From Panulirus ornatus (lineage: Eukaryota > Arthropoda > Malacostraca > Decapoda > Palinuridae): a stretch of DNA of 64,000 bases. Positions 1 through 64,000 of the stretch are shown here, one piece after another (the first letter of the stretch is position 1; each line of letters opens with the position of its first letter). The position numbers were made by a program, and so were the translations under genes. The stretch lies in NCBI RefSeq assembly GCF_036320965.1, contig NC_092225.1, positions 33,341,887 to 33,405,886 of the forward strand, given 5' to 3'. The notes under the pieces were generated by a model. The model made no database searches. It was not told the DNA's origin and saw only the letters and a list, made by a program, of their open reading frames with translations.

Positions 1-31
1 TCTGATGCTCTGTACATGCCTTCACCCTCAA
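1..31 (-). mobile_element. Antisense scrap of RTE-like RT region
   Basis: These bases are the reverse complement of the RTE element's RT segment that encodes VKACTEHQI; the same stretch occurs near 60660-60690. They abut a short (TA)n tract (32-52), after which the same element family continues in the opposite orientation. It is either the end of a minus-strand copy lying off the left edge or an inverted 5' junction of the next copy. Confidence 0.7.
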
Positions 32-52
32 TAAATATATATATATATATAT

Positions 53-829
53 TGTTGTTCGCTGATGATACAGCGCTGGTGGCTGATTCATGTGAGAAAC
101 TGCAGAAGCTGGTGACTGAGTTTGGTAAAGTGTGTGGAAAGAAGAAAGTTAAGAGTAAATGTGAATAAGAGCAAGGTTATTAGGTACAGTAGGGTTGAGG
201 GTCAAGTCAATTGGGAGGTGAGTTTGAATGGAGAAAAACTGAAGGAAGTGAAATGTTTTAGATATCTGGGAGTGGATCTGGCAGCGGATGGAACCATGGA
301 AGCGGAAGTGGATCATAGGGTGGGGGAGGGGGCGAAAATTCTGGGAGCCTTGAAGAATGTGTGGAAGTCGAGAACATTATCTCGGAAAGCAAAAATGGGT
401 ATGTTTGAAGGAATAGTAGTTCCAACAATGTTGTATGGTTGCGAGGCGTGGGCTATGGATAGAGTTGTGCGCAGGAGGATGGATGTGCTGGAAATGAGAT
501 GTTTGAGGACAATGTGTGGTGTGAGGAGGTTTGATCGAGTAAGTAACGTAAGGGTAAGAGAGATGTGTGGAAATAAAAAGAGCGTGGTTGAGAGAGCAGA
601 AGAGGGTGTTTTGAAATGGTTTGGGCACATGGAGAGAATGAGTGAGGAAAGATTGACTAAGAGGATATATGTGTCGGAGGTGGAGGGAACGAGGAGAAGA
701 GGGAGACCAAATTGGAGGTGGAAAGATGGAGTGAAAAAGATTTTATGTGATCGGGGCCTGAACATGCAGGAGGGTGAAAGGAGAGCAAGGAATAGAGTGA
801 ATTGGAGCGATGTGGTATACCGGGGTTGA
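53..829 (+). pseudogene. RTE-like retrotransposon, C-terminal RT fragment (copy A)
   Basis: A 5'-truncated non-LTR copy. It opens inside RT motif C (LLFADDTALVAD) and runs through FRYLGVDLAADGT, the MLYGCEAWAMDR block, KWFGHMERMSEERLTK and the terminal GRPNWRWKDGVKK block to a stop at 827-829. One extra A near 136-145, compared with the 4600 region, shifts the frame, so the first part reads in one frame and 122-829 in another. The upstream boundary is a (TA)n tract. It cannot be autonomous because endonuclease and RT motifs A and B are absent. Confidence 0.9.
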
Positions 830-1015
830 CGTGCTGTCAGTGGATTGAATCAAGGTATGTGAAGCGTCTGGGGTAAACCATGGAAAGCTGTGTAGGTATG
901 TATATTTGCGTGTGTGGACGTATGTATATACATGTGTATGGGGGTGGGTTGGGCCATTTCTTTCATCTGTTTCCTTGCGCTTCCTCGCAAACGCAGGAGA
1001 CAGCGACAAAGAAAA

Positions 1016-1074
<59 letters not shown>
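830..1074 (+). mobile_element. Copy A 3' UTR (short form) with A/(TA)n tail
   Basis: The short 3' UTR starts after the stop codon, contains the GCGCT.CCTCGC module near 978-990, and ends GACAGCGACAAAG followed by about 12 A and a (TA)n run (1022-1074). The same terminus follows copies C, D and the minus copy at 59251, which fixes the 3' end of the family. Confidence 0.85.
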
Positions 1075-1077
<3 letters not shown>

Positions 1078-2035
1078 GGAGTGGGGGAGGAATGGGATGT
1101 ATTTAGGGAATCAGTGATGGATTGCACAAAAGATGCTTGTGGCATGAGAAGAGTGGGAGGTGGGTTGATTAGAAAGGGTAGTGAGTGGTGGGATGAAGAA
1201 GTAAGATTATTAGTGAAAGAGAAGAGAGAGGCATTTGGACGATTTTTGCAGGGAAAAAATGCAATTGAGTGGGAGATGTATAAAAGAAAGAGACAGGAGG
1301 TCAAGAGAAAGGTGCAAGAGGTGAAAAAGAGGGCAAATGAGAGTTGGGGTGAGAATCATTAAATTTTAGGGAGAATAAAAAGATGTTCTGGAAGGAGGTA
1401 AATAAAGTGCGTAAGACAAGGGAGCAAATGGGAACTTCAGTGAAGGGCGCAAATGGGGAGGTGATAACAAGTAGTGGTGATGTGAGAAGGAGATGGAGTG
1501 AGTATTTTGAAGGGTTGTTGAATGTGTTTGATGATAGAGTGGCAGATATAGGGTGTTTTGGTCGAGGTGGTGTGCAAAGTGAGAGGGTTAGGGAAAATGA
1601 TTTGGTAAACAGAGAAGCGGTAGTAAAAGCTTTGCAGAAGATGAAAGCCGGCAAGACAGCAGGTTTGGATGGTATTGCAGTGGAATTTATTAAAAAAGGG
1701 GGTGACTGTATTACTGACTGGTTGGTAAGGTTATTTAATGTATGTATGACTCATGGTGAGGTGCCTGAGGATTGGCAGAATGCGTGCATAGTGCCATTGT
1801 ACAAAGGCAAAGGGGATAAGAGTGAGTACTCAAATTACAGAGGTATAAGTTTGTTGAGTATTCCTGGTAAATTATATGGGAGGGTATTGATTGAGAGGGT
1901 GAAGGCATGTACAGAGCATCAGATTGGGGAAGAGCAGTGTGGTTTCAGAAGTGGTAGAGGATGTGTGGATCAGGTGTTTGCTTTGAAGAATGTATGTGAG
2001 AAATACTTAGAAAAGCAAATGGATTTGTATGTAGC
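1075..2035 (+). pseudogene. RTE-like element, central part (copy B, left half of split element B/D)
   Basis: This matches the linker and N-terminal RT region: GVGEEWDVFRESV, the K/R-rich linker, MKAGKTAGLDGIAVEFI, EVPEDWQNACIVPLYKGKGDK, NYRGISLLSIPG and GFRSGRGCVDQVF. It is disrupted around 1350, where bases are missing from GERVSLNF, so it reads in two frames (to about 1362, then from 1383). It stops abruptly at GTAGC in DLYVA, and the very next base of the family consensus (ATTTATGG, encoding FMDLEKAYD) reappears at 5494. The two pieces are therefore halves of one element interrupted by copy C. Confidence 0.88.
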
Positions 2036-2336
2036 CAGAGGTTGAACCATTATGTGACATTCATTTTTTTTCATTCATTACAAGCTAGAAGTTTCAGTTT
2101 TCTAAATTGTTTCTTACATTTCTCATATGTATATATATGTATGTGTGTGTGTGTGTATATGTGCGTGTGTGTGTGTATGTGTGTGTATGTGTATATGTAT
2201 ATATATATGTATATTATCCCTGGGGATAGGGGTGAAAGAATACTTCCCACGTATTCCTCGCGTGTCGTAGAAAGCGACTAGAGGGGACGGGAGCGGGGGG
2301 CCAGAAATCCTACCCTCCTTGTATTAACTTTCTAAA
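2036..2336 (+). mobile_element. Copy C 5' leader, including a GT/TA-rich tract
   Basis: This holds about 185 bp of leader (CAGAGGTTGAACCATTATG..., then a (TG)n/(TA)n tract at 2125-2215), followed by the family 5' UTR beginning CCCTGGGGATAGGGG near 2219. The leader occurs again in inverse orientation directly upstream of the copy at 59251-62747, but not upstream of the copies at 10366-12478 or 63050-64000. Because it lies inside the segment inserted into element B/D, it moved as part of copy C. Confidence 0.75.
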
Positions 2337-5294
2337 ATGGGAAACAGAAGAACGAGTCACGCGGGGAGTGCTCATCCTCCTCGAAGGCTCAGACTGGGGT
2401 GCCTAAATGTGTGTGGATGTAACCAAGATGTGAAAAAAGGAGAGATAGGTAGTATGTTTGAGGAAAGGAACCTGGATGTTTTGGCTCTGAGTGAAACGAA
2501 GCTCAAGGGTAAAGGGGAAGAGTGGTTTGGGAATGTCTGGGGAGTAAAGTCAGGGGTTAGTGAGAGGACAAGAGCAAGGGAAGGAGTAGCAATACTCCTG
2601 AAACAGGAGTTGTGGGAGTATGTGATAGAGTGTAAGAAAGTAAATTCTTGATTAATATGGGTAAAACTGAAAGCTGATGGAGAGAGGTGGGTGATTATTG
2701 GTGCATATGCACCTGGGCATGAGAAGAAAGATCAAGAGAGGCAAGTGTTTTGGGAGCAGCTGAATGAGTGTATTAGTGGTTTTGATGCACGAGACCGGGT
2801 CATAGTGATGGGTGATTTGAATGCAAAGGTGAGTAATGTGGCAGTTGAGGGAATAATTGGTATACATGGGGTGTTCAGTGTTGTAAATGGAAATGGTGAA
2901 GAGCTTGTAGATTTATGTGCTGAAAAAGGACTGATGATTGGGAATACCTGGTTTAAAAAGCGAGATATACATAAGTATACTTATGTAAGTAGGAGAGATG
3001 GCCAGAGAGCGTTATTGGATTACGTGTTAATTGACAGGCGTGCGAAAGAGAGACTTTTGGATGTTAATGTGCTGAGAGGTGCAACTGGAGGGATGTCTGA
3101 TCATTATCTTGTGGAGGCTAAGGTGAAGATTTGTATGGGTTTTCAGAAAAGAAGAGTGAATGTTGGGGTGAAGAGGGTGGTGAGAGTAAGTGAGCTTGAG
3201 AAAGAGACCTGTGTGAGGAAGTACCAGGAGAGACTGAGTACAGAATGGAAAAAGGTGAGAACAATGGAAGTAAGGGGAGTGGGGGAGGAATGGGATGTAT
3301 TTAGGGAATCAGTGATAGATTGCGCAAAAGATGCTTGTGGCATGAGAAGAGTGGGAGGTGGGTTGATTAGAAAGGGTAGTGAGTGGTGGGATGAAGAAGT
3401 AAGATTATTAGTGAAAGAGAAGAGAGAGGCATTTGGACGATTTTTGCAGGGAAAAAATGCAATTGAGTGGGAGATGTATAAGAGACAGGAGGTCAAGAGA
3501 AAGGTGCAAGAGGTGAAAAAAAGGGCAAATGAGAGTTGGGGCGAGAGAGTATCATTAAATTTTAGGGAGAATAAAAAGATGTTCTGGAAGGAGGTAAATA
3601 AAGTGCGTAAGACAAGGGAGCAAATGGGAACTTCAGTGAAGGGCGCAAATGGGGAGGTGAAAACAAGTAGTGGTGATGTGAGGAGATGGAGTGAGTATTT
3701 TGAAGGTTTGTTGAATGTGTTTGATGATAGAGTGGCAGATATAGGGTGTTTTGGTCGAGGTGGTGTGCAAAGTGAGAGGGTTAGGGAAAATGATTTGGTA
3801 AACAGAGAAGAGGTAGTAAAAGCTTTGCAGAAGATGAAAGCCGGCAAGACAGCAGGTTTGGATGGTATTGCAGTGGAATTTATTAAAAAAGGGGGTGACT
3901 GTATTACTGACTGGTTGGTAAGGTGCCTGAGGATTGGCGGAATGCGTGCATAGTGCCATTGTACAAAGGCAAAGGGGATAAGAGTGAGTGCTCAAATTAC
4001 AGAGGTATAAGTTTGTTGAGTATTCCTGGTAAGTTATATGGGAGGGTATTGATTGAGAGGGTGAAGGCATGTACAGAGCATCAGATTGGGGAAGAGCAGT
4101 GTGGTTTCAGAAGTGGTAGAGGATGTGTGGATCAGGTGTTTGCTTTGAAGAATGTATGTGAGAAATACTTAGAAAAGCAAATGGATTTGTATGTAGCATT
4201 TATGGATCTGGAGAAGGCATATGATAGAGTTGATAGAGATGCTCTGTGGAAGGTATTAAGAATATATGGTGTGGGAGGAAAGTTGTTAGAAGCAGTGAAA
4301 AGTTTTTATCGAGGATGTAAGGCATGTGTACGTGTAGGAAGAGAGGAAAGTGATTGGTTCTCAGTGAATGTAGGTTTGCGGCAGGGGTGTGTGATGTCTC
4401 CATGGTTGTTTAATTTGTTTATGGATGGGGTTGTTAGGGAGGTAAATGCAAGAGTTTTGGAAAGTGGGGCAAGTATGAAGTCTGTTGGGGATGAGAGAGC
4501 CTGGGAAGTGAGTCAGTTGTTGTTCGCTGATGATACAGCGCTGGTGGCTGATTCATGTGAGAAACTGCAGAAGCTGGTGACTGAGTTTGGAAAAGTGTGT
4601 GGAAGAAGAAAGTTAAGAGTAAATGTGAATAAGAGCAAGGTTATTAGGTACAGTAGGGTTGAGGGTCAAGTCAATTGGGAGGTGAGTTTGAATGGAGAAA
4701 AACTGGAGGAAATGAAGTGTTTTAGATATCTGGGAGTGGATCTGGCAGCGGATGGAACCATGGAAGCGGAAGTGGATCATAGGGTGGGGGAGGGGGCGGA
4801 AAAATCTGTGGGCCTTGAAGAATGTGTGGAAGTCGAGAACATTATCTCGGAAAGCAAAAATGGGTATGTTTGAAGGAATAGTGGTTCCAACAATGTTGTA
4901 TGGTTGCGAGGCGTGGGCTATGGATAGAGTTGTGCGCAGGAGGATGGATGTGCTGGAAATGAGATGTTTGAGGACAATGTGTGGTGTGAGGTGGTTTGAT
5001 CGAGTGAGTAACGTAAGGGTAAGAGAGATGTGTGGTAATAAAAAGAGCGTGGTTGAGAGAGCAGAAGAGGGTGTTTTGAAGTGGTTTGGGCACATGGAGA
5101 GGATGAGTGAGGAGAGATTGACCAAGAAGATATATGTGTCGGAGGTGGAGGGAACAAGGAGAAGAGGGAGACCAAATTGGAGGTGGAAGGATGGAGTGAA
5201 AAGGATTTTGTGTGATCGGGGCCTGAACATGCAGGAGGGTGAAAGGAGGGCAAGGAATAGAGTGAATTGGAGCGATGTGGTATACCGGGGTTGA
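2337..5294 (+). pseudogene. RTE-like retrotransposon ORF, nearly full length but broken (copy C)
   Basis: Single-ORF non-LTR element with an APE-type endonuclease (LALSETKLKG, YAPGHEKKDQ, VMGDLNAK, LLDYVLIDRR, MSDHYLVEAK) followed by RT (FMDLEKAYDRVDR, GLRQGCVMSPWLF, LLFADDTALVAD). Breaks: a TGA at about 2649 where the minus copy near 62100 has CGA; a 31-bp deletion near 3921 removing LFNVCMTHGE and shifting frame; and an indel near 4797-4805 within GEGAKILGAL. The frame is then open to the stop at 5292-5294. Endonuclease followed by a FADD-type RT with this C-terminal GRPNWRW block is characteristic of RTE-clade proteins. Confidence 0.92.
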
Positions 5295-5493
5295 CATGCT
5301 GTCAGTGGATTGAATCGGGGCATGTGAAGTGTCTGGGGTAAACCATGGAAAGCTGTGTAGGTATGTATATTTGCGTGTGTGGACGTATGTATATACATGT
5401 GTATGGGGGGGGGGTTGGGCCATTTCTTTCGTCTGTTTCCTTGCGCTACCTCACAAACGCGGGAGACAGCGACAAAGTATAAAAAAAATAATA
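5295..5493 (+). mobile_element. Copy C 3' UTR (short form) and A-rich tail
   Basis: Same short 3' UTR as copy A, ending GACAGCGACAAAG then TATAAAAAAAATAATA. Element B/D resumes at 5494 without an obvious target-site duplication. Copy C including its leader is therefore a 3,458-bp insertion. Confidence 0.85.
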
Positions 5494-6587
5494 ATTTATG
5501 GATCTGGAGAAGGCATATGATAGAGTTGATAGAGATGCTCTGTGGAAGGTATTAAGAATATATGGTGTGGGAGGAAAGTTGTTAGAAGCAGTGAAAAGTT
5601 TTTATCGAGGATGTAAGGCATGTGTACGTGTAGGAAGAGAGGAAAGTGATTGGTTCTCAGTGAATGTAGGTTTGCGGCAGGGGTGTGTGATGTCTCCATG
5701 GTTGTTTAATTTGTTTATGGATGGGGTTGCTAGGGAGGTGAATGCAAGAGTTTTGGAAAGGGGCAAGTATGAAGTCTGTTGGGGATGAGAGAGCTTGGGA
5801 AGTGAGTCAGTTGTTGTTCCCTGATGATACAGCACTGGTGGCTGATTCATGTGAGAAACTGCAGAAGCTGGTGACTGAGTTTGGTAAAGTGTGTGAAAGA
5901 AGAAAGTTAAGAGTAAATGTGAATAAGAGCAAGGTAATTAGGTACAGTAGGGTTGAGGGTCAAGTCAACTGGGAGGTAAGTTTGAATGGAGAAAAACTGG
6001 AGGAAGTAAAGTGTTTTAGATATCTAGGAGTGGATCTGGCAGCGGATGGAACCATGGAAGCGGAAGTGGATCATAGGGTGGGGGAGGGGGCGAAAATCCT
6101 GGGAGCCTTGAAGAATGTGTGGAAGTCGAGAACATTATCTCGGAAAGCAAAAATGGGTATGTTTGAAGGAATAGTGGTTCCAACAATGTTGTATGGTTGC
6201 GAGGCGTGGGCTATGGATAGAGTTGTGCGCAGGAGGATGGATGTGCTGGAAATGAGATGTTTGAGGACAATGTGTGGTGTGAGGTGGTTTGATCGAGTAA
6301 GTAACGTAAGGGTAAGAGAGATGTGTGGAAATAAAAAGAGCGTGGTTGAGAGAGCAGAAGAGGGTGTTTTGAAATGGTTTGGGCACATGGAGAGAATGAG
6401 TGAGGAAAGATTGACCTAGAGGATATATGTGTCGGAGGTGGAGGGAACAAGGAGAAGTGGGAGACCAAATTGGAGGTGGAAAGATGGAGTGAAAAAGATT
6501 TTGTGTGATCGGGGCCTGAACATGCAGGAGGGTGAAAGGAGGGCAAGGAATAGAGTGAATTGGATCGATGTGGTATACCAGGGTTGA
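5494..6587 (+). pseudogene. RTE-like element, RT C-terminal half (copy D, right half of split element B/D)
   Basis: Continues copy B at FMDLEKAYDRVDRD through GLRQGCVMSPWLF, the catalytic box (here LLFPDDTALVAD, with A replaced by P), FRYLGVDL, the MLYGCEAWAM region and the GRPNWRW block. Breaks: a 2-base deletion near 5760 (GKY instead of GAS) shifts the frame, and AAG becomes TAG at 6417-6419. The canonical stop is at 6585-6587. The FPDD change at the RT active site, together with the frame breaks, shows a dead copy. Confidence 0.9.
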
Positions 6588-6677
6588 CGTGCTGTCAGTG
6601 GATTGAATCAGGGCATGTGAAGCGTCTGGGGTAAACCATGGAAAGCTGTGTAGGTATGTATATTTGCGTGTGTGGAC

Positions 6678-6721
<44 letters not shown>

Positions 6722-6850
6722 GTGTATGGGGGCGGGTTGGGCCATTTCTTTCGTCTGTTTCCTTGCGCTACCTCGCAAACGCGGGAGACAGAGACAAAGC
6801 AAAAAAAAGAAAAAGTATAATAATAAAATAATATAAAAAATATATATATA

Positions 6851-6920
<70 letters not shown>
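6588..6920 (+). mobile_element. Copy D 3' UTR, A-rich tail and long (TA)n
   Basis: Short-form 3' UTR with an internal (TA)n expansion at 6678-6718, the terminal GACAGAGACAAAG, an A-rich segment, and about 80 bp of (TA)n to 6920. The next repeat (6921) starts directly at the end of the TA run. Confidence 0.8.
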
Positions 6921-6924
<4 letters not shown>

Positions 6925-7160
6925 AGGGGATAGGGGAGAAAGAATACTTCCCACATATTCCCTGCATGTCGTAAAAGGCGACTAAAAGGGGAGGGAGTGG
7001 GGGGCTGGAAATCCTCCCCTCTCATTACCTTTTTTTTAATTTTCCAAAAGAAGGAACAGAGAAGGGGGCCAGGTGAGGATATTCCCTAAAAGGCCCAGTC
7101 CTCTGTTCTTAATGCTACCTCGCTAATGTGGGAAATGGTGAATAGTTTGAAAGAAAGAAA
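6921..7160 (+). repeat. Short interspersed repeat with RTE-like 5' head
   Basis: About 240 bp. The first ~100 bp (GGGGATAGGGGAGAAAGAA..., CGACTAAAAGGGGAGGGAG) closely match the RTE 5' UTR, but the rest (T-run, TTTTCCAAAAGAAGGAACAG, AAAGGCCCAGTCCTCTG, CTACCTCGCTAATGTGGGAA) does not encode RTE protein. A second copy of the latter part lies at 35650-35783, and its tail motif GGAAATGGCGAATAGT recurs at 63013-63028. It looks like a non-autonomous short element mobilised by the RTE family. I did not identify Pol III A/B boxes. Confidence 0.6.
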
Positions 7161-7171
7161 AGATATATTTT

Positions 7172-7588
7172 TTTTTTCTTTGTCGCTGTCTCCCGCATTT
7201 GCGAGGTAGCGCAAGGAAACAGACAAAAGAAATGGCCCAACCCACCCCCATACACATGTATATACATACACGTCCACACACGCAAATATACATACCTATA
7301 CATCTCAATGTACACATATATATATACACACACAGACACATACATATATACCCATGCACACAATTCACACTGTCTGCCCTTATTCATTCCCATCGCCACC
7401 TCGCCACACATGGAATACCATCCCCCTCCCCCCTCATGCGTGCGAGGTAGCACTAGGAAAAGAAAACAAAGGCCCCATTCGTTCACACTCAGTCTCTAGC
7501 TCTCATGAAATAATGCCCGAAACAACAGCTCCCTTTCCACATCCAGGCCCCACAGAACTTTCCATGGTTTACCCCAGAAGCTTCACAT
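7172..7588 (-). mobile_element. RTE 3' UTR, long form (left arm of inverted repeat)
   Basis: Reverse-complement long-form 3' UTR: terminal CTTTGTCGCTGTCTCCCGC, the GCGAGGTAGCGC module, a CA/TA-rich middle, a second GCGAGGTAGC module near 7440, then the CAGCTCCCTTTCCACATCC and TTTCCATGGTTTACCCC blocks. No coding part is attached. It ends where the oppositely oriented copy starts. Confidence 0.8.
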
Positions 7589-8030
7589 GTGCTGACAATG
7601 GATTGAATCAGGGCAGGTGAAGCGTCTGGGGTAAACCATCGAAAGTTGTGTGGGGCCTGGATGTGGAAAGGGAGCTGTGGTTTCCGTGCATTATTACATG
7701 ACAGCTAGAGACTGAGTGTGAACGAATGGGGCCTTTGGTGTCTTTTCCTTGCGCTACCTCGCACACATGAGGGGGGAGTGGGTTGTTATTCCATGTGTGG
7801 TGAGGTGGCGATGGGAACAAATAAAGGCAGACAGTATGAATTATGTACATGTGTATATATGTATATGTCTGTGTGTGTATATGTATGTGTACATTGAGAT
7901 GTATAGGTATGTATATTTGCGTGTGTGGACGTGTATGTATATACATGTGTATGTGGGCGGGTTGGGCCATTCTTTCGTCTGTTTCCTTGCGCTACCTCGC
8001 TAACGCGGGAGACATCGACAAAGCAAAATA
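7589..8030 (+). mobile_element. RTE 3' UTR, long form (right arm of inverted repeat)
   Basis: Same sequence as the left arm in the opposite orientation, starting TGCTGACAATGGATTGAATC and ending GGGAGACATCGACAAAG with an A-rich tail. With 7172-7588 it forms a head-to-head inverted repeat with arms of over 400 bp and essentially no spacer. Confidence 0.8.
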
Positions 8031-8035
8031 AATAA

Positions 8036-8156
8036 AAAAATAAATATCATGTGTTTCTGTTATTTTGTATTCTTTAGTTCTTGGATTATGAGTAGTTTTA
8101 ACGCTGGTGTTTGATTTAATCCCATGACTTTAAGATAGTATTATCCTGAGTTGTGT
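8036..8156. other. Short spacer without recognisable content
   Basis: AT-rich single-copy-looking sequence between two RTE 3' fragments. It lies inside the septin transcription unit, but no septin-like coding sequence is visible on the minus strand. Confidence 0.5.
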
Positions 8157-8595
8157 AACAATACCTATACATTTCAACGTATACATACATATACATACAC
8201 AGACATATACATATATACACATGTATACATTCAAACATGCTGCCTTCATCCATTAACCCCGCCACACATGAAATGGCACTCCCCTCCCTCGTGCGCGTGC
8301 AAGATAGCGCTAGGAAAAGACAACAAAGGCCACATTCCTTTGCACTCAGTCTCTAGCTGTCATGTGTAATGCATCGAAACCACAGCTCCCTATCCACATC
8401 CAGGCTACACAAAACTTTCCATGTTTTACCCCAGACGCTTCACATGCCTTGGTTCAATCCATTGACAGCACATCAACCCTGGTATACCACATCGTTCCAG
8501 TTCACCCTATTCCTTGCACGCCTTTCACCCTTCTGTATGTTCAGGCCCTAATCGCTCAAAATCTTTTTCACTCCATCCTTCCACCTCCAATTTGT
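8157..8595 (-). pseudogene. RTE 3'-end fragment (long-form UTR plus last codons)
   Basis: Contains the second half of the long 3' UTR and, antisense at 8470-8595, the last ORF codons (VNW, ARNRV, GLN, KDGVKK-like). The distal ~130 bp of the 3' UTR, including GACAGCGACAAAG, is missing, so this copy is truncated at both ends. Confidence 0.75.
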
Positions 8596-8753
8596 GAGTG
8601 TGTTGAAAGGAATGGGCATTAGAGATATAGATACATACATAGATAGAATGTTTAATGATGGTAAATAAAAATAAATTGTACAAGTGACATTTCTGTCAAA
8701 ATCAAATCAACCAGAATTTCAATCAGTCATGCTACTCTCTCAAGACAACTTAC

Positions 8754-8860
8754 CTGCACAGTTTTTTTGACCCTATGTGAGGGTCCTGGGTGGTCGTTGG
8801 AGTATATGTCAGACAAAAACATAGAATTAATGAGTGTACTCTTCCCCAGTCCACTCTCAC
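8754..8860 (-). CDS. pnut: Septin-7/Peanut-type septin, P-loop exon (partial gene)
   Basis: A 107-nt exon on the minus strand. It is preceded by acceptor TTTTGTCTGCAG and followed by donor GTAAGT (8753-8748). It begins in phase 1 (GT completing a Gly codon) and encodes [19 protein letters not shown], then [16 protein letters not shown], ending in phase 0. GESGLGKST is the septin G1/P-loop, which binds the GTP phosphates, and [12 protein letters not shown] is the switch I side of the septin GTPase domain. Septins are GTP-binding filament proteins acting at the cell cortex and in cytokinesis; Septin-7/Peanut is the constitutive filament subunit. The phase matches the exon at 23903-24038 exactly. 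The next exons (DTPG and AKAD motifs) are not seen in 1-8753, so they should lie off the left edge. Too short to show as a long open frame; recognised by motif. Confidence 0.92.
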
Positions 8861-8906
8861 CTGCAGACAAAATGCAACTTAGCATGGGAAGTACATGGGA
8901 AAGGCA

Positions 8907-9094
8907 TACAGCAGAGGGCTTGTTGACCCAAATCTAAGTGGCTTCCTCCCCAACCTGCACTCCCTCTGGCAGGAATATGAACTGAAGAAATACCTTGCAC
9001 ATTTTAAGTCAGCCTGAATAGAATTTAATGGGACAAAGAACAAAAGGGAAGTCCTACTATAAAATCTTGTTGCACTATACAACCCTCTGCTGTA
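8907..9094. mobile_element. Possible MITE-like element with 12-bp terminal inverted repeats
   Basis: TACAGCAGAGGG at 8907-8918 is exactly inverted at 9083-9094, and similarity extends a few bases inward (TTGT/ACAA). The 188-bp interior encodes nothing recognisable. No convincing target-site duplication is visible, so this is a weak call. It lies in the septin intron 47 bp upstream (gene sense) of the P-loop exon. Confidence 0.4.
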
Positions 9095-9164
9095 CTACAA
9101 TATATTCTTAGGATAAGGAATGAGAAAAAAGAATAATTGGATATGTATAAATTTTTTTTCCTTG

Positions 9165-9745
9165 TCTTCATTCAGTACATATCAGAACTAATGAGAAATT
9201 TATCTAACCAGTTTTTGAAAGTATTCATAAACAGTCTTTGCACAGACAATATTTGATGATAACTTATTCCAGTGTTCAATGCACCTATTCAACGCACCTA
9301 CATGCAATGAAACTTTTTCCAATGTCAGAGTTACATCTTCTAGCTTTACATTTCATTTTGATTTTCCTAGTAACTGTATTCTCTTGTATTTCAAAAAGGT
9401 CTTCATGAATTTTGTTGTCTAAATTACTCAAATTTTGTAAACTTGTATTAGGTCACTGCAAAGTCTAAACTTCTTAAGAGAAAAGAGATCTAATCTTCTG
9501 AACCTCTCTTCATACATCTGTTATCTCAGAACTGCTATCAGTTTTGTCAACCATCTTGTACTTGTTCCAACTTTTCCTTATCTTTTTTGTAGTCTGAGGT
9601 CCAGCATTTGACTGTGGTCTTACTAAAATATCAAAAAGGGTCAGCATTTTTGCTGGTGTTTTGCATTCATTGTTCTTAGTTATGACACCGAACCTCCAAT
9701 TTCCTTTTTCATTTGCTGATATACACTGTTTAGTATACCTCAATT
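9165..9745 (-). pseudogene. CR1/Jockey-like non-LTR remnant, RT C-terminus (old)
   Basis: On the minus strand the pieces LTLFDILVRPQ, WNKYKMVDK, EERFRRLDLFSLKKFRLCSDL, ARRCNSDIGK, and either NTFKNWLDKFL or the alternative frame NKLSSN.VCAKTVYEYF follow the order of the C-terminal domain of CR1/Jockey-type elements (LVRPHLEY, EERLKRLDLFSLEKRR, CNSDIRKKFF, NSFKNRLD). Several frameshifts and stops separate them, so the remnant is old. It is a different family from the RTE copies around it. Confidence 0.65.
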
Positions 9746-10365
9746 TATCACAAATAACATCTTCAACATCCTTCTCTTCATCTACTTTAGTTAGTGAATT
9801 TCTGAATATCTCACAATATTAAGTATTTCACTCTTTAAAAAGCATAACTTTATATGTTTTCATTAAATTTCACCAACCATTAGCCCTACCACTCTACTTC
9901 ATAAAGATCTTTTAGAAACATTACTTAGTCTTGCCCATCTATAGCTCTACCTAGATTCATAGTGTATTATTATCTACAGGATTTCTGCTTCAGTTGTACA
10001 TGCATATGACTCAGTCTTCTTTATATTTAAGTTGGTACAGCATACACTATCATACTGCATCACACTTCATTTATCTATCTATTATTACCTTTAACTCCAA
10101 CCCCATTACATGGGATGGGTTAAGTGTATAATGCCTCTCAATTCACTTACACATCCTACACTTATTCTGGTGTGCTAATTTGAACTTGGGCTTTTACAAT
10201 TCTTTAAAAATTCATTAACTGTTCACTTTGCATACAAATTTGTGGCAGAATCCTAACCAATGAGGTTGACAGGTGCTGCTACTACAGTAGGGAGCTTAAT
10301 ACTTGTAAAAAGGTGAATTTGTGCCTCAAAGAGATACTATAATATTCTATTTATTTACTTATTCA
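9746..10365. other. AT-rich intronic sequence, nothing recognised
   Basis: Single-copy-looking, AT-rich sequence within the septin intron. I see no coding motif, tandem repeat or match to other parts of the window. A short tetranucleotide-like ATCTATCTATTA tract lies near 10070-10085. Confidence 0.5.
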
Positions 10366-12478
10366 TTTTGCTTTGTCGCTGTCTCCCGCGTTAGTGAGGC
10401 AGTGCAAGGAAACAGACAAAAGAATGGCCCAACCCACCCACATACACATGTATATACATACATGTCCACACACGCAAATATACATACCTATATATCTCAA
10501 CATATACATATATATACACACACAGACATATACATATATACACATGTACATAATTCATACTGTCTGCCTTTAATCATTCCCATCACCACCTCGCCACACA
10601 TGAAATAACCCCCTCCCCCTCATGTGTGAGAGGTAGTGCTAGGAAAAGACAACAAAGGCCACATTTGTTCACACTCAATCTCTAGCTGTCATGTAATAAT
10701 GCACTGAAACCACAGCTCCCTTTCCACATCCAGGCCCCACAGAACTTTCCATGATTTACCCCAGATGCTTCACATGCCCTGGTTCAATCCATTAACAGCA
10801 CATCGACCCCGGTATACCACATCGTTCCAATTCACTCTATTCCTTGCACGCCTTTCACCCTCCTGCATGTTCAGGCCCCAATCACTCAAATTCTTTTTCA
10901 CTCCATCTTTCCACCTCCAATTTGGTCTCCCACTTCTCCTCGTTCCATCCACCTCTGACACATATATCATCTTGGTCAATCTCTCCTCACTCATTCTCTC
11001 CATGTGACCAAACCATTTCAAAACACCCTCTTCTGCTCTCTCAACCACACTCTTTTTATTACCACACATCTCTCTTACCCTTACATTACTTACTCGATCA
11101 AACCACCTCACACCACACATTGTCCTCAAACATCTCATTTCCAGCACATCCACCTTCCTCCGCACAACTCTATCCATAGCCCATGCCTCGCAACCATATA
11201 ACATTGTTGGAACCACTATTCCTTCAAACATAACCATTATTTCCCAGCAAAAATTGTCCAAATGCCTCTCTCTTATCTTTCACTAATAATCTTACTTCTT
11301 CATCCCACCACTCACTACCCTTTCTAATCAACCCACCTCTCACGCTTCTCATGCCACAAACATCTTTTGCGCAAGCCATCACTGCTCTCCTAAATACATC
11401 CCATTCCTCCCCCACTCCCCTTACCTCCTTTGTTCTCACCTTTTTCCATTTTGTACTCAGTCTCTCTTGGTACTTCCTCACACAAGTCTCCTTCCCAAGC
11501 TCACTTACTCTCACCACTCTCTTCACCCCAACATTCTCTCTTCTTTTCTGAAAACCCCTACAAATCTTCACTTTCGCCTCCACAAGATAATGATCAGACA
11601 TCCCTCCAGTTGCACCTCTCAGCACATTAACATCCAAAAGTCTCTCTTTTGCGCGCCTATCAATTAACACGTAATCCAATAACACTCTCTGGCAATCTCT
11701 CCTACTTACATACGTATACTTATGTATATCTCTCTTTTTAAACTAAGTAATCCCCATCACCAGTCCTTTTTCAACACATAAATCTACAAGCTCTTCACCA
11801 TTTCCATTTACGACACTGAACACCCCATGTACACCAATTATTCCCTCAACTGCCACATTACTCACCTTCGCATTCAAATCATCCATCATTATAACCCGGT
11901 CTCGTGCATCAAAACTACACTCATTCAGCTGCTCCCAAAACATTTGCCTCTCGTGATCTTTCTTCTAATGCCCAGGTGCATATGCACCAATAATCACCCA
12001 TCTCTCTCCATCAACTTTCAGTTTTACCCATATCAATCTAGAGTTTATTTTCTTACACTCTATCACATACTCCCACCACTCCTGTTTCAGGAGTAGTGCT
12101 ACTCCTTCCCTTGCTCTTGTCCTCTCACTAACTCATGACTTTACTTGCAAGACATTCCCAAACCACTCTTCCCCTTTACCCTTGAGCTTCGTTTCACTCA
12201 GAGCCAAAACATCCAGGTTCCTTTCCTCAAACATACTACCTATCTCTCCTTTTTTCTCATCTTGGTTACATCCACACACATTTAGACACCCCAATCTGAG
12301 CCTTCAAGGAGGATGAGCACTCCCTGCGTGACTCCTTCTTCTGTTTCCCCTTTTAGAAAGTCAAAATACAAGGAGGGGAGAGTTTCTAGCCCCCCACTCC
12401 CGTCCCCTTTAGTCGCCTTCTACGATACATGAGGAATGTGTGGGAAGTATTCTTTCTCCCCTATCCCCTAGGATATAT
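10366..12478 (-). pseudogene. RTE-like copy E with the RT core deleted
   Basis: Minus-strand copy with both ends: long-form 3' UTR beginning at TTTGTCGCTGTCTCCCGC (about 10373) and 5' UTR reaching CCTAGGGGATAGG near 12470. The endonuclease remains recognisable (LALSETK, VMDDLNAKVS, LLDYVLIDRR, MSDHYLVEAK). The frame runs to FGQFLLGNNGYV (11224-11685), then jumps to MVMFEGIVVPTMLYGCEAW (10770-11261). RT motifs A, B and C are therefore lost in a ~1.4-kb internal deletion with a short GAAATAATGG/GCAAAAATGG microhomology near 11240. The start codon is also lost and the canonical final stop has become CGA. Confidence 0.85.
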
Positions 12479-12769
12479 TCTACAGTATGCAAATCTCACC
12501 CAGTTTTCTTTTGCAGACCTCGTTAGTACACCCTTAAAGCGGAACTGAAGGGAAGGTGTTGCCCAACTTAATCAGGTCAACAGTTTTGAAAACAGACAAA
12601 CATTTGAGGCGACCTGAAATTCTAATTTTTTGATAATCTAAGAGCCCTGCTACCTCTGGCAAACACTGCACTGAGTTTGCTATCTGCTAGTGGCCTGTCA
12701 AGGATAAAGCACTAAAGGATAAGAAGCAGCACTGGAGTCACCAGTTAAGCTGGGGAGTAAATGGGACGA
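12479..12769. other. Unassigned sequence upstream of old RTE copy
   Basis: No coding motif recognised. The last ~60 bases may be the 5' leader of the old RTE copy that follows, since they end directly at its first recognisable codons, but I have no second copy to compare. Confidence 0.4.
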
Positions 12770-15560
12770 GCAATTGTGTGTGATGGCTCAGAATGTTAGT
12801 GGGATGATTGGTAAGGGAAACAAGAGGGAGCTTGTGAAGAAATCTGAAAGTTATAGTTTGGATGTGATGGGATTAAACAAGTCCATATCAATGGACACAA
12901 TGAATGCAAGTTTTGCGAGGGCATGGAAGGAGTCATATGGACAAGAATGAATGAAAATTATCAGGGAAGAGGGAAAACAGGATGTGCAGTTACTAAGAGT
13001 ATAGGAGGATGTTACAGAGCATGGATGGAAAGTATCAAGAATGTTACAGAGCATGGATGGAAAGTATCAAGAATACTGTGGGTGAAAGGAAAGACATATT
13101 ATGAAGGATGCATGGGTACATGTATATACACCCATGAATATGAAGACTGTGTGAGATAAAGATGAAATGAAACATTTCTGAAGACATCTGAATGACTGTA
13201 TAAATGGGTTTGAGAAGGAGAGGAAGGTGGTTGTCATAGGTAATATACATGTGAAGGTGGAATGTGATGAATTTGGCAAGGTAGTTGGTAAATGGGGAGT
13301 GCCTAGAATAAATGAGAATGGAAGTTATCTTATGGATGTTGTGTTGAGAGGGGATTTATCTATTGCAAATACCTTTCTTCAGAACAAGATGATCCACAGA
13401 TATACATGTATGAGAAATGATTGAAGAAAGAAGAACAAAAGGGTTTGACTGAATATGAGGCAGTGAATGAAAGGTTGAGAAAGGCTGTGCTGGATGCAAG
13501 AGTTCCAAGTGGATTCTTTGGAGATTCTGGCCATTTTGCAGTGCTTGTGGAGGTATGGTGTAAAGAAAAATGAGAAGTAAAAGTGTTGACAAGCAAAGAA
13601 GATAAATCAGAATGAATGCAAGGAGGAATATGAAAGAAGGGTGACAATTTAGATGAAAGTGTAGTAAATGAAAGATGGTCATGTGTGAATGAGGTGTTTA
13701 AAATGCTTAGAGAAAGACTGTCAAATGTTGTCAAATTAGTACTTGGATAAAAGGTTGTGAGGTTGTGAGATGTAAGAATAAAAAGGGAAATGCATGGTGG
13801 ACAAGTGAGATTAGAAATGCTAAGGAAGAGAACAAAAAGGTTTCAGTTAGATTGCTCAAAGAAAATGTTCAGCAAAGGAGACAGAAGAAAGAATTTAAGG
13901 TGTGTAGATGGAATGTCAAGAAGCACATAGAAGAAAGCAAAGAAAGAGTAGATAAAGATTTTGGAAGAAAGCCAAGAGAAAAGTTTAGTGAAAATAAGAA
14001 ATTGTAATGGAAGGAGGTGAAAAACCAAAGAGTTGGGTGTAAGAGTTGAAATGTAAATGTCAGAAGCAAGGAAGGGGAATCATAAGGAGGAAGTGAAGAT
14101 GGAAAGAGTATTTTGAACTGATGGATGTGGAAGAAAGTGAGGCAGCAGTTGTCATATGCATGAGAATGGAGGGTGGAAGGAAAAGCACAGAAGCCTATAG
14201 CAAGAAAGGAGGTAAAAAGGGTGATAATGAAGCTGAAGGTAAGAAAGGCACCTGAAGAGGATGGGATCAAGGCTGAAATGTTGAAGTATGGAGTAGAAAT
14301 GAGATAAAGTGGATGCATTTGATATATGATTTAGCATCAAAACAGAAAGGTTGTGCCCGAGGATTAGGTGAAAGCTTTTATCATTCCTTTATTCAAAGGA
14401 AAAGGTTCTAAAGATGAAGGTAGCAATTATATGGGAACAATTCTATTAAGTATACCTGGAACAATGTATGCAAGAGTGTTGATTGATACAGTGATGGAAG
14501 TGACTAAATGCAAAATAAGTGAGGAGCAAGGGGGCTTTTGCAATGAGTATGACCATGGACCATGGAAAGGTATATAGCAAAATATAAAAAGCTGTATGTA
14601 GCCTTTATGGATCTAAAGAAAGCATATAACAGAGTCAAGAGGAGCGCTTTATGGAATGGTTAGGGATACATGGGGTAGGTGAACAACTGTTGGATGATGT
14701 GAAAGTCTCCTATAGAGTAGCAAATGCATCTGCAATAGTGGATGGAGAGTTGAACAAAAGTTTCCTTTCCATGCAGGAATGAGGTAAGGCTGTGTGATGC
14801 CACCATGGCTTTTTAACATAAATATAGATGGAGTGATATGCGAGATGAAAGCAAAACTCTTGGAATGGGTGTAGAGAAGGAGCATGGTGGTGAGGTATGA
14901 TGGCTAGTGACAAGCTTGCTTGCATATAAAGAGGAGGTGCAGAAGGTTGTAAGTGTGTTTCATGATGTGTGTTAAGTTTAGGAAATTGAAGGTAAATGTG
15001 AATAGAAGTACAGTAGTGGTATCTGATAGGAAACAGAGTGAAAGTATAGATTTTGCAAAGTCTTACAGAGTGAGAGAAGAAAGTGGACAAAACTGTCATA
15101 TATCTGGGGAGAGAAAGATGGAAGAGGTGACATAATCAAAGTATTTTGGAGCTATCTTGTGTAAGTTTGGTGATATGCAAGGAGAAATCTTAGCTAAGTT
15201 TGGTAATATGGAAGGAGAGATAAGGAAGAGAGCAGTAATAGATAGAAGAGTTACTGGGTACCTTAACAGAAAAATGAAGGGTAGAGCTGAAACTATGGAA
15301 GACAAGAAATCATAGTCCTCCCAACACAGACCTATGCCACTGAAACATGGATATGGAATGAGTCATAGGGGTCAAGAAACCAGGCTGTGGAAGTGAGCTA
15401 TTCGAGAGGAACGTATGGCAAGACTACATGGGATGAAGAAAGTATGAGAGATTTGGTATGGCAGGGAATGCAAAGGGAATGAACTGCAGGGTGGTAAAGT
15501 GGTTTGGGCATGAGAAGTACGCACAATGGGGAGTACACAAGGAGACTATATGATAGTATG
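12770..15560 (+). pseudogene. Old divergent RTE-like element (copy K)
   Basis: A collinear but diverged relative of the other RTE copies. It holds an endonuclease remnant (SYSLDVMGLNKS; VVIGNIHVKVECDEFGKVVGKWG near 13227-13310; FFGDSGHFAVLVE near 13520), a K/E-rich linker (13765-14007), and RT pieces: FIIPLFKGKGSKDEGSNYMG (14368-14430), LLSIPGTMYARVLIDTV, KISEEQGGF, YVAFMDLKKAYNRVK near 14598-14640, and KVNVNRSTVVV near 14990. KWFGH survives near 15493. Many frameshifts and stops, plus a tandem duplication of about 33 bp at 13012-13075, show long decay. Confidence 0.75.
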
Positions 15561-15570
15561 ATTAAAAAGG

Positions 15571-15864
15571 CAGCCCAAGTATGGCAGCACTGGCACCAGA
15601 GCAGGCCATTGAAGCAGTTACACCATTGTCCAAATATGGCAGCAGTGGCACCATGTTCCATGTATGGCAACAGTGGTATCACAGCCCAGGTATTGCAGCA
15701 GGGGCAACACAGTCCAGGTATGGTAACAATGGCTCCCCAGCCCAGTAATGGCAGCAGTGGCACCACAGCCTAAGTCTGGAAGTAGTAGCACCACAGCCCA
15801 GATATAGCAGCTGTGGCAACACAACCTAGGTATGGCAGCAGTGGCACCAGAGCTCAGGTATAGC
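15571..15864. repeat. Minisatellite, ~30-bp GCAGCAGTGGCACCA units
   Basis: About nine to ten degenerate units of the form ATGGCAGCAGTGGCACCACA followed by GCCCAGGT. Units differ by substitutions and small indels. Open frames through it are by-products of the repeat. Confidence 0.75.
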
Positions 15865-15897
15865 TTGTCCTAAATATAACTTGTTTACTCTTCAGTC

Positions 15898-17415
15898 GCG
15901 ACACCACCACACCTTAGCCACTTTTACATTCTATATTTTTCCTCAACTTAACTCCACCTGACATACACCCATCCCTCACCTACATCCTACTTCACATTCC
16001 CTCATCCCTCACCTGGACTCATCCCTCACATCCCAAACCACATACTCCTATCCCTCATCTACACTCCAACTCACATACCCTCATCCCTCACCCATACCTA
16101 ATCTCACACCCCAACTCAAATACCTCCATCCCTCACCTACACTCCACCTTAAATACCTTAATCCCACGCCTACACACCACCTCACATATCACCACTCCTC
16201 ACCTAAACCACAGTTCACAAACTCCCCCCCCTCACATACCCCCCATTTCTCACCTACACCCTAACTCACATACCCCTATCTCTCACTTACACCCTAACTC
16301 ACATACCTGGTAAATACCTGGTGATCTTAATACCTGGTGAGATCTTTGGGGGTCTTCATCCCCACAGCCCAGGCTTGGCCCAGCCCTCATCTAAACCCAA
16401 CATAATCCAATCCTTCACATCACATACCCCCACCCTCACCTTAAATACTCTCATCACACCGCACATACCCTAATCCTACCCTTCATACTGCCATCCCTCA
16501 CATATATCCCAATCTTTTTTGTACACCTCACCTCACATACCCTAACCTACAACTATACCCCACCTTTCATACCCCATCCCATAAATACAACTAACATCAC
16601 ATATCCCATCCCTCAAATACATCCCACCTCATATACTCCTCACCCAAACCCTATCTCAAATATCCCCAAACCAAAGTCCACATATTCCCATCCTTTACCC
16701 ACTTCTCACCTCATAGCACTATTCTTTACCCATGTACTAACTCATATACCCCAATTCCTCACATACACCCCACCTCACATGACCCTTATCAACACAAACC
16801 CCAAACACCTATCATTCTAACTCCATTCTATACTTACAATTCAACTTACCCAATCCCACACCAATATCATACCTCACATACCCCCAATCCTTACCTACAT
16901 CCCAACTCACATAAACTCCATATTTCCCCTTTCCATATTTACAACTCACCTCTCATAACCCATCCCACCTCATACATCCCCAACCCTCACAACTCCTCAT
17001 ATATAACTCACCTCATATATTTCTATTCCACATTTACAACTCATCTTGCATAACCTTATCACTCAACCACACCCAAAACCACAAACCCCATCTCTTACCT
17101 ACATTCCACCTCATACATTCCTTTCTTTATGGACATTCCACACATCCTGCCACACATATCCAATTCTATGCCTATGTCCCAATTCATATACCCCCATCCC
17201 ACACCACCTTAACTCACACACCCCATTTCATACCTACACCCTAACTCACAAACCTCATCCACACTCCATCTCACATAACCCAATCACACCCCATTCCTCT
17301 TTACATACCCCATCCCTCACCTACAGCCCACCTCACATACCCTCATCTCTATAGCAACTCACATACCACATCTACAACCCAGCTCACATACCCCTAACCT
17401 ACACCTAAAGCCGAC
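15898..17415. repeat. C/A/T-rich, G-poor minisatellite-like region
   Basis: About 1.5 kb built from degenerate ~30-bp phrases such as CCCATCCCTCACCTACA and CCACCTCACATACCC. The plus strand has very few G residues, so the septin-sense strand is G-rich with many GGG and GGTGAGG runs. It is interrupted by a CR1-like 3' fragment at 16305-16380. Confidence 0.7.
16305..16380 (-). mobile_element. 3' end fragment of a CR1-like family
   Basis: TACCTGGTGAGATCTTTGGG, GGTCTTCATCC and CCAGGCTTGGCCCAG resemble 46980-47035 (TATCTGGTGAAGTCTTCGGG...), which is attached to a CR1/Jockey-like RT remnant there. It could also be a SINE with the same 3' end. Confidence 0.5.
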
Positions 17416-17629
17416 CTCAAGGTGACTCAAACATCTCCCCTCATGACTCAAACTCCTCCTTTACCTTAACTTAAAGTGGAAGAATCTGTTTTGCTCTCAC
17501 TCATGACTCATGTCTCAAGGAAGAAACCAACATACTGTACCAGTCTTAGGGCCACCTCTTATCAGATATTCCAAAAAGAAGCCTTATATTAAGGTGGGAC
17601 TATCTAACCCAATGCATGTTGCTACAGAC
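17416..17629. other. Spacer between low-complexity blocks
   Basis: No gene or repeat recognised, apart from short CTCATGACTCA-type direct repeats near 17452-17510. Confidence 0.4.
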
Positions 17630-19560
17630 TACTTAACCATCTGTTGTTTGTGACAGGTGGCCCATTGTCCTTAGTGATAGGTGGGCCATTTGTCCTTAAT
17701 GAAAGGTAGACTATCTGTCGTTAGTGACGGGTGGATCATCTGTCTTTAGTGAAGTGTGGATAGTCTGTTGTTAGTGTAAGAGGACCACCTACAGTTAGAC
17801 ATATGTATGTACCATTGTCATTAGTAATGGGTGGACCGTGACGTGTGGACCATCTGTTGTTAGTGACGGGTGGATCCTCTGTTGTTAGTGACTTATGGAT
17901 AATCTATCATTAGTGATGTGAACCATCTGTTGTTAGTATAAGAAGACCACCAACTATTAGTAACATATGTACCATCCATTGTTAGTGTCGGGTGGACTGT
18001 GAGGTGTGGGCCAGCTGTCGTTATTGTCAATTTATAACCATCTGTCGCTACTGACTGGTGCACTTCAGTGACAGGTAAACAACCTGTTGTTAGTGAGAGG
18101 TAAACTATCTGTCACAAAAGACAGGTGAACCATCTGTCATTAGTGTTGGGTGGACCATCTGTAGTCTGTAGTCAGCGACAGATGGACCACCTGTTTTTAG
18201 TGACAAGTAGACCATCTCATTACTAACAGAAGAACAATCTGTCATTAATAACAAGTGAACCATTTGTCGTTGAAGGGTAAAAACTTCTTCTTTAGTGAAG
18301 ATAGAACATCTGTCATTAGTAATGAGTACCATCTGTTGTTAATGACAGGAAGACCCATGTGTCATTAAAGACAGGTGGAACATTCATGTTTAGTGACAGA
18401 TGGACCATCTGTTGTTAATGACAGGTAGACCATCTGTCGTTAGAGATGGGCAGACCAATGGTTGATGTCAGATGGACCATCTGTTGTTAGAAACAGGTGG
18501 ACCATCTGTCAGTAAAAGCAGGTGAACGATCTGTCGTAAGTAACAGATGAACCATCTGTCGTTAGTTTAGGGGATCATCTGTTGGTGATGGGTGGTACAT
18601 CTGTCATTAAAGACATGTGGACAATCTGTCAATATTGACAGCTGATCTACCTTTTGTTAGCTAAAGGTGAATTATGTCGTTATTGACAGGTGAACCATCT
18701 GTCATAATAGACAGGTGGACCATCTGTCATTATTGACAGGTCTACCATCTGTCTCTAATTACAGGTGGACTATTCGTGTTTAGCGCAAGTGGACCATCTG
18801 TCATTAATGACAGGTGAACCATTTGTGTTTAGTGGCTAGTGAACCATCTGTTGTTAATTAAAGGTGGACCATCTGTTGTTAGTGACAGATGGACCATGCG
18901 TCGTTTGTGAAATGTGGACAATCTGTCATCAGTGACAGGTGAACTATCTTTCGTAAGTGACAAGTGACCACTCGTGTTTAGCAACAAATGTACCATCTGT
19001 TGTTAATGACAGGTGGATCATTCATGTTTAGTGACAGGTGGACCATTCATGTTTAGTGACAGGTGGACCCATTGTCATTAGTAATATGTGGACCATTCAT
19101 GTTTAGTGACAGGTGGACCCATTGTCATTAGTAATATGTGGACCAGCAGTCATTAATGACATAAGAACCATCTTTCGTTAGTGACAGGTGGACAATCTAT
19201 CATAAGTGACAGGTGAATGACCTGCCATTAGTGATGGGTGGACAATCAGTCGATGGTGAGAGGTGAACGTTGTCATCAGTGAAATGAACCATCTGCCGTT
19301 AGTGACGGTGACCATCTGTTACTAGTAACAGGTGGACCATCTGTTGTAAGCGACATGTGGACAATCTGTCATTCATGAAAGATGAACACCTTTCGTAGTG
19401 ACAGGTGGACCATTAGCCATTACTGACAGGTGGACTACCAGTTATTAGTGGTTGATGGGCCATCTGCCATTAGTGGCTGGTGAACTAGCTGTGAGTGAAA
19501 TGTGTACCAGCTGTCGTTAGTGACAGGTGGACCATCTGTTGCTAGTGACAGGTGAAGCCT
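17630..19560. repeat. Degenerate ~25-27-bp minisatellite with internal dyads
   Basis: Roughly 70 diverged units of GTGACAGGTGGACCATCTGT followed by CGTTA. Most contain a small dyad GACAG...CTGTC around GTGGACCAT, so a single strand could fold into serial short hairpins. Divergence between units is higher than in the neighbouring 31-bp array, which suggests an older array. Confidence 0.8.
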
Positions 19561-19609
19561 ATGTCACCCCAACATTTGTGTAGGCAGTGGAAGGTTGACC
19601 TACCACCCC

Positions 19610-19728
19610 AGGGAGGCTGGGTGTCACTCTGCCCCAGTGCTACTCCCAAGGGAGGCTGGGTGTCACTCTGCCCCAGTGCTACTCCCAAGGGAGGCTGGGT
19701 GTCACTCTGCCCCAGTACCTCTCCCTGA
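19610..19728. repeat. Three tandem 39-bp units
   Basis: GGGAGGCTGGGTGTCACTCT followed by GCCCCAGTGCTACTCCCAA, repeated three times with the third diverging at its end. Because 39 is a multiple of three, a plus-strand frame reads REAGCHSAPVLLP repeatedly; nothing else supports coding. Confidence 0.85.
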
Positions 19729-19887
19729 GGAGGCTGTCCCCTATATCATAGAGGAGCCCCGGCCACCATGTGGGGCTCCCCCGTTCCCACAAGCTTCTGA
19801 GTTTCCATCATCAGCCCTTTGGCTCCCCAACTGCTGGGGCTCCTTCATCAGCACCTTGTGTCCTGTTGGTCGCCTGAATATGGTCTG
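19729..19887. other. GC-rich spacer, nothing recognised
   Basis: GC-richer than its neighbours. It carries no recognised coding motif on the septin strand. Confidence 0.4.
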
Positions 19888-22800
19888 CACTACTCACCAA
19901 CTACCATGATGATGAATACACTACTCACCAACTACCATGATGATGAATACACTACTCACCAACTACCATGATGATGAATACACTACTCACCAACTACCAT
20001 GATGAATACACTACTCACCAACTACCATGATGATGAATACACTACTCACCAACTACCATGATGATGAATACACTGCTCACCAACTACCATGATGATGAAT
20101 ACACTACTCACCAACTACCATGATGATGAATACACTGCTCACCAACTACCATGATGATGAATACACTACTCATCAACTACCATGATGATGAATACACTGC
20201 TCACCAACTACCATGATGATGAATACACTACTCATCAACTACCATGATGAATACACTACTCACCAACTACCATGATGATGAATACACTGCTCACCAACTA
20301 CCATGATGATGAATACACTGCTCACCAACTACCATGATGATGAATACACTACTCACCAACTACCATGATGATGAATACACTGCTCACCAACTACCATGAT
20401 GATGAATACACTACTCATCAACTACCATGATGATGAATACACTACTCACCAACTACCATGATGATGAATACACTGCTCACCAACTACCATGATGATGAAT
20501 ACACTGCTCACCAACTACCATGATGATGAATACACTGCTCACCAACTACCATGATGATGAATACACTACTCACCAACTACCATGATGATGAATACACTGC
20601 TCACCAACTACCATGATGATGAATACACTACTCATCAACTACCATGATGATGAATACACTACTCACCAACTACCATGATGATGAATACACTGCTCACCAA
20701 CTACCATGATGATGAATACACTGCTCACCAACTACCATGATGAATACACTGCTCACCAACTACCATGATGATGAATACACTATTCACCAACTACCATGAT
20801 GATGAATACACTACTCACCAACTACCATGATGATGAATACACTGCTCACCAACTACCATGATGATGAATACACTACTCACCAACTACCATGATGATGAAT
20901 ACACTACTCACCAACTACCATGATGATGAATACACTGCTCACCAACTACCATGATGATGAAGACACTGCTCACCAACTACCATGATGATGAATACACTAC
21001 TCACCAACTACCATGATGATGAATACACTGCTCACCAACTACCATGATGAATACACTACTCACCAACTACCATGATGATGAATACACTGCTCACCAACTA
21101 CCATGATGATGAATACACTACTCACCAACTACCATGATGATGAATACACTGCTCACCAACTACCATGATGAATACACTACTCACCAACTACCATGATGAT
21201 GAATACACTACTCACCAACTACCATGATGATGAATACACTGCTCACCAACTACCATGATGATGAATACACTGCTCACCAACTACCATGATGATGAATACA
21301 CTGCTCACCAACTACCATGATGATGAATACACTGCTCACCAACTACCATGATGATGAATACACTACTCACCAACTACCATGATGATGAATACACTACTCA
21401 CCAACTACCATGATGATGAATACACTGCTCACCAACTACCATGATGATGAATACACTGCTCACCAACTACCATGATGATGAATGCACTACTCACCAACTA
21501 CGATGATGAATACACTACTCACCAACTACCATGATGATGAATACACTGCTCACCAACTACCATGATGATGAATACACTACTCACCAACTACCATGATGAA
21601 TACACTGCTCACCAACTACCATGATGATGAATACACTGCTCACCAACTACCATAACGATGAATACACTGCTCACCAACTACCATGATGATGAATACACTA
21701 CTCACCAACTACCATGATGAATACACTACTCACCAACTACCATGATGATGAATGCACTACTCACCAACTACCATGATGATGAATACACTGCTCACCAACT
21801 ACCATGATGATGAATGCACTACTCACCAACTACCATGATGATGAATACACTATTCACCAACTACAATGATGATGAATGCAGTACTCACCAACTACCATGA
21901 TGAATGCAGTACTCACCAACTACCATGATGATGAATGCACTACTCACCAACTACCATGATGATGAATGCAGTACTCACCAACTACCATGATGAAGAATGC
22001 ACTACTCACCAACTACCATGATGATGAATGCACTAACTACATGATGAATGATGCCAACTACCATGATGATGAATGACTACTCACCAACTACCTGATGAAT
22101 ACTCAACTACCATTATGATGAATGCACTCACTAACTACCATGATGATGAATGCACTACTCACCAACTACCATGATGATGAATGCACTACTCACCAACTAC
22201 CATGATGATGAATACACTACTCACCAACTACCATGATGAATGCAGTACTCACCAACTACCATGATGAATACACTACTCACCAACTACCATGATGATGAAT
22301 GCACTCACTAACTACCATGATGATGAATGCACTACTCACCAACTATCATGATGAGGAATGCACTACTCACCAACTACCATGATGATGAATACACTACTCA
22401 CCAACTACCATGATGATGAATGTAGTACTCACCAACTACCATGATGAATACACTACTCACTAACTACCATGATGATGAATGCACTACTCACCAACTACCA
22501 TGATGATGAATACACTACTCACCAACTACCATGATGATGAATGCACTACTCACCAACTACCATGATGATGAATGCACTACTCACCAACTACCATGATGAA
22601 TGCACTACTCACCAACTACCATGATGATGAATGCACTACTCACCAACTACCATGATGATGAATGCACTACTCACCAACTATTATGATGAATGCAATACTC
22701 ACCAACTACCATGATGATGAATACACTACTCACCAACTACCATGATGATGAATACACTACTCACCAACTACCATGATGATGAATACACTACTCACCAACT

Positions 22801-23902
22801 ACCATGATGATGAATACACTGCTCACCAACTACCATGATGATGAATACACTACTCACCAACTACCATGATGATGAATACACTGCTCACCAACTACCATGA
22901 TGATGAATACACTACTCACCAACTACCATGTTGATGAATACACTACTCACCAACCTCCATGATGATGAATACATTGCTCACCAACTACCATGATGATGAA
23001 TACACTACTCACCAACTACCATGTTGATGAATACACTACTCACCAACTACCATGATGATGAATACACTACTTACCAACTACCATGATGATGAATACACTA
23101 CTCACCAACTTCCATGATGATGAATACACTGCTCACCAACTACCATGATGATGAATACACTACTCACCAACTACCATGATGAATACACTGCTCACCAACT
23201 ACCATGATGATGAATACACTACTCACCAACTACCATGATGATGAATACACTACTCACCAACTACCATGATGATGAATACACTACTCACCAACTACCATGA
23301 TGATGAATACACTACTCACCAACTACCATGTTGATGAATACACTACTCACCAACTATCATGATGATGAATACATTGCTCACCAACTACCATGATGATGAA
23401 TGCACTACTCACCAACTACCATGATGATGAATACACTACTCACTAACTACCATGATGATGAATGCACTACTCACCAACTACCCTGATGATGAATACACTA
23501 CTCACCAACTACCATGATGATGAATGCAGTACTCACCAACTACCATGATGATGAATGCAATACTCACCAACTACCATGATGAATACACTACTCACCAACT
23601 ACCATGATGATGAATACACTACTCACCAACTACCATGATGATGAATACACTACTCACCAACTACCATGATGATGAATACACTACTCACCAACTACCATGA
23701 TGAATACACTACTCACCAACTACCATGATGATGAATGCAATACTCACCAACTACCATGATGATGAATACACTACTCACCAACTACCATGATGATGAATAC
23801 ACTACTCACCAACTACCATGATGATGAATACACTACTCACCAACTACCATGATGATGAATACACTACTCACCAACTACCATGATGATGAATGCACTACTC
23901 AC
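19888..23902 (-). repeat. Tandem array of the septin exon-end/5' splice-site sequence (~130 units of 28/31 bp)
   Basis: In septin sense the typical unit reads CATGGTAGTTG|GTGAGTAGT followed by GTATTCATCAT. The first part equals the last coding bases of the adjacent septin exon (ATG GTA GTT G) and the second equals its real donor GTGAGT plus AGTG. The array starts immediately after the exon at 23902 and runs for about 4,015 bp. Units are 31 bp, or 28 bp when one ATG triplet is missing; common variants are CACTACTC/CACTGCTC and ATACAC/ATGCAC. Substitutions in the donor hexamer are rare by eye. A short stretch near 22029-22100 is scrambled. Translation past any donor reads MVVGE and then TAG. 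All units are in the same orientation as the gene. Confidence 0.95.
23897..23902 (-). promoter_or_regulatory. Authentic 5' splice site (donor GTGAGT) of the septin exon
   Basis: GTGAGT directly follows ...CTC ATG GTA GTT G. The phase-1 end joins exactly to the phase-1 start at 8860 to give [11 protein letters not shown]. It is the first of about 130 nearly identical donor copies; exon context upstream (CTC instead of ATC before ATGG) distinguishes it from the array units. Confidence 0.85.
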
Positions 23903-24038
23903 CAACTACCATGAGGGAGAACTCGAAGCCTCGTTTGACGGCCTTGCGGTACACCTGGTTGGGAAGGTTGGCGAAGCCCACATACCCGTCAACTTCTCTT
24001 GGTCGTCTCTCCTTCACCAGCTCCTTTACCATCTTGTT
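23903..24038 (-). CDS. pnut: Septin-7/Peanut-type septin, N-terminal exon (partial gene)
   Basis: A 136-nt minus-strand exon, phase 0 in and phase 1 out. It reads [18 protein letters not shown], then [20 protein letters not shown], then EFSLMVVG. The [14 protein letters not shown] block and VKRGFEF are hallmarks of the Septin-7/Peanut group (polybasic/N-terminal edge of the GTPase domain) and run into the P-loop exon at 8754-8860. The acceptor is ATTGCAG (about 24045-24039). An ATG at 24032-24030 has a good context (AAGATGG) and could be the start, 16 residues before YVGF, if upstream exons are untranslated; otherwise the N-terminus is encoded further right. No downstream septin exon is found between this and the P-loop exon, so the intron is 15,042 bp. 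Confidence 0.93.
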
Positions 24039-24086
24039 CTGCAATGATACAAACACTTCACTAACAAACTCCCGCGAGTATACATA

Positions 24087-26345
24087 AATATCTTGTGGAG
24101 GCGAATTTGAAGATTTGTTGGGGTTTCCAGAAAAGAAGAATGTTGGGGAGAAGAGAGTGGTGAGATTAAGTGAGCTTGGAAAGGAGACGTGTGAGGAAGT
24201 ACCAGGAGAGACTGAGTGTAGAATGGCAAAAGGTGAGAGCAAATGAAGTGAAGGGAGTGGGTGAGGAATGGGATATATTTAGGGAAGCAGTAATGGCTTG
24301 CGCTTAAAGACGCATGTGGCATGAGAAAGGTGGGAGGTGGGCAGATTAGAAAGGGTAGTGAGAAGTGGGATGAAGAAGTAAGGTTGTTAGCGAGAGAGAA
24401 AAGAGACGCGTTTGGACGATACTTGCAGGGAAGGAGTGTAAATGACAGGAAGATGTATAAAAGAAAGCGGCAGGAGGTCAAGAGAAAGATGCAAGTGGTG
24501 AAAAAGAGGGCAAACGAGAGTTGGGGTGAGTTTTGGGTATATAAAAAGATGTTTTGGAAGGAGGTAAATAAAGTGCGTAAGACAAGAGAACAAATGGGAA
24601 CATCGGTGAAGGAGGCTAATGGGGAGGTAATAACAAGTAGTGGTGAAGTGAGAACCAGATGGAGTGAGTATTTTGAAGGTTTGCTGAATGTGGTTGATAG
24701 AATGGCAGATATAGGGTGTTTTGGTCCAGGTGATGTGCGAAGTGAGAGGATCAGGGAGAATGATTTGGTAAACAGAGAAGAGGTAGTGAGAGCTTTGCGG
24801 AAGATGAAATCTGGCAAGGCGGCAGGTTTGGATGGTATTGCTGTGGAATATATTAAGAAAAGGGTTGACTGTGTTGTTGATTGATTGGTCAGGATATTCA
24901 ATGTATGTATGGATCATGGTGAAGTGCCCGAGGATTGGCATAATGCATGCACAGTGCCACTGCATAAAGGCAAAGGGGATAAAGGTGAGTGTTCAAACTA
25001 CAGAGGCATACGTTTGAGTACTAATAAGGAATCATATGAGAGGGTATTGATTGAGAGGGTGAAGGCATGTACAGAGCATCAGAATGGGGGAGAGCAGTGT
25101 GGTTTCAGAAGTGGTAGAGGATGTGTGGATCAGGTGTTTGCTTTGAAAAATGTATGTGAAAAATACAAAGAAAAACAGATGGATTTGTATGAAGCATTTA
25201 TGGATCTGGAGAAGACATATTATAGGGTTGATAGAGATGCTTCGTGGAAGGTCTTAAGAGTATATGGTGTGGAAGGCAACTTGCTAGAAGCAGTGAAAAG
25301 TTTCTACCAAGGATGTAAGGCATGTACACGAGTAGGAAGAGAGGAGAGTGATTGGTTCCCAGTAAATGTCCGTTTGCGGCAGGCGTGTGTGATGTCTCCA
25401 TGGTTGTTTAATTCATTTATGGACGGAGTTGTTAGATAGGTAAATGCAAGAGTTTTGGAGAGATGAGCGGATATGCAGTCTGTTGGGGATGAGAGGGCCT
25501 GGGAAGCGAGTCAATTGTTGTTCGCCAATGATACAGCTCTAGTGGCTGATCCGGGTGAGAAACTGCAAAGGTTGGTGACTGAGTTTGGAGAAGTGTGAAA
25601 GGAGAAAGCTGACAGTAAATGCGAATAAGAACAAGGTCATTAAGTTCAGTATGAATTGGGGACAAGTGAATTGGAATGTAAGTTTGAATGGAGAAAAATT
25701 GGAGGAAGTGAAGTATTTTAGATATCTGGGGGCGGACTTAGCAGCGGATGGAACGATTGAAGCGGAAGTGAGTCACAGGGTGGGGGAGGGAGCGAAGGTT
25801 CTGGGAGCGATGAATAGTGTGTGAAAGGAGAGAACATTATCTGGGAGAGCAAAAATGGTATGTTAGAAGGATTAGTGGTTCCAACAATATTATATGGTTA
25901 TGAGGCATGGTCTATAAATAGGGTGGTGCGGAGGAGAATGGATGTGTTGGAAATGAGATGTTTGAGGACAATATGAAGTGTGAGGTGGTTTGATCGAGTG
26001 AATGAGTGAGGAAAGATTGACAAAGAGGATATATGTGTCAGAGGTGGAGGGAACAAGGAGAAGTGGGAGACCAAATTGGAGGTGGAAGGATGGAGTGAAA
26101 AATATTTTGAGCGATCGGGGCCTGGGCACACTAGAGGTTGAGAGGTGTGCCAAAAATAGTAAATTGGAACGATGTGGTATACCGGGGTCGACGTGCTGTC
26201 AATGGATTAAACCAGGGCATGTGAAGCGTCTGGGGTAAACCATGGAAAGTTGTGTGGGGCCTGGATGTGGAAAGGGAGCTGTGGTTTCGATGCATTATAC
26301 ATGACAGCTAGAGGCTGAGTGTGAAAGGATGTGGCCTTTGTCTGT
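24087..26345 (+). pseudogene. RTE-like copy F, 5'-truncated and broken
   Basis: Begins in the last part of the endonuclease ([21 protein letters not shown]) and continues through the linker (24321-24884), RT (ACTVPLHKGKGDKGECSNYRG, GFRSGRGCVDQVF, FMDLEKTYYRVDRD, RLRQACVMSPWLF), catalytic box LLFANDTALVAD, FRYLGADLAADGT and the GRPNWRWKDGVK block (26002-26238). Stops at 24882-24884 and about 25437, frameshifts near 25570 and a deletion near 25995 break it. RT motif C reads FAND rather than FADD, and motif A is TYYRV. A long-form 3' UTR starts about 26170 and is cut near 26345 by the GT-rich minisatellite. It lies just upstream (gene sense) of the septin exon and antisense to the gene. Confidence 0.88.
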
Positions 26346-26432
26346 TTTCCAGGCGTTATATGACCTGGGATGTGCGTGTGTGGGGAGCTGTATGACCTGG
26401 AACATGTGTGTGGGAAGCGATTATGACCTGGG

Positions 26433-26507
<75 letters not shown>

Positions 26508-26899
26508 AGAGGGGGGGGGCGCAACATGACCTGGGACGTGTGTGTGGGGGGCGCTTATATTACCTGGGACGTGCGTGGAGCGTTATATGACCTGAGACGT
26601 GAGTGTGCGGGGTACTATACGACCTGGGACGTGTGTGTGTGTGGGGGGGGGGATATATGACCTGGGACGTGTGTGGGGGGGAGGCGCTATATGACATGGG
26701 ACGTGTGTGTGTGGGGGGGCTATATGACCTGGGACGTGTGTATGGGGGAGGCGCTATATGACATGGGACGTGCGTGTGAGGGGCGTTATATGATGTGGGA
26801 CGTGCGTGTGTGGGGCGCTATATGACCTGAGACGTGCGTGAATGGAGCGCTATACGACGTGAGACGTCTGTGTGTGGGGGGGGGCGCTATATGACCTGG

Positions 26900-26947
<48 letters not shown>

Positions 26948-27097
26948 CGCGCGGCGCTATATGACCTGCGACGTGTGTGTGTGGGGGGGCGCTATATGAC
27001 CTGGGACGTGCGTGTATGGAGCGCTATACGACGTGAGACGTCTGTGTGTGGTGGGGAGCGCTATATGACCTGGGACGTGTGAATGTGTATGTATGTA

Positions 27098-27150
<53 letters not shown>

Positions 27151-27341
27151 GCGCGCGCGCGCGCGCGTGGTGCTATATGACCTGGGACGTGTGTGTGTGG
27201 GGCGCTATACGACCTGGGACGCGTGTGTGTGTGGGTCGCTATATGACCTGGGACGTGTGTGTGTGTGTGTGGCGCTATATGACCTAGGACGTGTGTGTGT
27301 GTGTGTGTGTATGTGGGGGGGGGGGGCGCTATATGACTTGG

Positions 27342-27379
<38 letters not shown>

Positions 27380-27413
27380 TGTGTGTGTGTGTGTGTGGCG
27401 CTATATGACCTGG

Positions 27414-27456
<43 letters not shown>

Positions 27457-27724
27457 CGCTATATGACCTGGGACGTGTGTGTGTGTGTGTGTGTGCGCGC
27501 GCGCGCGCGCACTCGCTCGCGTGGCGCTATGACCTGGGCCGTGTGTGTGTGGGGCGCTATATGACCTGGGACGTGTGTGTGTGTGTGTGTGTGGCGCTAT
27601 ATGACCTGGGACGTGTGTGTGTGTGGCTCTATATGACCTGGGAGGTGTGTGTGCGTGTGTGTGGCGCTAAATGACCTGGGACGTATATGTGTGTATGTGG
27701 GGGGGGGGGCACTATATGACTTGG

Positions 27725-27761
<37 letters not shown>

Positions 27762-28275
27762 CGCTATATGACCTGGGACGTGTGTGTGTGTGGGGCGCTA
27801 TATGACCTAGGACGTGTGTGTGGGGGAGGCGCTATATGACCTGGGAGGTGCGTGTATGGAGCGGTATATGACCTGGGACGTGCGTGTATGGAGCGCTATA
27901 CGACGTGAGACGTGTGTGTGTGTGTGGGGGGGGGGGGCGCTAATGACCTGGGACGTGTGTGTGTGGGGTGGTATATGATCTGGGACGTGTGTGTGTGTGG
28001 GGAGGCGCTATATGACCTGGGACGTGCGTGTATGGAGCGCTATACGACGTGAGACGTGTGTGTGTGGGGGGGGGGGGGCGCTATATGACCTGGGACGTGT
28101 GTGTTTGGGTGGGGCGCTATATGACCTGGGACGTGTGTGTGTGGGGGGGCGCTACATGACCTGGAACGTGTGTGTGTGGGGGGCGCTATATGACCTGGGA
28201 TGTGTGTGTGTGGGGCGCTATATGACCTGGAACGTGTGTGTGGGGGGGGGGGGGGGGCGCTATATGACCTGGGAC
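26346..28275. repeat. GT/GC-rich compound minisatellite (GCGCTATATGACCTGGGACG plus variable (GT)n)
   Basis: About 50 units made of a constant core GCGCTATATGACCTGGGACG and a variable (GT)n/G-run insert. Several units carry (GC)n runs joined to (GT)n, for example near 26936-26952, 27149-27168 and 27494-27512. Related cores read GCGCTATACGACGTGAGACG. The structure is microsatellite slippage inside a minisatellite. Open frames of CVCVCV type are by-products. Confidence 0.9.
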
Positions 28276-29878
28276 AGAAGTACCAGCTCAATGATCACAT
28301 ATTCATGATCTATACATTACAATCATACGTGCTATAATGACACATGTTTCCTCATGTGGTAAGATGTTTTCCCACACAAATGTAGTTTGTATAACGTTAG
28401 CAAGATATGAATGTTGACTACATGTGTTACTGAGAGACCAGCTGGGTCATGACCAGGGTTACACTACTTAACTATATCCATCTCTATTTCAAACCATTTT
28501 ACATTCTTTTTTCATTTCCGTAAATCCCCTAAAATTCCCGAATTCATTACGTAATAATAACGAAAATATTTCAAAATTTTTGTCAAAAATAATTTGTTGG
28601 CCCGAGAGGAGAGCATGAACTGCCTGCCCCACGCACTGCTTCTTGTCAGGTTAAGTAAGTTGGGCTACGCACTTCAATGTGTTTTATGAACTCATAAATA
28701 AGACAACCACAATTATTTTTGTATTACTGTGTAAACCTACGTAAACTTTGTGAAGAAAACTACAGAGTTTTGTATGATGAGAGATCATTTGTAAATGAGA
28801 AAGAAGCTAATTATTGTAATATATAGAAACAATAACATCATACACTGAGACCAAATGACATGTAATTGTCAGGGAAACAAATTCATTGATTTAACAGCAG
28901 ACTGCTTTATAAATTCAATGATTCGAGACCCAACGAAAGTAATTAATATATTATAAACGGTAAGGTTTATAAACGGACATTACATGTGTGTGTCGGGGAA
29001 GACACAACCATCAAGATAAACTGATTTCCAAGAGTACAAAGTAAGGGTAGCCATCCAAGCTAGAGTGAGAGATATGTTCGATGAGACAATTACATGTGGA
29101 TACAGCTAAAAGGATTTGGAATAACTTCCTAAATACATTACTTACCTCAAATAAACTCTGCGCCTCTACAAGGATGAAAAGGAGCTATGGAAGGAAGGAG
29201 CCAGGCTGCCTTGGTCAACATAAAAATGACAGAGGTAAAGAATTATTTCCTGAGCATCTACAGAACATGGTGACCATATCATGAGCATAAGAAAAAGAAG
29301 TTTGAAGAATACTTTAATTACCTTAAGAGCATAAAATAATGAGGAATGATACTTTTGGTCCTTTTCCAAATGATAAATGCATAAAACACATGACAATAAA
29401 AAGAAATGTCTAGCCTGCTTAATATGTTTCCATTCAGTGTTTACCATCAAAACTTCGTGTGATACACGACAAGCAAACTGGAACATTACCAATATCAAAC
29501 TCCACGAAGCACTTCATCTAGACAAACTAAGTCTAAACCAATCATCTGCTGCAACAGAAGATACCTCCCACGAAATAAAGAAAACACCCAGCAATAAGCT
29601 TTTCCCATCACTAAAATATTCCACAAATTATTGGAAGGAACACTTGTGCACAACCGCAAACTATCTAACGTAACCAGTTGAACCTCTTTAATGCGACAAC
29701 CTCGGGAGCTGGCCATTACTGCATCACATAACATTTTACCCGTAAGGGAACCAACCCCCAATGGAAATATACGCGCGATCACTAGTCTTGCCACCTTATA
29801 CATATTGGTGTGTTATCAAGGTAGAACCAAGCTTCCAACAGGCAATAATAATACAAACATGAATGCTTCCAAGCAAGG
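28276..29878. other. AT-rich, mostly single-copy region
   Basis: No repeat from elsewhere in the window and no recognised protein. It lies between the septin coding exon and the promoter-like segment, so it may be first-intron sequence of the septin gene. A strong donor-like GAG|GTAAGTAATG occurs on the minus strand near 29151, but no coding exon can be fixed to it. Confidence 0.4.
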
Positions 29879-30073
29879 TTACATCAGATCACAAGTAGTG
29901 CACATGGATGTGCCAGGGAGAGTCCTCAACATCTTACAGGAGAGTTCTCGTGCTATGGTAATACACACCTCACCATCATACACTTCTTCTGGCCCAAACT
30001 TTTCCGCTGCCACTTCCTCTGCAAATTCATCCACAAATTTTGTCGCAACTTTGTGAGTAGTTAATATAACGTG
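29879..30073 (-). CDS. Unrecognised candidate coding segment or exon
   Basis: A minus-strand open frame of 64 codons plus stop. Its middle reads VATKFVDEFAEEVAAEKFGP and EEVYDGEVCITIARELSCKM, then LRTLPGTSMCTTCDLM. The composition (acidic, amphipathic, balanced) looks more like protein than the serine-rich plus-strand frame over the same bases. There is no ATG near its start, so it would be a 3' coding exon or a gene or transposon remnant. I do not recognise the family and assign no function. Possible acceptor at CTCACAAAG near 30050, with weak polypyrimidine support. Confidence 0.3.
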   Translation of the reverse strand, partial: HVILTTHKVATKFVDEFAEEVAAEKFGPEEVYDGEVCITIARELSCKMLRTLPGTSMCTTCDLM

Positions 30074-30310
30074 TCATCTGTCATCCTGTACATACGTAAT
30101 GCTCTTGGTTGTTATAATACAACCTGACACTACAAGCTTTCGTGTCAGCACTTCGTTTTCACGGCACATATTATGTTCTGAAATTCCATGTTATGTGCGC
30201 ATCCTTACATATAGTCACACTCACACTCTACTTCTCTATGAAACACTTTGACCTACGTGATAACCTAGCAATGACATCATTATGGTGCACCTTAAACCAT
30301 TCTATAACTA

Positions 30311-30490
30311 CACTGTCTAATTCTGTACTCCTGCCACTTTACAAGTGCACTGTCTAATTCCGTGCCCCTGCTACTTTAAAAGTGCAGTCTAATTCCGTGC
30401 CCCTGCTACTTTATAAGTGCACTGTCTAATTCTGTACTCCTGCCACTTTATAAGTGCACTGTAATTTCGTGCTCCTGCCACTTTTCAAAG
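30311..30490. repeat. Short 37-bp tandem repeat (about 4-5 units)
   Basis: Units of ACTGTCTAATTCTGTACTCC followed by TGCCACTTTATAAGTGC, with variants CCGTGCCCCTGCTACTTT. Each unit contains the dyad GCACTT/AAGTGC across unit borders. Confidence 0.8.
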
Positions 30491-30964
30491 TTTTCCAAAA
30501 ATAAACTTTTCAAGCTTTCATTTTCAGCAAAAAACTGAGTATATGAAATTAGCACGATTATCAATTAGCTCGGCTGCAGTGGAAACAGATTTTGGCGCCT
30601 TAATGATGCTAAGAACGCTGCCCTCATGGCTGAGCCACAAACTACTGGTGGCAGATTCCATGGCGCTTACCCGATCACACAGCTCCAATCTGCTTTAGAA
30701 AGCGAAAACAGAAATGTGTTTCGAACCATAGCTATAATTATCTCACTTGGGTTTAAGGCACAGTATTAGAAGCAATGATCAAATATCAAATCTTTGAATT
30801 CCTACCATAAAGCCTATTAAGAACCGGTTATTATAACGGTTTTCGAAACAAAAGAAAAAATCATCTTTAACGGAATTAAATTCTTTTCTTAGTGGATTGC
30901 TTGGCGTTTCTGTGCTGACTGACGTACATGAGCCGCTTGGGGTCGGGCGCGCGCAATCTTGTTA
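30491..30964. other. Single-copy-looking sequence, nothing recognised
   Basis: AT-rich apart from a short GC-rich stretch at 30930-30956 (GGTCGGGCGCGCGC). No coding motif is visible on either strand. Confidence 0.4.
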
Positions 30965-32136
30965 CCTACCTGGCTCAGGCTAAGATGTTTGGCTCAGGCT
31001 AAGATGTTTGCTACCTGGCTCAGGCTAAGATGTTTGCTATCTGGCTCAGGCTAAGATGTCTGCTACCTGGCTCAGACTAAGATGTTTGCTACCTGGCTCA
31101 GGCTAAGATGTTTGCTACCTGGCTCAGGCTAAGATGTTTGCTACCTGGCTCAGGCTAAGATGTTAGCTACCTGGCTCAGGCTAAGACGTTTGCTACCTGG
31201 CTCGGGCTAAGATGTTTGCTACCTGGCTCAGGCTAAGATGTTTACTACCTGGCTCGGGCTAAGATGTTTGCTACCTGGCTCGGGCTAAGATGTTAGCTAT
31301 CTGGCTCAGGCTAAGATGTTAGCTACCTGGCTCAGGCTAAGATGTTTGGCTCAGGCTAAGATGTTTGCTACCTGGCTCAGGCTAAGATGTTTGCTACCTG
31401 GCTCGGGCTAAGATGTTAGCTATCTGGTTCAGGCTAAGATGTTTGCTACCTGGCTCGGGCTAAGATGTTTACTACCTGGCTCGGGCTAAGATGTTAGCTA
31501 TCTGGCTCAGGCTAAGATGTTTGCTACCTGGCTCAGGCTAAGATGTTTGCTACCTGGCTCAGGCTAAGATGTTTGCTACCTGGCTCAGGCTAAGATGTTT
31601 GCTACCTGGCTCGGGCTAAGATGTTTGCTACCTGGCTCGGGCTAAGATGTTAGCTATCTGGCTCAGGCTAAGATGTTAGCTACCTGGCTCAGGCTGAGAT
31701 GTTTGGCTCAGGATAAGATTTTGCTACCTGGCTCAGGTTAAGATGTTTGCTACCTGGCTCGGGCTAAGATGTTTGCTACCTGGCTCAGGCTAAGATGTTT
31801 GGCTCAGGATAAGATTTTGCTACCTGGCTCAGGCTAAGATGTTTGCTACCTGGCTCGGGCTAAGATGTTTGCTACCTGGCTCAGGCTAAGATGCTTGCTA
31901 TCTGGCTCGGGCTAAGATGTTTGCTACCTGGCTCAGGCTAAGATGTTTGGCTCAGGATAAGATTTTGCTACCTGGCTCAGGCTAAGATGTTTGCTACCTG
32001 GCTCGGGCTAAGATGTTTGCTACCTGGCTCAGGCTAAGATGCTTGCTATCTGGCTCGGGCTAAGATGTTTGCTACCTGGCTCAGGCTAAGATGTTTGGCT
32101 CAGGCTAAGATGTTTGCTACATGGCTCAGGCAAAAA
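30965..32136. repeat. 26-bp minisatellite (GCTACCTGGCTCAGGCTAAG + ATGTTT)
   Basis: About 45 units with A/G variation in CTCAGG/CTCGGG and TTTGCT/TTAGCT/TTTACT. Shortened units (GATGTTTGGCTCAGG) recur in a pattern at 30985, 31345, 31703, 31796, 31946 and 32094, which suggests block duplications of several units. On the minus strand each unit contains CCAG|GTAGC. Confidence 0.9.
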
Positions 32137-32239
32137 TGTAAACATTCTTACGCAACAGAGGAACGCTACTCTAAGTTGGGGTATGAAATTAAAGACAGGG
32201 ATAAAACTACATTAAAATACACAACTATTATTATAATTG

Positions 32240-34695
<2,456 letters not shown>

Positions 34696-34918
34696 GTAAA
34701 TAAATATTCCAAAAAAGAAATCAATTGTTTACAGGGCATTAAAAATTTACGTTAACAATCCAGATAATCTAAACAAACCAAGAAGTGTCTTCGTTTACAC
34801 AAACACAATCATATGAGTAATAGTATTAGTACATTTTCACAGGGGGGAAGTATATCACAAAACTAAATGCAATACAATAAAGTGGCTAAAAATTATGGGC
34901 AAGAGAATAGTACACTAC

Positions 34919-35035
34919 CTGAATTGGTAACGGCAGCGGAAGAAATCGAATCTCAAAATAACATTCGGGTATTTTAGAGGAGTAACTATACATGGGTCAG
35001 TTTTGACTGGTTGACAACATGAAATAGGCAAATGA
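34919..35035 (-). other. Candidate 5' UTR exon with donor-like end
   Basis: Downstream (minus sense) of the promoter-like cluster, the sequence CCGTTACCAATTCAG|GTAGTG gives a possible exon end at 34919. No ATG-initiated frame of note lies within it. If real it could be the untranslated first exon of the septin gene, whose first seen coding exon begins with a well-placed ATG 11 kb downstream. This is inference only. Confidence 0.25.
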
Positions 35036-35054
35036 GCGGCTGACTTCACCCGGA

Positions 35055-35119
35055 CACGCCCCCATCTCGACAGTGATTGGTTAGAGAACAAGAAGCCTGT
35101 GAGCGAGATGCTGACGTCA
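35055..35119 (-). promoter_or_regulatory. Promoter-like cluster: CRE, CCAAT box, GC box
   Basis: In minus-strand order: TGACGTCA (full CRE palindrome, 35119-35112), CCAATCA (35080-35074) and GGGGGCGTG (35063-35055). The spacing and order resemble a TATA-less metazoan promoter. The surrounding 34900-35160 is single-copy and less AT-rich. The direction is chosen from the CCAAT and GC-box strands; the CRE is symmetrical. Confidence 0.4.
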
Positions 35120-35167
35120 CAGTCAAGAGATGAGCGTTTTAGCCTACCAGATGTGACACCACTTAGC

Positions 35168-35586
35168 CGACTGCCAGTGTGCCCTCCCTCACAACGTGTG
35201 CCCTCCCTCACAACGTGCAGTATGTGGCCGACTGCCAGTGTGCCCTCCCTCACAACGTGCAGTATGTGGCCGACTGCCAGTGTGCCCTCCCTCACAACGT
35301 GCAGTATGTGGCCGCCTGCCAGTGTGCCCTCCCTCACAACGTGCAGTATGTGGCCGCCTGCCAGTGTGCCCTCCCTCACAACGTGCAGTATGTGGCCGCC
35401 TGCCAGTGTGCCCTCCCTCACAACGTGCAGTATGTGGCCGACTGCCAGTGTGCCCTCCCTCACGCCAGTGTGCCCTCCCTCACAACGTGCAGTATGTGGC
35501 CGCCTGCCAGTGTGCCCTCCCTCACAACGTGCAGTATGTGGCCGACTGCCAGTGTGCCCTCCCTCACAACGTGCAGTATGTGGCCG
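35168..35586. repeat. 42-bp minisatellite (TGCCAGTGTGCCCTCCCTCA...)
   Basis: About ten units of GACTGCCAGTGTGCCCTCCC followed by TCACAACGTGCAGTATGTGGCC, nearly identical, with CGACTG/CGCCTG as the main variant. The first and one later unit are shortened. Because 42 is a multiple of three, all frames stay open. It lies about 50 bp upstream of the CRE. Confidence 0.92.
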
Positions 35587-35649
35587 CAAACATGTACTGG
35601 ATTTACAATATGATACCACCCAACACACACACACATATATCCTCCCCTC

Positions 35650-36474
<825 letters not shown>

Positions 36475-39400
36475 ACTGAGGCCCCACAAGGTACACTTAC
36501 TGAGGCCTCACAAGGTACACTTACTGAGGCCCCACAAGGTACACTTACTGAGGCCTCACAAGGTACACTTACTGAGGCCTCACAAGGTACACTTACTGAG
36601 GCCCCACAAGGTACACTTACTGAGGCCTCACAAGGTACACTTATTGAGGCCTCACAAGGTACACTTACTGAGGCCCCACAAGGTACACTTACTGAGGCCT
36701 CACAAGGTACACTTACTGAGGCCACACAAGGTACACTTACTGAGGCCTCACAAGGTACACTTACTGAGGCCTCACAAGGTACACTTACTGAGGCCTCACA
36801 AGGTACACTTATTGAGGCCTCACAAGGTACACTTACTGAGGCCCCACAAGGTACACTTACTGAGGCCCCACAAGGTACACTTACTGAGGCCTCACAAGGT
36901 ACACTTACAGAGGCCTCACAAGGTACACTTACTGAGGCCTCACAAGGTACACTTACTGAGGCCTCACAAGATACACTTACTGAGGCCTCACAAGGTACAC
37001 TTACTGAGGCCCTCACAAGGTACACTTACTGAGGCCTCACAAGGTACACCTTACTGAGGCCTCACAAAGGTACACTTACTAGGCCTCTCAAGGTACACTT
37101 ACTGAGGCCTCACAAGGTACACTTACTGAGGCCTCACAAGGTACACTTACTGAGGCCCTCAAAGGTACACTTACTGAGGCCCCACAAAGGTACACTTACT
37201 GAGGCCTCACAAGGTACACTTACTGAGGCCTCACAAGGTACCACTTACTGAGGCCTCAACAAAGGTAACACTTACTGAGGCCCTCACAAGGTACACTTAC
37301 TGAGGCCTCACAAGGTACACTTACTGAGGCCTCACAAGGTACACTTACTGAGGGGCCTAAGCTCACAAGGTACCTTACTGAGGCTACAAGGTACACTTAT
37401 GAGGCCCTCACAAGTACACTTACTGAGGCCTCACAAGGTACACATCTGAGGCCCAACACGGTACACTTACTGAGGCCTCACAAGGTAACTTCTGAGGCCT
37501 CACAAGTTACACTTACTGAGGCCTCACAAGGTACACTTACTGAGGCCTCACAAGGTACACTTACTGAGGCCTCACAAGGTACACTTACTGAGGCCTCACA
37601 AGGTACACTTACTGAGGCCTCACAAGGTACACTTACTGAGGCCTCACAAGGTACACTTACTGAGGCCACACAAGGTACACTTACTGAGGCCTCACAAGGA
37701 CACTACTGAGGCCTCACAAGGTACACTTACTGAGGCCTCACAAGGTACACTTACTGAGGCCTCACAAGGTACACTTACTGAGGCCTCACAAGGTACACTT
37801 ACTGAGGCCTCACAAGGTACACTTACTGAGGCCACACAAGGTACACTTACTGAGGCCTCACAAGGTACACTTACTGAGGCCTCACAAGGTACACTTACTG
37901 AGGCCTCACAAGGTACACTTACTGAGGCTCACAAGGTACACTTACTGAGGCCTCACAAGGTACACTTACTGAGGCCTCACAAGGTACACTTACTGAGGCC
38001 TCACAAGTGACAATACTTACTGAGGCCATCACAAGGTACACTTACTGAGGCCTCACAAGGTACACTTACTGAGGCCTCACAAGGTACACTTACTGAGGCC
38101 TCACAAGGTACACTTACTGAGGCCTCACAAGGTACACTTACTGAGGCCTCACAAGGTACACTTACTGAGGCCCCACAAGGTACATTTACTGAGGCCTCAC
38201 AAGGTACACTTACTGAGGCCCCACAAGGTACACTTACTGAGGCCCCCACAAGGTACACTTACTGAGGCCTCACAAGGTACACTTACTGAGGCCTCACAAG
38301 GTACACTTACTGAGGCCTCACAAGGTACACTTACTGAGGCCCCACAAGGTACACTTACTGAGGCCTCACAAGGTACACTTACTGAAGCCCCACAAGGTAC
38401 ACTTACTGAGGCCCCACAAGGTACAATTACTGAGGCCACACAAGGTACACTTACTGAGGCCACACAAGGTACACTTACTGAGGCCACACAAGGTACACTT
38501 ACTGAGGCCTCACAAGGTACACTTACTGAGGCCTCACAAGATACACTTACTAAGTCCACACAAGGTACACTTACTGAGGCCACACAAGGTACACTTACTG
38601 AGGCTTCACAAGGTACACTTACTGAGGCCCCACAAGGTACACTTACTGAGGCCTCACAAGGTATACTTACTGAGGCCACACAAGGTACACTAACTGAGGC
38701 CTCACAAGGTACACTTACTGAGGCCTCACAAGGTACACTTACTGAGGCCTCACAAGGTACACTTACTGAGGCCTCACAAGGTACACTTACTGAGGCCTCA
38801 CAAGGTACACTTACTGAGGCCTCACAAGGTACACTTACTGAGGCCCCACAAGGTACATTTACTGAGGCCTCACAAGGTACACTTACTGAGGCCCCACAAG
38901 GTACACTTACTGAGGCCCCCACAAGGTACACTTACTGAGGCCTCACAAGGTACACTTACTGAGGCCTCACAAGGTACACTTACTGAGGCCTCACAAGGTA
39001 CACTTACTGAGGCCCCACAAGGTACACTTACTGAGGCCTCACAAGGTACACTTACTGAGGCCCCACAAGGTACACTTACTGAGGCCCCACAAGGTACAAT
39101 TACTGAGGCCACACAAGGTACACTTACTGAGGCCACACAAGGTACACTTACTTAGGCCACACAAGGTACACTTACTGAGGCCTCACAAGATACACTTACT
39201 GAGGCCACACAAGGTACACTTACTGAGGCCCCACAAGGTACACTTACTGAGGCCTCACAAGGTACACTTACTGAGGCCTCACAAGGTACACTTACTGAGG
39301 CCTCACAAGGTACACTTACTGAGGCCTCACAAGGTACACTTACTGAGGCCTCACAAGGTACACTTACTGAGGCCTCACAAGGTACACTTACTGAGGCCCC

Positions 39401-40664
39401 ACAAGGTACATTTACTGAGGCCTCACAAGGTACACTTACTGAGGCCCCACAAGGTACACTTACTGAGGCCCCCACAAGGTACACTTACTGAGGCCTCACA
39501 AGGTACACTTACTGAGGCCTCACAAGGTACACTTACTGAGGCCTCACAAGGTACACTTACTGAGGCCCCACAAGGTACACTTACTGAGGCCTCACAAGGT
39601 ACACTTACTGAGGCCCCACAAGGTACACTTACTGAGGCCCCACAAGGTACAATTACTGAGGCCACACAAGGTACACTTACTGAGGCCACACAAGGTACAC
39701 TTACTTAGGCCACACAAGGTACACTTACTGAGGCCTCACAAGATACACTTACTGAGGCCACACAAGGTACACTTACTGAGGCCCCACAAGGTACACTTAC
39801 TGAGGCCTCACAAGGTACACTTACTGAGGCCCCACAAGGTACACTTACTGAGGCCTCACAAGGTACACTTACTGAGGCCCCACAAGGTACACTTACTGAG
39901 GCCCCACAAGGTACACTTACTGAGGCCTCACAAGGTACACTTACTGAGGCCACACAAGGTACACTTACTGAGGCCTCACAAGGTACACTTACTGAGGCCT
40001 CACAAGGTACACTTACTGAGGCCTCACAAGGTACACTTACTGAGGCCTCACAAGGTACACTTACTGAGGCCTCACAAGGTACACTTACTGAGGCCTCACA
40101 AGGTACACTTACTGAGGCCTCACAAGGTACACTTACTGAGGCCACACAAGGTACAATTACTGAGGCCACACAAGGTACACTTACTGAGGCCTCACAAGGT
40201 ACACTTACTGAGGCCTCACAAGATACACTTACTGAGTCCACACAAGGTACACTTACTGAGGCCACACAAGGTACACTTACTGAGGTGCCACAAGATACAC
40301 TTACTGAGGCCTCACAAGGTACACTTACTGAGGCCACACAAGGTACACTTACTGAGGCCACACAAGGTACACTTACTGAGGCCCCACAAGGTACACTTAC
40401 TGAGGCCACACAAGGTACACTTACTGAGGCCACACAAGGTACACTTACTGAGGCCTCACAAGGTACACTTACTGAGGCCCCACAAGGTACACTTACTGAG
40501 GCCCTACAAGGTACACTTACTGAGGCCACACAAGGTACACTTACTGAGGCCCCGCAAGGTACACTTACTGAGGCCCCACAAGGTACACTTACTGAGGCCC
40601 CACAAGGTACACTTATTGAAGCCAAACAAGGTACACTTACTGAGGCCACACAAGGTACACAAGT
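36475..40664. repeat. 24-bp minisatellite (GAGGCCTCACAAGGTACACT + TACT), ~170 units
   Basis: Variants differ mainly at one position (CCTCAC/CCCCAC/CCACAC) and the unit is mostly conserved. Because 24 is a multiple of three, stop-free frames appear on both strands (EASQGTLT plus, ASVSVPCE minus). A longer-range block structure is visible: the rare unit with GGCCCCCACAAGG lies at 38241, 38914 and 39468, each followed by a very similar variant order. The stretch about 37010-37500 is full of single-base indels. On the minus strand each unit contains CTCA|GTAAGTG. Confidence 0.95.
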
Positions 40665-43655
40665 AACACAGCAAACGAGAGGTACACAACAATTAACACA
40701 GCTGACGAGAGGGACACAACAAGTAACACAGCAGACGAGAGGTACACAACAAGTAACAGAGCAGACGAGAGAGGTACACAACAAGTAACACAGCAGACGA
40801 GAGGTACACAACAAGTAACACAGCAGACGAGAGGTACACAACAAGTAACACAGCAGACGAGAGGTACACAACAAGTAACACAGCAGACGAGAGGAACATC
40901 ACAAGTAACACAGCAGACGAGAGATGTACAGAACAAGTAACACAACAGACGAGAGAGGTACACAACAAGTAACACAGCAGACGAGAGGGACACAACAAGT
41001 AACACAGCAGACGAGAGGCACACAACAAATAACACAGTAGACGAGAGGGACACAACAAGTAACACAGCAGACCAGAGGGACACAACAAGTAACACAGCAG
41101 ACGAGGGGTACACAACAAGTAACACAGCAGACGAGAGAGGTACACAACTAGTAACACAGCAGACGAGAGAGGGACACAACAAGTAACACAGCAGACGAGA
41201 GGGACACAACAAGTAACACAGCAGACGAGAGGTACACAACAAGTAACACAGTAGACGAGAGGGACACAACAAGTAACACAGCAGACGAGAGGGACACAAC
41301 AAGTATCACAGCAGACGAGAGGGACACAACAAGTAACACAGCAGACGAGAGGTACACAACAAGTAACACAGCAGACGAGAGGGACACAAGTAACACAGTA
41401 GACGAGAGGTACACAACAAGTAACACAGCAGACGAGAGGGACACAACAAGTATCACAGCAGACGAGAGGCACACAACAAGTAACACAGCAGACGAGAGGT
41501 ACACAACAAGTAACACAGCAGACGAGAGGGACACAACAAGTAACACAGTAGACGAGAGGGACACAACAAGTAACACAGCAGACGAGAGGGACACAACAAG
41601 TAACACAGCAGACGAGAGGTACACAACAAGTAACACAGCAGACGAGGGACACAACAAGTAACACAACAGACGAGAGGTACACAACAAGTAACACAGCAGA
41701 CGAGAGAGGTTCACAACAAGTAACACAGCAGACAAGAGGTACACAACAAGTAACACAGCAGACGAGGGACACAACAAGTAACACAGCAGACGAGAGGAAC
41801 ACAACAAGTAACACAGCAGACGAGAGGTACACAACAAGTAACACAGCAGACGAGAGAGGTACACAACAAGTAACACAGCAGACGAGAGGGACACAACAAG
41901 TAACACAGCAGACGAGAGGGACATCACAAGTAACACAGCAGACGAGAGGGACACAACAAGTAACACAGCAGACTAGAGGTACACAAGTAACACAGCAGAC
42001 GAAAGGGACACAACAAGTAACACAGCAGACGAGAGGTACACAACAAGTAACACAGCAGACGAGAGAGGTACACAACAAGTAACACAACAGACGAGAGGTA
42101 CACAACAAGTAACACAGCAGACGAGAGGTACACAAGTAACACAGCAGACGAGAGAGGTACACAACAAGTAACACAGCAGACGAGAGGGACACAACAAGTA
42201 ACACAGCAGACGAGAGGTACACAACAAGTAACACAGCAGACGAGAGGTACACAACAAGTAACACAGCAGACAGAGGTACACAACAAGTAACACAGCAGAC
42301 GAGAGGTACACAACAAGTAACACAGCAGACGAGAGAGGTACACAAGTAACACAGCAGACGAGAGGGACACAACAAGTAACACAGCAGACGAGAGGTACAC
42401 AAGTAACACAGCAGACGAGAGAGGTACACAAGTAACACAGCAGACGAGAGGGACACAACAAGTAACACAGCAGACGAGAGGTACACAAGTAACACAGCAG
42501 ACGAGAGAGGTACACAAGTAACACAGCAGACGAGAGGGACACAACAAGTAACACAGCAGACGAGAGGGACATCACAAGTAACACAGCAGACGAGAGGGAC
42601 ACAACAAGTAACACAGCAGACTAGAGGTACACAAGTAACACAGCAGACGAAAGGGACACAACAAGTAACACAGCAGACGAGAGGTACACAACAAGTAACA
42701 CAGCAGACGAGAGAGGTACACAACAAGTAACACAACAGACGAGAGGTACACAACAAGTAACACAGCAGACGAGAGAGGTACACAACAAGTAACACAGCAG
42801 ACGAGAGGAACATCAAAAGTAACACAGCAGACGAGAGGGACACAACAAGTAACACAGCAGACGAGAGATACACAACAAGTAACACAGCAGACGAGAGGGA
42901 CACAAGTAACACAGCAGACGAGGGGGACACAAGTAACACAGCAGACGAGAGGGACACAACAAGTAACACAGCAGATGAGAGGTACACAAGTAACACAGCA
43001 GACGAGAGGGACACAACAAGTAACACAGCAGACGAGAGGTACACAACAAGTAACACAGCAGACGAGAGAGGTACACAAGTAACACAACAGACGAGAGAGG
43101 TACACAACAAGTAACAAAGCAGACGAGAGGGACACAAGTAACACAGCAGACGAGAGGGACACAACAAGTAACACAGCAGACGAGAGAGGTACACAAGTAA
43201 CACAGCAGACGAGAGGTACACAAGTAACACAGCAGACGAGAGGGACACAACAAGTAACACAGCAGACGAGAGGTACACAACAAGTAACACAGCAGACGAG
43301 AGAGGTACACAACAAGTAACACAGCAGACGAGAGAGACACAACAAGTAACACAGCAGACAAGAGGTACACAACAAGTAACACAGCAGACGAGAGGGACAC
43401 AACAAGTAACACAGCAGACGAGAGGGACACAACAAGTAATTCAGCAGACGAGGGGTACACAACAAGTAACACAGCAGACGAGAGAGGTACACAACAAGTA
43501 ACACAGCAGACGAGAGGGACACAACAAGTAACACAGCAGACGAGAGGTACACAACAAGTAACAGCAGACGAGAGGTACACAACAAGTAACACAGCAGACG
43601 AGAGGGACACAACAAGTAATACAGCAGACGAGAGGTACACAAGTAACACAGCAGT
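40665..43655. repeat. 30-bp minisatellite (CAGCAGACGAGAGGTACACA + ACAAGTAACA)
   Basis: About 100 units, with GGTACACAACAAG/GGGACACAACAAG variants, shortened units lacking ACA, and units with a duplicated GA (GAGAGAGG). The 24-bp array passes into it without a spacer via AAGGTACACAAGTAACACAG. A block around 41880-42100 recurs around 42530-42750 with the same order of variants. Confidence 0.93.
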
Positions 43656-45052
43656 CGAGAGGAGCATCAGAAGCAACACAACAGACGAGAGGAACATCAC
43701 AAGTAACACAAGACGAGAGGAACATCATAAGTAACACACCAGACGAGAGAAACATCAGAAGTAACACAACAGACGAGAGGAACATCACAAGTAACACAAC
43801 AGATGAGAGGAACATCACAAGTAACACAACAGACGAGAGGAACATCACAAGCAACACAACATACGAGAGGAACATCACAAGTAACACAACAGACGAGAGG
43901 AACATCACAAGTAACACAACAGACGAGAGGAACATCACAAGTAACACAACATACGAGAGGAACATCACAAGTAACACAACAGACGAGAGGAACATCACAA
44001 GTAACACAAGAGACGAGAGGAACATCACAAGTAACACAAGAGACGAGAGGAACATCACAAGTAACAAAACAGACGAGAGGAACATCACAAGTAACACAAC
44101 AGACGAGAGGAACATCACAAGTAACACAACAGACGAGAGGAACATCACAAGTAACACAACAGACGAGAGGAACATCACAAGTAACACAACAGACGAGAGG
44201 AACATCACAAGTAACACAACAGACGAGAGGAACATCACAAGTAGCACAAGACGAGAGGAACATCACAAGTAACACAACAGACGAGAGGAACATCACAAGT
44301 AACACAACAGACGAGAGGAACATCACAAGTGACACAACAGACGAGAGGAACATCACAAGTAACAAAACAGACGAGAGGAACATCACAAGTAACACAACAG
44401 ACGAGAGGAACATCACAAGTAACACAACAGACGAGAGGAACATCACAAGTAACACAACAGATGAGGGGAACATCAGAAGTAACACAACAGACGAGAGGCA
44501 CATCACAAGTAACATAGCAGACGAGAGGAACATCACAAGTAACACAACAGACGAGAGGAACATCACAAGTAACACAACAGACGAGAGGAACATCACAAGT
44601 AACACAACAGACGAGAGGAACATCACAAGTAACACAACAGACGAGAGGAACATCACAAGTAACACAACAGACGAGAGGAACATCACAAGTAACACAACAG
44701 ACGAGAGGAACATCACAAGTAACACAACAGAGAGGAACATCAAAAGTAACACAACAGACGAGAGGAACATCACAAGTAACACAACAGACGAAAGGAACAT
44801 CACAAGTAACACAACAGACGAGAGGAACATCACAAGTAACACAACAGACGAGAGGAACATCACAAGTAACACAGCAGACGAGAGGAACATCACAAGTAAC
44901 ACAACAGACGAGAGGAACATCACAAGTAACACAGCAGACGAGAGGAACATCACAAGTAACACAACAGACGAGAGGAACATCACAAGTAACACAGCAGACG
45001 AGAGGAACATCACAAGTAACACAACAGACAAGAGGAACATCAGAAGTAACAC
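43656..45052. repeat. 30-bp minisatellite, variant family (CAACAGACGAGAGGAACATC + ACAAGTAACA)
   Basis: About 46 units sharing GACGAGAGG and ACAAGTAACACA with the previous array but with AACATC replacing TACACA and CAACAG replacing CAGCAG. It is more uniform than the preceding block. CAGCAG returns in alternate units near 44870-45010. Confidence 0.93.
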
Positions 45053-45374
45053 AGGACAAACTCTGGAAAGCAAGTTTGCCAAGCGTTCACCACACACACA
45101 GACTATGTCAAACATTACCGCTGAAATCATATGATGCAATGAATATCTTTATGGAAAACTGTAAAATATCCGAGATCATGAATTATTGGATATATTACAT
45201 GAAACGTTACGTGCCTGGACGGTAGGTACCGCGTGCATGCTGGTTACGATGTATGACAACAAATGGAGTAACAAAATTGTAAGTCTGGCTATCTACACAC
45301 ACAACATTTTCATGTGGACTTAACCTTACAAACTGGTGTTCCAGGTCTATGTAGTCGCTACATAATATACAAAT
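45053..45374. other. Single-copy-looking sequence between arrays
   Basis: No coding motif recognised on either strand. It begins GGACAAACTCTGGAAAGC and is of average composition. Confidence 0.4.
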
Positions 45375-46970
45375 GTTAGATATTAGTGGTTACCAATATA
45401 CTAGTGTTTCAAGTGTTGGTGGTAATATACTAGTTTCAAGTGTTAGTGGTAAGTAATATATTAGTGTTTCAAGTGTTAAAGGTAAGTAATATACTAGTGT
45501 TTCAAGTGTTAAAGGTAAGTAATATACTATACTAATGTTTCAAGTGTTAGTGGTAACATACTAGTGTTTCAAGTGTTAGTGGTAATATATTAGTGTTTCA
45601 AGTGTTAAAGGTAAGTAATATACTAGTGTTTCAAGTGTTAAAGGTAATATACTATACTAGTGTTTCAAGTGTTAGTGGTAACATACTAGTGTTTCAAGTG
45701 TTTGTGGTAAGTAATATATTAGTGTTTCAAGTGTTAAAGGTAAGCAATATACTAGTGTTTCAAGGGTTAAAGGTAAGTAATATACTATACTAGTGTTTCA
45801 AGTGTTAGTGGTAACATACTAGTGTTTCAAGTGTTAGTGGTAATATATTAGTGTTTCAAGTGTTAAAGGTAAGTAATACACTAGTGTTTCAAGTGTAAAA
45901 GGTAAGTAATATACTAGTGTTTCAAGTGTTAGTGGCAAGTTATATACTATTGTTTCAAGTGCTAGTGATAAGCAATATACTAGAGTTTCATGTGTTAGTG
46001 GTAATATACTAGTGTTTCAAGTGCTAATGGTAAGTAATATACTAGTGTTTCAAGTGCTAGTGGTAAGTAATATACTAGTGTTTCAATTGCTGGTGGTAAT
46101 ATACTAGTGTTTCAAGTGCTAGTGGTAATATACTAGTTTCAAGCGCTAGTGATAAGTAATATACTAGTGTTTCAAGTGTTAGTGGTAAGTAATATACTAG
46201 AGTTTCAAGTGTTAGTGGTAAGTAATATATTAGCGTTTCAAGTGTTAGTGGTAAGTAATATACTCGTGTTTCAAACACTAGTGGTAACATACTAGTGTTC
46301 CAAGTGCTAGTGGGTAACATACTAGTGTTTCAAGTGCTAGTGGTAACTTACTAGTGTTTCAAGTGCTAGTGGTAAGTAATATACTCGTGTTTCAGGTGTT
46401 AGTGGTAAGTAATATACCTGTGTTTCAAGTGTTAGTGGTAAGTAATATACCTGTGTTTCAAGTGCTAGTGATAAGTAATATACTAGTGTTTCAAACGCTA
46501 GTGGTAACATACTAGTGTTTCAAGTGCTAGTGGTAACATACTAGTGTTTCAAGTGCTAGTGGTAATATACTTGTGTTTCAGGTGTTTGTGGTAACTAATA
46601 TACCTGTGTCTCAAGTGCTAGTGGTAAGTAATATACCTGTGTTTCAAGTGCTAGAGGTAAGTAATATACCTGTGTTTCAAGTGCTAGTGGTAAGTAATAT
46701 ACCTGTGTTTCAAGTGTTAGTGGTAAGTAATATACTTGTGTTTCAGGTGTTAGTGGTAAGTAATTAACCTGTGTTTCAAGTGCTAGTGGTAAGTAATATA
46801 CCTGTGTTTCAAGTCCTAGTGGTAAGTAATATACTTGTGTTTCAGGTGTTCGTGGTAAAGAGTATACCAGTGTTTTAAATATTAGTGGCTAGAAATATAG
46901 TGGTCAGTAATACACTTGTGTTCCAGGTGTCAATCGTCAGTAATGTGTTTCATGTGTTCGTGGTCAGTAC
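45375..46970. repeat. 33-bp minisatellite (AGTGTTAGTGGTAAGTAATA + TACTAGTGTTTCA)
   Basis: About 48 units with TTAGTG/CTAGTG/TTAAAG variation and deletions of AAGTAATA. On the plus strand most units contain GTAAGTAAT, a donor-like sequence, and some (near 46389, 46580, 46744, 46836) contain TGTGTTTCAG|G, an acceptor-like sequence, only about 10 bp upstream. No gene on the plus strand is known here, so this is sequence resemblance only. Confidence 0.9.
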
Positions 46971-46979
46971 TGTCATAAT

Positions 46980-47700
46980 ATTTCTTAATGAATATCTGGT
47001 GAAGTCTTCGGGGGTCTTCCACCCCTAGAGCTGGACCCAGGTTGTGGTGTTGGTGGACCAAACTGTTGGAAACCGCAGCCCACAGATGTACGTAGTAGTG
47101 CCCACAGCCTGGCTGGTTTGGTACACTTTGTAGGTACTTGTCTGACGCATTCTAAGTATCTCTAGCGCTACTGTCCATACCATGGCGATTCAGAGGTGGT
47201 ATTTTACAGTCTTCCATGCCTGTCATGACAGTAGGATGTTTTTCTGTGTGTAAACTGGAACAATACCTTCCAAACCCTTCAAGTTATACATGGTCATATA
47301 CGTCTCTCGCCCGCGCTCCAGGGAGTATTGCCTCGGATATTTCAGGCGTTGCCAGTAATTTCGTTTTGAACCTCGGCTGTAAAAGAACTCTGAACACTTT
47401 CCAATTCTGCAACTTCGCCCGTCTAGTAGGATGATGTCAGAACACAACAATATTCAATTTAAGAAAGTATTGGCGCCTTGAACAACATCATTAGTTTTTC
47501 TTATCTTGAAAGTCCGCAGGATCCAGCCCACCATCCTTCTGCAAGAGACAACCATTGTTTTGTTGTGTTCGCTGAAGGTTGGGTCGTTAAACATTATTAC
47601 TCCGGTTGCATGAGGAGCAACTTCACGTTTGATCGTGGAGGCACACCAGATACCATACTTGACCTGTTGTAACAACCTGATATTATAATGTACATCCATC
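46980..47700 (-). pseudogene. CR1/Jockey-like non-LTR remnant with 3' end
   Basis: On the minus strand: HATGVIMFNDPTFSEHNKTM, then CRRMVGWILRTFKIRKTND (47478-47600), and after a gap NYWQRLKYPRQYSLERGRET and YMTMYNLKGLEGIVP (47223-47400). This order fits the C-terminal part of CR1/Jockey-type RTs (C.KMVGWVLRTF.TR, then YWERLK.L.LYSLERRRERY, then EGLVPN). The block between, normally LYKSLVRP and ALEKVQR, is deleted or unreadable. 46980-47220 is the 3' UTR, ending TTCACCAGATATTC. A fragment of the same end lies at 16305-16380. Confidence 0.7.
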
Positions 47701-47734
47701 TCCCAATATTTCAGGTTATCGACAACTTTCCCAG

Positions 47735-48151
47735 TGTATATACTAACACCATGGTGGCATTTTATATACTATAACACCATGGTGGCATTTTATATACTAT
47801 AACACCATGGTGGCATTTTATATACTATAACACCATGGTGGCATTTTATATACTATAACACCATGGTGGCATTTTATATACTATAACACCATGGTGGCAT
47901 TTTATATACTATAACACCATGGTGGCATTTTATATACTATAATACCATGGTGGCATTTTATATACAATAACACCATGGTGGCATTTTATATACTATAACA
48001 CCATGGTGGCATTTAAATACTATAACACCATGGTGGCATTTTATATACTATAACACCATGGTGGCATTTAAATACTATAACACCATGGTGGCATTTTATG
48101 TACTATAACACCATGGTGGCATTTAAATACTATAACACCATGGTGGCATTT
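47735..48151. repeat. 28-bp minisatellite (CACCATGGTGGCATTTTATA + TACTATAA)
   Basis: About 15 units, nearly identical; four of the later ones have ATTTAAATAC instead of ATTTTATATAC. Every unit contains the perfect palindrome CACCATGGTG. Confidence 0.95.
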
Positions 48152-48920
48152 GTTAAATGCTTTGGTAAGACCTTTTGAATCAGATGGGCATCTTGAACAC
48201 TACTAACATAGTAGTTAGGGAGTCAAGATGTTGCAAGCATGTTGTCCTGGGTTGTGTGTGTACAGTGATCACCTCCATAAATTGAGACATGTTGCCTCTC
48301 AGGAGTCCTTCCAAGATTGTAATGATGTCACGCCATGTTAATGGTATCGGTCGGTCAGTAGTGTTTTGGGAGTGCTTTACTTCCACCTAGGTGGTGGAGT
48401 GGGTCGGTGTCTCACCAATTATGCCAGGATGCACATATTTACTGCTCGTGTTAAGAGACATTTTTTGTTTTTTGTATATAAAGACGAGATGCATGTGTCG
48501 TCCTGGCCTAGGGCTGAGTGCATGGACATGTTCTTAATGGTCCACTAACGGTCGTGTGAGGAGCTGGTGCCATGTACTCACATTGGACATTACTGTATAG
48601 CAAGGGAACCAGGCTGAGTGTAGTTTCTGGTTCTCTACCTTTATAGAATGGTACTCATTCAGCCGATGTCCGTAAATGTACCTTCTGTTTTAATAAGGCC
48701 AAAGGACTTTGTCTTGCTAGATATGCAATACACATACGAATAAAAGCGTCTTGGTAAATTTCTTAATACATAAATTGTTTGTTCTTGTACCGCCAAGCCA
48801 GTGACTACGAGGGTAGACCAGGATGTTGTTGGAGACACAAGACCCCAACCATGACGCACTCCTCCTCTTGCTGTGAGTAAGAATATGATTACTGACCACA
48901 GCCAGGCACGTGCTGGCACC
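48152..48920. other. Single-copy-looking sequence, no gene recognised
   Basis: Several short frames exist, the longest near 60 codons, without recognisable motifs or splice-site pairs. It lies between two minisatellites. Confidence 0.4.
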
Positions 48921-51530
48921 ACTATCACAGTGATGCCTGCTCCCCACACTACCAGTGATGCCTGCTCCCCACACTACCACAGTGATGCCTGCTACCCACA
49001 CTACCACAGTGATGCCTGCTACAAACACTACCACAGTGATGCCTGCTACAAACACTACCACAGTGATGCCTGCTCCCCACACTACCACAGTGATGCCTGC
49101 TACCCACACTACCACAGTGATGCCTGCTCCCCACACTACCACAGTGATGCCTGCTCCCCACACTACCACAGTGATGCCTGCTACCCACACTACCACAGTG
49201 ATGCCTGCTCCCCACACTACCACAGTGATGCCTGCTACAAACACTACCACAGTGATGCCTGCTACCCACACTACCACAGTGATGCCTGCTACAAACACTA
49301 CCACAGTGATGCCTGCTACCCACACTACCACAGTGATGCCTGCTACAAACACTACCACAGTGATGCCTGCTCCCCATACTACCACAATGATGCCTGCTAC
49401 AAACACTACCACAGTGATGCCTGCTACAAACACTACCACAGTGATGCCTGCTACCCTCACTACCACAGTGATGCCTGCTCCCCACACTACCACAGTGATA
49501 CCTGCTACCCTCACTACCACAGTGATGCCTGCTCCCCACACTACCACAGTGATGCCTGCTCCCCATACTACCACAATGATGCCTGCTACAAACACTACCA
49601 CAGTGATGCCTGCTCCCCATACTACCACAATGATGCCTGCTACAAACACTACCACAGTGATGCCTGCTACCACACTACCACAGTGATGCCTGCTACAAAC
49701 ACTACCACAGTGATGCCTGCTCCCCACACTACCACAGTGATGCCTGCTACAACACTACCACAGTGATGCCTGCTACCCACACTACCACAGTGATGCCTGC
49801 TACCCACACTACCACAGTGATGCCTGCTCCCCATCACTACCACAGTGATGCCTGCTACAAACACTACCACAGTGATGCCTGCTACCCACACTACCACAGT
49901 GATGCCTGCTCCCCACACTACCACAGTGATGCCTGCTACAAACACTACCACAGTGATGCCTGCTACCCACACTACCACAGTGATGCCTGCTACCCACACT
50001 ACCACAGTGATGCCTGCTCCCCACACTACCACAGTGATGCCTGCTCCCCACACTACCACAGTGATGCCTGCTCCCAACACTACCACAGTGATGCCTGCTA
50101 CCAACACTACCACAGTGATGCCTGCTCCCCACACTACCACAGTGATGCCTGCTCCCAACACTACCACAGTGATGCCTGCTCCCCACACTACCACAGTGAT
50201 GCCTGCTCCCCACACTACCACAAGTGATGCCTGCTACAAACACTACCACAGTGATGCCTGCTACAAACACTACCACAGTGATGCCTGCTCCCCACACTAC
50301 CACAGTGATGCCTGCTACAAACACTACCACAGTGATGCCTGCTCCCCACACTACCACAATGATGCCTGCTCCCCATACTACCACAATGATGCCTGCTACC
50401 CACACTACCACAGTGATGCCTGCTACAAACACTACCACAGTGATGCCTGCTACCCTCACTACCACAGTGATGCCTGCTCCCCACACTACCACAGTGATAC
50501 CTGCTACCCCACTACCACAGTGATGCTGCTACAAACACTACCACAGTGATGCCTGCTCCCATACTACCACAGTGATGCCTGCTACAAACACTACCACAGT
50601 GATACCTGCTACCCTCACTACCACAGTGATGCCTGCTCCCCACACTACCACAGTGATGCCTGCTCCCCACACTACCACAGTGATGCCTGCTACCCTCACT
50701 ACCACAGTGATGCCTGCTCCCCACACTACCACAGTGATGCCTGCTCCCCACACTACCACAGTGATGCCTGCTCCCCACACTACCACAGTGATGCCTGCTC
50801 CCACACTACCACAGTGATGCCTGCTACCCACACTACCACAGTGATGCCTGCTCCCCACACTACCACAGTGATGCCTGCCCCCACACTACCACAGTTGATG
50901 CCTGCTACCCTCACTACCACAGTGATGCCTGCTCCCCACACTACCACAGTGATGCCTGCTACCACACTACCACAGTGATGCCTGCTCCCTCACTACCACA
51001 GTGATGCCTGCTCCCCACACTACCACAGTGATGCCTGCTACCCTCACTACCACAGTGATGCCTGCTACCCACACTACCACACTGATGCCTGCTACAAACA
51101 CTACCACAGTGATGCCTGCTACAAACACTACCACAGTGATGCCTGCTCCCCATCACTACCACATGATGCCTGCTCACAAACACATCACATGATGCCTGCT
51201 ACAACACTACCACAGTGATGCCTGCTACAAACACTACCACAGTGATGCCTGCTCCCCATACTACCACAATGATGCCTGCTACCAACACTACCACAGTGAT
51301 GCCTGCTACACACTAACACAGTGATGCCTGCTACCCACACTACCACAGTGATGCCTGCTCCCCACACTACCACAATGATGCCTGCTCCCAAACACTACCA
51401 CAGTGATGCTGCTCCCCAACACTACCACAGTGATGCCTGCTCCCACACTACCAAAATGATCCCTGCTACAAACACTACCACAGTGAAGCCTGCTACAACA
51501 CAACCACAGTGATGCCTGCTCCCCAACTAC
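48921..51530. repeat. 27-bp minisatellite (CCCCACACTACCACAGTGAT + GCCTGCT), ~95 units
   Basis: Unit heads vary as CCCCACAC, ACCCACAC, ACAAACAC, ACCCTCAC and CCCAACAC. Because 27 is a multiple of three, frames such as TTTVMPAPH (plus) and GSRHHCGSV (minus) stay open over hundreds of codons. Single-base deletions break the frames repeatedly after about 50,500, and indels become dense toward 51,500. Confidence 0.95.
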
Positions 51531-51540
51531 CACATGTTGC

Positions 51541-54500
51541 CTGCACAACAGTTGTGGTACAGTAAAGATTAACATAACAAACAGTGTGGTACAGTAAAGA
51601 TACATAACAAACAGTTGTGGCACAATAAAGATAACATACCAAACAGTTGTGGTACAGTAAAGATAACAAACAAACAGTTGTGGTACAATAAAGATAACAT
51701 ACCAAACAGTTGTGGTACAGTACAGTTGCCTGCACAACAGTTGTGGTACAATAAAGATAACATACCAAACAGTTGTGGTACAGTACAGTTGCCTGCACAA
51801 CAGTTGTGGTACAATAAAATAACATAACAAACAGTTGTGACACAATAAAGATAACATAACAACAGTTGTGGTACAGTACAGTTGCCTGCACAACAGTTGT
51901 GGTACAATAAAGACAACATAACAAACAGTTGTGGTACAATAAAGATAACATACCAAACAGTTGTGTACAGCAAAGATAACATAACAACAGTTGTGGTACA
52001 GTACAGTTGCCTGCACAACAGTTGTGGTACAGTACAGTTGCCTGCACAACAGTTGTGGTACAGTACAGTTGCCTGCACAACAGTTGTGGTACAGTACAGT
52101 TGCCTGCACAACAGTTGTGGTACAGTACAGTTGCCTGCACAACAGTTGTGGTACAGTACAGTTGCCTGCACAACAGTTGTGGTACAGTACAGTTGCCTGC
52201 ACAACAGTTGTGGTACAGTACAGTTGCCTGCACAACAGTTGTGGTACAGTACAGTTGCCTGCACAACAGTTGTGGTACAGTACAGTTGCCTGCACAACAG
52301 TTGTGGTACAGTACAGTTGCCTGCACAACAGTTGTGGTACAGTACAGTTGCCTGCACAACAGTTGTGGTACAGTACAGTTGCCTGCACAACAGTTGTGGT
52401 ACAGTACAGTTGCCTGCACAACAGTTGTGGTACAGTACAGTTGCCTGCACAACAGTTGTGGTACAGTACAGTTGCCTGCACAACAGTTGTGGTACAGTAC
52501 AGTTGCCTGCACAACAGTTGTGGTACAGTACAGTTGCCTGCACAACAGTTGTGGTACAGTACAGTTGCCTGCACAACAGTTGTGGTACAATAAAGATAAC
52601 AATAACAAAACAGTTGTGACACAATAAAGATAACATACCAAACAGTTGTGGTACAATAAAGATAACATAACAAACAGTTGTGGTACAGCAAAGATAACAA
52701 AACAGTTGTGTACAGTAAAGATAACAAACAGTTGTGGCACAATAAAGATAACAAACAAACAGTTGTGTACAGCAAAGATAACAAACATTGTGGTACAATA
52801 AAGATAACATACCAAACAGTTGTGGTACAGTACAGTTGCCTGCACAACAGTTGTGGTACAGTACAGTTGCCTGCACAACAGTTGTGGTACAGCAAAGATA
52901 AACATAACAAACAGTTGTGGTACAGCAAAGATAAACATAACAAACAGTTTGGTACAGCAAAGATAACATAACAACAGTTGTGGTACAGTACAGTTGCCTG
53001 CACAACAGTTGTGGTACAGTACAGTTGCCTGCACAACAGTTGTGGTACATAAAGATAACATAACAGTTGTGGTACAGCAAAGATAACATAACCAACAGTT
53101 GTGGTACAGTACAGTTGCCTGCACAACAGTTGTGGTACAGTACAGTTGCCTGCACAACAGTTGTGGTACAGTACAGTTAACATAACAAACAGTTGTGGTA
53201 CAGTAAAGATAACATAACAAACAGTTGTGGTACAGTAAAGATAACATAACAGTTGTGGTACAGTAAAGATAACATAACAAACAGTTGTGGTACAGTAAAG
53301 ATAACATAACAAACAGTTGTGGTACAGTAAAGATAACATAACAAACAGTTGTGGTACAGTAAAGATAACATAACAAACAGTTGTGGTACAGTAAAGATAA
53401 CATAACAAACAGTTGTGGTACAGTAAAGATAACATAACAAACAGTTGTGGTACAGTAAAGATAACATAACAAACAGTTGTGGTACAGTAAAGATAACATA
53501 ACAAACAGTTGTGGTACAGTAAAGATAACATAACAAACAGTTGTGGTACAGTAAAGATAACATAACAAACAGTTGTGGTACAGTAAAGATAACATAACAA
53601 ACAGTTGTGGTACAGTAAAGATAACATAACAGTTGTGGTACAATAAAGATAACAAACAGTTGTGGTACAATAAAGATAACATAACAGTTGTGGTACAATA
53701 AAGATAACATAACAAACAGTTGTGGTACAGTAAAGATAACATAACAAACAGTTGTGGTACAGCAAAGATAACATAACAAACAGTTGTGGTACAGTAAAGA
53801 TAACATAACAAACAGTTGTGGTACAGTAAAGATAACATAACAAACAGTTGTGGTACAGTAAAGATAACATAACAAACAGTTGTGGTACAGCAAAGATAAC
53901 ATAACAAACAGTTGTGGTACAGCAAAGATAACATAAACAGTTGTGGTACAGCAAAGATAACAAACAGTTGTGGTACAGTAAAGATAACATAACAAACAGT
54001 TGTGGTACAGTAAAGATAACATAACAGTTGTGGTACAATAAAGATAACATAACAAACAGTTGTGGTACAATAAAGATAACATAACAGTTGTGGTACAATA
54101 AAGATAACATAACAAACAGTTGTGGTACAGTAAAGATAACATAACAAACAGTTGTGGTACAGCAAAGATAACATAACAAACAGTTGTGGTACAATAAAGA
54201 TAACATAACAAACAGTTGTGGTACAGCAAAGATAACATAACAGTTGTGGTACAATAAAGATACCATAACAAACAGTTGTGGTACAGTAAAGATAACATAA
54301 CAGTTGTGGTACAATAAAGATAACATAAACAGTTGTGGTACAGCAAAGATAACATAACAATTGTGGTACAATAAAGATAACATAACAAACAGTTGTGGTA
54401 CAGTAAAGATAACATAACAGTTGTGGTACAGCAAAGATAACATAACAGTTGTGGTACAATAAAGATAACATAACAAACAGTTGTGGTACAGCAAAGATAA

Positions 54501-56100
54501 CATAACAGTTGTGGTACAATAAAGATAACATAACAAACAGTTGTGGTACAGCAAAGATAACATAACAGTTGTGGTACAATAAAGATAACATACCAAACAG
54601 TTGTGGTACAGCAAAGATAACATAACAGTTGTGGTACAGTAAAGATAACATAACAGTTGTGGTACAATAAAGATAACATAACAAACAGTTGTGGTACAGC
54701 AAAGATAACATAACAATTGTGGTACAATAAAGATAACATAACAGTTGTGGTACAGTAAAGATAACATAACAATTGTGGTACAGCAAAGATAACATAACAG
54801 TTGTGGTACAATAAAGATAACATAACAAACAGTTGTGGTACAGCAAAGATAACATAACAGTTGTGGTACAGCAAAGATAACATAACAGTTGTGGTACAAT
54901 AAAGATAACATAACAAACAGTTGTGGTACAGCAAAGATAACATAACAGTTGTGGTACAATAAAGATAACATAACAAACAGTTGTGGTAGAGTAAAGATAA
55001 CATGACAGACAGTTGTGGTACAGTACAGTTGCCTGCACAACAGTTGTGGTACAATAAAGATAACATAACAAACAGTTGTGGTACAATAAAGATAACATAA
55101 ACAGCTGTGGTACAGTACAGTTGCCTGCACAACAGTTGTGGTACAATAAAGATAACATAACAAACAGTTGTGGTACAATAAAGATAACATACCAAACAGT
55201 TGTGGTACAATAAAGATAACATAACAAACAGTTGAGGCACAATAAAGATAACATAAACAGTTGTGGTACAATAAAGATAACATAAACAGTTGTGGTACAA
55301 TAAAGATAACATAAACAGTTGAGGCTCAATAAAGATAACATAAACAGTTGAGGCACAATAAAGATAACATAACAAACAGTTGTGGTACAATAAAGATAAC
55401 ATAACAAACAGTTGTGACACAATAAAGACAACATAACAAAAAGCTGTGGCACAATAAAGATAACATAAACAGTTGTGGTACAATAAAGACAACATAACAA
55501 ACAGTTGTGACACAATAAAGATAACAAACAGTTGTGACACAATAAAGATAACAAACAGTTGTGGTACAATAAAGACAACATAACAAACAGTTGTGGCACA
55601 ATAAAGATAACAAACAGTTGTGGTACAATAAAGACAACATAACAAACAGTTGTGGCACAATAAAGATAACAAACAGTTGTGGCACAATAAAGATAACAAA
55701 CAGTTGTGGTACAGTACAGATAACATAAACAGTTGTACTACAGTACAGTCAGCACAACAAACAGTTGTGGCACAATAAAGATAACAAACAGTTGTGGTAC
55801 AATAAAGACAACACAACAAACAGTTGTGGCATAATAGAGATAACATAAACAGTTGTGGTACAGTACAGATAACATAAACAGTTGTAGTGCAGTACATACA
55901 GCACAACAAACAGTTGTGGCACATTAAAGTTAACATAAACAGTTGTGGCACAATAAAGATAACATAACAAACAGTTGTGGTACAATAAAATAACAACAGT
56001 TGTGGTACAGTTAACATAACAAACAGTAGTGGTACAGTACAACAAACAGTTGTTGTGCAGTACAGATAGCACAACAAAAAGATGTGGTACACTAAAGATA
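51541..56100. repeat. 31/32-bp minisatellite (CAGTTGTGGTACAGTAAAGA + TAACATAACAAA)
   Basis: About 150 units sharing CAGTTGTGGTACA. Two main types: the AAAGATAACATAACAAA type (28 or 32 bp) and the GTACAGTTGCCTGCACAA type (31 bp). The units have no stop codon in any minus-strand frame, which is why frames of more than 1,300 codons exist here. Start and end blocks are noisy with indels. Confidence 0.95.
52003..52590. repeat. Homogeneous 31-bp sub-array of 19 identical-looking units
   Basis: Within the larger array, units of ACAGTTGTGGTACAGTACAG followed by TTGCCTGCACA repeat with no difference that I can see over about 590 bp, while flanking units are variable. The same type occurs singly at 51720, 51785, 51885, 52825, 52865, 53000, 53130, 55025 and 55125. 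Confidence 0.92.
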
Positions 56101-56148
56101 CAACCAATGATATATTTCTTGCCTGCTTTCTCCATCACCTTACTCTAT

Positions 56149-56243
56149 CATACTTCATTACACTATACTATACTACACTATCATACTTCATTACACTATA
56201 CTATACTACACTATCATACTTCATTACACTATACTATACTAGT
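56149..56243. repeat. Three tandem 33-bp units
   Basis: TCATACTTCATTACACTATA followed by CTATACTACACTA, three times. It sits at the entry to the 25-bp AT-rich array and shares the ACTATACTACAC theme. Confidence 0.9.
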
Positions 56244-58325
56244 CTTCATAAAACTGTTTTACACACCATACTGAACAATAATACTCTATATCAATGTACG
56301 ACACTACACTGTACTTTACGAAAGTATTCTACCTTACACTGAACAAATAACAGTAAACACTGTACTGTATTACAATACTCTGCACTTAACAGTATGTACC
56401 ACACTGTAATATTCTGCCTTACATTACTCTACATTACCCAACAGTACTCTTTCAAATACTCTAACTACAACGTAATACAGTGCTCTACACTTAACAATAC
56501 TATACTGCTCTTCACTATATTATAGTCTACATTTCTACTATAATTCTCTACACTGCTCTATACTACTCTCTCATAATACGGTGGTAAAACTCTACACTGC
56601 TCTATACTACTCTGTATCATAATACGTTGACCTACAATGAGCCATAATATTGTATATTACACTGTACCATAATACTCTACACTAAACTGTACCATAATAC
56701 TGTACACTATAACATAATATTGTGCACTACACTATACCATAATACTGTACACAACAAAGTACCATAATACTGTACACTACACTATACCATAATATTGTAC
56801 ACTTCACTATACCATAATACTGTACACTAAAATGTACCATAATACTGTACAATACACTATACCATAATATGTACACTACTATACCATAATATTGTGCATT
56901 ACACTATACCATAATACTGTACACTACACTATACAATAATATTGCACACTACACTGTACCATAATACTGTACATTACATTGTACCATAATATTGCACAAT
57001 ACACTGTACCATAATAATGTACACTACATTGTACCATAATACTGTACACTAAACTATACAATAATATTGTACACTACACTACCATAATACTGTACACTAC
57101 ACTATACAATAATATTGCACACTACACTGTGCCATAATACTGTACACTACATTGTACCATATTACTGTACACTACACTATACAATAATATTGTACACTAC
57201 ACTACCATAATACTGTAAACTGCACTATACCATAATAATGTACAATACACTATACCACAATATTTTACACTACACTTCCATAATACTGTACATTTCACTA
57301 TACCATAATATTGCACACTACACTGTACCATAATACTGTACACTATACCATAATATTGTACATTACACTATACCATAATATCATACACTACGCTGTACCA
57401 TAATACTGTACACACTATACCATAATATTGTACACTACACTACCATGATACTGTACACTACATTATACTATAATAATGTTCACTACACTACCATAATACT
57501 GCACACTACACTATTCCATAATACTGTACACTACACTATACCATAATATTGTACACTACACTACCATAATACTGTACACTACACTCTATCATAATACTGT
57601 ACACTACACTATACCATAATAATGTACACTACACTACCATAATACTGTACACTATACCATAAAATTGTACACTACACTACCATAATACTGTAAACTACAC
57701 TCTATAATAATATTGTACACTTCACTATACCATAATACGGTACACTACACTACCATAATATGTATACTACACTACCATAATACTATACACTATACCATAA
57801 TGTTGTACACTACACTATACGATAATACTGCACACTATACCATAATACTGTTCACTACACTATACCATAATACTGTACACTATACTATACCATAATACTG
57901 TACACTATACCATAATACTGTACACTACACTATATCATAATACTGTACACTACACTATACCATAATATTGTACACTACACTATACGATAATACTGCATAC
58001 TATACCATAATATTGTACACTACACTATACCATAATATTGTACACTAAACTATACCATAATACTGCATACTATACCATAATATTGTACACTACACTATAC
58101 CATAATATTGTACTACACTATACCATAATACTGCATACTATACCATAATACTGTACACTACACTATACCATAATATTGTACACTACACTATACCATAATA
58201 CTGCATACTATACCATAATACTGTACACTACACTATACCATAATACTGTACACTACACTATACCGTAATACTGTACACTATACTATACCATAATACTATA
58301 CATTACACTATACTACTATGCACTA
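56244..58325. repeat. ~25-bp AT-rich minisatellite (TACACTACACTATACCATAA + TACTG)
   Basis: Roughly 75 diverged units; the start (56244-56640) is highly degenerate and the centre is regular. Units contain small dyads such as AGTGTA/TACACT and TGTACA. No gene is hidden in it. Confidence 0.88.
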
Positions 58326-58647
58326 AACTGCACCATAACACTCGACATTAAACTGTGCTGTAATACTCTTCACTTTCAGTAAACTGTACTAAATTCGACA
58401 CTATACTTTACAAAAATACTCTACAATGCACTATAATACTCTAGATCAAACTGTCCGATTATACTCTACTCAGTTCTATGATACTGCACACAGTATAATG
58501 CGTACATTACACTAATATACCAACTCTACACTAAAATTTGCTATAATACTCCTAACTACACTATATTGTACACTGCACGACAACACAATGCACAATATAC
58601 TTAAAATGTACTATAATACTCTACACTGCACCAACACACTACACTCT
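58326..58647. other. Degenerate tail of the AT-rich array
   Basis: Still shows ACTCTACACT and ATAATACTCTA phrases but without regular period. No coding motif. Confidence 0.5.
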
Positions 58648-59163
58648 GGCAATGTGCGCGAGGTAGCGCTAGGAAAAGACAACAAAGGCCACATTGGTTC
58701 ACACTCAGTCTCTAGCTGTCATGTGTAATGCACCGAAACCACAGCTCCCTTTCCACATCTAGGCCCCACAAAACTTTCCATGGTTTACCCCAGACGCTCC
58801 ACATGCCCTGGTTCAATCCTGAGACAGCACGTCGATCCCGGTATACCACATCGTTCCAATTCACTCTATTCCTTGCACGCCTTTCACCCTCCTGCATGTT
58901 CAGGCCCCGATCACTCAAAATCTTTTTCACTCCATCTTTCCACCTTCACTTTGGTCTCCCACTTCTCCTCGTTCCCTCCACCTCTGACACATATATCCTC
59001 TTTGTCAATCTTTCCTCACTCATTCTCTCCATGTGACCAAACCATTTCAAAACACCCTCTTCTGCTTTCTCTTTCTCTCAACCACTCGTTTTATTACCAC
59101 ACATCTCTCTTACCCTTTCACTACTTACTCGATCAAACCACCTCACACCACATATTGTCCTCA

Positions 59164-59167
<4 letters not shown>
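58648..59167 (-). pseudogene. RTE-like copy H, 3'-end fragment
   Basis: Minus strand: the upstream part of the long-form 3' UTR from GCGCGAGGTAGCGCTAGG, then the RT C-terminus (RNRVNWNDVVYRD, GLNMQEGE, KWFGHMERMSEERLTK, and the RPKW form of the GRP block). It is cut at ...LRTICGVRWFD (about 59167) by (TA)n followed by the next copy. The rest of the RT is not found on the far side of that copy, so this is not a simple split element. Confidence 0.8.

Positions 59168-59250
<83 letters not shown>
59168..59250. repeat. (TA)n tract at the 3' tail of the minus RTE copy
   Basis: About 80 bp of pure TA between copy H and the TATAATAATAAAAAAAA tail of the following minus-strand element. TA runs of this kind follow RTE tails at 1022-1074 and 6838-6920 as well. 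Confidence 0.95.
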
Positions 59251-59255
<5 letters not shown>

Positions 59256-59483
59256 TTTTTTTTATTATTATACTTTGTCGCTGTCTCCCGCGTTTGCGAG
59301 GTAGCGCAAGGAAACAGACGAAAGAAATGCCCCCCCCCCATACACATGTATATACATACGTCCACACACGCAAATATACATACCTACACAGCTTTCCATG
59401 GCTTACCCCAGACGCTTCACATGCCTTGATTCAATCCACTGACAGCACGTCAACCCCGGTATACCACATCGCTCCAATTCACT
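59251..59483 (-). mobile_element. 3' UTR (short form) of the best-preserved RTE copy
   Basis: Minus-strand short-form 3' UTR ending GACAGCGACAAAG then TATAATAATAAAAAA. It includes the last normal codons (RNRVNWSDVVYRG), now untranslated because of the frameshift near 59497. Confidence 0.88.
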
Positions 59484-62444
59484 CTATTCCTTGCCCTCCT
59501 TTTCACCCTCCTGCATGTTCAGGCCCCGATCACACAAAATCTTTTTCACTCCATCTTTCCACCTCCAATTTGGTCTCCCTCTTCTCCTTGTTCCCTCCAC
59601 ATCCGACACATATATCCTCTTGGTCAATCTTTCCTCACTCATCCTTTCCATGTGCCCAAACCACTTCAAAACACCCTCTTCTGCTCTCTCAACCACGCTC
59701 TTTTTATTTCCACACATCTCTCTTACCCTTACGTTACTCACTCGATCAAACCACCTCACACCACACATTGTCCTCAAACATCTCATTTCCAGCACATCCA
59801 TCCTCCTGCGCACAACTCTATCCATAGCCCACGCCTCGCAACCATACAACATTGTTGGAGCCACTATTCCTTCAAACATACCCATTTTTGCTTTCCGAGA
59901 TAATGTTCTCGACTTCCACACATTCTTCAAGGCCCCCAGAATTTTCGCCCCCTCCCCCACCCTATGATCCACTTCCGCTTCCATGGTTCCATCCGCTGCC
60001 AGATCCACTCCCAGATATCTAAAACACTTTACTTCCTCCAGTTTTTCTCCATTCAAACTCACCTCCCAATTGACTTGACCCTCAACCCTACTGTACCTAA
60101 TAACCTTGCTCTTATTCACATTTACTCTTAACTTTCTTCTTCCACACACTTTACCAAACTCAGTCACCAGCTTCTGCAGTTTCTCACATGAATCAGCCAC
60201 CAGCGCTGTATCATCAGCGAACAACAACTGACTCACTTCCCAAGCTCTCTCATCCCCAACAGACTTCATACTTGCCCCTCTTTCCAAAACTCTTGCATTT
60301 ACCTCCCTAACAACCCCATCCATAAACAAATTAAACAACCATGGAGACATCACACACCCCTGCCGCAAACCTACATTCACTGAGAACCAATCACTTTCCT
60401 CTCTTCCTACACGTACACATGCCTTACATCCTCGATAAAAACTTTTCACTGCTTCTAACAACTTTCCTCCCACACCATATATTCTTAATACCTTCCACAG
60501 AGCATCTCTATCAACTCTATCATATGCCTTCTCCAGATCCATAAACGCTACATACAAATCCATTTGCTTTTCTAAGTATTTCTCACATACATTCTTCAAA
60601 GCAAACACCTGATCCACACATCCTCTACCACTTCTGAAACCACACTGCTCTTCCCCAATCTGATGCTCTGTACATGCCTTCACCCTCTCAATCAATACCC
60701 TCCCATATAATTCACCAGGAATACTCAACAAACTTATACCTCTGTAATTTGAGCACTCACTCTTATCCCCTTTGCCTTTGTACAATGGCACTATGCACGC
60801 ATTCCGCCAATCCTCAGGCACCTCACCATGAGTCATACATACATTAAATAACCTTACCAACCAGTCAACAATACAGTCACCCCCTTTTTTAATAAATTCC
60901 ACTGCAATACCATCCAAACCTGCTGCCTTGCCGGCTTTCATCTTCCGCAAAGCTTTCACTACCTCTTCTCTGTTTACCAAATCATTTTCCCTAACCCTCT
61001 CACTTTGCACACCACCTCGACCAAAACACCCTATATCTGCCACTCTATCATCAAACACATTCAACAAACCTTCAAAATACTCACTCCATCTCCTCACATC
61101 ACCACTACTTGTTATCACCTCCCCATTTGCGCCCTTCACTGAAGTTCCCATTTGCTCCCTTGTCTTACGCACTTTATTTACCTCCTTCCAGAACATCTTT
61201 TTGTTCTCCCTAAAATTTAATGATACTCTCTCACCCCAACTCTCATATGCCCTTTTTTTCACCTCTTGCACCTTTCTCTTGACCTCCTGTCTCTTTCTTT
61301 TATACATCTCCCACTCAATTGCATTTTTTCCCTGCAAAAGTCGTCCAAATGCCTCTCTCTTCTCTTTCACTAATACTCTTACTTCTTCATCCCACCACTC
61401 ACTACCCTTTCTAATCAACCCACCTCCCACTCTTCTCATGCCACAAGCATCTTTTGCGCAATCCATCACTGATTCCCTAAATACATCCCATTCCTCCCCC
61501 ACTCCCCTTACTTCCATTGTTCTCACCTTTTTCCATTCTGTACTCAGTCTCTCCTGGTACTTCCTCACACAGGTCTCCTTCCCAAGCTCACTTACTCTCA
61601 CCACCCTCTTCACCCCAACATTCACTCTTCTTTTCTGAAAACCCATACAAATCTTCACCTTAGCCTCCACAAGATAATGATCAGACATCCCTCCAGTTGC
61701 ACCTCTCAGCACATTAACATCCAAAAGTCTCTCTTTCGCACGCCTGTCAATTAACACGTAATCCAATAACGCTCTCTGGCCATCTCTCCTACTTACATAA
61801 GTATACTTATGTATATCTCGCTTTTTAAACCAGGTATTCCCAATCATCAGTCCTTTTTCAGCACATAAATCTACAAGCTCTTCACCATTTCCATTTACAA
61901 CACTGAACACCCCATGTATACCAATTATTCCCTCAACTGCCACATTACTCACCTTTGCATTCAAATCACCCATCACTATAACCCGGTCTCGTGCATCAAA
62001 ACCACTAACACACTCATTCAGCTGCTCCCAAAACACTTGCCTCTCATGATCTTTCTTCTCATGCCCAGGTGCATATGCACTAATAATCACCCACCTCTCT
62101 CCATCAACTTTCAGTTTTACCCATATTAATCGAGAATTTACTTTCTTACACTCTATCACATACTCCCACACCTCCTGTTTCAGGAGTATTGCTACTCCTT
62201 CCCTTGCTCTTGTCCTCTCACTAACCCCTGACTTTTCTCCCCAGACATTCCCAAACCACTCTTCCCCTTTACCCTTGAGCTTCGTTTCACTCAGAGCCAA
62301 AACATCCAGGTTCCTTTCCTCAAACATACTACCTATCTCTCCTTTTTTCACATCTTGGTTACATCCACACACATTTAGGCACCCCACTCTGAGCCTTCGA
62401 GGAGGATGAGCACTCCCCGCGTGACTCCTTCTTCTGTTTCCCAT
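59484..62444 (-). CDS. RTE-clade retrotransposon polyprotein (endonuclease + reverse transcriptase), nearly intact
   Basis: 986 codons from ATG 62444-62442. APE-type endonuclease, residues about 20-260: LNV (N24), SETK (E53), AYAPG (Y124), GDLNAK (D160, N162), LLDYVLID (D228), MSDHYL (D255, H256). Linker about 265-480 is K/R-rich. RT about 485-770: IVPLYKGKGDK (551-561), FMDLEKAYD (D636), GLRQGC (692-697), LLFADD (D744, D745), FRYLGVDL (808-815). The C-terminal GRPNWRW block (956-962) is typical of RTE proteins. All catalytic residues are present. One extra A in the GGTGAAAAGG run near 59497 changes the end to GEKEGKE and removes about 16 terminal residues (compare copy C at 5240-5290). The product would nick the target and prime cDNA synthesis there. 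Confidence 0.92.
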   Translation of the reverse strand: MGNRRRSHAGSAHPPRRLRVGCLNVCGCNQDVKKGEIGSMFEERNLDVLALSETKLKGKGEEWFGNVWGEKSGVSERTRAREGVAILLKQEVWEYVIECKKVNSRLIWVKLKVDGERWVIISAYAPGHEKKDHERQVFWEQLNECVSGFDARDRVIVMGDLNAKVSNVAVEGIIGIHGVFSVVNGNGEELVDLCAEKGLMIGNTWFKKRDIHKYTYVSRRDGQRALLDYVLIDRRAKERLLDVNVLRGATGGMSDHYLVEAKVKICMGFQKRRVNVGVKRVVRVSELGKETCVRKYQERLSTEWKKVRTMEVRGVGEEWDVFRESVMDCAKDACGMRRVGGGLIRKGSEWWDEEVRVLVKEKREAFGRLLQGKNAIEWEMYKRKRQEVKRKVQEVKKRAYESWGERVSLNFRENKKMFWKEVNKVRKTREQMGTSVKGANGEVITSSGDVRRWSEYFEGLLNVFDDRVADIGCFGRGGVQSERVRENDLVNREEVVKALRKMKAGKAAGLDGIAVEFIKKGGDCIVDWLVRLFNVCMTHGEVPEDWRNACIVPLYKGKGDKSECSNYRGISLLSIPGELYGRVLIERVKACTEHQIGEEQCGFRSGRGCVDQVFALKNVCEKYLEKQMDLYVAFMDLEKAYDRVDRDALWKVLRIYGVGGKLLEAVKSFYRGCKACVRVGREESDWFSVNVGLRQGCVMSPWLFNLFMDGVVREVNARVLERGASMKSVGDERAWEVSQLLFADDTALVADSCEKLQKLVTEFGKVCGRRKLRVNVNKSKVIRYSRVEGQVNWEVSLNGEKLEEVKCFRYLGVDLAADGTMEAEVDHRVGEGAKILGALKNVWKSRTLSRKAKMGMFEGIVAPTMLYGCEAWAMDRVVRRRMDVLEMRCLRTMCGVRWFDRVSNVRVREMCGNKKSVVERAEEGVLKWFGHMERMSEERLTKRIYVSDVEGTRRRGRPNWRWKDGVKKILCDRGLNMQEGEKEGKE

Positions 62445-62747
62445 TTTAGAAAGTTAATACAAGGAGGGGAGGATTTCTGGCCCCCCGCTCCCGTCCCCTC
62501 TAGTCGCTTTCTACGACACGCGAGGAATACGTGGGAAGTATTCTTTCACCCCTATCCCCAAGGATAATATACATATATATATATACATATACACATACAC
62601 ACACATACACATACATACGCACATACACACACACACACACACATACATATATATACATATGAAAAATGTAAGAAACAATTTAGAAAACTGAAACTTCTAG
62701 CTTGAAATGAATGAAAAAATGAATGTCACATAATGGTTCAACCTCTG
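62445..62747 (-). mobile_element. 5' UTR and shared leader of the best-preserved RTE copy
   Basis: Reading minus strand: leader CAGAGGTTGAACCATTATG (from 62747), a GT/TA-rich tract (62568-62655), then CCTTGGGGATAGGGGTGAAA (from about 62565) and the purine-rich 5' UTR to the ATG. The leader is nearly identical to 2036-2218 in front of copy C. Confidence 0.8.
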
Positions 62748-62918
62748 GCTATGGAAAAAGGAAATGTATAATTTATTTACAAAAAAAGTCAATAGCAGTT
62801 CTCATGAATTTAACCACTGTATCAATAAGCTTTAATGTCTAAGCTACATTTTTCTCCAATTTCACTATTTTCTTGTCAAACACCATGTATGAAAACTATC
62901 ACTCCAGTAACACATATA
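62748..62918. other. Short flank, nothing recognised
   Basis: Single-copy-looking AT-rich sequence between the leader of the minus-strand RTE copy and a (TA)n tract. Confidence 0.4.
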
Positions 62919-62929
62919 TATATATATAT

Positions 62930-63008
<79 letters not shown>

Positions 63009-63049
63009 CGCCGGAAATGGCGAATAGTATGAACATGAACATATATAGG
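62919..63049. repeat. (TA)n tract and tail scrap of the short interspersed repeat
   Basis: (TA)n to 63006, followed by ACGCCGGAAATGGCGAATAG, which matches the tail of the short repeat at 6921-7160 and 35650-35783. Confidence 0.7.
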
Positions 63050-64000
63050 GTATCCCTGGGGATAGGGGTGAAAGAATACTTCCCAAGCATTCCCCGCGTG
63101 TCGTAGAAGGCGACTAAAGGGGACAGGAACGGGGGCTAGAAACCCTCCCCTCCTTGTATTCTAACTTTCTAAATGGGGAAACAGAAGGAGTCACGTGGGG
63201 AGTGCTCATCCTCCTCGAAGGCTCAGATTGGGGTGTCTAAATGTGTGTGGATGTAACCAAGATAAGAAAAAAGGAGAGATAGGCAGTATGTTTGAGGAAA
63301 GGAACCTGGACGTTTTGGCTCTAAGCGAAACGAAGCTCAAGTAAAGTCAGGGGTTGGTGAGAGGACAAGAGGAAAGGAAGGGGTAGCACTACTCCTGAAA
63401 CAGGAGTTGTGTGAGTATGTGATAGTGTAAGAAAGTAAACTCTAGATTGATATGGGTAAAACTGAAAGTGGATGGAGAGAGATGGGTGAATATTGGTACC
63501 TATGCACCTGGCCATATCATGATGCGAATGTTTTGGGAGCAGCTGAATGAGTGTGTTAGTGGTTTTGATGCACAAGACCGGATTATAGTGATGGGTGATT
63601 TGAATGCAAAGGTGAGTTATGTGGCAGTTGAGGGAAAACTTGGTGTACATGGGGTGTTCAGTGTTGTAAATGGAAATGGTGAAGAGCTTGTAGATTTATG
63701 TGCTGAAAAAGGACTGGTGATTGGGAATACCTGGTTTAAAAAGAAAGACATAATTTAGTATACGTATGTAAGTAGGAGAGATGACCAGATAGCGTTATTG
63801 GATTACGTGTTAATTGATATGCGCGTGAAAGAGACTTGGATGTTAATGTGCTGAGAGGTGCAACTGGAGAGATGTCTGATCATTATCTTGTGGAGGCGAA
63901 GGTGAAGATTTGTAAAGGTTTTCAGAAAAGAAGAGAGAATGTTGGGATGAAGAGAGTGGTGAGAGTAAGTGAGATTGGGAGGTAGACTTGTGAGAGGAAG
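63050..64000 (+). pseudogene. RTE-like copy J, 5' UTR and endonuclease, runs off the window
   Basis: Starts at the family 5' end (TATCCCTGGGGATAGGGG) without the longer leader of copies C and 59251-62747. Endonuclease motifs LALSETKLK, VMGDLNAKVS, LDYVLID and MSDHYLVEAK are present. A deletion of about 40 bp near 63343 (CTCAAG|TAAAG), a frame break near 63429, small indels near 63525 and 63750 and AATTTAG at 63756 break the frame. The rest lies beyond 64000. Confidence 0.85.

Follow-up and report, generated by a model that had tools for sequence, protein, structure and literature searches.

A 132-copy minisatellite at the 5' splice site of a septin-7 exon in Panulirus ornatus

Introduction

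Minigenes with two or three copies are the usual means of studying how the spliceosome chooses among equal 5' splice sites (donors). In the genome of Panulirus ornatus, a conserved gene contains 82 exact duplicates of its own donor, any one of which, if chosen, would bring a stop codon into the mRNA. How did this array arise, and which donor would the transcript be expected to use? We addressed both questions in a stretch of 64,000 nucleotides (nt), hereafter called the window, starting from a preliminary description made from the letters of that stretch. Apart from its scale in a conserved gene, the locus is of interest because it hints at repeated array-making by the genome.

The array adjoins one exon of a septin-7 gene

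The window contains a septin-7 orthologue on the minus strand, represented by two exons. Exon A (23903..24038, minus strand, 136 nt) has the acceptor TTGCAG at its 5' end and the donor TTG|GTGAGT at its 3' end. Exon B (8754..8860, minus strand, 107 nt) encodes the P-loop GESGLGKST and ends at the donor CAG|GTAAGT, which carries no array. The intron between them (8861..23902, minus strand) measures 15,042 nt and interrupts a P-loop glycine codon in phase 1. Joined, exons A and B encode 81 residues that align with human septin-7 (E 3.4e-34), the alignment running ungapped through the junction. A search with a partly hand-typed probe located five more septin exons, C to G, on the same contig in the 80 kb below the window, with the frame kept at the joins; the A-B join was computed as a spliced frame, and the remaining five joins were read by eye from the printed sequence. 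Seven septin exons, A to G, therefore lie in order on contig C2 of the 2.65-Gb assembly. Neither end of the gene was located on this contig, whether the part of the mRNA that precedes exon A or the part encoding the C terminus. The gapless human match and the five further exons bear out the identification of exon A as a septin exon in the preliminary description.

The donors of exons D, E, and F read AGG|GTAAGT, CAG|GTGAGA, and AAG|GTAAGG, respectively, and that of exon G is probably TAA|GTAAGT, the end of this exon being our own reading. Exon C has a donor 9-mer identical to that of exon A (TTG|GTGAGT) and yet lacks an array. An array of at least 5 copies within 800 nt of an exon edge was present at one of the seven donors, that of exon A, and at none of the seven acceptors.

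The whole tandem array, from the exonic first copy to the end of the last one, extends over 19886..23921 (minus strand) and comprises 132 copies of a 31-nt unit, TTCATCATCATGGTAGTTG + GTGAGTAGTGYA. Its first copy (23891..23921, minus strand) straddles the exon/intron border, with 19 nt from the end of exon A followed by 12 nt of intron (GTGAGTAGTGCA). Tandem Repeats Finder delimits the array at 19888-23914, with a period of 31, 131.7 copies, and 91% matches; the fuzzy anchor that yielded 132 copies, the exon's included, assigns 31 nt to 110 of them, 28 nt to 19, and 19, 30, and 45 nt to one each. The limits previously given, 19888..23902, are right within 20 nt, and the estimate of about 130 copies agrees with both counts. 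An exact 21-mer of the unit had 66 matches in the genome, all of them in the septin array among the matches listed, and 0 matches in viral contigs.

Long arrays are hard to assemble, and the copy number in the assembly may be wrong. That the array as such results from an assembly artefact or from a collapse or expansion error is nonetheless very unlikely, as it continues into non-array sequence at both sides and contains graded variants arranged in blocks, including a block of 7 copies present twice in succession.

One duplication across the exon/intron border explains both array edges

Exon A ends with the 19 nt TTCTCCCTCATGGTAGTTG, of which 16 agree with the beginning of the unit, including an unbroken run over the final 12 (binomial 3e-7), and the similarity is in register with the exon-intron junction. 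A likeness between exon and unit beyond chance had been proposed previously; its exact 12 nt hold, and its extent had been put too small, about 19 nt being common to the two. At the other edge, the intronic part of the last copy, GTGAGTAGTGCA (19886..19897, minus strand), is followed by non-array intron starting GACCATATTC, which we take as the 3' breakpoint of the founding duplication. Because the last copy ends in this way, both edges of the array are accounted for by a single duplication that took in exon -19 to intron +12. Birth of the array by duplication of the exon/intron border, as put forward in the preliminary description, is thus supported and can be given exact limits.

Human septin-7 and a septin paralogue elsewhere in the genome (L012) both read FTLM where exon A reads FSLM and the array version would read FIIM, which makes it likely that the exon has kept the older form and the array a derived one. 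L012 also has an intron at the same codon and in the same phase as intron A-B, with the donor TAG|GTAAGT and without an array at this intron in the 3.1-kb locus. Intron A-B thus predates the array. In intron gain by tandem genomic duplication, too, the starting event is a duplication across a site able to act as a splice site, but this origin is excluded for the septin gene, in which the intron came first. In the second septin relative, L010 (contig C72), the P-loop exon reads through the intron site without an intron.

Minisatellites (period of at least 15, at least 5 copies) were surveyed in 144,000 bases, 5000 of which, in the 95 kb below the cluster described here, read N. All 13 loci of these 144 kb lie within positions 15571-58342 of the window (43 kb), a cluster that includes exon A; by the same cut-off, none was found in the 95 kb below. 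As a test of chance placement, 13 arrays self-picked from the Tandem Repeats Finder output were distributed randomly over the window; in 1.4% of trials, a founder unit covered one of the 4 exon edges with 6 nt or more to either side, a figure that is not alarming given how the window was chosen.

These data are compatible with an ordinary minisatellite birth in which the duplicated 31-nt stretch, exon -19 to intron +12, would have spanned the border by chance. Expansion would then have proceeded on the intron side, via unequal exchange or slippage, within a stretch already rich in minisatellites, with the coding copy held constant by its role in encoding the P-loop strand.

The copies vary in blocks

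Over the 132 copies, the hexamer at the donor position reads GTGAGT in 86, GTGAGC in 36, GTGAAT in 2, and GTAAGT in 1, with 2 others and 5 not read. The most variable column of the unit is +6 (C in 36 of 132 copies), followed by +11 (30) and +8 (11), at odds with the earlier statement that the GTGAGT hexamer showed little visible change. Substitutions in donor columns +1 to +5 number 4, 0, 1, 0, and 2 (132 rows), and +1 is A in 4 copies. Selection on the donors was rejected, since these columns are not clearly less substituted than their neighbours.

The variants are grouped: from the first to the last third of the array, the copies with GTGAGC number 6, 11, and 19 and those with +11 C number 11, 18, and 1, with no copy carrying both. 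This blockwise arrangement may be the trace left by unequal exchange. A higher-order periodicity of the copies was rejected, as the best lag identity (0.244) lay close to the mean of the shuffle maxima (0.232) and below their 99th percentile (0.276).

Every later donor would lead to a stop codon

With the real one counted, the donor 9-mers number 126; 83 of them read TTGGTGAGT, 36 TTGGTGAGC, 4 TTAGTGAGT, 2 TTGGTGAAT, and 1 TTGGTAAGT, so that 82 of the 125 sites after the real donor are identical to it. Readthrough from exon A into the array gives ...LMVVGE-stop, and as a consequence the use of any of the 125 later donors places an in-frame stop in the mRNA (125/125), which confirms the MVVGE-stop predicted earlier. 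Exon A would be extended to 167, 198, 229 ... nt; six donors keep it at or below 300 nt and 12 at or below 500 nt, the first donor included.

This arrangement is already known in human genes. The VNTR in intron 18 of human ABCA7 starts at the exon's donor, has a 25-nt unit, and varies in length between alleles, from 298 bp (about 12 units) to 10,678 bp (about 427 units; De Roeck et al. 2018, PMC5954066). According to the part of that report used here, the next-unit donor is used at 2 ± 1% (the figure as read from its "respectively"), independently of VNTR size, and stop-bearing transcripts rise with cycloheximide; in the longest compared with the shortest allele combination, skipping of exon 19 is 3.2 times higher and expression 33% lower (PMC5954066). 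As far as this part goes, the two arrays agree in several respects: each lies directly after an exon, its first copy carries the exon's canonical donor GT, later copies offer donors, and a stop follows the use of these donors, next-copy use shifting the frame in ABCA7. Their copy numbers are in a similar range (about 12 to 427 versus 132), with units of 25 and 31 nt. The septin array thus has what characterizes the ABCA7 type, i.e., it abuts an exon with the donor in the first copy, contains later, usable-looking donors, and breaks the frame when these are used. We conclude that it is of the same kind as ABCA7. The differences are that gene and organism are others, that length variation, isoforms, and disease association were measured for ABCA7 and the septin array is known from one assembly, and that, in the same part of the report, the ABCA7 donor forms the VNTR's first two nucleotides, in contrast to a septin unit that includes 19 nt of coding exon. 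The human comparison may therefore not be transferable to the septin array. With ABCA7 alleles of up to 10,678 bp (PMC5954066, as excerpted here), the earlier assertion that no system of such size had been described is wrong.

A second precedent is the minisatellite of human IFI6 (6-16), described by Turri and coworkers in 1995, which reportedly has a shorter unit and fewer copies than the septin array. Two of its downstream repeat units serve as donors, giving three mRNA species (PMC4526556, in the portion used here). These IFI6 variants, as that portion presents them, encode isoforms, whereas the later septin donors give stops. Together, the septin array, ABCA7, and IFI6 suggest a recurrent birth of exon-donor minisatellites. 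A limited keyword search of the literature brought up no case in a septin gene or an invertebrate; as evidence that none exists, this counts for little.

ABCA7 also bears on the proposal that the array acts as a rheostat of unproductive splicing, in which a fixed share of transcripts takes later donors, reads MVVGE-stop, and decays, so that array length sets septin-7 output. The early in-frame stop after every later donor, the 82 donors identical to the real one, and, in ABCA7, the retention of one unit, the cycloheximide-raised transcripts, and the fall of expression with VNTR length (PMC5954066, as excerpted) are in its favour. Conversely, the donor columns of the septin array show no conservation, and in the same excerpt retention in ABCA7 is independent of VNTR size and is not regarded by the authors as the cause of the lower expression. 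We therefore judge the rheostat unlikely. More generally, a regulatory role of the array is possible but unsupported.

The first donor is the probable choice

By its sequence, the real donor has no advantage over the 82 identical copies, which speaks against a choice of the first donor. With a donor matrix, the true site scored 8.0 and the consensus 12.9, and scores of at least 8.0 were reached at 84 array sites and at 53 other same-sense sites. In addition, SRSF1 can favour the intron-proximal of two donors, according to the part of the source used here (PMC5585400), a preference that would favour the later copies.

The surroundings of the donors differ. Purine triplets amount to 222 per kb in the first 117 nt of exon A, 35 in the array, 112 in exon B, and 115 in the rest of the intron; TAG is absent from the first 117 nt of exon A and reaches 54 per kb in the array, 9 in exon B, and 14 in the rest of the intron. 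This contrast may help donor choice, but it need not have evolved for that, because 7 of the 12 other arrays of the window are equally poor in purine triplets and 3 of the 12 are at least as rich in TAG.

We think it probable that the array is a minisatellite born across an exon border and tolerated because the first donor wins. Splicing would still use the first donor, which alone bounds a compact 136-nt exon together with the acceptor and a purine-rich, enhancer-like sequence, the later donors lying in a purine-poor, UAG-rich repeat. If a later donor were used now and then, an MVVGE-stop mRNA subject to decay would result; array length may also matter, in that, as in ABCA7, a long array could slightly reduce expression or interfere with the next exon. 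In this explanation, the duplication and expansion steps draw on the sequence, and the first-donor choice on the parallel with ABCA7 and on established principles of exon definition.

RNA structure was considered as a means of selecting the first donor, with inner copies masking each other and the edge copy remaining free. The copies are able to form a donor-masking hairpin, and the 9-mer of the first donor was the most open of 119 at folding windows of 150 and 240. However, the first donor was surpassed in openness by 84 of 118 later donors at a folding window of 80, and by eleven with a 6-mer at a window of 150. In 20-copy models, the ratio of first to inner copies ranged from 0.1 to 20.5 depending on the folding window, and an unmutated repeat behaved alike; for five-fold repeats of the unit, the gain in folding over shuffled units was slight (z -1.9, matched by 10 of 300 shuffles). 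Since structure as a selector failed on the change of folding window and against the unmutated repeat, this explanation was dropped as highly improbable.

A further proposal is that the array serves as a decoy or docking site for U1, which, once bound, would shield the 15-kb intron from premature polyadenylation, retain the transcript in the nucleus, or be titrated. The pairing of TTG|GTGAGT with the U1 end is fair (-8.9 kcal/mol versus -11.8 for the consensus CAG|GTAAGT), and AATAAA/ATTAAA is absent from the array, with 6 occurrences in the 11 kb of intron after it. Against this, the commonest variant, GTGAGC (36 copies), weakens the site (-8.1). The commonest copy can hide its donor in a hairpin (-7.2 kcal/mol, z -2.33), which would hinder binding; the hairpin of the GTGAGC copy is weaker (-4.5, z -0.60). 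By the donor matrix, the 53 same-sense sites outside the array score as well or better, and titration of the cell's U1 by a single gene seems implausible. Moreover, the donor columns show no special conservation, and a second same-sense minisatellite (36475-40660) bears many donor-like sites as well. We regard a U1 function as quite improbable, and tolerance of the array through use of the first donor as the better account.

Recursive (ratchet) splice sites have a polypyrimidine-AG immediately before GT, which the septin array lacks, as its unit reads GGTAGTTG|GTGAGT, with no AG at the junction; a C/T-rich stretch ending in AG|GTGAGT is present in some other arrays of the genome (L054, L060).

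Serial donor-like arrays elsewhere in the genome

Three AGGTGAGT in a row, spaced 10 to 40 nt, had 3266 + 4251 = 7517 matches in the genome, compared with 1801 + 1530 = 3331 for the same pattern reversed as a control, a 2.3-fold difference that composition may explain in part; because of overlap within arrays, the matches are not independent. The pattern misses the septin array itself, the copies of which read TTGGTGAGT. Serial AGGTGAGT arrays, a new observation, are frequent in this genome, and the counts indicate where to look for more. Introns of this kind are also a practical trap for gene finding, as donor-site prediction is likely to struggle with them.

Among the matches listed, 24 arrays could be distinguished, all on contig C1 and the start of C2, which are the head of the list and not a random sample; Tandem Repeats Finder sees an array at 23 of the 24 fetched loci. 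As a group, the 24 array edges showed no exon-like excess over 47 single GGTRAGT sites (median 3.3 versus 4.1, Mann-Whitney p = 0.24), in a test with little power, since its home-made score (acceptor plus open frame) rated even septin exons A to F at only 5.1 to 9.4, partly via false acceptors. At six loci (L044, L047, L050, L052, L054, and L063), where the rule gave no first GTRAG at the edge, the first AGGTGAGT of the triple was used.

The other 18 loci were taken for a Pfam analysis of upstream frames. They provided 22 open frames of at least 25 codons at 14 loci, 20 of which were run (L061:1869-1952 and L064:1841-1921 were left out). Only L060 gave a hit above the curated cut-off, an ShK domain (PF01549, E 3.6e-8, residues 264-299 of 302); below it were a weak ETF_alpha in L064 (E 0.092) and DUF3772 in L056, the latter in simple repeats. 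A PDB search with the L051 and L064 peptides gave no match up to E 10.

At L060 (about 1330-2540 in sense, minus strand), the donor CCGCAG|GTGAGT follows three residues after the ShK domain, and a 28-nt array repeats exactly the last 28 nt of the exon before this donor. Tandem Repeats Finder counts 38.3 copies, which include 12 CAG|GTGAGT and 9 other GTGAGT sites; with so few sites, many copies have lost the donor or never had it. L060 is thus a second exon-donor minisatellite with homology evidence. Its C/T-rich CCTCCCGCAG|GTGAGT resembles an acceptor directly followed by a donor.

Two further arrays, L064 and L053, resemble it in repeating 22 and 7 nt, respectively, from before the donor, with no family match above the cut-off. 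At L051 (1433-2880, plus strand), a 30-nt array beside an exon-like stretch repeats 18 nt before the donor and keeps its reading frame open, as repeats of QEVDEHSQVS; it could be either a coding decapeptide repeat or a donor array. L057 may represent an array at an acceptor, as a C/T-rich tract ending in GCAG (about 2035-2080, plus strand) abuts the first GTGAGT of a 39-nt array.

At present, there are two cases with homology evidence and two candidates, and the class is without statistical proof. Only tentatively, and with more doubt than confidence, we suggest that minisatellites were repeatedly born across exon/5' splice site borders in this 2.65-Gb genome, so that many genes would carry tens to hundreds of serial donors and splicing would have to choose the first one reliably. 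If so, the genome would be a series of natural experiments on donor choice, in which array length, unit strength, and reading frame are varied.

Other repeats in the window

A 24-nt minisatellite at 36475-40660 (minus strand) contains 151 TCA|GTAAGT and 97 CTT|GTGAGG in septin sense. No exon was recognised beside it in flanks viewed by eye only, and it perhaps represents serial donor-like sites without an exon origin. A 33-nt minisatellite with GTAAGT at 45383-46899 (plus strand) is antisense to septin and, by eye, has no exon at its edges. Two overlapping stop-free frames of 1414 and 1339 codons (51493-55737 and 51306-55325, minus strand) run through a 32-nt minisatellite, 32 not being a multiple of three. 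Finally, retroelement copies with reverse-transcriptase-like frames occur at 1-6500, 24100-25500, and 59487-62453, the last with 989 open codons on the minus strand; we take them to be of the non-LTR type from their motifs, the copy at 24100-25500 having been judged by eye.
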